A stretch of 64,000 nt of DNA from Chaetoceros tenuissimus (lineage: Eukaryota; Bacillariophyta; Thalassiosirophyceae; Chaetocerotales; Chaetocerotaceae). Positions 1 to 64,000 of this stretch are shown here, one piece after another (the first letter of the stretch is position 1; every line of letters starts with the position of its first letter). The position numbers and the translations under genes are program-made. The DNA is taken from contig BLLK01000061.1 of NCBI GenBank assembly GCA_021927905.1, positions 124,001 to 188,000 on the forward strand, in the 5' to 3' direction. The notes under the pieces were generated by a model. The model was not told the DNA's origin and made no database searches. It saw only the letters and a list, made by a program, of their open reading frames with translations.

Positions 1-1585
1 GGTACGAGTAGAGATCAAGTCACCTTTCAGTCCTGATCTTTCTTTCTTGATGTATTTGAGATGTGTTGAAATTCAACTGACGGACGAGAACTAGATGATG
101 TGCTTCTTTCTCGATGATGTGTGGCAGACTCCTCCAGGTTCACTAGCGTGCTTTATCTATCTTTAGTAATGATGTAGATAGACAAGTATGATTGTAGCGA
201 GATTTGTGTATTCCAAATGCGGTAGATGGATTCGGATAGCCTTTATGTTGTGTTGGTAGTGGTTACTCTTGTGTGCAATGTTCCTCTCAGTGAAGCAAAT
301 TCTAACGTTGAGAATTACTGAATTTTTGGCGGCTGAGTCTGGTATGGACTCTACGGGATTCTACGTGGTTGAGTTGGAACCCAAATTTCAACGGAAAGAA
401 AAGAGGCTTCTCGATCACTAAATTAGGTTTATAAATGACAAAGTACAGCTTTTCAGCGATTCAAATATGTCATTGCAAATAGTAAAATAGCTCATCAATT
501 TGAATGGTGCCACCTGCCAAGACTGGATTCCAATTTGAAATATTGGTTCTTTGTCCATTCTTGATTGCTTCATGAAAGCCAGTACTCTTATATATTTTTA
601 TCTACGCCAAGAATAAAATTTCAGTCGCTCTCACAACTCTTCAACTCTCCTCAATCTTATGATTCAACCTGTTAATGTGCATCAACTATTGTAGTCAAGC
701 GGGTAGGAATCATTTAAGCAAAAGAACCGGGTTAATTCTACGTGGCGCTCGACCGTTGGATCCCATTCCTTCCATTTGTCCTATCCTGCGACATATTTTG
801 AAACGTGCTACCCGCGCGAACCAATGAAAAAGGGATATTTGTTTGCACTTTCATGATGATGATAATTATTTGTTGAAACGATTGCTCAACGCTTGGATGT
901 AGTATTTTATTTTACTTATGGGTCAAAAATATACTACCTATTACATCATGTGAGATGCGAGTGAAGCCATTTGACTTTTTTGAGTTTGAAGTTATCGAAC
1001 AGAACCCTGGCTGCCAACATAAATAAACTTGAACTGAAAATTGAAGGGTGTTTGAAGGTAGTACCCGTAGAAGATATTTTTGTAACAAGAAAGTTATTTA
1101 TTATTAATAATAATAACTAGACTATGGTACAGTATCAGGTTTTAAATTACTATTAGTATTGCTTTTCAAACTACTCCTGATTTTACAAGGGAATCATTTA
1201 TAAAACTTCCACAAAAGTCAGCGGAAGCAAAAATGTCAACATACATGCTGGTGTGTTCAAATGATGCATGCAACGATATTCCAGGAACGAAGAAATGCAT
1301 GAAGGCTTCTTTCAAATATGATTCCTTCACCTGCATTCTTATTATTTATAGGTAAGCATGAATCTCAAACTTTGCATACTGTTTTGCATCTCTAGTTGAA
1401 ATTGCGATAGACAACTACAATAAATTTCACCATGCAATTACACACTCATACATCATTCCCAGATAAACAGTGTATGAAAAATGGACATGGTGATTCTATT
1501 TTATTTGTGCAGTGAAAAATCTAAAGATGCATCTCAGTAGAACATGTAGTATATTATTGTAAAGATATACATATTCAAGCTACTG
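1..1585. other. gene-free stretch at left edge
   Basis: No open frame of 60 codons or more, and I see no tRNA, splice-linked coding pieces or mobile element. The DNA is AT-rich, with short runs such as the ATT/AAT triplets near 1097-1120. The right end is the 3' flank of the minus-strand Smr-UIM gene. The rest may be the flank of a gene outside the window. Confidence 0.5.
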
Positions 1586-2629
1586 CTAGGAATAGTGGAG
1601 ACGACTAGCTTCCATAGCCAATCGTAATTGTTCTTCATAGTCAATACGATGATTTCGTCCTTGCTGCTCATGTTGCTGCTCATCTTGAGAAAGTTTAAGT
1701 GCTTCCTGGAATAATATATCGTCCTCGCCCCCTACACAATCTTTGTGACTTTCATTCAGAGATTGAGCAAGGACAGCCTTTAATTCTTCCTCTTCCCTCA
1801 ATGCTGCTTCACGTTCATGGTCCATAGATAATTGCATGACTTGTTTCATCAATTCTTCCTCCTTTTGAAGGGAAACACTCTCATCGTTTTTAGAAAGTTC
1901 CATAATTTCCTTCATGATTCGCTCCTCCTCCTCCATTTTCTTTTCCATATTGAGGGAATCTTGAAGTGCTTGCTCCATAGCTTGCTGTTCTTTATCCTTT
2001 AGTGATTGATGCTTCGATGCCTCCGATTGTGACAATTTCAAAGCCTCTTCCAATTCCTTTTCATCCCTTGCAAGTTCGGCAGGAGTAGGCAAATGATCAC
2101 TATTTTGTAAATTATCCTCCTGGTCTTCAGATGAATTACTAGATAATTTAGAACTCATGCGTGAAAAAGAATTTAAATGTTCTGTACGATACGTCTTGGA
2201 TGTGTCCCTGTTTACCAGCTGCACATTATTATTATCCAATGAGTGCTTCACTAGAACTTTTGTATCTGATTTGAATAAATCAGGATTGTATAAATCAATA
2301 CCAGACAAGGCATCTACTGTAAAACTTCCTTTACCGTGATTTAGTTGAAAGGACATTTGACGCTTTTGCAATAGTTTTTGAATGGCATCTCGTAACACCG
2401 GTCCATCAGTAGAATGTTTACCGCTCCCTGTGACGATTGTCACCATTAGTGGACCAGATACAGTTGTCTTTGTATAATTTCTATTCCGGTGCTTGTGCCG
2501 TATTTGGTCTAGGAAGAAAGTAGTACGTTCTATAGCTTGTATTTTGGTGTAGCCGTGTAGATCTATCGTTTTAGACTTGTCCATGCTACGTTGTACATTT
2601 CTTTTTCTTGGCTTGACTGTCTGTATCAT
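1586..2629 (-). CDS. Smr-domain protein with a C-terminal array of ubiquitin-interacting motifs
   Basis: 347 aa in one exon, starting at the first ATG (2629). Residues 21-106 form an Smr domain: IDLHGYT (22-28) is the LDxHG signature, VTGSGKHS (66-73) is the TGxGxHS signature, and NHGKGSFTV follows. After a Ser-rich linker, residues 188-347 are acidic helices with repeated UIM-like cores, including EALKLSQSE (195), QALQDSLN (220), KQVMQLSMD (262), AVLAQSLNE (285), QEALKLSQD (308) and LRLAMEASR (335). Smr domains are nucleases or nucleic-acid binders in MutS2 and in the Cue2/NONU-1 proteins of no-go mRNA decay. In Cue2 and N4BP2 the Smr domain goes with CUE ubiquitin-binding domains. By inference, this protein uses UIMs in that place to reach ubiquitinated, stalled ribosomes. 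The domain calls are firm; the role is inferred. Confidence 0.85.
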   Translation of the reverse strand: MIQTVKPRKRNVQRSMDKSKTIDLHGYTKIQAIERTTFFLDQIRHKHRNRNYTKTTVSGPLMVTIVTGSGKHSTDGPVLRDAIQKLLQKRQMSFQLNHGKGSFTVDALSGIDLYNPDLFKSDTKVLVKHSLDNNNVQLVNRDTSKTYRTEHLNSFSRMSSKLSSNSSEDQEDNLQNSDHLPTPAELARDEKELEEALKLSQSEASKHQSLKDKEQQAMEQALQDSLNMEKKMEEEERIMKEIMELSKNDESVSLQKEEELMKQVMQLSMDHEREAALREEEELKAVLAQSLNESHKDCVGGEDDILFQEALKLSQDEQQHEQQGRNHRIDYEEQLRLAMEASRLHYS

Positions 2630-3065
2630 TTTGATGAAATATTGATATGGGTGAAGATTTGAAGTTCATTTATCTAAATTTTACGTAGTTGCTAGAGGTT
2701 GCAGCTAGAATATGAAATGTTTGAATTTTGTTTGAAAAGATGTGTCAAAGCACGTTTTTACGAAGAACAACAATGACGTCTTGAGTGTTCTTTGATGGTG
2801 ATGAGTGATGAGACGATGAGTTTTTTCGAATGGCTGGCTATCGTTTCATTGGTAACTGATTTTTAACGGAAATAACGGAATAAGGACACGTCACCTTTTT
2901 TTGGTGCCAAGGAGACTGCCAATTTCATTGGTTTTTGAACGGCAAAGTTTTTTTTCTTCTTCATTGGCAATTTCTTCTTTGCTACTACAGTCCATTTACA
3001 AACTACTGGACTTTCTCCAAATAGATATAGCGTTCCTTATCACCATATCTATCTATTACAGCAGC
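2630..3065. promoter_or_regulatory. divergent promoter region with a TGACGTC element
   Basis: This 436-bp space lies between two divergent genes (Smr-UIM and F-box-like). It carries TGACGTC at 2774-2780, a bZIP/CRE-type core of the same class as sites near 17410, 19062 and 53454-53791. No coding potential is seen. The functional role is inferred from position only. Confidence 0.4.
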
Positions 3066-4328
3066 ATGACAACGGCGATCGTTTCTCCAAAGCGACGAAG
3101 AGTTGCAAATCTTTCCAAACATGAAATTCTAAACGAGAAAGCTACACAAGAACCTCTTCTTCTTGAAGAACAAGTCTCAACGGATGTTCTCTCTTCGACA
3201 TCTGCTTCCTCTCATGATGATTGTCCAACAACTCTACTTGAGATTCCAGATGGCCCTTTCCTACATATGCTATCTTTTCTCAGTGGTGGTGAATCATTAG
3301 ATATTGTTCGCAATGGTCTCGAAATTCTCGCACCTGCTTGCATCGCCATGAATCAGAAACTTACCTCTTTGGCACATTCTACACCTGTCCATGTCAACAA
3401 AACATTTATCAACTCATCCAAGGGAATATCATACTTTAAGATGATCAACAGACATCAAATGAAACTTCAATCATTATGTATGCAATTTGATGATCAAGTC
3501 TACAAAAGTATTTTTTATCATACTCTAGAAACATGTAATCTCGATTCCATGAAAGAACTATCAGTACATATTCACCCAACAAAGTGTGATGTGGATTTGC
3601 TGGATTTATCTGATCAAGTAGGTGTGCCTTGCAACAAGATTCATAGAGCAATATTATTGTCCAACATGACATTTCAAAAACACATGGCTGACTTGCTATC
3701 AGAAAAACAACATGAAATTTCCAAGTTTCATATGCGTTTCAAAGTTGAGGAGAAATTCAACAATGCACTCATTGGAAATGTTGCTCAACATTTAAAGGAG
3801 TTGGAACTGGAGGCATGGTGTAGTTTACCCGGTCAAGATCCGTACTCTACTGCAAAATCACTCATTTGTCTTGAAAAAGAATTACATCATTTGTCCAAAC
3901 TAAAGTCCATATCATTTTCATGGCCTCGTATTCGAAGTGATATGTTGCTCGAGTTTGAATCTGCATCAGTAGAGAATCTATCTCTAAGTGGTGGACTCAA
4001 GATTCAGATATTGAAATGTCCAAACTTGAAACTGTTGAATTTGGTCATGTACAATAACAATATCGACTTTAGAATCATCCAGCAATGTAAAGCGTCATTG
4101 GAGGATCTTACTCTGAAAATTACACATTGTTCTCGTGACTTAAGTGTTTATGAGAAGTTAGTGTCCATTGTAAATAGTGCACCAAAGCTTCGAAAGTTTC
4201 GATTAATCACTAGAAATCAAGGAGTCTTGACCATTACTTCTTCATCGTTGGAGGAAATTGATATGACAGCTGCAAAGAACATTGTTTTCAAGGTTCAGTG
4301 TCCGAACTTGGTGTCCTTGAAGAAATAA
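3066..4328 (+). CDS. F-box-like / leucine-rich-repeat-like protein
   Basis: 420 aa from the first in-frame ATG at 3066; the open frame reaches upstream only through non-ATG codons. The N-terminus is basic and low in complexity (KRRRVANLSK). Residues about 56-85 (LEIPDGPFLHMLSFLSGGES) resemble an F-box: LPDxxLxxxLSFL. The remainder is irregular Leu-rich repeats, for example LSLSGGLKIQILKCPNLKLL and SSLEEIDMT, as in FBXL-type and other diatom LRR proteins. F-box proteins choose substrates for SCF ubiquitin ligases. That role is inferred here, because the F-box is degenerate and no substrate is evident. Confidence 0.6.
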   Translation: MTTAIVSPKRRRVANLSKHEILNEKATQEPLLLEEQVSTDVLSSTSASSHDDCPTTLLEIPDGPFLHMLSFLSGGESLDIVRNGLEILAPACIAMNQKLTSLAHSTPVHVNKTFINSSKGISYFKMINRHQMKLQSLCMQFDDQVYKSIFYHTLETCNLDSMKELSVHIHPTKCDVDLLDLSDQVGVPCNKIHRAILLSNMTFQKHMADLLSEKQHEISKFHMRFKVEEKFNNALIGNVAQHLKELELEAWCSLPGQDPYSTAKSLICLEKELHHLSKLKSISFSWPRIRSDMLLEFESASVENLSLSGGLKIQILKCPNLKLLNLVMYNNNIDFRIIQQCKASLEDLTLKITHCSRDLSVYEKLVSIVNSAPKLRKFRLITRNQGVLTITSSSLEEIDMTAAKNIVFKVQCPNLVSLKK

Positions 4329-4762
4329 ATACTGCCGTAGTTGAATAGATGTTTGAAAAGAACAAGTAAATATTGTGTATAAATTTTATGTAAAGATGAA
4401 CATTGAAGTATTTAGTGAATTTTTGTATTGTGCGATACGTATAGGTCTCATTAGGTGACGGAATCACGGTTCCAAAAGAAAATCTATACAGTGTCTTATT
4501 AGTTCAAGTATCACACCACTTCTTGTGATCGCTATGTTTAAAATGATGAATTCATTCGAATAATACCGAATATGGTCCCTTAGACTAAAAGTACACGAAC
4601 AAAGAGGCTGCTAAGAAGACACTCAATTATTATTTAAGGATGTGTTGATACCGCTTTTTATCTATTCACAACAACTTGCTCCTATTGTATATCGCATAAT
4701 CTTGTTCCTTTTTACCTTTGACAAATTATAATGTCCGTGAATCTGAAATATATACCCCCTTT
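4329..4762. other. convergent 3' flanks
   Basis: 434 bp between the ends of two convergent genes. It is AT-rich, and I see nothing but presumed 3' UTRs. Confidence 0.5.
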
Positions 4763-5686
4763 TCAGACAGCAGTCACAGTCTCTTTTGCTACTTCCTTTT
4801 TCTCATCTACTGCACCTTCACCAACCTCCTTGGATTCTTGCACTCTCTCTCCTTTCTTTTCAGCTGCTGCTGTAGCATCGCTTGCTTTCTCTGGAATAGC
4901 ACCACCATTCTGCTTTGATTTGTCACCTGTAGAAGATCCAGCCGCAACAGCACTTAACAGCTCCAAAGCTCCCATTCCAGGAGCAACATTACCCGCAGAG
5001 TTGGTCCTTGCCCTCTTTGCAGGAGGCTGTTGCTGTGGTGGAAGTGGCACCAAATGAGAAGGGGGGACAAGAACGGACGGTGCTGTAGAAATATTCTTTG
5101 AATCATCTCTTCTCTGCCATTCTCCGTGTGTTTTCCTCCACTGCGGAGCACCCTCACGCAATGTTTGACTGGTCTTCTTCTTGATTTCCTTGTCATCAAC
5201 TTCATACCATAATTTATCATTTTCATCTTGTCTTAGAAACTTTCCACCATCAGCTTTCACTTGTCGAATGATTTCGGAAATAATTTCGGTCTTTACAGAT
5301 CGTTGTCTAGCGTGAATGTATGCAGATTGGACAGCCTTGATCTTTTTACGATAGGTCATATTTCCATGATGGAAATTGGTCCCTCCTCCTCGTCCAAAAA
5401 GTACATCAAATCTTCCAGGATTCTGTATAGCGCCTGCCTTTGGTATGTTGGCCTCTAATGCATTTGTCAAGGTCATCATAGCATCAGTATTGACTGGAGA
5501 AGCAGAGTTCTTCGGAGGAGCAACAAGTGGAGGAGGAGGTTCGACAATTGTCTTTTCAAGTTCAACCGAAGTTGCCTCGGGTGCCTTTTCCTTCTCTTCG
5601 ACAGGCTTTTCAATTTCGTTGGCAGCAGGTTTATCTGCTGGCTTTTCCTGTGTTGGGGGTGCCGGTGCAGGTTTTGTTTCACTCAT
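4763..5686 (-). CDS. DUF6824-domain protein
   Basis: 307 aa in one exon. Residues 1-60 are a Pro/Glu/Lys-rich disordered tail. Residues 91-185 match the DUF6824 domain that is expanded in diatoms: FDVLFGRGGGTNFHHGN (93-109), then an RxxI/VK helix, a Gly-Gly-Lys-Phe-Leu turn (147-151), LWYEVDD and a KTSQTLREG helix (171-179). The C-terminal third is low-complexity Pro/Gln then Glu/Lys, with a short basic KRAR stretch that could serve as a nuclear signal. The biochemical role of the domain is unknown to me. A DNA-binding or nuclear role is often supposed for such basic helix-rich domains, but nothing here proves it. Confidence 0.8.
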   Translation of the reverse strand: MSETKPAPAPPTQEKPADKPAANEIEKPVEEKEKAPEATSVELEKTIVEPPPPLVAPPKNSASPVNTDAMMTLTNALEANIPKAGAIQNPGRFDVLFGRGGGTNFHHGNMTYRKKIKAVQSAYIHARQRSVKTEIISEIIRQVKADGGKFLRQDENDKLWYEVDDKEIKKKTSQTLREGAPQWRKTHGEWQRRDDSKNISTAPSVLVPPSHLVPLPPQQQPPAKRARTNSAGNVAPGMGALELLSAVAAGSSTGDKSKQNGGAIPEKASDATAAAEKKGERVQESKEVGEGAVDEKKEVAKETVTAV

Positions 5687-6215
5687 AGTTTTTACCTAAA
5701 TGTTAGTATGGGAAGGATATCGGTCGGTATATGTTATGCCTCTCTACTGCAAGAACTTTGTCCGTTCTGACTCAATTCGTAGCTCTTTAGTGCGCTATGA
5801 AGGCTAAAGAAGTGCGGTTGCTATGTGTACGAGTTTACTACTCAACGGTGAGTCGAATTGGTACGCAATTGATAACTATCTTTTTATGTTTACTCTTCAA
5901 ATGAACCATGAGTCGTATCTCTTTACTTTTGGGACTGAAAAATTGCTTGCCCGCCTTCTTTTCCATCGTTCTGTGCGTGTGGCAATCGCTTTTTTCATGA
6001 GTACCCAACCCAAGAGGTTTAGGCTGTGATCATAGCCATCATCTTATTTTTACACAGCTAGAGATGGGTGTCACTGGAGATGATTATTATGATGTATGTG
6101 ATGATGGAATTTAATTTATCATTGTTGCTATCTCAACTCTATTTTTACCCAATTAATTCAATTATTTATCCATATCTCTACTTATATCATGATTATTAAA
6201 AAGTCCATCAGATTA
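5687..6215. other. intergenic, no gene seen
   Basis: 529 bp between the start of the DUF6824 gene and the end of the glutathione reductase gene, both on the minus strand. It should hold the DUF6824 promoter and the reductase 3' UTR. Open frames here are short and show no family signal. Confidence 0.5.
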
Positions 6216-7807
6216 CTACATTTTGCTCTTCAAAATTGGCTCAGATGCTTTTGCTCCGTTCAATGGACTGTGAGCCGCTCCAGAAATCTGCGGAGATTTG
6301 CCCCATTGTCCCATAGTCACGAGCTCTTCACTAGCTGTTGGGTGAATTGCAACACAAGAATCAAAATCTGCTTTTGTTGCTCCCATTTTCATTGCTACGC
6401 CGAATCCTTGCATCATTTCATCTACGCCTAATCCCATAGTGTGAATTCCAACGACTTTTTCCGACTCGCCCGCACAAATCAGCTTCATTCTTGTTTTTGG
6501 CTTGTCATCTGGCTCTACATCGAATATTCCATAAAATAAATTTGCAAATTTGCTTGTGTATACTCTAACATTTTCGACACCATACTTGTCAATTGCTTCA
6601 GCTTGAGTTAATCCAATGGTTCCAATAGGTGGATGTGAAAATACCACTGTTGGTACATTTTCATAGCTCACTTTTGAATCTGCAAGTTCTTCTGGACCAA
6701 AGATTCTATCTGCGAGTCTTCTACCAGCTGCAATTGCCATTGGTGTTAGTTCAACTTTGCCACACACATCGCCAAGTGCAAATATATTTGGGTTGGTTGT
6801 ATTTTGTTTGTCGTCAACTTGTATGTATTTTCGATGAGTACATAATACTCTTGCATTTTCAAGGCCGAGACCATCAACATTTGGAACTCTGCCTGGAGCC
6901 ATAAGAACTACATCAGCACCATAGATTGTATCTCCACTATGAGTTGTAACTGTCTTTTTTCCATTGTCAATTGTTACCTTTGCGACTCCATTGGTATTAC
7001 GATGAATGAATATTCCAGCTTTGGTCATCTCCTCGTCCAAACCTGTCATAATCATTTCATCAAAGGATCGAAGTGCGTGTCCCTTGCGAATAACAAGATG
7101 AACTTCAGTGCCCAAACTATTGAGCACACCTGCTAATTCTACAGCAATGTATCCAGCTCCTACAATCACTGCAACGTTTGGTCTTTCTTCCAATTCGAAG
7201 AAGCCATCCGATGAAATACAGTGTTCTGCAACGCCTTCCCCAGCAGGAAAAGAAGGTCTTCCACCTGTCGCAATCAAAATATATTTCGCAGTTAAAACCT
7301 TTTCACTTCCATCATCACTCTTTACCAATAGAGAATTTTCATCGACAAAGGAAGCCGTACCACGGATAAGTTCTACTCCTGAACTTTTGAATCCATTTTC
7401 ATAAATTCCATTTAGTCTCTTGACATATGCATCGCGTGACTTTTTAAGTGCGTTCCAGTTGAAAGATTCTGCAACAATTTCTCCGCCTTGGAACCCATAG
7501 TGTTTTGCATCATGAAATGCTTCGTGAAGTGAAGCTGCATTGAACATTACTTTCTTTGGAACGCAACCTACGTTTACACATGTTCCTCCAAGTCTCGATT
7601 TTTCAATCACTTTATAAATGAAAGAAGTTAGATAGGACGAAGAAAGTATATATCATACATGGTACTTCATGGACTATTGTAATTCTGCTCACCTCCAACT
7701 TTTGCTTTGTAAAGACTTGCAGCTCTTTTAGCAGAGGCTATTCCTCCACTTCCTCCTCCTATGACTAGGTAGTCATAGTGATTCTCTTCTTCTGTAAGTT
7801 GACTCAT
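6216..7807 (-). CDS. GSR: glutathione reductase (2 exons)
   Basis: Exons 7807-7693 and 7609-6216, with an 83-nt GT-AG intron, give 502 aa. Splicing restores the codon in [15 protein letters not shown]. The domains in order are FAD-binding (VIGGGSGG near residue 16), the redox disulfide [17 protein letters not shown]-binding [14 protein letters not shown] followed by the two arginines in [10 protein letters not shown] that favour NADPH, the second FAD motif IFALGDVCG, and the C-terminal dimer motif AIHPTASEE with the catalytic His-Glu. The enzyme reduces glutathione disulfide with NADPH. The N-terminus ([13 protein letters not shown]) has no leader, so a cytosolic form is likely. All key residues are present. 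Confidence 0.95.
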
Positions 7808-8239
7808 TCTATTTATTCTGTTTGTTTTTGCGTTTTGTGTATTTATGAGATGAAGGAATGTGATGGTATTCTTCAAAAGATTCTTCTTCTTTCGGAGAAT
7901 ATCCAATTATTATGAAGTTGCGGAATGCAGAAGATTTTGATCATAAAAGCCATCAGCCATCAACATGAGAACCCTATTTATGGAGCAAGTGTACATAGCC
8001 GTATTACCATGAAGGCTTTGCAATCAAAAATGGGACTCAGACAACTGTTCGATAAAGAGAATGCCAAACAACTTGACGCTTCGGGTTCAAATTGAATTCT
8101 TAAACATCAACACTGCCAACCTATGCATCAAACTCATAAAATCGTCACTGACGCTTCTCCATCATCGGGAGTTTGTATCTTTCTTGCCTTGGACTTCATA
8201 ATAAGGAAGTTGCAAAAGAAGCATCACATATAAAGCACA
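7808..8239. promoter_or_regulatory. divergent promoter region, GR / PEPCK
   Basis: 432 bp between the starts of the divergent glutathione reductase and PEPCK genes. No coding signal. It must hold both promoters, but I recognise no specific site. Confidence 0.4.
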
Positions 8240-10443
8240 ATGAATACCTCCAGAAACCTTTCAAGACTTGCTCTACGCCAATGTATCAACAGATCAAATG
8301 CACTGAGATCTGTTGTGAGAAACCAGGCAACAAGAAGCCTTTCTTCTGTTGCTCCAGATGCGTTCTCTGCAAAGAAGCAGGTATGGGAATTTCTTTTTCG
8401 TCTTTCTTTCGCTTTACTCTCAATTTCCAAACTCACTTACTTCATTATTTATGTTTTAGGCTGTCACTGCTAGAACAAATCTTCAACATTATCGCTTCAA
8501 GTCTGACACGACCAAGAGAAACAAATCCACGGCACATGTAATGCCTCATCATGAACCCCGTGACGACTACAATGTCTCTTCCACAATTACTGGCCCAGAT
8601 GCATGTGAAAAGCTGAACCTAACTTCTCTTGGCATTAATGGACCGTCCACTCTCTATCATAACTTGACCTTTCAACAATTGAAAGAGCATGAAATTGCCA
8701 ATACTGAAGGTCAAATTGCTCATGCAGAATATGGAGATACCTTCACTGTTGATACTGGCAAGTTTACAGGAAGAAGTCCAAAAGATAAGTGGATCGTCCT
8801 GAACAAGGGAAGTGAGAGTGCTGAGAATATTGATTGGGGATCCGTCAATCAAGCTACCTCTCCAGAGGTATTCGACGAGCTTTATGAGAAGGCTGTGAAC
8901 TACTTCAACACTAAAGAGAAGGCTTATGTATGTGACCTTTACTGTGGTGCAAACCCAAAGACTCAGAAGAAGGTTAGATTCGTGCACGAGATGGCCTGGC
9001 AACAGCACTTTGTAACAAACATGTTTATTCGACCAGAAACTAAGGAGGAGATTGAAAATTTTGCACCAGATTTTACTGTAATTAATGCATGCGCAGAAGT
9101 TGACGAAGATTGGAAGAGACATGGACTTAATTCAGAGGTTGCTGTTGTATTCAACATAGAGAAGAAGACTGCTGTTATCTTTGGGACTTGGTATGGAGGA
9201 GAGAACAAGGTAAGCGAGAAGGCAATGCTTTGCTCATATTTTGGTTTGACTCTTACAATTCTAATCGATGTCAACTTTGCAGAAAGGAATTTTCTCTCTC
9301 ATGAATTATTGGCTTCCAATGAATGAAGAGCCAGCACTTCCTATGCATTGTTCCGCAAATGTGTGTGAGGATGGACATACGACATTGTTTTTCGGATTGA
9401 GTGGAACTGGAAAAACTACATTATCTGCAGATCCAGCCAGAGCATTGATTGGTGGTAAGTCGCTTCAAACTTTACTTCTAACTTCTCCTTCAATCACGCT
9501 TCTTCTGATACTCACTCATTTTACTTAGACGATGAACATGGGTGGGATGAGGATGGTATTTTTAACTTTGAAGGAGGATGCTATGCAAAGACTATCAACC
9601 TTTCAGAGAAAACAGAGCCTGATATCTACCGTGCTATTAGAACTGATGCTATGTTGGAGAATGTCAAACTCAATCCAGATGAGAATGGGAACCTAATCCC
9701 AGACTACTTTGATACAACCAAGACCGAGAATGGACGTGTTTCATATCCAATCTTCCATATTGATGGATACGTAAGTTCAATACAATTAAAATGCCACATA
9801 TATTCAGAATTGATAACTAATTAGTGGGTTTCTCTTTCTTTTACAGCACAAACCTCAAATGGCTGGGCATCCAAAGGACATTATCTTCTTAACTTGTGAT
9901 GCGTTTGGAGTATTGCCACCAGTTTCCAAGTTGACTCCAGGTCAGGCTATGTATCATTTTATTTCCGGATATACTGCCAAGGTAGCTGGAACTGAAAGGG
10001 GAATTACTGAACCAACTCCGAACTTCAGTGCTTGCTTTGGAGCTGCATTTATGACCTTACATCCAACTCGGTATGCTGAACTTTTGGAAAAGAAGCTCGC
10101 GAAGCATGGATCTCATGCATGGCTTGTTAACACAGGATGGAGTGGAGGTGCGTATGGAACTGGAGAAAGAATGTCCATTGCTACAACTCGTGCATGTGTA
10201 AACGCCATTCTCGATGGAGATGCGGCAATGGTTGAATATGTAAAGGATGACGCATTTGGCCTTGATATCCCAGTTTCATTACCTGGAGTTGATACTGCGC
10301 TGTTGAATCCTAGAAATGCATGGAAAGATAAAGAAGCATATGATGCAACTGCGAAGAAGTTGGCAGGAATGTTTGCAAAGAATTTTGAAAAGTATTCCGA
10401 CGAAGGAGTCGAAAATCTTACTCAGTATGGACCAAAATTGTAG
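8240..10443 (+). CDS. PCK: ATP-dependent phosphoenolpyruvate carboxykinase, mitochondrial (5 exons)
   Basis: Exons 8240-8380, 8460-9209, 9283-9454, 9529-9770 and 9847-10443 join in frame to 633 aa. The first about 35 residues ([15 protein letters not shown]..., Arg/Ser-rich, no acid) look like a mitochondrial transit peptide, and its exon ends just after it. The catalytic core has [10 protein letters not shown], the P-loop [15 protein letters not shown], metal/ATP motif [12 protein letters not shown] restored across the third intron, and late motifs [15 protein letters not shown]. This is the ATP type, not the GTP type. It interconverts oxaloacetate and PEP with CO2, for gluconeogenesis or anaplerotic and C4-like exchange in diatoms. 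All expected active-site motifs are intact. Confidence 0.96.
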
Positions 10444-11588
10444 AAACGTATCTCATGGAAGATAAATGAACAGTGATCCAACTTCCATCATAATACCAAG
10501 AATATAAGTAAATGTTTAATTAATTTAAAAAACGATTTTAATGAATGAGTATTTTGTCTATTATAGATGGTATCTAAAGTACGAAATGGATGATTATTTT
10601 TTACTCCGTATTATTTTTTTAGTGGGATACAATGATAGTACGTACGTTGAATTGTCGTAGATACTCCTAAAATACTCAGAAAAGGCACGACTTAACCATT
10701 ACAAACTGAAGTCTCTTCGCCAAAACCACAATGTTGAAAAATCTATCGCCATCTTTTTCAGATTCTACCTACCGCTAGATTTTTATGGGACTGAAATGGG
10801 CTTAAGTAAAGAGCTATTTCTGCGACATTTTCTTCAAAACGAAGTTGGTTACCATTGAAATACATTGTATTCCGAATGAACTATGATAATAGAACCTGCT
10901 ACATTCAATGATATGTTTTTCATTTATCTTTGTGTATTGAAAAAGAAGGACGGAATTTTCAAAGGTATTTTTTTTATTAGATTTTTCAGCTCAACTGAGT
11001 ATCAACTTCGCGGGTCTCAACTTGACGCAAAAAAATGTAAAACTCAAGTGATCATTATTTTTTGATTTTTTGTGTAAAAACCATATTTCTATACATAAAT
11101 CGATATGATATATATTAAAGAGCATTATTGAAGTGTTAAATATAGAATTTTGTTGATCTATGATTTTCATAAGCAAAAACCTATAGTTCAAATGTACTGG
11201 TGTATATCTAATGCAATATTCAAGGGAATTTTTCCTTTCTGCCTTGTAATATTTAAAAGAGATGGTAAAGAATAGATTGCCGAGCAGAAAGGAAAAAAAT
11301 ATTTTGTTTACCATCTGTAATTCTTGATTTTGTATTATACAAGCAGTCATTGGTTTTTCCGTACTACATCCGTACGTATTAAACGTAGGTTTTGTTATCC
11401 CTAAAGGAAAAGGTAGAAATTTTTCACTTTGTCGCATTAACTTCGTACAATAGCCCCCCAAACACGACTGGCAATGTAGCGGCAGGTAGATTCATTCATA
11501 TACTGAAATTCAACTGAGAAACATTACGACCCATCATACAACTGAATATTTATCACAGTAGCATCTCTTTAATCAAAAGCGAGAAAGA
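10444..11588. other. long intergenic region
   Basis: 1,145 bp of AT-rich DNA between PEPCK and the ArfGAP gene, both on plus. One 156-codon minus-strand frame (10991-11461) is compositionally spurious. The only structured item I see is the interleaved inverted-repeat pair at 11229-11316, listed separately. Confidence 0.5.
11229..11316. repeat. interleaved inverted repeats (pseudoknot-like order A-B-A'-B')
   Basis: A = TTTTTCCTTTCTGC at 11229-11242 is perfectly complementary to A' = GCAGAAAGGAAAAA at 11284-11297. B = AGATGGTAAA at 11260-11269 is perfectly complementary to B' = TTTACCATCT at 11307-11316. B lies in the loop of A/A', and B' lies outside it, so an RNA copy could form an H-type pseudoknot or switch between two hairpins. 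No transcript is known from the sequence alone. Confidence 0.55.
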
Positions 11589-13058
11589 ATGGAACTGAAC
11601 AGGCCAAGGGTTCAAACGAGTCACGACGACAATGGTTTCGCAACTACTTCCATAGAAGTAACTCCTCGTGCTTCTGTGGAAGAGACACAAGCAAAACTCA
11701 AGAAACGCGTCAAGAAGCAATTGAAAAAGAGCGATAATCAACTATGTGTTGATTGCTCAAAAGCAGAACCAAAATGGGCTACAATTCTAACTGTTCCTAC
11801 AGCCCATGGCGAATCTCATAACCCATACACTGAAACCTTTCTTGTAGGAGGACTCTGCTGTCTTGAGTGCAGTGGAGCTCATAGAAGAATGGGAACACAT
11901 ATTGCTTTCGTGAGAAGTGTCCAACTTGATACATTGAAACAAAGCGAAGTAGAAGCATTAGAATGTGGAGGAAATGATACTGTAAACTCAATTTTCGAGG
12001 ACAATATCATGAGCACCATCAAAAAGTTGACACCAGAATCTAGTCAAAAAGAAAGAGAAGAGTACATTCGGAATAAATATGAAAAGAAGAGATATTTGAA
12101 CATCAAAGGGCTTGCACAGTTTAGACAAGCTCAGATCCGCCGTATGAAAAACGATGAGGTGTGCTCACCTCTTTCTATGTGTTCTACCCCATCCATGACA
12201 AGTCCAGCCAATGCAACTCCTCAGCTTCAAATTTTCACATCTAGTCCTCGTACTCTTGCACTCATTGAAAAATATATGAATCCAAAACCTAAAAAGAAGG
12301 GAATAAGCAGAATGAAATTTTCCTTCAAGAAACTATCAAGAAGACGTCATATGAAAGGAGACATTAGAAATGTTCGAGGCATCGCAAGTCTTAATCCTAA
12401 CGTAGTTGACGTTGAAACCAGGTCTGAATGTGGACCGAGTCCAAAGCATGACATCGATGATGGTAATGAGTCTGTTACATCTGTAAGAAGCTCCAATAGT
12501 GCGCTTATCCGCAGGAAGTTTCTTCGCGGGAGAAAGGTGTCAACACCAACTATCCACGATCTAGCACATGGTGATACCAACATTAATTCTGTTTCTTCAA
12601 GAGAATCACATGCAACTCCAAGACGCAAGAAATTCTTTTTTGGAAAATCTTCTACTCCAAAATATGATGAAGGTACTGGCATGAATGAAAAAGATGCACT
12701 TCTTGTAGAAAAGAAGCACATCTACAATCCAAGCCCAGCATCCAGCACTGGTACAGATTCTAGTCTAAAATCTCGTATGTCCAGACTCACACCAAAGCGT
12801 AAATTCAAAAACAAGTTGAATAGTAACAAGGGGAAATCAGGAAAGATTTTCTTCGCGGACGATCGTAACTTGGATGTAGTAAATGAATCTGAAACTAAAA
12901 TGGACAAAGAAGACGAGGAGATGAAGGCTCTGAAAGTATGGTCTAAAAAGATTGACAGAGCAATGGCCAAAATCTTTTCCAAGAAACGGAACAAAACGGT
13001 TAAACATAGCAACAGTGACGAGCGCACTTTACTTCAAGAACTAAGTAATGATTCATAA
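11589..13058 (+). CDS. ArfGAP-domain protein
   Basis: 489 aa in one exon. Residues 44-170 form an ArfGAP zinc finger: CVDC (53-56), CLEC (91-94), then SGAHRRMGTHIAFVRSVQLD with the catalytic Arg of the IHR motif (R99). The gap between the two CxxC pairs is 34 residues, against the usual 16-17, owing to an insert containing AHGESHNPYTET. The C-terminal 300 residues are Lys/Arg/Ser-rich and disordered, with repeated (R/K)RKFxxG motifs such as IRRKFLRGRK and RRKKFFFGKS. ArfGAPs speed GTP hydrolysis by Arf GTPases in vesicle budding. The basic tail may bind membrane phosphoinositides (inference). The family call is firm; the long zinc-finger loop is unusual. Confidence 0.88.
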   Translation: MELNRPRVQTSHDDNGFATTSIEVTPRASVEETQAKLKKRVKKQLKKSDNQLCVDCSKAEPKWATILTVPTAHGESHNPYTETFLVGGLCCLECSGAHRRMGTHIAFVRSVQLDTLKQSEVEALECGGNDTVNSIFEDNIMSTIKKLTPESSQKEREEYIRNKYEKKRYLNIKGLAQFRQAQIRRMKNDEVCSPLSMCSTPSMTSPANATPQLQIFTSSPRTLALIEKYMNPKPKKKGISRMKFSFKKLSRRRHMKGDIRNVRGIASLNPNVVDVETRSECGPSPKHDIDDGNESVTSVRSSNSALIRRKFLRGRKVSTPTIHDLAHGDTNINSVSSRESHATPRRKKFFFGKSSTPKYDEGTGMNEKDALLVEKKHIYNPSPASSTGTDSSLKSRMSRLTPKRKFKNKLNSNKGKSGKIFFADDRNLDVVNESETKMDKEDEEMKALKVWSKKIDRAMAKIFSKKRNKTVKHSNSDERTLLQELSNDS

Positions 13059-13195
13059 AATGGGGATCTATAAGAAGGGTTGAACAAAGAAAACAAGCAT
13101 TAATCCTAAGATAGACAAGAATTATCATTTTATCCTAGCATTTGATAAGTTTATTTGACATTAGAAGAAATGGAGATATTCCTTTTATTAATTGT

Positions 13196-13735
13196 TCACC
13201 GAAACCAGTCATCAGCGCCTCCAGAATAATTCACCAAGTTGGTATACCCAGCCATTGCTGCAAATTGCGCTGCGTGCATTGATCTAATGCCCGCCTTGCA
13301 AGAAAGAACAATAGTCTCGTCCATGGAAGGCTTCTTGAAATGAAAACTTTCCTCAAATTCTTCTTCGGACATGTTGAAAGCATTCGCCTGTGCAATAAAT
13401 GGCAGAGGAAGAGTTTCTACACATTCTGCTAACTTGCCAGTAGCAATAATTTCATCAGGATTTCGTACATCAATCACAACATATCCAGATTCCTCACGAG
13501 ATGAGTTTTCAATATCTTCCAAGATCTCATTCAATTCAGCTTTTCCAATTTGAGTTACAGAAGGTGGTTCAGTAGAAGACATGAATCTTGTAGTAGATGT
13601 TGTACTTGCTACATGATTGATTGAGAAAGATGGAATTGCGGTGCGTGCTGCAAGAGCATGAGATGGAGTGAAGGCACGAGCGTGTCTACTCGCAATAGCC
13701 AATGTTAAGAAAGCACGAGCTGCTACAGACTTCAT
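13196..13735 (-). CDS. rhodanese-domain protein, probably plastid-targeted
   Basis: 179 aa. The N-terminus MKSVAARAFLTLAIASRHARAF ends in a RAFTPS motif, which resembles the A-F-x-P signal-peptide cleavage site of diatom plastid preproteins. Then comes a Ser/Thr-rich transit-like stretch. Residues about 68-179 are a single rhodanese domain: YVVIDVRNPDEI, then the active-site loop SCKAGIRS with the catalytic Cys, and GGADDWF at the C-terminus. Such single-domain sulfurtransferases carry persulfide sulfur or act in redox signalling. The substrate is not visible. It converges with the ArfGAP gene. Confidence 0.87.
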   Translation of the reverse strand: MKSVAARAFLTLAIASRHARAFTPSHALAARTAIPSFSINHVASTTSTTRFMSSTEPPSVTQIGKAELNEILEDIENSSREESGYVVIDVRNPDEIIATGKLAECVETLPLPFIAQANAFNMSEEEFEESFHFKKPSMDETIVLSCKAGIRSMHAAQFAAMAGYTNLVNYSGGADDWFR

Positions 13736-14095
13736 GTTACACAGATGATGACTTTGTAATATTTAGAGAGCAAGGAAGGAGGAGATCACATCAATCATCT
13801 AAATAATGAAATCCTTTTTTCTTCCCTCGTCTCGCGTCTCGCGTCATCGCGTCATCATTGGTTATGGGTCGTCATAACATGTGTTTCAGTAGTGAAGTTG
13901 TAAAAGAGGTTTTGAGATGAATCAAAGACCTTTGAAAACCAATGAAATTCAATTACGAAGAACAATTTCTAATGAACATGTTTGAAGAAAGGTTTCAACT
14001 AAGGCCCGTTCTGTAAAGGCGATTTTGAGGAACATTCAGATGCAAAGGTTCCAGGTCACGAACATATTGCTCATAGGAATAATCTAAGTGAAGAC
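13736..14095. promoter_or_regulatory. divergent promoter region with short GTCTCGC / GCGTCATC repeats
   Basis: 360 bp between the divergent rhodanese and Lys-rich genes. At 13829-13860 a GC-rich patch repeats GTCTCGC twice and GCGTCATC twice back to back, in otherwise AT-rich DNA. No coding signal. A regulatory role is inferred from position. Confidence 0.35.
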
Positions 14096-14809
14096 ATGGG
14101 AAAGAAAAAATCAAAGGCAGGGAAACAGAAGCAAGCAAAGGCCAAAGCTGCATCACAAAAGCGAAAGCAGAATGCAAAATTCAACATACCCATTTCATCA
14201 GATGGGACAATGATTACCAACTCAAGCAACAAAAAAGATAAGAAAACAATACCGAAAAAGATACAAAATAAGATGATAGGGAAGATGAATCTGAAAGATA
14301 ATACAAGGTCGAAAAAGACTAGAGAAGATCAAGATTTTGAAGATGAATACAAGTCACTTCTAGAAAGACAACATGCTGCTCAACTCAAGAAAACAAATAA
14401 AAAGAAACAAAATAGTCTAGTCATGGCACCAGCAACTTTACAAGTCAATCAGAAACCCACGACGCAACAACTGGTTGATGATGCTGCAAATCATTTACAT
14501 GGAATGCAAGAACTTGGTATGTTGAGTGGTGCTGCGATAGGTGGCAATCCAAATGCAAATTTATTACAAGTTTTAGCTGCACAGAAACGAAGGGAAGATT
14601 ATTTAGCACAACAAGAAGCTATGAAACCTAGGGAAATTGGAGAGGGTAATAATTTTTGGGCTCTACAGGATGATTCAAGCGACGATGAAGACAAAAAGAA
14701 TTCTTCTACTCCTGCTTTCAATTTTGCTGCTCCTTCGTTTTCATTTACGCCAGCTACAAATTTTGGAAGTGGTACCACTACTGTACTAGATGACGACCCT
14801 GATTTATAG
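14096..14809 (+). CDS. Lys-rich low-complexity protein, unknown
   Basis: 237 aa in one exon. I do not recognise a family. Residues 1-30 are Lys/Gln/Ala-rich (MGKKKSKAGKQKQAKAKAAS), and more basic patches to residue 105 resemble nuclear or nucleolar signals. The middle has an Ala/Leu helix (QLVDDAANHLHGMQELG). The C-terminus has an acidic DDSSDDEDKK patch, then Phe-Ala/Ser repeats (FNFAAPSFSFTPATNFG) reminiscent of FG-type sequence. A nuclear or ribosome-biogenesis protein is possible. There is no direct evidence beyond composition. Confidence 0.6.
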   Translation: MGKKKSKAGKQKQAKAKAASQKRKQNAKFNIPISSDGTMITNSSNKKDKKTIPKKIQNKMIGKMNLKDNTRSKKTREDQDFEDEYKSLLERQHAAQLKKTNKKKQNSLVMAPATLQVNQKPTTQQLVDDAANHLHGMQELGMLSGAAIGGNPNANLLQVLAAQKRREDYLAQQEAMKPREIGEGNNFWALQDDSSDDEDKKNSSTPAFNFAAPSFSFTPATNFGSGTTTVLDDDPDL

Positions 14810-14927
14810 TTATAGAAGAAAAGTATTGTACTATTAAGTAAGCTTAATTGATACACTTATCAGTAATGACTGTAAATTATATTTACAAGTAGTTCTTAAG
14901 TTCGAAGTTAAATACAGTGTCGTATTT

Positions 14928-17243
14928 TTAGAAGAGTCCCAATACTTCTCCAGTTTCAACATTGATATCAACGTCATAGAATCCAGGTCTGGTTGGAAGT
15001 CCTGGAATAGTCATGATATCTCCGCAAATTGGATACAAGAATCCAGCTCCAGCACATGATCTGATTTCTCTTACTGTAATACGGTGTCCTGTTGGTACTC
15101 CCTTTGCAGATGCATCGCAACTGAATGAGTATTGAGTCTTTGCGATACATATTGGCAAGTTTCCAAATCCAGCTTTTTCGTACTGAGCAATTTGTTGTTC
15201 AGCAAGGTCAGAAAAGTCTACTCCGTCAGCTCCATAAATCTCTTTACTGATAGTTTCAACCTTCTCCTTGATAGATTTCTCAACATCGTACAAGAACTTG
15301 AAATTTGCTGCATCATTTGTTTCACAAGCCTTTTGAACAGCAATCGCCAAATTCGCTGCTCCCGCTCCTCCCTCTGCCCAGTGGTTGGACATTACTGCAT
15401 CGTATGCACCTGCTTCAATACTTGCCTTTCTCACAATCTCAATCTCTGCATCAGTATCTGTCTTAAATTTGTTGATTGCAACAACCACATTCACTCCAAA
15501 CTTCTTGGCATTCTCAATGTGCTTGACAAGATTTGCCACTCCCATTTCTACAAGATCAGTGTTTTCATCAACATATTCAGATGCAAGTGGCTTTCCAGCG
15601 CTAACAGCTGGTCCACCTCCATGCATCTTCAATGCACGTACAGTTGCGACAATGACTGCGCATTTTGGTTTAAGTCCCGAATATCTGCACTTGATGTTGA
15701 AGAATTTCTCCATACCAATATCAGCACCTATCACAATTGCCATTAGTTCAAGTATATAAACATATTTCACAATTGTTCGATTTAAAGAATGAAATATACG
15801 TACCAAATCCTGCCTCGCTTACTACGAAACCGTCTTCTCCCACAAGCTTCAAAGCGATTTCATCTGCAACAATGGAAGAGTTTCCTGTTGCAATGTTTGC
15901 AAAAGGTCCAGCATGAACCAAAACTGGTGTACGTTCAACGGTCTGCATAAGAGTAGGCATCAATGCATCCTTCATCAAGACAGTCAATGCTCCACCACAT
16001 CCCAAATCATCAGCAGTAATTGGCATACCAGACTTGGAATATCCTACAACCATTGCTCCAAGCTTTTCTCTCAAATCAGCCAAATCAGTAGCAAGTGCCA
16101 AAACAGCCATTACTTCCGATGCTACAGTAATATCAAATCCAGTTGCACGATCATGTTGAACTCTTGGTGTTCCTGGTTCAGTTCCGCGTGGTTTAATAGT
16201 TTCCTTTGGACCAACTCCAACCTGCACTTTTCTCAAGTGACGATCACAAGTATCCAATACACGCTGCCAAGTAATGGTGTTCTTGTCAAAATCTAATCTT
16301 GCAAATTTACTTTTTTCTCCATCAGTCAATTCATTTGGCTTTTTGTTTGGATCAATTCCAAGTTTGACAAGACGACGCTTCATTACCGCTGAAAAGTCCT
16401 TGTTGTTTGGACAAAGACGACGGAACAATGCCTCATCAGATTGAGAATCTTCATGAAATAAACGAGTATCAATTGCTGCTGCTAAAAGATTATTTGCTGC
16501 AGTTACAGCATGAATGTCTCCAGTAAGGTGGAGATTGAATTCTTCCATTGGAACAACTTGTGCATATCCTCCTCCAGCTGCTCCTCCCTTGATTCCAAAA
16601 GTTGGTCCTTGAGAAGGTTGACGAATACATGCAAAACATTTCTTTCCAAGGGTTGCTCCCAACGCTTGTGCAAGTCCGATAGTAGTGGCTAATGAAGAAA
16701 GAAAAAGTTTAATTTTGGAAACCTATAAAGAGTTGATAAAGCTCATAGTATCATACTCACTTGACTTTCCCTCTCCAAGAGGAGTAGGGTTGATTCCAGT
16801 AACAACTACATAGTTTCCGTCTGGAGAATCCTTGAGACGATCCTTGATTGCAAGAGATACCTTTGCCTTGGAAATTCCCCATGGATAAAGTTCATCGTCT
16901 TGAATTCCAGCTCTATCATCAAAGTAATGTATTTATGTGAGAAAGGTGAAAAGAGAAATGAAAATTTGACGAGAAAATGACAGATTCGACAAAGCATATA
17001 TTCAACGTAGGTTCAGCATAGTAATTCTAACTGGAAATTTCTCATTCAGTTTTCAATTTCATCTCTCTTTCGTATCAATGGTAATAATGATTTCACTACC
17101 AACTAGTTTACTCACTCCTTGGCAAGGGTAGGGATATCAAGAAGGCCAACTTCCTTCACAATTTGTTGACTGACTTCAATATCACTTGGAACTGGAGTCT
17201 TTGGCTTGAGTACAGGATGCCCTATAGCGTTGGTTTCAGACAT
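14928..17243 (-). CDS. formate-tetrahydrofolate ligase (4 exons)
   Basis: Exons 17243-17116, 16912-16761, 16688-15804 and 15727-14928 join to 654 aa with consistent phases. The P-loop [15 protein letters not shown] is rebuilt across intron 2. Further family motifs are [30 protein letters not shown], the GRGTEP-like [39 protein letters not shown] (rebuilt across intron 3), [12 protein letters not shown] and the C-terminal [15 protein letters not shown]. It makes 10-formyl-THF from formate, ATP and THF. The dehydrogenase/cyclohydrolase half of the C1-synthase is absent, so this is the monofunctional form. The N-terminus ([11 protein letters not shown]) has no clear leader, so it is probably cytosolic. 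Confidence 0.95.
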
Positions 17244-17659
17244 GATTGAAAATATGTATGGTGTTTTTACTAATGTGTTGAATGGTATCTTTTAGTACAA
17301 TATCAAACGGGTATCTATGGAATGGTAGCAGCTGCTAAAGTGAAGTTACATAAGTGACCAATGCACATGAAAGATGACACAACCAGCCTGCGAATGATTG
17401 GATGAGGGATGACGTAATCAACAAATCTTTTGATCTAGGCCCATAGCTAGATAACTAAATGACCTCACGACGATCTTCTCTTTGTCGTCATTGGGTAGAA
17501 AACGTACCATAGCTATTAATAGAAGAAGTATATCCTAAAATAGAATATGAATACTTTGACCTTCTTGGAAAAAAAGCATTTCAATGATTATAGAACTTTA
17601 TACAAAAACCAGGCAATGATCTGCGCAGGAAATGATTTCTTTTGAATTACACTAACTTT
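17244..17659. promoter_or_regulatory. promoter region of formate-THF ligase, with TGACGTAA
   Basis: 416 bp upstream of the formate-THF ligase start and downstream of the ankyrin-like gene. It holds TGACGTAA at 17410-17417, a bZIP-type core, about 170 bp before the start codon. Nothing else is seen. Confidence 0.4.
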
Positions 17660-18883
17660 TCAGGATACAGCATTGGAGCCATAACTATTGTTTCTCTTCC
17701 TTTTATTTTTTCCATTAGAATCATTTTCTTCTAAATACGTTTCCACAACTAAGGGGCATTTGCGTAACAAATAGAAAACTTTGTCCAAGTCTCCATCCTC
17801 TCCTACCGCCATAGCAGCAAAAGGATATAATGTTGTGATTGGATCTTTCTGCTGGATTTGATTTTCAGTCATTGATGCAATAAGGAAGCTATTTGCATTC
17901 ATATTGGAAGGACTAGAGGCTAATACAGCTTGATGAAGAGTTCTACCATTATGATCTCTGAGATAAAATGCCCATGGAAAATTTGCAGCAAACAAAGAAC
18001 TATGATGGTGTGCTTTGGTGAACACGTGATGAAGAATGGGATAGTCGCTTTTGGTATGAAGTAACTTTTGTAGTACTGACATTGCCGTCTCTATCCCAAG
18101 TCTATTGGAAATCTCATCAAATAATATAACTTCATCATCGTCTTTGAGGAAAAGCAGCCCTCCAATATTTGGATGATATTGAAAGCCGGCTTTCCAGAAC
18201 ATTTCTAACTCTGTTTCATTGTTTAGAAAGTAACTCAAAGGTAAGTTGTAATCACCAACCCTCCCGAGTAAGGCATCGGGATCTAAACTTGTAAAAAAGT
18301 TAAATTTGCTCTTCTTTCTAAATTGACCTATACACCAAAGTAGAAGATCATAGTCTTGGATGTCATCCTTTGTAAACAAGTCTAACTCTCTTAGCTCTTC
18401 AAAAACATTTGAATCATCGTTATCGTCAACATCCATATAGCACAGCATTTGCAATGATTTTAATCCACTTGCAGTGCCGGGATCGATTGATAACAATCCA
18501 CCTCGTAAAAGTCCACTTCCTCCAACATCATATTTCATCCCTTCTTTTGCAAGAAGTGGTATGTATTCATGTGCTTGCTCAGTGTAAAATCCATCCTTGA
18601 GTTCAGCGCACACTGCGGATTGAATTGGAAGTCGGCCATCTTCATCTTCATGCGATAGAGTAGATGGAAACTTTCGAACTACTTTCTCTACTGCATGTAG
18701 GGACGGTCTTTGCTTGTAAAGCCTATGCATTGAATCACCAAATGCATACATTACTTTCATATTTGCTTCTTCAAGAGCTTGCTGAATCTGTTCGAAGCAT
18801 TTTTCATCTTTCCATTCCTTGGTAGTAGAATAAACATCTTTGATGAATTCCAAGTTCCTTTGCATTTCTGACAAGGAGTTCAT
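17660..18883 (-). CDS. diatom-type ankyrin-like repeat protein, function unknown
   Basis: 407 aa in one exon. The layout resembles a diatom lineage family that I recognise by pattern only: a helical start, a 'DEDGRLPIQSAVC' ankyrin-like turn (compare DxxGxLPIHxA), 'YIPLLAKEGMKYDVGGSGLLRGGLL', 'LLRVGDYNLPLSYF' type repeats, 'RDHNGRTLHQAVLAS' as a second ankyrin-like turn, and a basic C-terminus (KNKRKRNNS). No enzyme motif is seen. Ankyrin-like helices usually bind other proteins; no partner is indicated. The small SP-bearing gene at 19236 is divergent from it. Confidence 0.6.
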   Translation of the reverse strand: MNSLSEMQRNLEFIKDVYSTTKEWKDEKCFEQIQQALEEANMKVMYAFGDSMHRLYKQRPSLHAVEKVVRKFPSTLSHEDEDGRLPIQSAVCAELKDGFYTEQAHEYIPLLAKEGMKYDVGGSGLLRGGLLSIDPGTASGLKSLQMLCYMDVDDNDDSNVFEELRELDLFTKDDIQDYDLLLWCIGQFRKKSKFNFFTSLDPDALLGRVGDYNLPLSYFLNNETELEMFWKAGFQYHPNIGGLLFLKDDDEVILFDEISNRLGIETAMSVLQKLLHTKSDYPILHHVFTKAHHHSSLFAANFPWAFYLRDHNGRTLHQAVLASSPSNMNANSFLIASMTENQIQQKDPITTLYPFAAMAVGEDGDLDKVFYLLRKCPLVVETYLEENDSNGKNKRKRNNSYGSNAVS

Positions 18884-19235
18884 TGATTTGCTGGCGCAGT
18901 GTTAAATTCAGAATCAATATATTTACATTCAATTGTATTCCTTTTCTTTTTCTAATGAGCTTGCCTAGTAGTATGTACATTCTTTTTCGAAATTATTTCA
19001 ATTTATTTCGAATTTGAATGGTATTACCGGCCCAATTTTCCAGTAAGCAGCGGTTATAGTATGACGTAATATTTTGTTGACATTGGGCAAGATGGGAAAG
19101 TTATGATGATGCAGATGATTCTTCTTTCAGTTTCCAGCTGCTGAAGTTTTTTGCTGAAATTCAAAATAGCTATTTCTATCGAAAGCTACTACTTTCTACT
19201 AGGCTGCCGTCTGTTAATTTAGTGTTGGCAAGAAC
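18884..19235. promoter_or_regulatory. divergent promoter region with TGACGTAA
   Basis: 352 bp between two divergent genes. TGACGTAA at 19062-19069 is identical to the element at 17410. No coding signal. Confidence 0.4.
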
Positions 19236-19682
19236 ATGATTTCGTTCAGGATCACATTTGCAGCTCTATTGATGCTTGGCTCGGTCATACTTTCTGCCGA
19301 TTCATTCTCAACTTCAACATGTAATATTCATCAAACTTCACAGCGATGTACCACTATACTTCAAGCCAATGACAACGGTGACAACGACTCTGAAAAATCT
19401 ATGCAAGAAAAGTTTGATGATCTCATTGATACGCCATTCTTTGACCCTGATGCACTTTTAGAAAGTCAATCGCAAGAAGTACAGGAAAATCCCACGTCAT
19501 CGCTTAATCCTCTTGTTTGGTTTGCAGGTTTGGTGAAAAATGATTATCAAACTGCAGAAGCATTATTTGCAGCTGGATTCATATCTATGATGGTGGTACT
19601 GGGACAAGAAATGCTGCGATTTGCAAAATATGGGGATGCATATAGACCTTTTGAAAATGTTTCTAGTGGTTCCTTATTTTGA
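19236..19682 (+). CDS. small signal-peptide protein with one membrane helix, unknown
   Basis: 148 aa. Residues 1-25 are a signal peptide (ISFRITFAALLMLGSVILS) with cleavage near SADSF-S; the Phe just after Ala-Asp-Ser resembles a plastid-import junction, though it is weaker than others in this window. The middle is acidic and disordered. Residues 85-125 hold NPLVWFAGLVKNDYQTAEALF and a hydrophobic helix (AAGFISMMVVLGQEML), followed by a short polar tail with YRPFENV. I recognise no family. A plastid (thylakoid) or endomembrane protein is the likeliest class. Confidence 0.6.
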   Translation: MISFRITFAALLMLGSVILSADSFSTSTCNIHQTSQRCTTILQANDNGDNDSEKSMQEKFDDLIDTPFFDPDALLESQSQEVQENPTSSLNPLVWFAGLVKNDYQTAEALFAAGFISMMVVLGQEMLRFAKYGDAYRPFENVSSGSLF

Positions 19683-20036
19683 AAGCCTTTTGACATTGCC
19701 ATTCATTTTACGTTCATACAAGTAGCAGAGTATGGTTCGTCTCAATACAGCCATATTTGAAATGCTAAAGAACTCAATGGTGTCACTTCCTGACTCTATT
19801 GCTAAACTACATCGTCATATTCCGAAACTATTTTGAAAAAAGACTTACAATCATGAAATGGTAGATGAAAAACCTTTTCAATATAAATCTATGCCGTTGA
19901 TTTGTTGCATATTTACAGATCAAAATATTACATAACTTTGGATACATGGAGATACAATGGCATTCATAAACATAAACTATGAACATTTATAATTATAACA
20001 ATGTCAGTCAAAACCTCTGGAAGGATCATTACATGA
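19683..20036. other. convergent 3' flanks
   Basis: 354 bp between convergent genes. AT-rich; nothing seen apart from presumed 3' UTRs. Confidence 0.45.
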
Positions 20037-23015
20037 CTATGACTTGCGCAATATGCTGCCAATAAGCTCTTCAAATTCTAATGATTGTGCTTCGCTGAAT
20101 GACGAGCGGCTGTCTTCAAGAACTCTCTTTGCATGTCTACATTCATAGCCATCTTCAAATCGTAAGACCATGTTTCCTTTGTTAATAAGGACTCCAATAT
20201 CTTCAACTTCTTTTAATGCTATGTGCAATGCTTCATAGTCATCTCTCATGTGAATTATATTGCTGAGTAGTGTAGAAAGTAATATTGTACAGTTTCTCAT
20301 GTTGTCTTTGGCTTCCTGTCGTAATACCAAAACTTCCCGTTCGTCAATCACCAAGATTAGTTTTGTATGTCCTTTTGCCAAGATTGTATCTGCCAGCTGA
20401 CGACGCTTAGTTTTGTCAGATGAATCGTCTCTAGAGTGACTTCTAAAGCCAATTCCAATCGATGGCTCCACTACAAAGTAAGGACGATCATCTAGTATTT
20501 CGCTAGTTCCTACTATAGATTGATATCCTAAACAGCCTAATGACCTTATGGCATTTGATGCAGGATGATATTGTGAAATCTTAAATGCATTGTCGTTCCA
20601 TCTATCGCCTACATCGGATGCCATATTGAGGGAAGCTACTACTTCACTATAAAAGTCGCGGAGGAGTTGGATCAATAGGAATGAACGTATAATCAATCTT
20701 GCCTCTTTTGTTTGATGAAGTTCTTTCTTAGATTCCTTGTTAATGATGGATGATACAAAATCTGCCTTGAGCTTAGAATTCAATGATTTAAGGTCGCATT
20801 GATAAATATTGTTTGAAGACGATGTATCTACATTTGAATAAAGGTCAGAAATCTCTTGCTGAACTAGCTCCGTGAACATTGATTCCACTTCAAAAATATT
20901 TTTCATTCTCATGCTCTCTGACGCAAAATATTTCAATGCAATATCGATAGACCGTAATAGGTCAAGATTGTGCTGTAAATTTGATGATTTGATACTTTTG
21001 ATACCAGAAAGCATTGTAGACAAATCTTGGTATATCAGAACAGTTGCAGACCTCAAATATAGTTCACTTTCATGAAGCGATACTTGTGACGATGAGTATG
21101 ATCGAAAAAGTAAATCGAGTGATGCATGCAGAATATTCTTTTCTTTTTGAAAAGATGAAACGATGCGCAGCTTGTTGATGGTCTTGTCATCTACAGCTTT
21201 GGATAAGAATACATTCTCTAGTAACAAAGACGCCGCAAAAAAGAGTCTCGGTCCAAGCTCACCAGATACTAGTTTGAAGATAACATCACGACAAGGATTG
21301 TGGACAGCACTGATGGACATGCCGGCTGAGAAGTCTTTGGTAGGAGTTTTCACAATGTGCGTTGTGGATTCTTCAAAACCAGCATTGGAAAAGTCCACAT
21401 TGTTATCAAAATCTGAAGCATCAGTTGTATCGTCTACTACGACATATTCATCCTGTGCAATAGCATTCAATAACCCTAACCCTAATTCTTTTCCACTTAT
21501 TTCCATATCTTCAATTTGCTTCGACGAAGGAGTATACGGATGCAAAACAGCGACAGCAACCATTTTGAGTAATGGAACATAGTCCATGTGCTCAAACATT
21601 TTTGAAATAACTATGATGCTCGCACAACACGAATTTGACAAATTCCCATCCAATGACATGAAACTATCGTGAAATTCAACAAAATTTTCCATGATGGAAG
21701 ACTGCATAATAGCTTTGATGATATGCTCACAGAATCCAACTGTAACACTTCTTTCACAACTCCATAACAAATCATTTAATATAACTAATGAACTCTCGAG
21801 CTTGGTAAGTTCCATAGATAGCAATTTATTCTGAAATTCGCCATCCGTTTCAAGAATCTTGGACAGACCATCACAGCGGAGTATCAATTCATTGGATAAA
21901 TGTTGAATAAGCATATTCTGCTCCATGTAAAGCTCTGAAATGACATTTTTCATTTCATTTCCTGGTAATTTGTACAATGTCAAGATAATGTTCAAAGCTG
22001 TGGAGTAGACAAAGTCATCTGATCGATCCTTATGAACAGGCGACGAGACAACCTCCACAGCCGCATACATGAGTGGGAACGTTGGCAATTTCGACGATTG
22101 TCCGTACATATCACAAAAGAAGTGACACAATTCTGGTGTTTTTGCAAGTTGCAAAGTCAGAGTCTTTAGAAACGAAATATAAACTGGCAGAATTTCATCC
22201 AATGCTTCTGGTTTCCATTGTTGCAATGGTATGATGGATACAATCATTTCATTGATATAATTGTTGGACAAGAGATAATATAAAGATTTTGGATCTGAGG
22301 TATTGGAAATCAATATCGTGATGGTTTGCAAAACCTGCGCTTTGACAATGGCAGTCCATGTAACTCCACTGTACCTCTCTTCTTGATCCTCATCTTGAAT
22401 CTCATTGGAAGGGTTGGTCAAAACAATGTCTACAAGAAGTGACAATATGTTTTTATCACAAAAATAGTCAAACACTGCTTCATTTCCATGTTTCATAGTT
22501 TTGGAAAATGTATCGACATAATTTTGACGTTGCTCTCCGTAAACGACAACTTCACCTAAATCCTTGATCAACTGAACCACTCTAGATTCAAGTTTCCGAG
22601 CCTGAATCAATGCTGCTACAGCATCTTCATTATCATCAAAGCTATAATCATCCATCGGCTTCGCTTGCAATTTCTGAGTCGCGGCAAGTGATTTCCAAGT
22701 CTGTACTGATTCAAGAGCATTGCTTGCTGGTTGATGAAATGCTTCAAAGGATATTTCTTCATGGTATTGGTCTATATCTGACGTCATTGATTTGATATTG
22801 GATCTAAAGTTCTGGACTTGATTCAAGTTCTCATGCTCTTCATCTGTATTGAGAGAAAGATCATATTGATTGTACTGTGACGTAGGTGCAATGGCTGCAA
22901 GGAGTGTTGAATAGATAGACCTTAGTTTGTCCACGCTGTTGATTTCATCTTTTTCTTGTTGTTCTATCTTCTTGGACGTCGTATTCCACATTGCACCGCC
23001 TCCACGCAGAGCCAT
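20037..23015 (-). CDS. CLEC16A / GOP-1 / TT9-like protein
   Basis: 992 aa in one exon. Residues roughly 140-350 carry the FPL domain of the CLEC16A family: FDYFCDKNILSLLVDI, then an LQTITILISN helix, SLYYLLSNNYINEMIV, PVYISFLKTLTLQL, FFxDMYG and FPLMYAAVEVV, in the same order as in animals and plants. The central part is helical (armadillo-like) with acidic linkers. Near the C-terminus, TKLILVIDEREVLVLRQEAKDN resembles the CLEC16A C-terminal beta segment. CLEC16A proteins act on endosomes, lysosomes and mitophagy with a RING E3 partner, and TT9 acts in plant vacuolar traffic. A similar endomembrane role is inferred. The N-terminus starts MALRGGGAMWNT with no signal peptide. Confidence 0.85.
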   Translation of the reverse strand: MALRGGGAMWNTTSKKIEQQEKDEINSVDKLRSIYSTLLAAIAPTSQYNQYDLSLNTDEEHENLNQVQNFRSNIKSMTSDIDQYHEEISFEAFHQPASNALESVQTWKSLAATQKLQAKPMDDYSFDDNEDAVAALIQARKLESRVVQLIKDLGEVVVYGEQRQNYVDTFSKTMKHGNEAVFDYFCDKNILSLLVDIVLTNPSNEIQDEDQEERYSGVTWTAIVKAQVLQTITILISNTSDPKSLYYLLSNNYINEMIVSIIPLQQWKPEALDEILPVYISFLKTLTLQLAKTPELCHFFCDMYGQSSKLPTFPLMYAAVEVVSSPVHKDRSDDFVYSTALNIILTLYKLPGNEMKNVISELYMEQNMLIQHLSNELILRCDGLSKILETDGEFQNKLLSMELTKLESSLVILNDLLWSCERSVTVGFCEHIIKAIMQSSIMENFVEFHDSFMSLDGNLSNSCCASIIVISKMFEHMDYVPLLKMVAVAVLHPYTPSSKQIEDMEISGKELGLGLLNAIAQDEYVVVDDTTDASDFDNNVDFSNAGFEESTTHIVKTPTKDFSAGMSISAVHNPCRDVIFKLVSGELGPRLFFAASLLLENVFLSKAVDDKTINKLRIVSSFQKEKNILHASLDLLFRSYSSSQVSLHESELYLRSATVLIYQDLSTMLSGIKSIKSSNLQHNLDLLRSIDIALKYFASESMRMKNIFEVESMFTELVQQEISDLYSNVDTSSSNNIYQCDLKSLNSKLKADFVSSIINKESKKELHQTKEARLIIRSFLLIQLLRDFYSEVVASLNMASDVGDRWNDNAFKISQYHPASNAIRSLGCLGYQSIVGTSEILDDRPYFVVEPSIGIGFRSHSRDDSSDKTKRRQLADTILAKGHTKLILVIDEREVLVLRQEAKDNMRNCTILLSTLLSNIIHMRDDYEALHIALKEVEDIGVLINKGNMVLRFEDGYECRHAKRVLEDSRSSFSEAQSLEFEELIGSILRKS

Positions 23016-23380
23016 CTTTTCAAGACTTTAATTCTTGGTGTCTATATCAATACGTATAGCAGATAATTGAAATCGATATATATTTACAGTAAAAAAGAGA
23101 TGTGCACTCTGAACATGAACATAAAACCAATGCGAAAAGTGAAACATTCAAAAAACAACACATGTACTTACAAAGCGGGTAAAAGGAAGTTATTTAATAA
23201 ACCCAATTCATTCACGGTTTGGGTCTTATCTCGTGCGTAAGTTGAAGCTTTTTTGTGTGAGGTTGAACGCTGAACGCCATTGATCTATTTCATTACTTCT
23301 TCTTCCATTACACGAACCCTCGTTGCAATTACTTCATCCAAAAGTAATACATTGAACCATAGCATCGAGATCAGCACACG
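23016..23380. promoter_or_regulatory. divergent promoter region
   Basis: 365 bp between the divergent CLEC16A-like and prolyl-hydroxylase-like genes. No motif that I can name and no coding signal. Confidence 0.35.
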
Positions 23381-25070
23381 ATGCAATTGAATAAGTCTTC
23401 ATTTTTACTGCTCGTGGCAGTGCAGGCTGTAGCTGCTTTTCTAGCTCCAAGCCTTACTTTCCCAAGTACTAAAACCTCCTCATCTTTCAACACACTTTCC
23501 ATGGCACAAGATGAGAATGTTGCCAGTGAAGTCACAAACCTATTGGAAAAACGCCTTGCATCTGGAAAACTATCTGGAACTGAAACTTCCACTGCACTCA
23601 AAGCGACTGAATCGCTCTTGAATCAATTGGATGAACTTCAATCCCCAACCTACACCCCTGAACAGCTTCAACAGGCATGTCAAGACTTGGACATTGACAC
23701 CGTAGACTCCATCCTTGCTTCAGGTATGGCCATGACAGAAGAAAATTGCGATACAGCATTCTGGGCGGTAGTGAATAGCATCGACGAGGCAGAAAAGCAA
23801 GATTTACCTCTAGCTGCAAACGTCGCTCAGATGCTTCATAGAATCTTTGATGCTGATCAACAACTACTACTTACACGTGAAAAACAAACTACCAATGTAA
23901 CATGCATGCAACCTGATGATTCTACAGGTGATGCTGGAGCAGCACGTAAAATGAACTATGTCTTTGATGATGGTGAGTTTTGGAGGATTTTTTGTTGTAG
24001 TTTGTATTTATTTCTGATTAAATCTTTTTTTAGGTGATCATAAGAATCTCCCTCTCATGCGTAAGTTTTTTTTCTTGTCTTTGCCAAGTCTTTGTCTTGC
24101 CATATATGATTTATATCTAATAACAATACTTCAAATTATAGCGGGACGAAGATGTGAAGGTGGAAACTGTTGTGATGCATGTAGTCGAAACATTTTCCCA
24201 ACTTTTGCATCCAAACAAGAAACTGATTTGGAAATGTTTCCAGAAATTATGTCCTTGACTTTTAATGATTTGGCAGAAGTTTCGGCAAAGAGTATTGTAC
24301 AGTTTGTGCGCTTGGTAGAGAGGGTGAGAAGGACTATTGCGCATGAATATGGTTTGCCATTAAAGACTATTTTACCGCTTCAGGCTTATTCGAGAAAATA
24401 TGTAGCTGGTACCACTCAGAAAGGTGGTGGAGGAGGAGAAGGAGACTTTGTTACTTTGCATACAGATGAAGCTACTCATGCTGGATATCATTATTCCTGT
24501 GTCTTGTATTTGAGTACACAAGGTGAGGATTTTGAAGGAGGAAACTTTGTGTTCAATGACCCAGCTCCAGAGGATGAAAAGCAAGTTCAAGCTATGGAAG
24601 TAAAGGAGCAAGAGGAGGAAAGTGATGAACTTGAGAAGAGGCTCTTGGAAGCTCTACAGAGAGGAGAAGAGCTTCCTGACATGGAAGGTATCATTGAAGG
24701 TTCCGATGGTCAATCTGATTCAAACTTTGAAGAAGAAGTTCGTCGTGCTGGAAGAACTTTGACTCCATTTCATCCATCCCGAGGAGCAGCTGTTATTTTC
24801 TCTTCTGGGTGGGAGAATATGCATGAAGTTGAAAAGATTACTTCTGGGGTACGTTATGCTGTTCCTTGTTTCTTTACCACTTGTGCTGTTCCTGAGGCTG
24901 CATATCAGCAAATGAATGCTGGTTTGCCAAAATCAGATGAAGATATTGCAGATGACTGGCTTCACTTGCTCCTTGCACATAGAAAAGAAGAGCCAATGGA
25001 ATCTGTAGGACGTGTGAAGGAGCTATTGATGAAATGGCATTATATGTGTACACCATTGAGTGAGCATTAG
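23381..25070 (+). CDS. 2-oxoglutarate/Fe(II) oxygenase of the prolyl 4-hydroxylase type, plastid signal (3 exons, 27-nt microexon)
   Basis: Exons 23381-23972, 24034-24060 (27 nt) and 24142-25070 join in phase 1 to 515 aa; the microexon encodes only GDHKNLPLM. The leader NKSSFLLLVAVQAVAAFLAPS ends in A-F-L-A-P, a textbook diatom plastid motif. The N-terminal region is helical. The catalytic part has HTDEATHAGYHYSCVLYLS (the HxD pair), then a long acidic insert, then the distal His in GWENMHEVEKITSGVRYAV, with the Arg that binds 2-oxoglutarate. A Cys-rich RRCEGGNCCDAC segment precedes the core. It should hydroxylate a Pro or Lys side chain; the substrate is unknown. The roughly 70-residue acidic insert between the two metal-binding strands is unusual. 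Confidence 0.85.
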
Positions 25071-25291
25071 ATCAGGAATAAATACTAAAAAAATCTCATA
25101 ATTTTTCAATCACATTTTTTATTAAAAATCACATGTTGACTTGGGTCACGCTTTTGGTCCAATGAGCTCGAGTGCGACACACATCTCTCTCATCATCACC
25201 TAATCACATCATCACTCTCCTTCGCTTTCATAGATTACTGTTACAATTGTTGAGAGACGGAAGAACGTAGACAAACATACAAGGGCGCATC

Positions 25292-27433
25292 ATGGCAACT
25301 TCATCTCCTCCCTTTACAATTCTATGGTCGACACAAGGTGGAAGGGCGAAAGCCTGTGCTCGACGAACAGCTAGGATCCTTCGGGAAAATGCACAAATAC
25401 ACTCGTCCAAATACAAAGAGAACCTACCAGATGGATACTATGGATGTTCTTTTGACGACTTTGGCTCAGTAGATTTCTTCAAACTAGGTTCTACTTCTAC
25501 AGAAAAGAGACTTGTAATCATGTTTGTCAGTACCACTGGAGATGCAGAACAGTGTGACTCAATCAAAGAAACATGGCGAAAGCTATTGCAGAAATCAATT
25601 CCTACCGATCAATTTGAAAATGTAGAATTTGCACTATTTTGTCTAGGTGATAGAGCATATGGACCACAAGCATTTTGTGCGGCTGGAAGAAAATTGGCTG
25701 CGAGAATGATGCAACTTTCGGCAAAACCTTTTTGTGATGTAGGTTATGGTGATGACGGCACTCCGAATGGAGGTGTATTTGCAGATCTAGATGTTTGGCT
25801 CGAGACAGTATTCTTGAAAAAGATATTTGGAAATAGAGATAAAGTTCTAGCAGATCAAATAGAGCGTCCATTACCATCCACACAGTATGAAGTGAGAATA
25901 CTGTCAAAGAGGAAGAATGTCGATCATAACTTGAAAGAATGGGAGCAAGATGAATTCAAGGAATATTATGATAGATTTTTTGCGTCAAACTGCCCTGCAA
26001 CTTCCTATCACTATAGTTCTGAAAGCGGAAAGCGTATCATAGGTTCAGAAGAAAGTCAAATATCCATAGATTCCCGTATAGGTAAACCTTTGTTGGCTTC
26101 TGTTACAAGCAATGAGAGAATAACTTCAAGTGACTGGCATCAAGATACGAGACATGTCTCACTTCATATTGAAAGTGTCTACAAAACAAAGCAGAGTCAA
26201 ACTGATGAAAACATTGCGGAGATAGAAGAGCACCAATTGCCATACCATGCTGGTGATATTGCAACAATAATACCTTCAAATCCAAAGTCTGTTGTCAGTC
26301 GATTCATTTCATGCTTACCGCAATCTATACAAGATGTTGTAGATGATTCACTGGAAATCATAGCTGAGATAGATTCGTCTACTCAATTTAAGTCTTCCTT
26401 TGTCCCATGGCCTAAACGCTGTACTTTGAGAGGCTTATTAACATATTGTGCTGATATTTGTAGCTTACCAGAAAGGGAAGATTTGAGAGCATTGAGTTTC
26501 TACTGTAATCCAAATCATCCTGTGGGGATTGATCAAAGAAAGAAGCTTATATCGTTAAGCGAAACTGCTGACGCAGCTCTATATGGCGACTATATCATTC
26601 GTGAGAAACGTAACTGGGCTGATATTTTGTTCGACTTTGACAGTATCAAGTTTGAGTCTGAAGATGAAGGGAAGGGGTCACTATATGTACCGCTTACAAT
26701 TGATCATCTCTTAATGATCTTGGCACCGATTATGCCGCGACACTTTTCTATTGCAAGTGCACCGTCAAAGAGTGAAAAATCGTATTGTCTTCGAAATGGA
26801 AGACTTGGTTTTAATATCAATCTTTGTGTAGCAGTTGTAAAAGGTAGAACTAGATATGGTCGTCCACATCAAGGACTTTGCTCAACATATTTATCAAGCC
26901 TACGTCCCTCTAGTATGTATAATGTTAGGGTTTGGATAAGACCAGGTTCTTTCCAGAAAATGTCAATAGATCAAAGTAAGCCGATCTTGTTTGTTGGAGC
27001 TGGGACAGGCGTTGCTCCGTTACGGTCACTCATTCAAGAAAGGTTGAGCGCAAGAAAGACGACTACTGACATACCTTCAAATATCTTAATTTTTGGCTGC
27101 AGGAAACAAGATAAAGACTTTTATTATAAGTGTGAATGGGAGAAAATAAAAGAAGATGGTGATTTAAGGCTGATGACAGCATTCAGTCAGGACCAAAGGC
27201 ACAAACTCTATGTGCAAAAAGTGCTTCGTGAAGCTGATGAGGGAGCATTTATTGCAAAGCATGTACTTGAAAGAGGTGGAGCCATTTATGTTGCTGGAGG
27301 TGCAAAAATGGCGAGAGCAGTAAAAGATGAAATTCTTGAAGCACTAGCTGCGACTCTTGGAGAGAAAACAGCAAAGGCCCTTTTAGGAAAACTCCAACGC
27401 ACTGGTCAGTTTAGTGTCGAAGCATGGAGCTAG
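25292..27433 (+). CDS. NDOR1: NADPH-dependent diflavin oxidoreductase (Tah18/NDOR1 family)
   Basis: 713 aa in one exon. Flavodoxin-type FMN domain (residues 10-165: ILWSTQGGRAKACAR, STTGDAEQC, FCLGDRAYG), connecting domain and FAD domain with HFSIASAPS and GLCSTYLSSL, then the NADPH domain with VGAGTGVAPLRSLIQER and a family-specific end, LQRTGQFSVEAWS. The phosphate loop reads STQGGRA, against the usual SQTGTA. Tah18/NDOR1 passes electrons from NADPH to Dre2/CIAPIN1 in cytosolic Fe-S cluster assembly. No leader, so cytosolic. It is longer than the usual about 600 aa, through inserts in the connecting region. Confidence 0.93.
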   Translation: MATSSPPFTILWSTQGGRAKACARRTARILRENAQIHSSKYKENLPDGYYGCSFDDFGSVDFFKLGSTSTEKRLVIMFVSTTGDAEQCDSIKETWRKLLQKSIPTDQFENVEFALFCLGDRAYGPQAFCAAGRKLAARMMQLSAKPFCDVGYGDDGTPNGGVFADLDVWLETVFLKKIFGNRDKVLADQIERPLPSTQYEVRILSKRKNVDHNLKEWEQDEFKEYYDRFFASNCPATSYHYSSESGKRIIGSEESQISIDSRIGKPLLASVTSNERITSSDWHQDTRHVSLHIESVYKTKQSQTDENIAEIEEHQLPYHAGDIATIIPSNPKSVVSRFISCLPQSIQDVVDDSLEIIAEIDSSTQFKSSFVPWPKRCTLRGLLTYCADICSLPEREDLRALSFYCNPNHPVGIDQRKKLISLSETADAALYGDYIIREKRNWADILFDFDSIKFESEDEGKGSLYVPLTIDHLLMILAPIMPRHFSIASAPSKSEKSYCLRNGRLGFNINLCVAVVKGRTRYGRPHQGLCSTYLSSLRPSSMYNVRVWIRPGSFQKMSIDQSKPILFVGAGTGVAPLRSLIQERLSARKTTTDIPSNILIFGCRKQDKDFYYKCEWEKIKEDGDLRLMTAFSQDQRHKLYVQKVLREADEGAFIAKHVLERGGAIYVAGGAKMARAVKDEILEALAATLGEKTAKALLGKLQRTGQFSVEAWS

Positions 27434-27895
27434 TCGCCATATTATAGGTTACTTGTTTTCATTTTATTGTGTAAAATACTAAAACCAAGTACTATATAGT
27501 AATAACTTCGATACTGAGAGAGTTGGAAAATTGGAATTCTTGGCTTTATACTGTTGCTTTGCGTAGGTATGATATAGTTCTTCCAATCGAAGGATTGTTG
27601 GTACTAATCGGTTATCGATTTGATACCTGAGCAAATCCCTAGTCCATTGTAACCACTTGATAATTGCTTTTTCCGCAAGCCACTAAGGTAGACTTCCTTC
27701 CTGGTTTGCAACTAAATTTAAAGTTGGAAGACTATTATCTCATTCATCACTATTGCAACTTCAAAAGTCACCTTTTCAGAAACCTAATTGTCGCAATTCC
27801 TATTTGCATTTTGGGCTTGTCTCAAAAAGAATGAATGTATCTAAATCAATACATCATTTCTGATGCTTTCATCGATGACAACGTAAAATAGAAAT
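27434..27895. other. convergent 3' flanks
   Basis: 462 bp between convergent genes. No tRNA, repeat or coding signal recognised. Confidence 0.45.
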
Positions 27896-28918
27896 CTACA
27901 ATCGAACCATACCCTTGAAAACATCGTAGCAAACTAAAAGCAATGCACCTCCAAAGCTTCGCATGAGATTTGGCCCTATACCAAGATAGAAACCACGCAA
28001 ACCTTCCTCTTGAAATATCCGTTGAAATGCATGAATAGAATTCTTGTACAGCCTTTCCTCACTCTTGAGTCCAGCTTGCATCATCAAACGTCTCCTGACA
28101 GAATCAATAGGATAACAGATAGTTCCTGCTACAATGGAAACAGTTTGTGCTACAGCAAATCTCTCTCCCATACTCAAGGTTTGATCGGAATATCCCTTAT
28201 AAGCACTACTTTTTGATCGTCTATGCAGCAACTCAGTTTTACAAGCATCATAGCCACCTAAATGCAATGCTCGATAAAGACAAACTCCACCTAAAGCAAT
28301 ACCATAGCCCTGATACATTCCTCTGATTCCATCAGCTTTCCAAATATTTAAAAATACATCACGCATCCCTTTGGGATATTTGCGATTTTCAGAACCGACA
28401 TCTAAAGCCAATCTCGTTCGCATAAATTCTATTGGATACAAGACAGTAGTGGTTGTTCCACCCGCCAGTCCCCCACTCAGAAAAGACGATATTATTCGTC
28501 TTCTCTTTTGACGATCTTCATGTGCTCGTTTTGAAGGTAGAGCAAGTGTAGCTTGTAAAATAGGTCGCATGGCAGATTTGTACCAATCCATGAGCATAAA
28601 ATTCAAAGCGGCTGCTCCAGCTTGTCGTAACACATTTGGTGTATTGCCTCTCCAGAAAGCCAAAAGTCCTTCTTCTATGTAGACAGTCTGTGCCACATTC
28701 CATGCAGATGAATATTTTGGTTTATTATTTCCAGATGTCGTAATTGATTTTTGAAGTTGCATCAGAAGTTTGACTCTTTCAATAGGTGCCACTGCAGTTT
28801 TACTCAAGGCCCCTGCTGATGCCCCTGCTACTGCATCAGAAATTGATGACTTTATTCGCTCTCTATTTGTTTTAGCATAGGCTATTGATGGCTGTGATGA
28901 AGGTGAGGAGTTACTCAT
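27896..28918 (-). CDS. mitochondrial carrier, ADP/ATP-carrier-like
   Basis: 340 aa from the ATG at 28918. An earlier ATG at 29146 would add 76 poorly conserved residues; I prefer the later one because carriers begin close to their first helix and it leaves a normal 308-bp spacer. There are three carrier repeats with PxE/DxxKxR-type signatures: SKTAVAPIERVKLLMQLQ, YPIEFMRTRLALDVG and YPIDSVRRRLMMQAG. The last contains RRRLMM, one change from the RRRMMM hallmark of ADP/ATP carriers. FWRGNTPNVLRQ and IRGMYQGYGIAL also match that subfamily. It should exchange adenine nucleotides across an organelle membrane, but the L for M change and odd helix contacts leave the exact substrate open. Confidence 0.85.
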   Translation of the reverse strand: MSNSSPSSQPSIAYAKTNRERIKSSISDAVAGASAGALSKTAVAPIERVKLLMQLQKSITTSGNNKPKYSSAWNVAQTVYIEEGLLAFWRGNTPNVLRQAGAAALNFMLMDWYKSAMRPILQATLALPSKRAHEDRQKRRRIISSFLSGGLAGGTTTTVLYPIEFMRTRLALDVGSENRKYPKGMRDVFLNIWKADGIRGMYQGYGIALGGVCLYRALHLGGYDACKTELLHRRSKSSAYKGYSDQTLSMGERFAVAQTVSIVAGTICYPIDSVRRRLMMQAGLKSEERLYKNSIHAFQRIFQEEGLRGFYLGIGPNLMRSFGGALLLVCYDVFKGMVRL

Positions 28919-29226
28919 TGCATAGGTATATGGATGCAATGTAAATTTTATGTTTGCATGTAATGACGATGCGAATTTTAATGTAGGAATTAGATGACAG
29001 ATGATGAGACGATAGAAAAAGATTTCGAGAGGGGATGATGACGAAGTCTGGCCGTTAGAAGAACCGTTATTTTCATATGTGAAGGGAAGAAGGACTAGAA
29101 TTGTTTTACAAGTGGTGTAGGTTTCAACTGAAGTTTCTAGCGACATCTCACACTATGAAGTATCATAATTTATTTTGTATAAAAATAAACGCATTCTACA
29201 TTGAATATGATAAGCATCAAACCATT
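28919..29226. other. spacer upstream of the carrier gene
   Basis: 308 bp between the IGPS-like stop and the preferred carrier start. It contains the alternative upstream ATG (29146) in frame with the carrier. No other feature is seen. Confidence 0.4.
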
Positions 29227-30417
29227 TTACATGAAAGAATTAGGATCCTCAGCTGTAGGAATGTCAGTTTTTGGACCTGGCATGTAATTTCCATCTTGAT
29301 CAAATTCTGCATGTTCCAATCCCCATTGAGACATTTCAGCAGGTAATAAAGTGCGGTCTCTAACAGCACGAATAAATTCTGGTGCCTTTGCCGATCCCAT
29401 GGCTGCTCTTCCCACAACGATGCCATCATAACCAACTGCCAACAATCGTTTCATATCCTCTGTAGTTTCTAATCCACCACCTGCGATGGTAATAATTGGT
29501 CCACCGCTTCCAGGAAACATTCCTGCAAGCTTGTATGCTTGGTCTGGGTAATATCTTTGTTGTAATCGATCATAATTGCTCACCATGATATTCTGAGCAA
29601 GACAATCCAAAGCATTCTGCACTTCATTTCGAGTATGACACTCAACAATTGTCTCTAATCCAATAGTTGTTGCTAAATCAAGAAAATTCGATAATGCTGG
29701 TCCTAAAACTGATGCAATCAGTACTATTCCGTCACAGCCTGCATCCTTTGCAAGTCCAAGTTGTATCTCATCTACAACGATATCCTTCATCACTACTGCA
29801 GCAGTATCACTGATTCGTCTTACAGCTTTGACAGCTGATCGGAGTTCAGTAATATCTCCACCATAAGAAGCATAATCTACATTTACAAATACGACATCAG
29901 CACCAAGTCCAACCATTGCTTCTGCTACCATACTTGCGTCATCGTATCTTGCATAAGTTTCACCTGGTCTAGATAAACTTTTACGTTTGATGTCTACAAT
30001 AAAAGAACCTCGTCTCATTACAGCATCCGCCATACCATATTCCATCAACTTTTGTTCACGATCTAGTTCTTCTTGTGATTTTTGTTTTGCATTAGGGTTG
30101 TCTGGAGAATAAGGATCTTCATATGTTCTTCGAAGTGCTTTGGCGAGTTTGAGTGGTTGTCTGTTTTCGCCATCGAGGACATAACCGATTGCCATACGAA
30201 CTGGATCAGATATCGAAGAGTGTTGTGCATTGACTTGCTTCATTTCATGTTCTTTGCGATAGACTGCAGAATGGAGATCTTCGTAGAGAGTCGTACTTGT
30301 TTGAGTTGGAGTGGCTCGTTGTGCAACATTTACTGGAGAAAATGCATAAAGACTAGAAGAAAGTAGTGAGGTTACTACCAGAGTAGATAATAATTGCTTC
30401 ATTCTTATTTGTTTCAA
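29227..30417 (-). CDS. indole-3-glycerol-phosphate-synthase-like TIM barrel, plastid signal
   Basis: 396 aa. The leader (KQLLSTLVVTSLLSSSLYAFSPV) ends in Y-A-F-S-P, a plastid-type junction. The barrel begins near residue 135. SFIVDIKRKSLSRPG aligns with the IGPS motif xxIAExKxxSPS, so the usual catalytic Glu is Asp here while the Lys remains. VVMKDIVVD keeps the catalytic Lys of KDF, TIVECHTRNE keeps the second Glu, and MVSNYDRL keeps the Asn of NNR. TIAGGGLETTEDM and GIVVGRAAM form the phosphate-binding end. An N-terminal 100-residue helical region is extra. It is either a diverged IGPS for plastid tryptophan synthesis or a paralogue with another phosphate-sugar substrate. I favour a diverged paralogue. 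Confidence 0.78.
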   Translation of the reverse strand: MKQIRMKQLLSTLVVTSLLSSSLYAFSPVNVAQRATPTQTSTTLYEDLHSAVYRKEHEMKQVNAQHSSISDPVRMAIGYVLDGENRQPLKLAKALRRTYEDPYSPDNPNAKQKSQEELDREQKLMEYGMADAVMRRGSFIVDIKRKSLSRPGETYARYDDASMVAEAMVGLGADVVFVNVDYASYGGDITELRSAVKAVRRISDTAAVVMKDIVVDEIQLGLAKDAGCDGIVLIASVLGPALSNFLDLATTIGLETIVECHTRNEVQNALDCLAQNIMVSNYDRLQQRYYPDQAYKLAGMFPGSGGPIITIAGGGLETTEDMKRLLAVGYDGIVVGRAAMGSAKAPEFIRAVRDRTLLPAEMSQWGLEHAEFDQDGNYMPGPKTDIPTAEDPNSFM

Positions 30418-30757
30418 TAGAAGGAGAGACTTAGACTTTGAATTGAGACCTATTTACGAGTAATTGTTCTTGTAATTGAAAATAAGCAGGCAGGTGAGGG
30501 AAAGGATTTTGTTGTAAAAATGACTGGCTGTCGTTCAGATAGCCATCTTGCATTTATCTAGCTAGGTAAAGATCAAAAGAGCGGAGAAATAAAAAAGTCC
30601 GGAGAAATTTATATCAAAAAGAAGGACGACAGACGATGAGGGAAATATGGTGATAGATGATAGGAAAACATGTGATGTGATTGGATTATAATATTCTCGC
30701 CAGCAAGAATTACATCTTGTTTCAATTTGAATGTGAATCAAAAGTAACGGTATAAGA
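30418..30757. promoter_or_regulatory. divergent promoter region
   Basis: 340 bp between the divergent IGPS-like and 2-hydroxyacid oxidase genes. No named motif. Confidence 0.35.
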
Positions 30758-32133
30758 ATGAGTCCGCCGCATGCATCCAAGAAACACAAAGTCTTGAAGA
30801 AAATTTCAGACAAGAATGATTTCAGGCACAAATGTTACAACTTGGATGATTTCCAAAAGTTAGCAAAGAAGATTCTACCAAAAGATTTATACGAATATCT
30901 TGCTAGTGGAACAGACGATGAACAAACCTTGTTGATGAATCGTTCTGCTTTCCAGTCGTTCTACTTGCGTCCCAGAGTGATGAAGCCCGTAGGAAATATT
31001 TCTACTGCTGTGAGTATCAGATTGTTTTTGCTATATCTTTCAATCCTCTTTGTTGAAATAGTCATTGACGTTATCTTAGACTTCTCTGTTTGGAAGACAA
31101 GTGAGTATGCCCGTCTATTGCTCGCCAGCAGGAGTTCATGCACTATGTGAGCCAAAGGAAGGGGAATGCGCAACGGTTCGAGCATTTACAAATGCTGGTC
31201 TTATGTTTGGCCTTTCACAGCATTCCACACGTTCCATAGAACAAGTTGCAGCTGCTATTTCATCACCTGCAGATAAGAATCTATGGTTCCAAGCATATAT
31301 TCTAAAAGACCGCGGTACGACTATGAAACTTATTCATCGTGCTATAAAAGCTGGATACAAGGGAATGTTTATAACTGTGGATTCGGTTCGTTTTGGGTAT
31401 AGAGAGGCCGATGCGAGGAATGGCTTTAATGGCTTACCTAAACCACACCGCCTCGTAAACTATGATGAAGTTGGCAAATCAACTTTGGAACAAACTTATA
31501 ATAGCCATAAAGAAGCTGCGTGGGATCAAAACACAGAGCAAATGTTTGAACAAAATGTATCATGGAAAGACATTGAGGTGATCAAGAAAGAATTAAGAAA
31601 GCTTGATATTCCACTAGTTGTGAAAGGTATCATGGTTGCAGAAGATGCTGAATGTGCAATACTAGCTGGTGCAGATGGTATTGTCGTGTCTAATCATGGT
31701 GGTAGACAGTTGGATGGAGCTCAGGCTAGTATAGAGGCACTACCAGAGATAGCTAGACAAGTAGCAGGTAGAATACCTATTTGGCTTGATGGTGGAGTGA
31801 GGAGAGGTACAGTAAGTATACAACAAGCTCTTCTCTAATACTTTATATGTAGGCAACTGATGAAGTTGTAAAAAAATTTGTCTTTAGGATGTGTTAAAGG
31901 CATTGGCGCTTGGAGCTTCCGCGGTTGGTATTGGTAAACCTTTCTTTTTTGCACTTGCGGTAGGAGGAGAAGAGGCAGTTGCATATATGCTTCATTTGTT
32001 GCAAACTGAATTAGAAGCTGCCATGTGCATCTGTGGAATAGATAAAATTTCTGATATCACACCTCACCATGTAGCTCGCTTGGAATCATCTGCATCAAGG
32101 ATGTTACCTAATTCTGCACGATCATTTCTGTAA
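30758..32133 (+). CDS. FMN-dependent (S)-2-hydroxyacid oxidase, glycolate-oxidase type (3 exons)
   Basis: Exons 30758-31009, 31080-31811 and 31888-32133 give 409 aa, all phase 0. Splicing restores NISTATSLFGRQVSMPV and RRGTDVLKALALG. Active-site residues are visible: Tyr in CYNLDDF, Tyr in FQAYILKDR, Asp in TVDSVRFG, Arg of GYREADARN, Lys in VVKGIMVAEDA, and the catalytic His/Arg in SNHGGRQLDG. It oxidises glycolate or L-lactate to the keto acid. In diatoms such enzymes serve photorespiration or lactate use in mitochondria or peroxisomes. The C-terminus (RSFL) is not a clear PTS1. The changed TVDSVRFG loop (usually TVDTPRLG) lies near the substrate, so its preference is open. Confidence 0.93.
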
Positions 32134-32200
32134 TACTCGTAGGTATTGAATAAGTACGAAATGAATGCAAGCGCAAGTATATTTCCGTAATATATTTAAT

Positions 32201-33658
32201 TTACACTAGCTTCAAATCATTCTTTACACTCTTCAGATAGTCTCGGACCTCGGAAGCTTTTGCTCGCTTTCTCCAGTCATATTCAAAGCACATATCCATA
32301 GCTTTCATCATTGCTCTATCTATTGGATGTTCACTCTCAAGATAACTATTAGTTAATGGTGGACGTTCATCATCCATCACAAGCTTTGCTGCTTTTTCGT
32401 CATCTTCAATGTCGTCAAAAGGAAATATTCCAGTGACGATACTGTACAATGTATTACCCAAAGAATATACATCCACTTTTTCAGATTGCATTTCATATTT
32501 GTACTCTTCAGGAGCCCGAAAGTGCCAATTTGCTGGATTTCCTTCATTCCATAGATAGGGACAGGATTCTTGTTTCTTTTCATTCCAGTAAAAGAGATGC
32601 CCACGGTTGAAATCGTTGAGTTTATATCTGCCATCTACCCATACCCACTGATTCAGCATAATGTCTGTATGACTCATGGCAGCATATCCATTTCTACTTT
32701 CAATTGTGTGCAAATCAGCCATTCCACTACTTGCTTGTATAGCAAAATCCAACTTTTGTTGTCTAGACAATGGACTGAACTTTCGTTTTTTCTGTTCCTC
32801 TCTTAATGTTCGGTCCATAAGCGTTCCTCCATCAGCATATTCAAACAAACCACCAAACGCACAATATCCGTATATATCTGTAATCCAAGGACTTTTGGTC
32901 GTCCTCTCATATATCAATCCATCAACTCGATGTCGATCAAGCAAATTCGGTAAATAGAAATTTTTATTAACACCTAAAGTTTTGAGCGCTATCGGATCAT
33001 ATTCACTCAAGACTTGAAACGTGGACCTATACCATCCACTTGCCAGATATTTTCCTTGCTCCAAATCATTCAAAGGAAATTCATGTATTGTATTACATGT
33101 AGGATAATGATGCGTCTGCCATTCATGCATCGGTTTACAATCGGGCTGATCCTCATACCCAGTAAAAATTCTGACCCAGGACTCATTGTAAAATTCATCA
33201 TTTTTCAAATGTTCCTGTTGTTCTTGGTCTCGTTTGGTCCATGAAGAAAGTTGTCGTTCTGTTGAATACGTGTATATTATTTTCGAAGATTCATTTGGTG
33301 ACGTGTATCGTATTTGCATGGGATGAATTATGAGTCCACTTTTCATTTTCGACGAAGCTTTTCGTCGATAAGTTCCAATTATGAACATCAATGCAAGTCC
33401 AAAGAGAAAAAGAGAATATTGCAACACCTGTGTTCTTCTTTGTAGGAATAATTTCAATCGCAACCAATTCATGTGAGTAGTCGATACCTTCTTCTTTCCA
33501 GTTTTATCGTCGTCGTTGTCTACATACATGTCGATCTTGGTGTTCCTATCTTTTATTTTGTTGGATAATGATAAAGGCAAGAAGGATCGAGAATGCGATG
33601 TCCTCTGGAATGCACGTTTCTTGGTTGACCTGTTGCTAAACGAATTTCGACTCATCAT
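32201..33658 (-). CDS. membrane-anchored kinase-like protein with HTD and DFN motifs
   Basis: 485 aa. Residues 1-75 are basic and disordered. One transmembrane helix spans 80-97 (YSLFLFGLALMFIIGTY), flanked by Arg/Lys on both sides; the kinase-like domain could face the lumen (type II). Domain landmarks: IALKTL (K226 of the VAIK motif), IYGYCAFGGLFEYADGGTL (hinge), SHTDIMLNQ (330-338, catalytic-loop Asp present, Arg replaced by Thr), KLNDFNRG (346-353, DFG changed to DFN), RAPEEY (381-386) and VYSLGNTLYSIVTG. A glycine loop is not recognisable. The two Asp and the Lys persist, so activity is possible, but this is an atypical, diatom-type kinase family. It could be a secretory-pathway kinase. 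Confidence 0.75.
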   Translation of the reverse strand: MMSRNSFSNRSTKKRAFQRTSHSRSFLPLSLSNKIKDRNTKIDMYVDNDDDKTGKKKVSTTHMNWLRLKLFLQRRTQVLQYSLFLFGLALMFIIGTYRRKASSKMKSGLIIHPMQIRYTSPNESSKIIYTYSTERQLSSWTKRDQEQQEHLKNDEFYNESWVRIFTGYEDQPDCKPMHEWQTHHYPTCNTIHEFPLNDLEQGKYLASGWYRSTFQVLSEYDPIALKTLGVNKNFYLPNLLDRHRVDGLIYERTTKSPWITDIYGYCAFGGLFEYADGGTLMDRTLREEQKKRKFSPLSRQQKLDFAIQASSGMADLHTIESRNGYAAMSHTDIMLNQWVWVDGRYKLNDFNRGHLFYWNEKKQESCPYLWNEGNPANWHFRAPEEYKYEMQSEKVDVYSLGNTLYSIVTGIFPFDDIEDDEKAAKLVMDDERPPLTNSYLESEHPIDRAMMKAMDMCFEYDWRKRAKASEVRDYLKSVKNDLKLV

Positions 33659-34008
33659 TCATTCAGCATGTGTTCGTCTTGCTTGATAAACTCTCTGACC
33701 TTTCAACTGCTATGCAATTAGTAGATGCAGCTACCTTTCTGATCAGTTTTTCTCCTAAATGTTGATGACTTCGTAATAGGAAATAGGAATGGAAAACACA
33801 CAGTAAGAAGAAGAAAAAATCTATATAGCTACATAATACTATTTGGCTCGCAGCTGCCTGGTCCTTCTTCTTCGTCGATAGTAGTGACGATTTTATGAAC
33901 CTTTTACGTCTCCATATTTCAAATTTTAATTGGAAATGATCAATGAATCCCTATTTTTACATGTGCAAAATTTCTATTGTCTTTCTCGTCATTTTTTGGA
34001 CCAAAGTC
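33659..34008. other. intergenic, no gene seen
   Basis: 350 bp between two minus-strand genes. It should contain the kinase-like gene's promoter. No RNA or coding signal. Confidence 0.4.
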
Positions 34009-35801
34009 TCAAGGTTTTGAAAGGACATCTTCACTTGAATTCTTGTCCCTTAGACTCATTCCCTCGATTAGTTCATCTTCGTCAAATTCTTCCCCATCTC
34101 CGTCGTCGTACTCTATCCACCAAAAGCCTCCATCTTTGTTGTACTTCTTGACGCTTCCAAAATAGAGGTCTGTTCCAAAAAAGTATTTTGCCACTCGTGT
34201 CCCAATGTATCCTTCTGGATTTGACTTTGGATTAATTACCTTCGGACCTTGATTCTTGTAAGCTTTAATGTATTCTATTGTGGTAACAAGATATTTAACA
34301 TTCACAATACGATTAGTTGCAAAGATCAAAAATGAGTAAACAAAGTAAATAATAATAATGGAGACTCACCTTTGACATCTTCCAGCTCCACGTCTTCTGT
34401 ATCTCCATCTAGATAATTTACTCGAAACAGGAATTTTCCATCTTCATCAATCCACAATCGCTCCACATGTCCACCATATGGTACACTTTCCCCAGTGTCT
34501 TCATCTACAAAGTGTTTGACCAATGATTCTCCAACGTATTTTTCAAGCTTTGCTCTCTTGGCATCAATAGTTTCTGCACTTTCTTTTCTTGGACTGATAA
34601 CTGGTGCCTTGTTTTGAGTAGAGGTAGTAGTAGCTTCCTTTTGTTTCTTCAAACACTTTTCTTCTAGAATATGGGAGACAGCAAAATGTGCCAACCCAGC
34701 CAATTTCTTCACATTAATTTTTTCAGCTTTCCCTTGTAAGATACCAGAATAATCCTCGTCGCACAATTTCATCAATAGCTAAAACGGCAAATAGATTAGT
34801 AATGTGAGTGCATATGTAATTGAATAAAGGGGTTCATCGTGATTATTTTTGGTACTCACTTCAGTTGAACCTCCGCATATGACAACTTGTCTACTTTTAT
34901 TCACAAATACATCTGAATCCTTTTTTCTCTTGTTTTTCCCTCCCACGACATCAATCCATTGTTTATGCACACTTCTCATCAAACTAGCAACTTCCATCAA
35001 ATTTGAAGAAACCATGGCATTCTTTGTATCGGACGCAAAAGTATCTAATGGCTTTGAAACGCGAATGCATCGATCTACAAGTGGTTCCACAAACTCAGGA
35101 ACCGAAATAGGCGGTAATGCATCCGTTCCAGTATGCATAGCATCAAACCTCATTTGTAACCCAGCAGTGATACCTCCTCCCAAGACATTACCATTATCAT
35201 CTGTAGCTGCATATGTCAATGCTGTGCCACCATCAAATACAAGTGCTGGTGCTCCACAAGTTTTCAAAGCAGCATACAAAGTAGCCAAGCGATCAATGCC
35301 CATGTTCGGATACGCTCCCTGCTCTTGTGTGAAAAAATCTGATTTTTGCAATTCAATGAGTCTACATGGCAAGTCACGCATGAGTCTTTGCACCAGTGCA
35401 GTCTGCTCAGAGTTACTACTGATGATGTAGAATGTAGGTTTGAATCCCCTTTTTTCATTCTGTTTGTTCATTGCTTCGATGGAAGGACTTTCAGTTTCTA
35501 GTCCAAAGAACCAGTCAGTCAAGCTCTGACAAAGGCATTGAGTGAAGCAATTGAGCATTTCTTGCTTACTTCCCATAGTCTCTTCCATGGTGAGATGCGG
35601 TGTTCGCCAGAACGTGGTAGGGTTGAGATCGTTGTGTCTTTCACCGTGGAGTGCCCATTGAATGGTGGAGTTTCCAATGGATATCGAGAAGACCTGCTTC
35701 TCATTCTTTTTGGGACCCGATGCTGGCCAAGAGGACTTTGAGAAATTGGAATAGGACTCGTTACTTGTAGAAGTCACTGTAGCATGAAGATCGTTTGTCA
35801 T
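34009..35801 (-). CDS. type III pantothenate kinase fused to two Tudor-like domains (3 exons)
   Basis: Exons 35801-34860, 34778-34370 and 34274-34009 join in frame to 538 aa. Residues 35-355 are type III PanK (CoaX, the ASKHA fold): SISIGNSTIQWAL (phosphate 1, with Ser where most bacteria have Asp), MGIDRLATLYAA (the GxDR motif, 168-179), LVFDGGTALTYAA (188-199), LGGGITAGLQMR, and VVICGGSTELL rebuilt across intron 1, continuing to GLAHFAVSHIL. A Lys/Ser-rich linker follows. Residues about 393-450 (KYVGESLVKHF...YLDGDTEDVEL) and about 472-525 (IGTRVAKYFFG...WWIEYDDGDGEE) are two Tudor/PTM-like beta barrels. PanK makes 4'-phosphopantothenate for CoA. From memory, cyanobacterial CoaX also has an 'IGNSR' loop, so descent from the plastid ancestor is possible. 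The fusion is supported by in-frame splicing. Confidence 0.85.
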
Positions 35802-36662
35802 GATTTATATTTTAGATCTTGTGGTCGGTAGGAAGTTCTGAATAGAAAGATATGTTTTGTACTGTGGCTCTATTTAGCTTGAAATTTCTTGAAACTTTGG
35901 CTGCCACTGCTCTCCAATTACTTTTGAAAGATGATTTCGCGTTGAACCAGAAGCTTCTTGATAGAGACAAGTCTATTTATGAATTGTTTGATGTTGACAA
36001 GGTCTGACCTGACCTATGGAAAGATTTGTGCAAATTGCAAGTATCAAGTACATATTTTTTGAACACTGCACCGACAGAGCGAGCAGCGAGTAGCGATCTC
36101 CCACGGCTTTCACGGGGCCTAATTAGATCCTTTAATCAATTTTAGATTTTGTATAGCAATGTGAATAGCCAATTCCATTAGTTGGATTTTGACATTCATT
36201 TCCGAAATTCCATGCGAAAGTTTGGAAAAAAAATAATTACTCTGAAATGCTCACTTTTACTCGCTTCGGTTAATAGTATGATATGAAGATCATACCATGT
36301 AGTTCAAACCTCAATGACAGGGATTGAAAAAGCTTTACAACACTACAATGCACAAATTGAAAATAGAACATTTTCAATCGTATGAATGCTTGTATCAAGA
36401 TTGCTTTTATCAACCCTAGTCAACCGTAAAGACACTTGACTTCCTGGCTAATAATAAATCTTCAACGAACTAAGTCATTGCTTTTGGAATAATCCATGTT
36501 TATATTTAACTTATCTTTCAACACATAATACTTTTTCTTATCTTTATTTCTTTCAACACATAATACTTTTTCTTTCTTTTTTTTCACACATGGTGTTTTT
36601 TCTTTCTTTTTTCACACATAATATCTTTAAACTTCACTTTTCACTGGGCACTTGATCAAAGC
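35802..36662. other. intergenic, with a GC-richer patch and a 3' pyrimidine repeat
   Basis: 861 bp between the PanK-Tudor start and the end of the giant gene. A GC-richer patch lies near 36068-36120. The right-hand 110 bp is the repeat listed separately. No gene is supported. Confidence 0.45.
36514..36625. repeat. degenerate tandem repeat (CACATAATA + TTTTTCTT units)
   Basis: About four units of 25-35 bp share CAACACATAATACTTTTTCT-like sequence, grading into TTTCACACATGGTG and TTTCACACATAATATC. The repeat lies 40-150 bp past the stop of the giant gene, so on the transcript it reads as purine-rich 3' UTR or 3' flank. It may form part of the processing region, or it may be neutral slippage. 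Confidence 0.7.
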
Positions 36663-39600
36663 TCAATTGTTCTGGCGTCTCATCATTTGAATAATTGCAC
36701 AACTTGCAAATAAACATCCACCAAACACCATTGCCAATTGATACTTCATCATAGATTCCTCTGAATCTTTCATCCTTTGCATCTCATCCAACAATGTTTG
36801 CTCGTGTTCCTTCATCTCCAACTCTCTCTTCTGTTCCACCTCTTTCATTTCCAATTCCCTCTTCTTTTCCAACTCTTTCATCTCCTTGATCTCCAACTCT
36901 TTCTTCTTTTCCATCTCATCCAACAACTTTTGATCGTGCTCTTTCAACTTCATCTCTCTCATACTCTCCATTTGTTTCATTTTCAACAGTGCCCCTTCAA
37001 TTGACTCGAGTTTATCCTCATTCTCAATTTGCTTCAGCTCCCGATTACCACCATTTCTCATTTCAGTATCTACATCTTCATCTGCCTCCTCTCGATGATC
37101 CGCATCAGAATTGACATCAATAGAGTACATTTCCAAATCTTCCTTGCATGGAATGATGCGAACATCCTGGATGCTATAAGATACACCTTCGCGGAGAAGT
37201 CGCTGCTCCGTACCAACACTTTCATCGTTGTTCAAAGCACCCTTCAAACTTTCAAAGATATCAGATGAAGTAGACCTATTAGAACCCTTCAGTAGTCTTC
37301 TACTATTAGGTACTGATGCAATCTCTACTTCAGCTGAAAGCACAGAATTCTTTTCGTCGCAATAGACTTCTGAAATATTGAGTCTATCGTCAATCTGTAA
37401 TGATGAGAACTGAGATAGTTCGGAGCGCAACTGCCTTTCTCCATCAACAGAACATGAAATACCTTTACTTCGTTTCAAAAATCTAAATCGAGTTGAGGCC
37501 CTTGATAGATCCATCGCAGCAAACCTTTTTGTGAAGCGAACATTACCCTTTGTCTGATGGTCTATTGGGTTTTCGTTCTTATCTTCAATGTAGGATAAAC
37601 TTTCGCCACCAATTTTTCCTATTTCGACGGTGAATTCTTGTCCATTGATCTGAGATACACTAAGACCACTTGTGTAATCGACTTGAAACTGGATCTTTCT
37701 TCCCTCACAAATGACATGTAGCCCATCGCCATTCCTTAGGACAAAGTCAGAGTTTTGGGATAGCCTCCTATGAGACGATCCTACGTTGGTTAGATTTCGA
37801 GTTCGTGACGAGCCACCATTCGGTACAGACATGTTGCTCGGAATGTCTGAAGGTAAGTCACTTGGTATAGTGCTTGGAGTTAAGGACGGAATTGAACTAG
37901 GAAAGTCTGACGGCGCATCAGAAGGGCTCAAGGACGGAACATCACTTGGTACTGATGACGGAATTGAGCTTGGTGTATTTGAAGGTATATCTGTTGAGGT
38001 GGGAAAAAGAAAAAAATAACAGAGTTGGTAAAATAAAATTGAAAGTGATAATAAATGCGACGACATGATGGTATGATTGTGAATTAAGTTGTGTGAATAG
38101 CACAAACATAGTGAATGGCTTTCACATAAATAATAAAAGTCTCTCCTGTTTCTACTCACCACTAGGTAATAATGAAGGAACTGAACTTGGAATATCAGAA
38201 GGTGCAGTAGACGGAACTGAGCTAGGCAAATCTGATGGTGACGCAGATGTACTTGGCATTCCACTTGGACTTGAGCTCGGACTTAGACTTAAGCTAGGAC
38301 TTGCAGTTGGTCCAGCGATTGTCATTTCAATATCAAAGCTAAAAGGTGTACGACAATCCAGGTCCTCTGTAAACTCAACATACATTTCTTGTCCAAGTAG
38401 TACTTCTTCTTCAAGAGGTTGTGGATATCCATAAGGCTCTGGTGGATTAAAATCGATAACACCAGTGATAATGTCGTCTCTTGAATACTGAAACTCAAGA
38501 GGTCCTAGACATTAAAATAGGTTGGATGAATATCAATGAGCCAAAAAAATGTGCCAATATCATAGTTAACGAGCTTACCTGCAATTTTATCACATTTTGC
38601 TTCAATTATTACTTCATAAGATGCATCTTGTAGTAATCCATCTCCGATAAACCAATCTAAACTAATGAAACCGTAATCACTTTCTTCAGATTGAGCAAAA
38701 TCCATATCTACCAAACCATTCTCACTTTGCATCTTGCCGTTTCTCCATGTTGTAGTCCCCTTCTTACGGTAGAGAAATGATATCTTTTCAAGTCTTCCCT
38801 TTGGTACGAGTTTTTCAACAAAAGTGGAATTCTTTTCATGGTATTTTGGATTGAATACTGTTACAGTCAATGAATCTTTGTTTGACGATAAATTGTTCCT
38901 AAGAAAACCTTGATCTCGTTTAAGTTCCCCAGCCCACTGTACTGTTGGGCACGGCTCAATCCACTTCAATCTCTTTTCATTGGTTCCAGGTTTCACGTAA
39001 TTGTATAAATATTCAGATACAGGTTCCTATAACCAAAACTTTTAGCACGATTCGTTGCGTAATTAGTATTTTCGAAGATTTACTTACTGTTTCATAATCC
39101 ATTGCAAATTCACATGCACTGCGTAATGCGAGCCTTGCGGGAAGAAATTCATATCCTTTTGTCTCTCTTGTGACTCTAACAAACCGAAACTCAGGAGTTT
39201 CCTTATCTACATCAATGTTTTCAAAATTTCATGAGTTTGAGTTGTATGTTAAGAAACTGAAACAAACGAAGCAAATCTTCAGAACTCACCTAATTTGATT
39301 GCAATACCTTCATAATCGAGACTTTCAAAAGTGTCCAAACGAATCTCTGAAATTGAATTTGCATGTTAGTACTAGATTTTATAAGGAAAATGGAGGGCAA
39401 AAGTTGGGATTGAAGCACTCACCAAGAGCTGAAGTTGTATCATCAATATCCTGAGCTATGAGAAAGTATGAATACACATGCTCACCAATATTAAGGAACT
39501 CTATATCAAAAACAATCTCCTTGTCAGGGAAAATAAACTGACTAGGCTGGGATAGGATTCTCACTCTCGGATCTTCACCCTTGATTGTACCTTTCTCCCA

Positions 39601-42600
39601 TCTGCATCTTGTTATTCCCTATTTGATAACTGTTTAGAACATAGCTCGTTTATATGTACATCAAATTGAAAACGAATATAGAATTAACTTACCCCAACCG
39701 TATCAAAAACAAAGCTTCCATACATCTCGTCATGGTATATATCAAGCACTATTTCATCTCCGTCATCGCTTCAATACAAGCAGATTATGAGAAGGAAAGA
39801 AAAATAGAGATTTTACATTCATACACTTGTTGCACTTACGGATCTCCAAGCCCAAAGGAAACAGAAGTTTCAATGCCTTCTTCATTTGTTATAGAGCTGG
39901 AGTGCTCTACATGAAAATCGAAATTCATGCCTCCTTCTACACCTACTAGAACTCCAGGTCCTTCGAACGAGGTTGACAGACCGCCGACTCCAGCACTTAA
40001 ATCTAGTGAATAGTTACACCCAGCAAAAGCTGTTCCAAGTGCGATTGCACCGCCAGCAATTGGTAAAATTGCAGCAGCAGCCAAACCTAGAAAACAGTGA
40101 GGATTAATGAGGATCAAAAGATAATATCTAAAATATTTATATTGTACTTACCAGCACCAGCACCAGCAGCTGCTAAACCAGCAAACGCTCCAGCACCACC
40201 TGTGCAAATAAGTGAAATAAGTGAAATTTCTAAATGGAATGGTGAATTTGCGATTGAATTCTTAAAGACTTACCAAACACTCCACTTAATACTCCCGGAA
40301 TGATAGGATTGCAATTTTGTTTGGTATATGCTTCGGTTGAGCCCTTACTCATACTCATCTCGAGCATGCCTGCATCACCTGATATCTGTACCCTCATTGC
40401 CTTGCGAATGGAATCTCTGTTGTTATCAGAACCAGCACCCTCTTGTCCATTCAAAAGTTGAGAAGTCCCATCCATCATTGTTGCGCTTGATATCAGTTTC
40501 TCCGGAACGAGTGGTGTCTCAATGTCAGTAATCTTTAAATCCTCATTATTGCCACCGTTACCCTGAAACCAATTAGAAATCCTCTTATTCTGATCTTTTG
40601 CAGCTTTCTTGGCATCTTCATTTGACTTTATTGTATTCTTCCATCCATCAAGAGCCATTTGAAGGGTACTCAATTTTAGATTTTCATAGTCTTTATCTGA
40701 GTCAACACAGATTCGTCCAGGATTTGTTGCAGTAATTTTTCCTAGACAACTTCCCTTTTGAGGAGATGGACAACATATGATTGATGATGACATTTCCTTG
40801 ATTGTATCTTTCTGAGAAGTAATAGCTGATTCTAATTCAGGAATCTTGACCAGCTCTGCAAATAGAACAAAATAATATTAGCACACTAAACTGAGTGGCA
40901 CTTAAAATAATCATACGTCACATTGATATACTTTCACTTACTCAAATGGTAAAGGGTATAGAATGATAGAGCTGGCTTGCTTGAATCTGCTTGTAGGTCA
41001 AATGCAACTGATGATTCAAACTCCGTTTTACTGTTTCGAGTCACTAGTTTTGGTTTACTGCTTTCTCTATTCCATTTCACCAGAAAAATCTCTTCATACA
41101 TTACAGACAAGTTTGGTACTGGATTAATAAAATACATGTGAGTACATATTCCATATCGTATGCGATTCAGTATGCAATCCACTTCAAACTCTTCTTGACA
41201 CTTACCAATGAAAACGTCAGACTCTTCTCCTGCACGGGCAGGCTCTTCACTAGTTGTATATGACCATGTTGTAGAGATCTCGTTACTTCTTTCATCAGAA
41301 TTGCTCATCATATCAGCACTTATACCTCCCCCAAGCGGTATCTCTCCTTCAAATTCGGCATCACTTACTCCCTGTTTTTGAACGTAAAGATTGATTTCAA
41401 TACTCTTCACAAATTACTGACAAATTTGTGATATGAAGTTACTTACTGTACAAAACAATACTATGGCTCCCATACCACCTCCAGTACATAAATCTCCATC
41501 AAAAGATGTACCAGCAGCTATGGTGAGATCTATGGAAGATGCAATATTGACAACTGTCTCTGATGCAGCGATTCTCGACTTTGTAACCACATTTTCATAC
41601 GATGCGTACGAAGATCCTCCACTATTGAAAAATTAAAGGATATCTCCAGTCAGTAATGATGGAGAATGAAACTGAAACATATTTAAGGATAAACATCAGA
41701 ATATACTTACGGTGGATCTCTCAAAATCATGATTGGGTTGTGTGTTGGAAGTGCAAACATGTTTCCATTACCTTTCCCATAATTTCCTGGAGAAAATTTT
41801 GTAATATATGTGTGTTGAGTCATTGTGATTACATGATAAGTCTTTTTGCATGATCAAAAGCAATGCTTACCTTGTATGAAAAACTTTGCCGAATGTCTAA
41901 CATCGATGGCTTTTGCTGAAGATGCTACTGAGATAAAGAGGTTTCTTGTAAAGTCTCCATACGGATTTGGACGACCTGTTATCAATGTGCTATAGTAGAT
42001 GTTATTGTGAGTAAACACATAAAGAACCGAGCGATAACGAGTTTAGCAACATGACCTAATACTTACTAATCTATACCTGAAAAGGTATTACCTCCTATAT
42101 CCTGCGTCTGACTTACTGTAACGTTACACAAGCTGGTAAAAGGTAAGCAATATCATAATGAGAGAGAGTCCATCTAATATGGTAAAGTTTTAAAATGAGC
42201 ACTTACCCACTTCCTTGTCTACCGTTGGCTATATCACCAACATTTGCAAGATCAACATCGCTACACATAATCAAAGCCCTTTGTGTCACATAATCAACAC
42301 TCTTGTAGAAGTCGTCGAAACCATCCATCCTACAAATATCATGATTCAACGAACGTGTCAGTGCAAAATTATAAGAAGTAAGTAGAAACAAAAAACAAAC
42401 TGAAACATACCTATCTGCTCCAAGATTACTATGTATGTTGACTGTGTGTGTATCATCTACTTTGCTGCAATAAACTTCATCTTTGATAATTTCATACTCA
42501 AGATCAACGCGCAACTTGAACAAAGACATGTAATCAATTACATGGAAAGAATCAAACCCAATTTTCGTTGATAATTGATCGTATCTCACATTCTCTACCT

Positions 42601-45600
42601 CATATGCAGAAGAATGTTCAATGGAAACACTCATCTTCAAAGTCCCATCATATTGAAATCTAACAGTCTCTTCCTCTTCCATGACTTTGTCTTTGTCTGC
42701 AAGAAGATCACCAGCCTCGTCTTCAGCCGTACCAGTATTTGTATGAACTTCCCTTTCTTCTTCTTTTTGGAGCATATCTTCAATTTCTGCAGTTTCCCGC
42801 AAATCAATAACCCGAAAGACTACTGGATTTTGAAACGCATCCCATATTTCATCAATGCGTTCATCTTGTTGATCTTGAATCTCGATCAATTCAACTTCTA
42901 GTACAGCAGCTGGAAGATCCACAACTCTCTTCTTATACTCGTCACCATTATAAGTATCATGAATGATAGTCTTTCCTGGCCAATCACAACCAAGGATGGA
43001 AATCTTTGCAGTGCTCTTTCCTAGTGGTAAATTACAATCCCCTCCAGCAACTAGAAAAACATTCTAATGAGAAAGATGAAAGATGAAAGATGAAAAAGTA
43101 TTGCATCATTCTCTACTCACCTTCAAGAGTCATTGATGTCCTACTAACATCAACAAAGTCATTTCCTTTGTACAGACCATCAGCAGAAATGAGAATACCA
43201 ACATCATAGTCGTAATTATTGCTGGCTGCAGCCATGAACTTGTGACCCAGGTATGAAATTTCTACACGATTGATGACAGACCCAATGACAACAGGAGCTA
43301 TAGAGATTTTGATGAGAACAGTTCTAGAAGAAAAAAAAATTCAGTTCAAGAATTAGGAGTGACCACTTACCTTCGTATCGCCCTTGGCTATCTGTGGTTG
43401 CTTCTGTGAGAAGCTCCGGAAACTCACTTCCGGGCACTTTGTGGTAGATCTTGACTTCAGCATTTACTGTAGGACAGCCAGCTGATCCAGCAAAGACTGT
43501 ATCCAAAATGAATACATTACCTGAAAACATCACTTGGGTTGCGTCGTACACTTCCACTTTCTTGTTGAATTCAAGGTGCTTCAAAAACATAATGTGACCA
43601 TCATCATTGCATACTTCTTCCCCAAGGTTGCAAAGGAATGTATGGGGAATTACGTTGGTGCCTGTGGTTGTTTTTCTAAACTTCAGTTTCACAGGAATTT
43701 CATCGAGATGGGTCACCCCTTCAAGATATGGATGTGCAACTAGAAAATCTATCTCAAAACCTCCTCCAGTACTTGTCGTAATACTTCCACTACACCCTTG
43801 GCAAGAGAGATCTTCATAACCCATTGAAAGAAGTTGGTAAGAGACAGTCACACCCTCAATAGGCAATGAACCACTATGTGGCTCTGTCGTAACAACACCA
43901 TTGATCGAAGCTTCCCATTGAATTACATGGGGAGTACAGCTTGCATCAGAATGTCCAAGATCTTGACTTAAATCAGAAGAATCATAAGGAGAGGGCATGT
44001 ATGCTCTTCCGCTAGAACCTGCCTGTACGCAGTACACATAAGTCTTTCCCACAATCAGTTTGGACAGACTCAAATTATCAAAGACTTCTTCATTTGGTAA
44101 AATAGTCTCATGGTCACATGTTGTATCCGAAGATCTACTCATTGTCCCGAACGAGATTGCAGAATCCATAGACTCAGAAAACTCTTCGTAGGCTGCATAT
44201 CTTGTGAATGAAAATATATTTTCACATAGAGAGTTATCAACAAAGGAAAAGTAAACCCGTCCGTTCTTTTGCTCGACGATTGTCATGTCCTTAGGTGCAC
44301 CTGTCTTCTCTTTCTCTGCTTCGTCTCCATCACACGTACAGCGAGTCACAAATCTAACCCTTACAAATGTTTCATAATATTTCATTGTCAAAGCGTACAT
44401 TTTTCCAGGCTTGAGGCCTGTCAACTCAAGTTTCTTAGGTCCTTCTTGACCCTCTACATCTACTACTGTGGCTTTATCATTGATTTGAACATCTGCAAAA
44501 ACGCGTGAATCATCCCGTACTTCAAGTTTGATACCTTCTGTAAGATCATCAAGATTCAAACCAGAAATTGTCTCTTGATGCAGAGGGATTTCAGCGGATA
44601 TTCCCGTTATATGTAGCATGGTTGAATGCACTTGAGGGATGCAGTAATCGCCATTTTCCAAATACTTCTTCAATCCATAAGAGTCACTTTTCATGACGTA
44701 ACCATCACGACACTGACAACCCCCTTCAAGAAAGCGAGAGTTTGAATCTGAACACACAAAGTGAATCTATCAAAAGCAAAGAGCAGGGATGAGAGATCTA
44801 TACTGTTTTTATATTGTAAATGCTGAATTCATACAATCTTTCGACTTACCTCAATTGTTTGCAAAACAGTATTGCTTGTTTTCGATCTCACTGCCAACGA
44901 AACTAGACCTGATTCAGATGCATAAACTGATACCTGATCTGCAGAAGGATTATTAATAACAAGAGGAGCATCCTCCGATCTGCTGTATGTCAATCCCAGT
45001 TTATCTTTTTGATATAAAAGAGCTTTCTCTTGCCCATTTTCTACAAACAACGCTGCAAGGAAATGCCCATGTGTACTGAGAGCTACTTGTATGATTGTCG
45101 CGGGTACATCTGTGATGGTTGCTTTTTGTTCCCAAGTATCTGATACAGCATTTAGGTTGAATATCTTGAGCTCACCATCATCTTCAATCACCACAACGGT
45201 ACCACTATCCGAAATAGCAGCAGTTTTTGTGACGCGACTTCCAATTTGATTTGTACCCGTCACTCTAAAGGGCAATTCAACGCTCTTATTTTCACTTGTG
45301 CAAACTTGAGCCTTGATCACACTTTGAGAACCATCATGAGTTAAATATACAGCCAAAGCACCTCCAATGTCATTTGCTACATCCACTAGCTGCAATTGTG
45401 TCTGTCTCACAATATTAGCAGGTACTTCAAATTGAGGAGTATAGAAGCTAGATACTGCACTATTTCCAGTCATTGACACTTCGCCAAAGCCATCAAAGTT
45501 CCAGTCATAAGGCAGGTCAAAGCATTCTAATGATTTCGTGGTATCAGCTCTCTTTTCAATCGTAATGGATCCTCTCTTTGCATTTGTACTTGGAATCTCT

Positions 45601-48600
45601 TTTGCTTCAAAAGCCGAAACAGGTACAGTGAAGGATCTACTCTTCTTACAACTGCTACTTGTTGGCTGTGCTTGTTGAAGACAATATTCTGTATTTACCG
45701 GCACATCTTGCATTGCTGTCTTCTGCCCTCCAATGTATGCTGATATTTTAAACTTTGTTGGACTTTTCCTTGTAGTTGCACTCAACACAATCTTATTACT
45801 ACCGCACCAGTGTACCACACATACTCCTGTTCGCGTGCATTTGTCAGGGAGTTTACCCATACCGTCGACACTAGGCACAGAGGTTTTAGAATCAAAATCA
45901 ACCAACTCAATGAATGCATTGTAACAACCTTTCTTGAATGAAATACTTTTGCTATTGTCACCACCTGGTTTGATAAAGATTGGAGACATCTCCGCTGAAC
46001 TTGTAGCAGCAGCAATATCTCCAACAGCCACAACTCCGAAATTGTCTTGATCTCTTACATCTTCACTTAGAAGCTTGTACTTTGATCCTTGAGTCGCCGC
46101 AGAGCTTGTGTATGTGAACGTTGTTCCTATGCTTTCAGCAGATGAATCTAAGCAAAAATACTTTGCAGTTTCGTAGGCATAAGCTTTTGGAGCACATTTT
46201 GTATTCTTTTGGTACTCGGTGAAAGATGAAGTTGAAAGGGAGTTCATTTGTGCAGTGTAGCGCTCTCTATACGCCTCTGCTAGCTCCTCTGCAAGCTTGG
46301 TCCAATCTTCTTCGCTGTATCTCTTACTATCTTCCATCCAGTTGACAAGATCCTCATCATCAGTGTATTGGGATTTCAAAAATGCTTCAATTTGATCTTG
46401 GAATGTGCTAGGGGTAACTAGCAAGTGAGGAAACCACCAGTGCTGAGTACTGCCTTGAAAATAAAAATTCGGTTGTATATTTGGAATGTCACAGACCAAT
46501 GCTTGGAATGCCATCTTCTCAATGTCATCATCACACTTGACCTTGCCTGAAAATGGGAGCGCTGGAGGATTATATTTAAAGGACTCCATCAGCGATTCAA
46601 CACTTATATTTCCTTTGACTTCAATTCCTTCTATCGCAAGCACTGGGTTTCGTTCATCAGGAAATGGGTAATAGTCAAAACTCATAGAGTTCAATTCGAT
46701 CTTGATCTCATCAATATCAAGAGGTAGAACGGTGTTAGGAATAGTTAGACTACCACTTGGTGGCAGTCCATTGTAGACGTGTGTATAGACTTCTTCTCCT
46801 TTTTTCAGAAACACAGTTTTGAAATTCTTCATTTGGAAAAGGAAATAAGGGTTGCTTGATGTCCAAATCTCCAGGGAAGTCACTCGATACACGTGCTTCC
46901 ATTTTAATTTGTACCATGGCATACCTCTACAATGAAGGAAATATTAGCATTTGTAAAAGATTTCGAAATGTTTGTGTGGCTTGTCCTTGAACTCACCTCT
47001 TTGCAGTAACACTTGTCACAGAACCTTTCAACTGCCCACTTCCTGTGTTACAGAGCTTGTCATCAACAAAACCATCATTATCTGTCACGTCCATGCACTT
47101 GAGTGATTTATTACCACTCAGACCGCTGTGCTTGTACATATTCCTGAAAGAAGAAGCTGTAAAGGCCTCATAATACATAAAGTATGGACTATCTTTGGAT
47201 GTGCATACCTGTGCATCATCATGCCTTTCTCTCGGAAATACTGAACATCGTCCATTGTTTCTAATTTCTTTGTTTCTGTCTCTCCAGTCCTCAGATGAAT
47301 ACTGATAATTCTGGGAAATATGGTCTTCCGAACTATAAAATTCGATCTCAGGTGTATCAAAAGCGCTTCTCCAGCACAATTTATTGTCATAGGAATGGTC
47401 ACTCCAGAGCTGTCCAAATCGCATGCAAGTGTAGCCATTTGGTGGGGAACCTCCATTTTGCCAACGAAAATCATTAGGAAAATGAGGCAAATTTGTTGAG
47501 GTATTTCTGTTAACAGCCTTCTCTGGTCCATACTTCCTCCCAGCAAATTCTGCAATGGATGACATACTGGCAGTAGCTTTTAGTTGAATTGGTTCCTGAT
47601 ACTGCAATTGTTTATTAGCATTGACTGGAGTTATACCATAAATTGCATTATATGACTCCTGAAAACCATTCCGATCAACTTCTTGTATATTACCAGCAGT
47701 GCAAAATAGATTATCGTTATGAACTTCTGCACCATTAGCACTGAACGTGAAACCAAATGCCTCAGTGACGCTACCAAATGCAGACTTCAAATAATTATGA
47801 TAAACTGTCTCCTTACGATTGTTCAAATTATATCCATACGAGAAAAACTTGGAGTAGTAACAATTATCCTTTGGATCTTTCGTGACATCCGAGGAAACTT
47901 TCCATCCATCATTTCTAGATGGGAAGTGAGCATTGACATCAGACCAACTATTTGTGGTGGCATCTGAATATAGATCTGGAGCAACTAGATTACCAAAGTC
48001 AACATGTTGGTGTGGTATTTCAGGATTAGAATCATTCTCTTGATCCATTGCAGTTCCTCTCGATGGAGGTGCAGATCCATCTTGGATTTGAATTCTCGAG
48101 AATGTAGACTGGCCCTGTGACGGGCTTCCATCATTGTCTTGAATCAATGCCACGTAACGAATTCTGTCTGAATCTGGATCAGGGAATAAATCGGATACAT
48201 TGATTGTAAAGGAAGTCTCACGTCCTATGATTGGTCTACCATGGACAATGATCTCTCCAATCATGTGGGGATATTTTGATGTGTCTGTGTTATGAAGCTT
48301 GATTCCAACCTGAATCCCTTCATAACGTGTCATCTCAGACTCATAGTTTCTGAATCCACTAACACGAACGATTCCACTCTCGGCAATTGTATCGAATCTC
48401 TTCTCGGCCAAAATAGTAGTACCATCGCGCTTTCTGATATAGACAGAGTAGTCATTGAAACGTTCAACATATGAATCCATTCTGTTGTGGATAATTACTT
48501 CTTCCACAACCCATCCATACTCAATCTGGACCCAAAAGTCAGTATCCACAACATTGCCATTGGAATCATCATCAGGCAAACCAGTGTTTGTGAATGTGTT

Positions 48601-51600
48601 CAGGTTACCGTCATTACCTCTCTGTGCAGCACCTAGAGAAGAGCCACTACTCAAATTTGCATTTTGATATGCTGTTCGACCAAGAGCTAAATTCTTTCTA
48701 TGAACATGTCTCCATTGAGTAAACTGGGTCCCTGCAAGCAATATACATCGGAGATCTTTTCCAACGAAAGGATCGTGATCAAGATCATTATCAACGCATA
48801 TAGCATGACCTTCTACTTGTTCAGTCAATGTGAAGGAAAAAGTTAATGTTGTTCTTGGATTGACAGAAATTGGAGTGGTTAATTGGAATGCTTTCCATGC
48901 ATTACCAGAGATGGTAGCTTGAGTTTTGTCACTGCTCATGACAACTTTCCCTCCAAAGTCCTGATGAAAGGCTGCTACATTGCCATAGGATATCGCACTA
49001 GATGTGTCAACACCATTGACTTGGAGAGGAAGGAACTGTTGTAACAAAATTAAAATTGATTCTATGAGTACTACGAGTATGAAAATTTGAAGAAGCAAAT
49101 AGATCATGCCAAAAAAACTTACCATATTTGTATCATCGCTAATCACTGTACTCTCATAAAGCTCAACGTTGGAGAATGATGACTCCCCACTGGGCTCTTC
49201 AGATCTATCATTTTGAATCAAAGAAATGAAATTGATCAAAGGCCTTCCGTAAACCCTTTCATTGTTTTCTTTTGACCCGAAAACCTGAGCTTGACTTACA
49301 TCTCCATCTATCTCAATCTTATTACCGATACAGTTTGGCGGCAGAGTAACATGTACAGTATCGGTAGCTAGATTGTCCAAATCCACTGAACACTCCAACT
49401 CTTCATTCTTCTTTAGTTCCGCATGAAAAGTAGTGATCGAGGATGAAAATTTTACCATTACATCACTAACAAGATGATTCCCAGCATCAAGTACTACGGC
49501 GTTGCTGTCAGAAGATTTCAGTTGACTTTTAATACCATTCCAGATAGGATATCCAAAGCTAATGCCTTCCATGAGCATTCTCCCTACAGGAATATTGAAG
49601 GTTTTGACAATATTACCTTCAGCATTAAGTTCATCAGGACCAAAGACAAGTACTTCAGCAAGAGCCAATATTCCTGATCCTACCATCTCAATCCTGACTT
49701 TGTCACCAGATATTGGAGTACTTAAACTGTGGTCAATGATGGCATTCTGGCTTACTACCCTATCAACATGGACAGTACAATCATTTCCCAAACAAATTTT
49801 CAAATCAAATTCATCAAGGGCGTAGCCAGCGGCTTTGTGGACGACAATTCTATTGATGGATACAGTACTCTGCAAGTCAACTTCCCACCATGGGTTACTC
49901 TCATGCTTTGTTTTGGCTACAGAATTCTTTTCAGGAACAGATAGATGCTTATCCTTCGGATCAATGTACCCATCTATGGCTTTATACGCGTCAGTGACAT
50001 CATCAATATCTGCAGAAATTTGACTTGCGACCTTTCCAGAGGCCAAGTTCAAAAGTTTTGCTCTTTGCATATCAATTGTAGTCTTTGGAGAAAAATGCTT
50101 GGTTGGATCAACGTCAGTACCAGCGAGGTAGAAGCATTTTCTAGCATCACTTGCAATAGCATCAAAATCTAGACACAATGCATGTGCATTGGTTTCAGTC
50201 TTTAACGTGAAAGTGAAACGCATCCATGTATGCTGTGTGGTCTTGTAAGGATTCTCGGTTTGATCAACATGGCTCAATTTTACAGCATTCCAAGTATTCC
50301 CATCAAGATCAATCAGTCCATCATTCGCATTCTTCAATATTCCTCCTCTGTAAGCATTGTCGATTGGCGAATATGCTCTAGAAACACCGTTGAAAAGGGA
50401 TGACATGGTATCGTATACTACAGATGTCTGTAATTATCAAGGTTAGTAAAGAGAATATTACATGAGACGGAGAAGACAAAAATGTAAATGCTGACCGTAT
50501 ATATATATTTTTTTTTCCAAAAACTTACATCTCTTCTTCTCAATCTTAAACCTGTAGCACTATCTTTCTGAGCATTTTCCTGCAATTCGTTGATTTCTAA
50601 AAGCCTTTCAGAATCAGAGTCCTATTTTATAAAAAAGCATTAGTTGAATTATAAGTACCAAAGCAATAAACATATGACAATACATAAAAAGCTTACCGTG
50701 CTTGCCCTACAAATCTTTCCAGTACTGGTGAATATAGTGTCGTCGTTGTTTGGCAAACAGGAACTGACTCCTACATTCTTGCATTCAGAGGTATGATTAC
50801 ATTCTTCATCATCGTAAACTGTTCCTGGTGGCCTCACAGGAGTTTGGGATGGTTCTTGAGATACTGAAGGAGACCCACTTGGTGAGGATGTTTCAGCTAC
50901 AGATGGTTCTTGAGACAATGTAGGATTCGAGCTGGGTACCATACTTGGACGGCTAGTGGGAATAGAACTGGGAGATACAGAATGATGCATTCCTCCTCCA
51001 CATGAACAGCATGCAGAGTATGTATTCTTGTCCAAATAGTAAAGATTTTTAAATCTTTCACAATGATCCGGATACTCTGCAATGGCACTACATCCAAGCA
51101 AAGCGCCATTTTGCTCAAACTCCCAACCAGGAGTATCTTCACATACAGATGGTTCCGAAGAAGGGGCAGCAGAAGGTACCTCGCTATCAGTCGTGGGTAC
51201 AGAGGAGATTGATGGTTTCGAGGATGGTGTACTTGAAGGGAAGGTGGATTGGTAACGTGATCCGTCACAAGCACAGCATGCCTCGCTTACACTTTTTCCA
51301 TTAAAAGAATGGTCAGGTACTTGACTCACAGCACTGCACCAATCATTGAATGTGGAGTTTAGTTGAGTACAAGTCATACCGGCATAGAGAGATTCCCCAC
51401 CAACAATCCATCCTTCTTCATCAGCGCAAACTGTTGGGAAACTAGATGGCTCTGAACTTGGAAGAAGAGATGGTTCAGAACTTGGGTCACGTGATGGTTC
51501 CATGCTGGGCTCGTCAGAAGGAATTAAAGACGGTTGATCTGAAGGGATGTCTGACGGAATATCACTAGGTTGATCAGACGGAATATCTGAAGGAATATCA

Positions 51601-53235
51601 CTTGGTTGATCAGACGGAATATCTGAAGGAATATCACTTGGCATCGATGACGGAAGTCGACTTGGTTGATCCGAAGGAATATCTGAAGGGATATTGGAAG
51701 GCATGTCTATTTAACATCGACAGAAAAAGAGATTATAGTTAGCAAAGAAAAGTTACAATGAGAAACAAAACAAACATTATCGAAAATATGTATCCAGTCC
51801 CATAATCATACGTAGAAATAGCCATAGCTCTGCAAAAGTACGACCGTGATGCAGTCCTCATTCACTCACCACTTGGAATATCACTTGGCTCCATGCTCGG
51901 CTCGGAAGAAGGCAACAATGAAGGTTCATCGGACGGTTCACTGGACGGCATTGATGTCGGAGAAGGACTTGGTTTTGCAGAAGGGCTAGGGCTTGGTTTT
52001 ACTGATGGTTCAGAAGAAGGTTTTGAAGAGGGACTAGAGGTAGGTGACACTGAGGGGGTAGAAGTTGGTACATTTGACGGAGCCTCTGACGCAAAGTCTT
52101 TGAACCAAAGGAAAAGAGATTTGTTATCTCTATGCGCACTCATCTTATATAGACGTACTTTCTCAGTCGGTTTATTAGGGTTCAATCCAATAAGCCACTG
52201 TTGAGTCACATCTTGTCCAAACCCTACAGCTCTAATTCTTCCGGCACCCATGGCAAAGTAAGCATTATTGATACCATTCACGCAGTTATCTATCTCAAGT
52301 TGAGCCTTTTCAAGTTTCCAACGTAGACAAAGCTCTGGTTTCGCACTAAGTCTCAAAAGTCCTGATCGGTCAAAGTGGAAATATTTTCTAAGATCTCCGT
52401 TGCAATGTCTCACTACCAACTTGGATCCGACACTCAAAGATTGTGCTGACAAACAATATGTTTGTTTAGATTCAACGAAATAGCTGGTCATGATTCTGAA
52501 AGAAGATAATTGAAGTTGCAGTTCTCTATCTATACCATCTGATCCGATTCTAGTTGTTGAAGACATGGCACTATTATCAGAAAGCGAAGCAAGAGAATCA
52601 GAAGTGGAAACAGAGTCGCGACGGGCAAGGGTAAGAGGGCTTACATCCCTTTCTTCTTTGAGAATATCACTATCTTTACTTGCAAGATCAGTATCAATAG
52701 TTGAAGTCTCGTTGAGAAGAAGGTCAGAGTCATTCTTAGAGGGCTCATGGGGAACAGACTCATCATCTAGAAGAGGACGAGACTCAATATCATCAGTATC
52801 ATATTCTTTCTGATCTTTGATTCCAGTAGAAGACATGGCACTACTATCAGAAAGCAAAGCAGAATCAGAATCACGACGGGCAAGGGTAACAGGGGTAACA
52901 TCTTCTTCTTTGAGAATATCACTATCTTTACTAGCAAGATCAGTATCAACAGTGACAGTCTCGTTAAGAAGAAAATCAGAATCATTCTTTGAGGACTCAG
53001 GGAGGAAGGACTCCTCATCTAGAACAGGATGAGAATCAACTTCGTCACTAGACGAAATAGTAGAATTCTTGGCAATATATGCAGAGGATAGCTCTGTAGT
53101 ATTTCTTGATTTCTCGACTACTTCCACGTGAGAAGAAATCAAATCAGCTTTGTGATGGGCTGCTTGAGAACCAACCAATAGCAACGCTAGGAGAGCTGCT
53201 TGCAACGCACCACCTTTTTTGATTGGTGTTTTCAT
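36663..53235 (-). CDS. giant mosaic surface protein, 26 exons, 4,816 aa
   Basis: Exons: 53235-51870, 51706-50697, 50621-50529, 50427-49123, 49035-46997, 46926-44850, 44766-43371, 43297-43121, 43050-42411, 42329-42207, 42132-42067, 41989-41871, 41786-41711, 41621-41447, 41371-41206, 41118-40942, 40855-40274, 40199-40152, 40086-39840, 39768-39693, 39618-39423, 39346-39290, 39206-39088, 39026-38579, 38504-38160, 37990-36663; all introns GT-AG, total 14,451 nt. Start 53235 gives a clean signal peptide (GGALQAALLALLLVGSQA); an ATG at 53286 is in frame. Order by residue: acidic Ser/Asp duplication 67-226; ricin-B-like 245-378 (QQW motif); PSxxPS stalks 384-545; CC-type Cys modules about 549-603 and 644-693; twice-repeated beta-sandwich with inserted F5/8-type domains about 850-1570; further F5/8-like and propeller-like beta regions to 2630; EGF-like GGCQCRDGY loop near 2640; FN3/CarboxypepD-like 2700-3100; a beta region with LPTHNPIMILRDPPGGSSYA near 3485; Gly/Ala hydrophobic hairpin 3863-3905; second PSxxPS stalk about 4335-4425; charged coiled coil 4705-4790; transmembrane helix near 4790-4811; tail RRQNN. 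Probably a cell-surface adhesin or wall-linked receptor (inference). Exon calls come from phase and sequence, not from RNA. Confidence 0.85.
49036..49122 (-). other. stop-free, frame-preserving intron of the giant gene
   Basis: This 87-nt intron (GTAAGT...CAACAG) contains no stop in the gene's frame. If retained, it would add 29 residues, mostly Ile, Leu, Val and Phe (GMIYLLLQIFILVVLIESIL core), which would read as a membrane helix at about residue 1259. Good splice signals favour removal. Confidence 0.6.
51432..51706 (-). repeat. coding PSxxPS repeat (IPSDIPSDQPS units)
   Basis: Near-perfect 33-bp units encode IPSDIPSDQPS four times within 51521-51704, followed by looser PSxEPS units. This is the densest of the stalk repeats in the giant gene and is prone to slippage, so length may differ between alleles. 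Similar PSxxPS tracts are common in diatom surface and wall proteins. Confidence 0.85.
52558..53037 (-). repeat. tandem duplication inside first exon of the giant gene
   Basis: Residues 67-136 and 152-226 are two copies of one acidic segment: SKNDSDFLLNETVTVDTDLA against SKNDSDLLLNETSTIDTDLA, then ASKDSDILKEE, LARRDS and SDxSAMSST in both. The matching DNA blocks are about 52770-53037 and 52558-52782. High identity at DNA level suggests a recent duplication or gene conversion. Confidence 0.85.
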
Positions 53236-53453
53236 AGTTTCTTTTTTATCAGATAAATCAACAATCTCCTCGAGATTTTCTATCATGTATTTTTTTGATA
53301 CTATGTGTGATTTATGAGACTGGAGATCGTTTGGGCTGCCTCATTACACATAAGTGGCTGTTCGTTAGCAACACACAGAAAATTTTCCTCAACGGTATCC
53401 AGCGATGCTCAACGGTACTATTTTAGATTTCATGTCACAAAATTATGATGAAA

Positions 53454-53461
53454 TGACGTCA
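53454..53461. promoter_or_regulatory. TGACGTCA palindrome, copy 1
   Basis: Full CRE/bZIP core inside AAATGACGTCATTT. It is 219 bp upstream of the giant gene's start codon. Diatom CO2/cAMP-responsive elements share the TGACGT core (established for Phaeodactylum carbonic anhydrase promoters). Function here is inferred. Confidence 0.55.
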
Positions 53462-53618
53462 TTTTTAGTGTGTCACAGCTCGGCAAATTACATAAAAACC
53501 AGTTATTCTTGCCAAGATTGGAAAAATCTAACGGCTTGATAGGGACCACTAGACTTCCCAGTGTCATTTGATCTCAACGGTACTATTTTAGATTTCATGT
53601 CACAAAATTATGATGAAA

Positions 53619-53626
53619 TGACGTCA
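53619..53626. promoter_or_regulatory. TGACGTCA palindrome, copy 2
   Basis: Same site as in copy 1, displaced by exactly 165 bp, within the second tandem unit. Confidence 0.55.
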
Positions 53627-53783
53627 TTTTTAGTGTGTCACAGCTCGGCAAATTACATAAAAACCAGTTATTCTTGCCAAGATTGGAAAAATCTAACGGC
53701 TTGATAGGGACCACTAGACTTCCCAGTGTCATTTGATCTCAACGGTACTATTTTAGATTTCATGTCACAAAATTATGATGAAA

Positions 53784-53791
53784 TGACGTCA
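53784..53791. promoter_or_regulatory. TGACGTCA palindrome, copy 3
   Basis: Same site, a further 165 bp on, in the third unit; 292 bp before the ATG of the divergent gene at 54083. Confidence 0.55.
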
Positions 53792-54082
53792 TTTTTAGTG
53801 TGTCACAGCTCGGCAAATTACATAAAAACCAGTTATTCTTGCCAAGATTGGAAAAATCTAACGGCTTGATAGGGACCACTAGACTTCCCAGTGTCATTTG
53901 CTAAATTAGCCCTTCTATGTCAACTTTTTTAATTGACAATGTGCATAGCCAGATCTTAGCGGAACGACAAGAAGAAGAAAGAAGTGTGCCGCCCTGTGCA
54001 CTGGCATGAACATTCTCCACCACCAACTCACTCCTCTTCATGAAAAAGGAGCATTCCTTTTTCGATCTTATTGATCATTCAC

Positions 54083-55744
54083 ATGGGTGACTTATTAAAG
54101 AGCAAAAACTCCAATAGAAAAATGACAAACCGAAAGTTTTGCACAAATCTCCTTTTATTTCTTTTCTCGTTGGAAGATAGTTGTTCTTTTGTTCCAGCAG
54201 TACAAAGAACACCATCAGAAAAGAACATTGCCATCAGCAGATCCAGAAAGAGAAGACTTGTAACAGAGACCCCGACTGAGTCAACAACTCTATTTTCTAC
54301 TAAAGAGGCTACACCCAACATTGGATTACTTGGTAGTCTTCAAGACCGAAATCAAAGGCATCTTCGCAAGAATGAGATTACTATATTGGATCATCAGATA
54401 TCCACCGAAAAAAAGAATTCTTTCTCGAAAATGATGAACAATAGGACAGATTTTGAAATGGCCGTAATGTCTACTGTAGCAATCACTGTTCCAATGGCAG
54501 TGATTTTGATATTAGCGGGTAGCAGCATGGATACGCAAGGTCCAGGGCTAGGTGAACAAACAAATGCCTTTTTCAGAGATATATTTTCGAGTAGGGCATC
54601 TGTTGAGATATTAGCCGAAGAAGGAGTGGAGTTACTCGAAGATTCCATTGAAGAATTGGAAGCTATTTCGTTGAATGTGTTTGATGCTGCTGTCCCTACC
54701 ACAGCCGTAGATGTCATAAGTATAGCTTTGGGTGAAGGGTTAGCTGCAGCTATTGGGGGAGTCGTTACATATTTTGCCAACATCGGTGTGAAGAGTAGAG
54801 GTGTATTGCAACAAGGTCTTGATACAGTAGGTCTGGAGAATAGCACTGAAGCTTCTGCTGACTATTTTATTCAAGGCGCAGTGGCTGATACAGATTACTT
54901 TATCACAAGAGCAGCAGCTACTGGGTTAGGTCTACCACCTTTTCTTGGAGTGATACTAGCGACAATTCCGTCTCAATTGATCAAGCTTTCTGCAAGGCAA
55001 AGGGAACAACGGAGAAAAGAAGATGAACTACTACAGGCAATGCTGCTGGAAGAACAAGAGCTGAAAAAGAAACGCCCCTTTAGATTTGGTGGTATGAATA
55101 AACCAAAACCAATAAATAGAAACGTTGAAGAAATGACTGCAATAGCAACTGTGACCCCTGGTGCAGCAAATCAAATTGATGGAGTTGAAATATTTTCTGA
55201 TGTAACAAAATGGTTAGAGTACGATGTGCTCGTCAATGGATACCAGGGTATGATTACAGTGAATGACATCCCAATCTCACCTGGCTTAGAAAGTGCAATC
55301 TATGGTTTCTTGGCAGCTTTATCGTCTCAACTTTGGGCTGATGCAATTTATCGCTTTTCAGATTTTGGGTCAGATGCTAATCGAGAAGCTGCTCGATCCA
55401 GATCACTGCGTGATACTTTTACTTTATACAGTCTCCGATGTCTTTCGGCATTCACATTATTTGGTGTCTACGAGAGTGCTCGTCTTCCTATAGCCTTGCT
55501 CATTTCCAATCTCATATCAGGAGGAGTTGATGGATGTCTTGGAAGTGATGACTTTCAGCTTTGTTTAGACACGTATATGCTTGAAAATCCAGCTTCTGCA
55601 ACAATTGAAGGTCAGCTCAGAGCATTTTTTGTTGCTGCAGCAAATTCTTCGCAAAGATTCCTACTCGACTTTCAACTAGGTGATTTGAGCATTGAACAGG
55701 TCAAGAGGCAATTTCTTCAAATTTACAACATGGTGAATCAATAA
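54083..55744 (+). CDS. plastid-type membrane protein, unknown family
   Basis: 553 aa from the first ATG (54083). An ATG at 54122 would place the hydrophobic stretch (FCTNLLLFLFSLEDSCSFVPA) right at the start and is equally plausible. Cleavage before Phe in SCS-FVPA fits a plastid presequence. Basic, Ser/Thr-rich residues follow as a transit peptide. Membrane helices: FEMAVMSTVAITVPMAVILILAG, a Gly/Ala-rich ISIALGEGLAAAIGGVVTYFA, GLGLPPFLGVILATIP and two later ones around YGFLAALSSQLWADAIY and LRCLSAFTLFGVYESARLPI. A Lys/Glu coiled segment (REQRRKEDELLQAMLLEEQE) lies between. I recognise no family. It is probably in the plastid envelope or thylakoid. It shares its promoter region with the giant gene. 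Confidence 0.65.
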   Translation: MGDLLKSKNSNRKMTNRKFCTNLLLFLFSLEDSCSFVPAVQRTPSEKNIAISRSRKRRLVTETPTESTTLFSTKEATPNIGLLGSLQDRNQRHLRKNEITILDHQISTEKKNSFSKMMNNRTDFEMAVMSTVAITVPMAVILILAGSSMDTQGPGLGEQTNAFFRDIFSSRASVEILAEEGVELLEDSIEELEAISLNVFDAAVPTTAVDVISIALGEGLAAAIGGVVTYFANIGVKSRGVLQQGLDTVGLENSTEASADYFIQGAVADTDYFITRAAATGLGLPPFLGVILATIPSQLIKLSARQREQRRKEDELLQAMLLEEQELKKKRPFRFGGMNKPKPINRNVEEMTAIATVTPGAANQIDGVEIFSDVTKWLEYDVLVNGYQGMITVNDIPISPGLESAIYGFLAALSSQLWADAIYRFSDFGSDANREAARSRSLRDTFTLYSLRCLSAFTLFGVYESARLPIALLISNLISGGVDGCLGSDDFQLCLDTYMLENPASATIEGQLRAFFVAAANSSQRFLLDFQLGDLSIEQVKRQFLQIYNMVNQ

Positions 55745-55886
55745 AGGTCGCCGTCTTTAGATAATTTCATCAACCAACTATTTCAAAATTTGATAAAAAA
55801 TGTACTCTCCTCGTAAAAGAACCTATAAATATTCAAATCATTAAAATAGATGAACTATGCCATGTACCAAATTTTGTAAATATTTG

Positions 55887-58271
55887 CTACCGTTCCTTGT
55901 GGAGTGTACCTTCTCTCAACAATGCCTCTGCGAAACGAAGACCTTCATCGCCTCCTAAATCTCCTGCAGCCATTCTTGACAACTCTTCTCTACGATCTGA
56001 TCCTATGACACTTCTAGCAGTTACTTCAACTCTACCTTCACGGTCGATATTCATGGGTAGTTTATGTATCACTAAATGACGATCTGCAATCGCTGCAACA
56101 GCTGGACTATGAGTAATACTAATAATTTGTGCATTTGGTCTACTCTCTGTAGCGACTCTGGTTTGGTCTGACAGTAATTTTGCCAATGCAACTGCAGCTC
56201 TACCTCCAACATGTGCATCTATTTCATCGTATACAACTGCTATAGGAGGAAGTGGAGTGGTAAACATATCCGAGGATGCCTTATTGCAACAAGCACCAAC
56301 TGATCCTGGTAATTCTGTTTCTATGGCTAGTAAAATCCTCGCCTTCTCTCCAGAAGATCCAACGATGTCTAGCTTACCGCCTCTCTGATCATTCTTGGAA
56401 TATTCAGCCTTTAGAGAATCAGAATTCACTTCTGTATTATTGGACTGATTGATTTGCCTATGTAGAAGTAGAAATGAGACAGTATCAATCCCAACAGGAG
56501 ATGACTCCGAATATCCGACAGGATCTGAGCACTCATTCACTTCAGCATGAAAATCAACATGGAAAGCCGACCCTTCCATTCCGAGGCTTTTGATACGCTC
56601 AGTCACAGATTCAGACAATCTTGACGCAATACTTGCTCTTTCCTTGGTCAATCTTTTACATACATCAACATATTCTTCAAGAGCTTCTTCTTCCAATTTT
56701 ATAGCTTTTGGTAATTCTTGCTTAGCTTCCACATTCCCATCTAATTCTTGTTTCAGTGATCGTTGTAAACAAGGCAAACTGTAAACATCGATCCCATGTT
56801 TCCTAGATAAAGATCCCCAGTCAGCAATAATGTCGGTGATTTCATCCACTGATAAGAATATTTTTTCTCGCATCTTTTCTAGAGTTGCAACAAGCCCCTT
56901 TGGATCATCTTCAATGAATCTACTGCATTCTTTCAGAGCATCTTCCAAACGATTTAACAACTCATGTGCCTTTTCTGTTGCATCTTCAACACTACTTTCA
57001 GCATTTTGACTGGTAATATCATAGAGGAAATTCCTGCTGCGTTCAAAAGCATATGCAGCAGATTCGCTGGTAGACAATGACGTCAACACATCACACGATG
57101 CATGAGCTGCAACTAGTTGATCGTCCAAACTTTTGATGCAACTGCGAAGATCCAAAAGACACGAATAAAATGAATCATTTATGGACACCTGTTCAAAATC
57201 CTTATTGGCATCACTTTTCCATGAGCACTTTGAGAATCTCTTGACAATATTTTGAAACATGAGTTTATTCTCGTCATCATAGTCATCACCATCCATCTCA
57301 CCAGATCTAGCCTGCTCATCATCATCACCGTTGATGGAAGAGAGAGATGTAGTAATACTATCTTGAAAATTATTCATTTTGATTTCGAAATCATCAATTT
57401 CGTCAACCCAATGCCTCAACATTTCAATGTCACCTTCATCAAAACCATTGGAAAATGACGAAGGCAGTATTCTATTTTGCAATTCCTTTTCCAATTTTTC
57501 TCTATATTGTCTGCATTCTCTGTAACGCTTCCTAGTTTCTTTTGCATGTTTGAGAAGATTTGAGTCAACCCCCGAGTCTAATATTGCCATTCTAGCCTTT
57601 GGATCTTTCAAAGCACTACTTGCCGCACTTGCATCCACAATAGCAATGAGAGGTGTAATCAAATATTTCAATACTTTGAGAGTCGTCAATTTCCCATTGA
57701 TCTTGCAGATCGATTTCAGCTGCTTCCTTTTCGAGGACTTGGTTTCATTTTCTATAATCATGCGTGTAAGTTCCAATTTTGCCGTTTGATGTTCATCAAT
57801 GGTAGTTGTAATGAGTGAAGGATCTAATCCCACTTCTTGCAACATGTTTATGGTGGCTGTGATGTGCGGTTCCGTCAGTCTAATTACAACTTTGACAGCT
57901 GCATACTTATCTCCTGAAGAAGGTATAATAGACGGAGAAGCTTTGCAGCCCATTAAATATTCAATCACCTTGGCAACCAGCAAACTTTTTCCCGTTCCAG
58001 TTTCCCCCGTGACTGCTACCAGATTTGGTTCTGATGCAACTTTTATAACCAAGTCTTCTTTTCCATTCTTTTCCCGGTCGCCATTGATGACTGATCCAAA
58101 ATTTTTCACTTTGATGTTTTCAATGTATGAGTTTAACTTTGTGTCTGTTGGCTTAGCATGATGTATTATATGACTATTGCTGAAGCTATGAACGAAAGGA
58201 CCTCGCCGTAAATACACATGCAAGTAAACAAAGAGACTAAGGCTCCACTTCCAAGAGCTTGGGCTCTGCAT
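55887..58271 (-). CDS. recN: RecN-like DNA repair ATPase, probably plastid
   Basis: 794 aa in one exon. The leader (WSLSLFVYLHVYLRRGPFVHSFSNS) has a hydrophobic core and a V-H-S-F-S junction that fits plastid import. The SMC-like N-terminal ATPase lobe has Walker A in VTGETGTGKSLLVAKVIEYL and IENIKVKNFGSV before it. Residues about 225-590 are coiled coil with acidic inserts. The C-terminal lobe has the signature SSGEKARILLAIETELP, Walker B VVYDEIDAHVGGRAAVALAKLL (D-E) and the His of ISITHSPAVAAIADRH. RecN holds broken DNA ends for recombination. Bacterial RecN is about 550 aa; this is longer through inserts. A bacterial (plastid-ancestor) origin with organelle DNA repair is the likely role. 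Confidence 0.88.
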   Translation of the reverse strand: MQSPSSWKWSLSLFVYLHVYLRRGPFVHSFSNSHIIHHAKPTDTKLNSYIENIKVKNFGSVINGDREKNGKEDLVIKVASEPNLVAVTGETGTGKSLLVAKVIEYLMGCKASPSIIPSSGDKYAAVKVVIRLTEPHITATINMLQEVGLDPSLITTTIDEHQTAKLELTRMIIENETKSSKRKQLKSICKINGKLTTLKVLKYLITPLIAIVDASAASSALKDPKARMAILDSGVDSNLLKHAKETRKRYRECRQYREKLEKELQNRILPSSFSNGFDEGDIEMLRHWVDEIDDFEIKMNNFQDSITTSLSSINGDDDEQARSGEMDGDDYDDENKLMFQNIVKRFSKCSWKSDANKDFEQVSINDSFYSCLLDLRSCIKSLDDQLVAAHASCDVLTSLSTSESAAYAFERSRNFLYDITSQNAESSVEDATEKAHELLNRLEDALKECSRFIEDDPKGLVATLEKMREKIFLSVDEITDIIADWGSLSRKHGIDVYSLPCLQRSLKQELDGNVEAKQELPKAIKLEEEALEEYVDVCKRLTKERASIASRLSESVTERIKSLGMEGSAFHVDFHAEVNECSDPVGYSESSPVGIDTVSFLLLHRQINQSNNTEVNSDSLKAEYSKNDQRGGKLDIVGSSGEKARILLAIETELPGSVGACCNKASSDMFTTPLPPIAVVYDEIDAHVGGRAAVALAKLLSDQTRVATESRPNAQIISITHSPAVAAIADRHLVIHKLPMNIDREGRVEVTARSVIGSDRREELSRMAAGDLGGDEGLRFAEALLREGTLHKER

Positions 58272-58574
58272 ATTTCGTATGATGAAGTATATGTTTACAA
58301 TGGAATGTACTGAATGTATTTTTCAAAACAGTTCATCGTCGATCAGCCATCAGAAGCCCATTACGAAAATCCGTCGTATGAGTATGTACTGCATAATCGA
58401 TGCCTATCTCCCAACCCGACAACCCTCATTATTGAGCTTCATAAACTCAATGACGCGTGCAAAAGATACATTCGAGTATGCATTGTTGGTTGTTGGATTC
58501 CGGATCTTTCCCAACGAATGAAGTAGTATCACAGCTCTCATAAAATCCAAAATAACCAGCAGATAAAAGTAATC
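58272..58574. promoter_or_regulatory. divergent promoter region
   Basis: 303 bp between the divergent RecN-like and Gfo/Idh/MocA genes. Short overlapping frames here have no family signal. No named motif. Confidence 0.35.
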
Positions 58575-59837
58575 ATGACTCTCACCAATAAAGTAGGAGA
58601 CAAAGCTCTCGATGTTGTCGTTGTTGCAACTGGGATGCCTAAGCGGTAAGTTTCAAGCTTGCTCCATACCGACAAGATCTCTTTTTTCATTTTTGCTTCA
58701 TTTCATACATGTATTCTAACATTTTCATTCCAGTGGTATGGGTTGGTATCACCTTACCCAATTGCTTGATATGGAAAATGCAAACGTTGTTGGAGTCGTA
58801 GAACCATTTTTCTTGAACAGTGCTCTATGCAGTAACCCACCAGAGTCGTTCACTTCCATGGTATCAGAACTTGAAGCGGCTGGAGTAACTTGCACTGATA
58901 GCATTGCGAAACTACCAAAATTTGAAAAGGACACAGTATGTCTCATCGCAGGAAGAACAGCAGATAATCCAAAGTTTTTCAAGGCTTGTATTGAACAAGG
59001 AGCAAAGATTGTATATCTTGAAAAACCTGGTGCACCTTCTGTTGCGGAGTTGGAAGAAATGAGAGATTTCGCGGAGAAGCAAGGTGTAAAAGTATACATG
59101 GGATACAATAAAAATGTGACTCCATATGTGCAAAAAGCATTGGAGAAGAGCAAAGAAGTGGATGGGTCTCATGTTACATTTTGCCATAATAACTCATACA
59201 AGACGGATGAATTGGAAGAGTGCTTTACCAGAAATGCAGAGGGTAAGCGTTGTGATCAACTCATTACAATCTGATCTTATCAAAATTTTACTCATGGAAT
59301 TTGTGAACCCCTACGTTGTCATTTCATACAGGTATGCTTAAGAATATGGCAATCCATGAACTTGCATTGCTAGTTAGCTTCTTTGGAGTAACTGTTGATA
59401 CCGTTGATGATTTCAAGCTCAAGACTGACACCGAATATACTGAACAACTAACTATTGCAGGTTACACTGATTTTTCCAAAATTGGCTTCACAGTAAAGAC
59501 CAAATCTGGATCAGAAGTAAGCGTCATGGCGGATCGTTGTGGTGGAAATGTAAGTTATGCATCTGTGGCTGGTGTAGATGGGGCTGAGGTTGCAAAGTTT
59601 GAATTCCCTGATGAAGACGCACAAAAGAAGCTAGAAGTACAGACAAAGGAGGATCCAGAAATGATGCCTTACTTTTTCATTCAGAGTGATGACTACTTGA
59701 CATTGAAGAATACTGTCATCGAGAGTGTTTTGGAGAATAAGAGCGCAGGAAACGTTGCAACTATTCAGGTTGCTATCGATGCATTGAAGTTGGCAGAACA
59801 CTTTACAGCAGAGGCCAGCAAAATTCTTCAAGGATAA
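58575..59837 (+). CDS. Gfo/Idh/MocA-family oxidoreductase (3 exons)
   Basis: Exons 58575-58645, 58734-59242 and 59332-59837 join to 361 aa; splicing gives TGMPKRGMGWYHL and RNAEGMLKNMAIHEL. N-terminal Rossmann fold: LDVVVVATGMPKRGMG (variant dinucleotide loop), VVGVVEP, CLIAGRTADN, and the hallmark YLEKPGAPSVAELEEM (EKP) with VYMGYNKN. The C-terminal half is the alpha/beta substrate domain, with NMAIHELALL holding a likely catalytic His. Such enzymes oxidise or reduce sugars and polyols (for example inositol) with NAD(P). No leader is seen, so it is cytosolic. The substrate cannot be read from the sequence. Confidence 0.87.
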
Positions 59838-60151
59838 AATCACAATGCTGTCAAAATGCGGTTGGAAAATGGCATGGAAATCAATGAAGAATCAACTTTC
59901 TTTTAAAAAATCTAAATGAAAAAAATGAAAATGCTATTTTAGTCACACTTCTTTAGTTATGTAAGCATCCGGGGAAAAAAGCCCATTCCCAATTTCCCAC
60001 TCCACTCATCTCTCATCAATCTCTTGAAAATTTGGTTGCTGTTGTTTAAAACCGAAGTCTATTCAATTTTGAACTGTACAATTTCAAACCTATCCACACC
60101 ATCACACAACCTCAGTGATCTCCTTTACAGATATCTTTATAATTCGCTAAC
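59838..60151. other. intergenic, no gene seen
   Basis: 314 bp between two plus-strand genes. It should hold a 3' UTR and the promoter of the UBE2Q-like gene. No motif named. Confidence 0.4.
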
Positions 60152-61459
60152 ATGTCGAGCGAGCTTCAAAGTTCACCCAGTGAAGAACAAAATAATGAAA
60201 TAATGAAAGGAAGCTCGTCTCATAGTTTAAAGGCCTCTCAAATAGAGCATGAAGCTTCTAAACAGCAAATAGATGAAACTACAATCACTGCACAAGGAGA
60301 TAATGCGGCAGATACTGACGGTTCAGAATCTCTCATGACAGAAAAATCGAGTCCAGAATCATGTTCCTCTGTCAAGAATCCCCCATGCCAAGATAAACTA
60401 GTTGTTGACGAAGCAACAGGAGATGATCAGCCTTCAAGTACATTTCGTGAAGAAGAAGCTGAAACACCATCGACAGAGAAAGCTCAAGCAGCTCCTGAAA
60501 CGCAAGAAAAGCAAGACGTAGTCAAGATATTGGCAGTAGCTAAAGAAAAGAAATCAAACAAGAAACGACTTCTATCCGATATTCATCAAGTCATGAGTAA
60601 TGATAATCTACCATTTGAAATGTACCAAGTGGATGAAGATAGGTTTGATCAATGGATTATCAAACTGAAAGGGTTTGATAGGGATAGTGAGCTCTCTAAA
60701 GATATGAAAGTTCTAGGTCTAGATTATATAGAGATGCAAATGAACTTTCCGGATGATGTAAGTTTTTCTTTTGCATAGACTTACTTTCTTTGCACACGTG
60801 TTATTCACTTATTCTTCAAATTACAGTATCCATTTGCACCACCCTTTGTATTTATTACAAAGCCTAGGTTTCAAAGAGGAACTGGTTTTGTATTGGATGG
60901 CGCTATTTGCATGGAGTTGCTCACCCCAAAAGGATGGAGCCCAGCAACGTCTATAGAGGGTATCATAGTATCGATTCAATCCCATTTAGTAATTGGTAAA
61001 GGAAGACTCGAAGCTGTGGTTCAAATGGGAAGGAAGAAAAGGGAAAGAATACTGAGTAAAATGCATGCCGTAGAAAATGGGAAGATATCAGACATAATCA
61101 ATAATGATGTTTCTACTTCCTCAGGTATGGAGAAATCTAGAGAAAGTAGAAATGAAAGGGCAAACGAAGGGGCAGCAAATGAAAATCAGAATGAACGTGT
61201 AAATATGAAGAAAATGCGTCGGCGTCATAGACGAAAAAAGGCAAAGAGAGGCTTTATCAAGCGGTTCTTTATGAATTGTCTTGTGAACAAAAGCAATCTG
61301 CACAATAATGAAGCTGAAGAAGTAGAAGTCCAGGCAACTGACAAAAACTTGTCTGAGATTGCGGGAGCATATACAGTAAACGAAGCGCAAAGATCTTTCC
61401 AGAGTATTGTTAAAATACACAAGAAACAGGGATGGTCACGATCCAAGATGAAGAGTTAG
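60152..61459 (+). CDS. UBE2Q-like ubiquitin-conjugating enzyme (2 exons)
   Basis: Exons 60152-60757 and 60827-61459 give 412 aa. Residues 1-125 are acidic and Ser/Glu-rich, disordered. The E2 fold starts at KKRLLSDIHQVM (about 143) and splicing rebuilds MNFPDDYPFAPPFVFI. Then GTGFVLDGAICMELLTPKGW holds the active-site Cys with the UBE2Q-type ICMELLT, and PATSIEGIIVSIQSHLVIGKG follows. The end, AQRSFQSIVKIHKKQGW, matches the UBE2Q C-terminal helix (QxSYxSLVxIHEKxGW). Between these lies about 95 residues of mostly basic insert (RRRHRRKKAKRG) not seen in animal UBE2Q. It transfers ubiquitin. The insert may target nucleic acid or the nucleolus. Confidence 0.88.
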
Positions 61460-61957
61460 TTTTGTATTTTTGTAATATTACTAAAAAAAGAAATCTTTCC
61501 AACCAGACTCAACCTTCTTTATTTCAACCAGTTTGATTCTGCTATTATAAAATATTTTGTTTGTTTTTTAGTAAGAAACTAATGTTTATTAAATAATGAT
61601 AACGGACACCTTTCAAACTTCTTCAATTCAGATTGCCAAACGTAATGAACCGGGAATATCGATAGAGAACAGAGGAAAACAGGGTACAATACGCAGTACG
61701 TACAGTGAAATGATCTCGTTTACTGTACGTAATAAGTTTCATATATTAAAATCAGAAATTACTCCGAATGTCGTCGTTTTCGATAGATGAGAACAGAAGA
61801 AAATTTGCATGCATTTTTTTTGTTCCTCTCCTTCTCCCTTGAATCATCAGGAAACAACATTTAACAGTGCGTACCTAGGGGTTGATAGATGTGTACCTTT
61901 CCGCCTTGCAAAAGTACCCTCTAGTTTTCCCTTTTCACTTTTATTAGGTATTTAAAA
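61460..61957. other. intergenic with a small hairpin
   Basis: 498 bp between the UBE2Q-like and receptor-like genes. A 10-bp perfect inverted repeat, TACGTACAGT (61697-61706) and ACTGTACGTA (61722-61731), with a G-T and two A-T pairs continuing inward, is the only structure seen. A 64-codon open frame here has no family signal. Confidence 0.5.
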
Positions 61958-63347
61958 ATGTTTGCATGGGTAGTTAAAAATTCCATTCAACTTGCAGGTG
62001 GAGTGATATCTTGTATATCATCTTTGTGTTTGGTATGGATGATTGCTTTGAAAGGCAAAGGGCTTTCCACACCCTATCGCCGTTTAATCTTTGCGATAAG
62101 TGCGTCTGACATCCTCCAATCGCTCGCATTGGTAATTGGTCCATTTGCAGTACCCAGAGGTCTTCCTCAAGCGAAGTGGGCAGCTGGAAACAAGTCTTCT
62201 TGTGCTTTTGATGGTCTTTTACTTACATATGGAATAGCATGGGCTCCATTATATTCGTGTGGTTTATCAATATACTATTTCTTTAAGTTGAAGAGGAACA
62301 TGACGGACGAGCAATTTATGGAGAAGATTGAAAGGAAACTACACTTTGTTTTCATCTTCCCTATCATATGTTGCAATTTGTATGCTCTAGCGAGTGATGC
62401 AATAAACCCAGCTGTAACGGGGAGTGCATGTATTTACGCTACAACTCCTACAGGATGTCGTCAACAACCAGATGTCTATGGCGAATGCGACGACAATGAA
62501 ACACCTTCGTTTGTCTTGGGTTTAATAGTGTTGACAATAATCCCAGCTGTGAGTTTGGTGGTTGTAATAGCATTGTTTGCTTCCATTTTTTGGCACATTA
62601 GATTAAGGGAAAAAATGTTTCCTCTGCCAAAGAAACCCTCAGAGAGGACAACTGCAATGCGAGACCCCTCTGATCCAAATCTGGAAGTAGGCGCACAAAT
62701 AGACGAGGTAAGAAGTCACTTTAAAATCTTTTCTATTTTCATTTCTTTGAAGACTCAATCCAAATAAATTTGCACAGTCAAGAGCAACTTTTCAACACAC
62801 GAATGGCAATTCGTCAAATGAAGTTCTTGGACGAAAGTACAAAACAGAGATGACTTACCAAATGCTCATGTACGCGTTGGTCTTTGTTGTCGTTTACATC
62901 TGGTTCGCTTGCCTAAATTTGACACTTCTGTTTGGAGCCATACCAAATAAGATCCTTCTCAATATACATAGTGTATTCTTTCCTCTGGCAGGCTTATTTA
63001 ACATTCTGATTTACACACGTCCTGCCATCTGTGTTCTAAGAACAAGGGCGACATATCTGTCATGGTTCCAAGCATTTCGTATAATTTTAGCGAATGGAGG
63101 TGAAGTACCAGAAACGAATTCAATTTCTCGGTTGAGACAACAAATACAGTCAGAGTCTAGTGTAAAGTTCGGAGTGGCCAAACATCATAATTTCAATGAA
63201 GAGGAAGAAAGTGACGTTTCTTTGGACTGTCTTTACTTCGAAACTGGATGTCATAAATCTGGTGATCATCCTTTACAAAGCGAAAGTGATGTTATTGGCG
63301 GCCCAAGCAGTTTGCCAGTGCTTTCTGAGTTAAATGACATATCCTAA
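61958..63347 (+). CDS. seven-transmembrane receptor-like protein (2 exons)
   Basis: Exons 61958-62707 and 62778-63347 give 439 aa. Seven hydrophobic helices: AGGVISCISSLCLVWMIAL; LIFAISASDILQSLALVIG; LLLTYGIAWAPLYSCGLSIYY; HFVFIFPIICCNLYALASD; LGLIVLTIIPAVSLVVVIAL; MLMYALVFVVVYIWFACLNL; FFPLAGLFNILIYTRPAI. Extracellular Cys (KSSCAFDG and the TGCRQQP/GECDD loop) could form the usual disulfide, and helix 7 has NILIYTRP in the place of NPxxY. Loop 3 is long and basic with an acidic end at the intron; the C-tail is acidic and Ser-rich. It resembles a diatom GPCR-like family with distant likeness to class E/cAMP-type receptors. The ligand is unknown. Confidence 0.82.
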
Positions 63348-63415
63348 GGCGACGAGAATATAGAGACGTAATACTCGTATAATGATTTTTATTATTTACA
63401 TACTACTGCAACTTC

Positions 63416-64000
63416 CTACAATGAATATTCGCCCCTAAGAGTCTTTGCTTTTAACTCAGGATCGAGCTTCCAAGCATTAGATTCTACGCCATTAATATCA
63501 TATACAATCTTCTCGAGTCGACGAAAGAATCCTGATTCATCTAGAGCTTTATTGCAGATTCCAGAGATGATACAGTAGTTCCCTTCAAATGGAGCAAGGT
63601 GATGCATTGCATGTGGTGTTCTACCAATTGAAAGACCATATTTTTGAAGACCTAGGATGAATGGGTTTAATTGACTAACAGTCATGTGCGACCATTTGTG
63701 CAACTCCTGTGATAAGATTTCCATTGAGCAGAATATTACAAAGAAAAGTGAAATCAACGGATGGCTTGGACCAGCAAGTGCTGAAATGGCTGCAACAGTT
63801 GGTATTCCGAAAGGAATGCATAGCTTGTACACATTATTGCAGAATCCACGTTCTGTGATTGTCCATGGTGCAGTATGATGCCCTTGGAACGCAGCAATGA
63901 TTCCTCCCATGATTGGAGTTCTTCCGTTTCCATAATTGTCTACACTCCAATGCAAAATTCCCGAACCCAAATCTGCGAGAACCCAACTTGAAAATATTGT
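63416..64000 (-). CDS. FAD4/Kua-type lipid desaturase (5' end beyond window)
   Basis: The frame is open to the window edge, so the N-terminus is missing; 194 residues are visible. Motifs in order: LADLGSGILHWSVDNYG, FQGHHTAPWTITERG, SQELHKWSHM, RTPHAMHHLAPFEGNYCIISG, then NGVESNAWKLDPE. The His clusters (HH, HxxxH, HxxHH) are those of the FAD4 / TMEM189(PEDS1) family. Plant FAD4 makes the trans-3 double bond of 16:1 on plastid phosphatidylglycerol; the animal relative makes plasmalogens. A plastid FAD4-like role is the better guess in a diatom. Leader not visible. Confidence 0.88.
   Translation of the reverse strand, partial: TIFSSWVLADLGSGILHWSVDNYGNGRTPIMGGIIAAFQGHHTAPWTITERGFCNNVYKLCIPFGIPTVAAISALAGPSHPLISLFFVIFCSMEILSQELHKWSHMTVSQLNPFILGLQKYGLSIGRTPHAMHHLAPFEGNYCIISGICNKALDESGFFRRLEKIVYDINGVESNAWKLDPELKAKTLRGEYSL

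Follow-up and report, generated by a model that had tools for sequence, protein, structure and literature searches.

A putative giant membrane-anchored multi-lectin protein of the diatom Chaetoceros tenuissimus and its paralogue family

How diatoms of the plankton tell mates, bacteria, and viruses apart at the molecular level is, to our knowledge, largely an open question. F-type lectins, a possible point of reference, carry a fucose-binding motif made up of a His and RxDx4(R/K). Very large modular extracellular proteins occur in the adhesive trails of the diatom Craspedostauros australis (CaTrailin4 and Ca5609), and the CaTrailins were, going by the title of the original paper, reportedly acquired from bacteria. 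Excerpts of the literature put CaTrailin4 and Ca5609 at about 900 kDa and over 1 MDa (PMC11420354) and describe for CaTrailin_4 a predicted ice-binding-protein-like beta helix that sequence methods missed (PMC10713564). In Thalassiosira pseudonana, Silicanin-1 and the silicalemma-associated proteins (SAPs) are single-pass membrane proteins with a signal peptide and RXL motifs; excerpts of two further papers treat RXL as the processing site of biosilica-associated proteins and Silicanin-1 as a type-I protein cut from its membrane helix (PMC5525289, PMC5647440).

Here, we analysed a window of 64,000 nucleotides of Chaetoceros tenuissimus (contig BLLK01000061.1, positions 124,001 to 188,000), which carries a minus-strand gene for a predicted protein that shares features with each of these systems. 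Like CaTrailin4 and Ca5609, it would be a very large modular diatom extracellular protein; it may differ from CaTrailin_4, compared by description only, in the ice-binding-like beta helix of the latter, for which the window pieces scanned gave no Pfam match, a kind of helix that sequence methods miss according to the excerpt cited above. With Silicanin-1 and the SAPs it has in common the single membrane pass, the signal peptide, and RXL motifs, while sizes, domains, and tails differ. With F-type lectins and the fucolectin-related PDB 2j22 it shares an F5/8-type domain and, in its second such domain, RxDx4R, although the motif as a whole is incomplete in both domains. It belongs to a family of what are probably very large membrane-anchored lectin-type proteins at the cell surface, as judged from sequence.

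Gene model and features along the protein

The first-pass annotation had claimed a single gene of 26 GT-AG exons, and rebuilding reproduced this exactly: from 53235 to 36663 (-), the 26 exons sum to 14,451 nt, i.e., 4,817 codons including the stop, for 4,816 residues, with the frame kept at 25/25 junctions and the sole stop terminal. All 25 introns have GT-AG ends (donors GTAAGT 15, GTGAGT 6, GTAAGC 3, and GTATGT 1), measure 61-169 nt (median 76), and have a GC content of 30.8% vs 41.0% in exons. A blind codon-usage DP on the sequence recovered no more than 20 exons, with 4,794 codons counting the stop, so the 26-exon model is not forced by the sequence alone; the paralogues force it. Paralogue exons span all 25 junctions in frame, 23 of them without a gap of more than two residues near the junction, and in a five-copy genomic alignment a number of introns are cleanly missing from at least one copy. 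We count only introns 7-24 (18/25 junctions) as solid, a set in which paralogues cross intron 17 only if local gaps are allowed; introns 1 and 25 are left out because they sit in PSxxPS repeats, alignable anywhere, and introns 2-6 are weak in the paralogue-crossing test and draw their support from the five-copy alignment. One extra in-frame ATG lies 17 codons upstream of the start, at 53286, and the start of an annotated paralogue, P0004 (CTEN210_14323), matches the place of 53235 by eye.

Purifying selection acts on average between the window gene and its closest paralogue, at locus C32 (dN/dS 0.314 over 4,754/4,816 codons), with exon 1 showing either far weaker constraint or poor alignment (dS 0.54, dN 0.37). 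Indels divisible by three number 37/44 in exons and 7/41 in introns against C32, 48/65 and 8/46 against C34a, 69/102 and 13/47 against C17, and 69/89 and 14/52 against C46. The features are as follows.

Whole gene, 36663..53235 (-): 4,816 aa, ~530 kDa by length, predicted type-I membrane protein
Exon 1, 51870..53235 (-): signal-like peptide aa 1-25, acidic S/T-rich repeats 26-240, ricin-B-like beta-trefoil head ~241-382, onset of PSxxPS stalk 1
Lectin head aa 241-382, 52090..52515 (-): exchanged cassette, with two discrete types in the family
Exon 2, 50697..51706 (-): remainder of stalk 1 and three Cys modules (CC-type aa 549-605 and 644-695, third aa 752-790; 16 Cys in aa 545-800)
Exon 3, 50529..50621 (-): basic linker, end LRLRRRD
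Exon 4, 49123..50427 (-): lectin module 1 with inserted F5/8-type C domain, aa ~946-1091
Exon 5, 46997..49035 (-): lectin module 2, a diverged tandem copy of module 1, with second F5/8-like domain aa ~1373-1528 (RxDx4R at aa 1443-1450); then a domain-less region
Exon 6, 44850..46926 (-): without known domain; propeller (FG-GAP-type) repeat likeness at its end only via a weak P0002-P0008 match (E 0.005)
Exon 7, 43371..44766 (-): weak FN3 and CarboxypepD_reg matches
Exon 8, 43121..43297 (-): gene model, paralogue crossing
Exon 9, 42411..43050 (-): gene model, five-copy alignment, paralogue crossing
Exon 10, 42207..42329 (-): gene model, five-copy alignment, paralogue crossing
Exon 11, 42067..42132 (-): 66 nt
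Exon 12, 41871..41989 (-): DPPGG block begins
Exon 13, 41711..41786 (-): end falls within ILRDPP/GGSSYA, at the slash
Exon 14, 41447..41621 (-): gene model, paralogue crossing
Exon 15, 41206..41371 (-): gene model, paralogue crossing
Exon 16, 40942..41118 (-): VPNLSVMYEE segment
Exon 17, 40274..40855 (-): end is the beginning of the hydrophobic loop
Exon 18, 40152..40199 (-): 48 nt, G/A-rich hydrophobic loop
Exon 19, 39840..40086 (-): end of hydrophobic loop, then strands
Cys-flanked hydrophobic loop C3850-C3902, 40016..40316 (-): split across exons 17-19
Exon 20, 39693..39768 (-): gene model, five-copy alignment, paralogue crossing
Exon 21, 39423..39618 (-): gene model, five-copy alignment, paralogue crossing
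Exon 22, 39290..39346 (-): 57 nt
Exon 23, 39088..39206 (-): gene model, five-copy alignment, paralogue crossing
Exon 24, 38579..39026 (-): Ig-like region, inside the stretch matching bacterial relatives (to aa ~4310)
Exon 25, 38160..38504 (-): first portion of a Big_5-like Ig domain (L032 and P0008 serving as analogues), followed by PSxxPS stalk 2
Exon 26, 36663..37990 (-): stalk 2 and the remaining part of the Ig domain, then the juxtamembrane RRL at aa 4605, a charged coiled-coil-like helix ~4695-4789, membrane helix ~4791-4812, very short tail
Upstream array, 53408..53900 (.): three perfect 165-bp copies, one TGACGTCA in each; a genome search gave no further match

The proposed signal peptide and terminal membrane helix are borne out by hydrophobic stretches at aa 8-26 and 4791-4812, and the proposed mosaic surface protein is supported. 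F5/8-type domain 1 scores above the Pfam cut-off (PF22633, 37.6 bits vs 27.8), its nearest solved sequence being, by sequence only, 2j22 (E 3.3e-9); the ricin-B head falls just under its cut-off (PF00652, E 3.9e-6, 27.5 bits vs 29), with the nearest solved sequence at E 0.11, and FN3 (E 0.02) and CarboxypepD (E 0.0035) match only weakly. RxDx4R is absent from domain 1 and present in domain 2 at 12/12 loci passing the coverage filter (C48 dropped), where no His stands in register at the place expected for F-type lectins; hence, fucose binding is putative.

Lectin heads exchanged between paralogues, and bacterial relatives

Membership in a family of about 26 loci (hand count, window included), the bacterial relatives, and the head exchange all go beyond the first-pass annotation. 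At 24/26 loci the F5/8, exon-7, and DPPGG regions follow in that order on one strand, and among 13 loci compared with one another the window and 11 others have the ricin-like head upstream of the F5/8 modules, no head match being found at C44c. P0004, from locus C44a, is a single predicted protein of 4,457 aa with the architecture of the window protein, i.e., signal, ricin-like head (76% identical), PS stalk, Cys modules, and F5/8 pair, followed by DPPGG block, Ig, coil, and membrane helix; it differs in its body, which is ~40% identical and of the other lineage, and in its Ig domain, in which, by eye, PSxxPS stalk 2 is missing. Among transcriptome ORFs (MMETSP set), P0005 matches aa 2722-4815 in three ordered blocks. 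One real gene at the window locus, as had been proposed, is thus supported by the collinear paralogues, the introns absent in some copies, P0004, and P0005. The parts are not consistently separate in homologues, yet P0001 (CTEN210_14198, 1,169 aa), traced to locus C44c by 613 residues at 97% or more, has nothing but the C-terminal part in its annotation. At C32:913233-913754 there is an isolated copy of the tail, and the locus at C13:605 kb holds the DPPGG-to-Ig region only.

Two discrete lectin head types sit on two body lineages (12 loci with heads, of 26), the exceptions being the head of C56, in neither type, and the body of C48, in neither lineage. Heads are 78-88% identical within type 1, 82-95% within type 2, and 34-40% between types, and bodies are 62-88% identical within lineages and 39-43% between them. 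In AU tests, whose groups were named only after the identity table had been seen, head data reject the body grouping (p 2.6e-84) and body data reject the head grouping (p 4.3e-4). Synonymous divergence was compared in 10 locus pairs: six with like heads and unlike bodies have a head dS of 0.47-0.81 and a body dS from 1.89 to saturated, two with unlike heads and like bodies have saturated heads and a body dS of 0.17-1.50, and two control pairs alike in both have a head dS of 0.24-0.29 and a body dS of 0.20-0.60. Since dS is low in the head and saturated in the body for some pairs, and the reverse in others, these comparisons show, at the level of sequence, that the lectin head was exchanged between paralogues of the two body lineages. 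Further, the one alignment of C34a with C34b that reaches 150 bp or more covers 736 bp around the head, at 91.0%.

Giant secreted-type proteins of Saprospiraceae, other Bacteroidota, and one Acidobacteriota MAG are homologous to the membrane-proximal half, with the parts in the same order. In P0006-P0009 the DPPG block and the block following it are collinear with the window protein and its diatom-type relatives (blastp blocks against the window protein at 22-27% identity; window-P0008 E 5e-6 and 1e-8; P0005-P0008 E 2e-26). The bacterial giants share these blocks and a Big_5 Ig-like domain (L032, P0008) in the same order, with a CarboxypepD-like part upstream and all in one ORF; where the diatom proteins have ricin and F5/8 lectins they carry Laminin_G_3 domains, and where the diatom proteins have coil and membrane helix 5/7 of those scanned carry a T9SS sorting tail. 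This C-terminal Por_Secre_tail was found in L032, L033 (under the Pfam cut-off, over the NCBIfam cut-off), L035, P0006, and P0009, was absent from P0007 and P0008, and was not found in window exon 26, P0001, P0002, or P0004. Laminin_G_3 together with the T9SS tail occurs in 3/3 whole bacterial proteins scanned, as does CarboxypepD_reg, below cut-off. The scaffold was perhaps taken from bacteria.

Weighing what the protein may do

We consider it likely that the window gene, a member of an expanded family that recombines, encodes a type-I membrane protein with several lectins that serves as an adhesin or in recognition. The signal peptide would direct the giant protein outward, and it would be anchored by the charged coiled coil together with a single membrane helix, whose tail is very short; the scaffold common to bacterial giant secreted proteins and the two tandem F5/8-containing lectin modules would reach outward, with the PSxxPS stalks as spacers and the beta-trefoil head at the tip. 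Surface display, oligomerisation, glycan binding, and a role in adhesion or recognition may be read from this arrangement, and 'adhesin' is accordingly a provisional label.

A cell-wall (biosilica) role seems unlikely to us: the protein would sit, in type-I orientation, in the membrane of the silica deposition vesicle and be cut at the juxtamembrane RRL, its huge lumenal part lying in or on the frustule and its lectin modules binding wall polysaccharides, not other cells. The RXL processing and Silicanin-1 cleavage precedents, as excerpted (PMC5525289, PMC5647440), favour it, and the distance between the RRL and the C-terminus is 212 residues for the window protein, 213 for P0001, 219 for P0002, and 227 for P0005, with RRGL at ~200 in P0004. 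However, RXL is a short motif (19 observed vs 13.2 expected by composition; RRL 2 vs 0.50) that first occurs at aa 153 instead of some 30 residues past the signal peptide, no NQ-rich domain like that of silicanin is seen by eye, the tail of few residues is far under the size of the SAP cytoplasmic domain, and lectin head exchange meets no obvious need in a wall protein. Quite improbable, in turn, is a membrane-active protein whose Cys-flanked Gly/Ala-rich loop, at the tip of a long beta hairpin, would enter a partner membrane and bring about fusion or form a pore, the lectins only docking it. No 50-residue stretch of the window protein is more hydrophobic than this loop, which is (nearly) uncharged, with a GRAVY of 1.16-1.59 in 11 rows (9 distinct sequences) extracted by a pattern that demanded flanking Cys; the model of a bacterial relative shows two long hairpins, both uncertain at the tip, and the best Foldseek matches include some pore-forming proteins and secretins. 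Least credible, to the point of being very nearly dismissed, are several separate adjacent genes mimicking one, as the stand-alone annotation of P0001, the confinement of P0002, P0003, and P0005 to the C-terminal half, and the partial copies on C32 and C13 might suggest; against this stand the unbroken frame at all 25 junctions, paralogue exons that span introns 7-24, collinearity at 24/26 loci, the single model of P0004, and the C-terminal parts in one ORF in bacterial relatives.

For the adhesin or recognition protein that we favour, ectopic recombination or gene conversion would have combined the two head types with the two body lineages, with exchange edges near the head start and within the PS repeats, and the two types may bind different things; a head swap would alter binding at the tip and leave the scaffold conserved. 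We only tentatively entertain, and rather doubt, the further step of a combinatorial recognition repertoire in which lectin heads are reshuffled as cassettes between paralogues on a scaffold shared with bacteria. If true, cells of one species would not all bind the same targets (partners, bacteria, viruses, or self), by a logic comparable to that of recombining surface-antigen or allorecognition families. The family offers a countable number of giant candidates, in a species that has a small genome and for which viruses are known, combining a recombined outermost lectin tip with an inner half linked to bacterial secreted giants, and its head types would predict ligand classes that are testable domain by domain. 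One member, P0004, is named 'Circumsporozoite protein' in its source.

Gene model and predicted protein

The first-pass annotation had read the minus-strand coding pieces at 36663..53235 as a single 26-exon gene for a mosaic surface protein, and this model is confirmed at the level of its junctions, taken from the sequence: the exons sum to 14,451 nt (4,816 residues) with a single stop at the end, and 25 of 25 introns (61-169 nt) carry GT-AG ends, with a GC content of 30.8% vs 41.0% in exons and 36-41% in the window. Our own automatic first model had 20 exons, and the open frame alone was therefore not relied on. In a junction test against 12 other family loci of the same genome, in-frame exons spanned all 25 junctions, 23 of them without local gaps of more than two residues. 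By this comparison introns 7-24 are regarded as secure, with intron 17 crossed only by alignments that have local gaps, and introns 1 and 25 were counted uninformative because they are located in PSxxPS repeats. Support for introns 2-6 comes from a genomic alignment of five copies rather than from the junction test; it took in the window gene (C47) and loci C32, C34a, C17, and C46 (named by contig, with a to c for separate loci on one contig), and introns at predicted sites are kept in some copies and cleanly missing in others. Against the same four loci, indels are mostly multiples of three in exons, not in introns, and dN/dS is 0.314 (C32), 0.296 (C34a), 0.248 (C17), and 0.163 (C46), after removal of codons for which the other copy has a gap, stop, or N (62-419 of 4,816) and with the comparison limited by dS that is saturated in many C17 exons and high in C46. 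For comparison, multi-exon transcripts in the existing annotation of this species, according to a table in PMC12159174, number 2 exons at the median and 96 at most. A second in-frame ATG lies at 53286, 17 codons 5' of the start used.

Predicted features from N- to C-terminus (all on the minus strand):
53235..36663, 26 exons, type-I membrane multi-lectin protein
aa 8-26, signal-like hydrophobic stretch, followed by acidic S/T-rich repeats
aa 241-382, ricin-B-like lectin head (27.5 bits, below the cut-off of 29)
PSxxPS stalk, then three Cys modules, two of them CC-type
two tandem lectin modules, an F5/8-like domain inserted in each
regions without known domain, then an FN3/CarboxypepD-like part
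DPPGG block (from exon 12 on), helical part, Cys-flanked hydrophobic loop, Ig-like domains
37796-38496 (aa ~4326-4430), second PSxxPS stalk, inside the last Ig-like (Big_5-type) domain
juxtamembrane RRL, charged helix, membrane helix, very short tail

Over 115 residues the two tandem lectin modules can be aligned at 27.0% (pairwise E 4e-10). Of solved sequences, the fucolectin-related protein 2j22 comes closest to the first F5/8 domain (E 3.3e-9). That domain lacks RxDx4R, a motif of fucose-binding F-type lectins; the second carries it in 12 of the 12 loci passing a coverage filter (C48 failed), and a His in register was not seen among these loci. Unlike the window protein, the paralogue P0001 (CTEN210_14198) and the diatom-type relative P0002 are without the second PSxxPS stalk at this place.

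Family loci and exchange of lectin heads

Searching the C. tenuissimus genome (41,027,912 bp, 68 contigs) with three protein queries and counting loci by hand yielded at least 26 loci with the DPPGG-to-Ig region, a lower bound because the searches score only best candidates. The count leaves out a fragment (C34:3675767), a tail copy (C32:913233), and head-only matches (C5:22797, C6:21398, and weaker ones). In 24 of the 26, the F5/8, exon-7, and DPPGG regions are collinear, in that order, on a single strand; by these queries C13:1,541 kb had no F5/8 match and C13:605 kb neither an F5/8 nor an exon-7 match. Both annotated paralogues correspond to C44 loci, with matches of at least 97%. P0004 (CTEN210_14323; 4,457 aa, locus C44a) holds the whole architecture in one predicted protein, and P0005, an ORF in an MMETSP transcriptome set (10 member sequences) whose start may be internal, matches window aa 2722-4815 in three ordered blocks. 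Counting against a single gene, the annotation of P0001 covers just the 1,169 C-terminal residues; at its locus, C44c, the upstream parts are still present in order, and the head was not found in the locus comparison. In-frame exons across junctions, intron absence in copies, collinear loci, and the single-model P0004 together support one gene.

Among the 12 loci whose heads were compared, two discrete head types and one outlier (C56) were distinguished, with identities of 78-88% within type 1, 82-95% within type 2, and 34-40% between them. Body sequences form two other groups (62-88% within, 39-43% between); the C48 body fits neither group, and C56 forms a separate branch.

Head types and body groups
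Head type 1: C47, C32, C48, C44a, C44b
Head type 2: C34a, C34b, C27, C17, C57, C46
Body group I: C47, C32, C34a, C17, C46
Body group II: C44a, C44b, C57, C27, C34b

All four possible head-body combinations occur. AU tests rejected heads grouped by body (p 2.6e-84) and, on body sequence, C47, C32, C44a, and C44b grouped together (p 4.3e-4), although the groups were named after the identity table was seen, so that the p values do not come from blind testing. Synonymous divergence, computed for 10 locus pairs, is the strongest sign of head exchange, and its pattern is not explained by selection on the protein alone.

Synonymous divergence (dS) of heads and bodies
Like heads, unlike bodies
C34a-C34b: head 0.47; body 1.89 to saturated
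C46-C57: head 0.52; body at least 2.72
C47-C44b: head 0.76; body at least 1.90
C47-C44a: head 0.81; body at least 2.52
C17-C57: head 0.56; body at least 2.00
C27-C34a: head 0.57; body at least 3.03
Unlike heads, like bodies
C47-C34a: head saturated; body 0.17-0.32
C44b-C57: head saturated; body 0.39-1.50
Controls, like in both
C47-C32: head 0.29; body 0.20-0.34
C44a-C44b: head 0.24; body 0.21-0.60

At the DNA level, C34a and C34b are 91.0% identical over 736 bp (-41 to +694 relative to the head start), and their comparison gave no other shared stretch of 150 bp or more. Shared DNA stops at +694 to +700, inside PS repeats, in four of six type-2 pairs compared; the C17-C57 match reaches +998, and that of C27-C34b, two loci sharing a body lineage, continues.

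C17 (755.9-770 kb) is 73-87% identical to the window F5/8 modules through exon 7 and only 48-64% beyond, possibly a second breakpoint. A stray second copy of the gene end (C32:913233-913754; aa 4618-4816, 70% identical) lies some 6 kb beyond the C32 paralogue. The C46 intron matching window 49122-49036 carries an insertion of 289 bp whose ends are inverted (GGAGGGGTGAAGCC ... GGCTTCACCCCTCC), resembling a small DNA transposon.

Bacterial relatives and proposed function

A profile search recovered diatom-type proteins and four proteins with bacterial-type Pfam domains (P0006-P0009), all matching diatom proteins in the DPPGG block; the T9SS sorting tail (PF18962) occurs in P0006 and P0009 and was not seen on scanning P0007 and P0008. 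Several bacterial-diatom pairs match in a second block, from aa ~3930-4090 to 4310, in order within one ORF (window vs P0008, E 5e-6 and 1e-8; P0005 vs P0008, E 2e-26), and P0006 and P0007 match the window protein in the first block only. Scanning species genomes left eight loci out of 136 pattern matches, titled as five Saprospiraceae, two other Bacteroidota, and one Thermoanaerobaculia. Three of three whole bacterial proteins scanned carry two Laminin_G_3 stretches, CarboxypepD_reg below cut-off, and Por_Secre_tail (in L033 above the NCBIfam and below the Pfam cut-off). Of 296 genomes sampled from the phylum to which G001 belongs, just 9, counting G001 itself, had any match, and four of the genomes holding the eight loci had 1, 2, 11, and 5, some cut by contig ends; the 11 DPPG-block matches in the Bacteroidota genome of L035 (G003) indicate that the bacterial family expanded too. 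In a tree of the block, a long, fully supported branch separates the six diatom-type rows from the 12 bacterial ones. The two sets are, on sequence evidence, demonstrably homologous across domains of life, and the diatom lineage likely gained the block from bacteria.

AlphaFold modeled P0001 poorly (mean pLDDT 59.8; Ig-like part mostly ~80) and the bacterial block with a core of ~70-90 and two long beta hairpins with uncertain tips; fold searches gave no match of weight. By eye, the diatom hydrophobic loop would map to the second hairpin tip region. The loop is present in 11 extracted rows (nine distinct sequences), under a pattern that demands flanking Cys and leaves out C17, C32, C34a, and C46, whose introns may split it; by eye it was not seen in P0003, P0005, or bacterial rows.

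We infer that the window protein most likely acts through tethered multivalent lectin binding, in which the membrane helix and coil would anchor it, the PS stalks would provide spacing, and specificity would be fixed at least partly by the head and altered through cassette exchange. A role in biosilica is the main rival because the RRL is conserved. Giant modular surface proteins of diatoms are a kind already known; unusual here are the scaffold's bacterial kinship and the lectin-head exchange.

Neighborhood in the window

Between the gene and a divergent frame at 54044 (+), a 165-bp tandem unit (53408-53900) is present in three perfect copies, each with one TGACGTCA palindrome, presumably a cAMP/bZIP-type motif, which occurs five times in the window vs 0.78 expected. 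A genome search found no further matches to the array, which is possibly a cAMP/bZIP-type control region or a recent duplication. An 811-aa frame at 55890-58322 (-) has weak AAA-type ATPase matches and by eye resembles an SMC/RecN repair ATPase, and 34782-35804 (-) encodes the PF03309 domain of type III pantothenate kinases (66.4 bits), here in a eukaryote.
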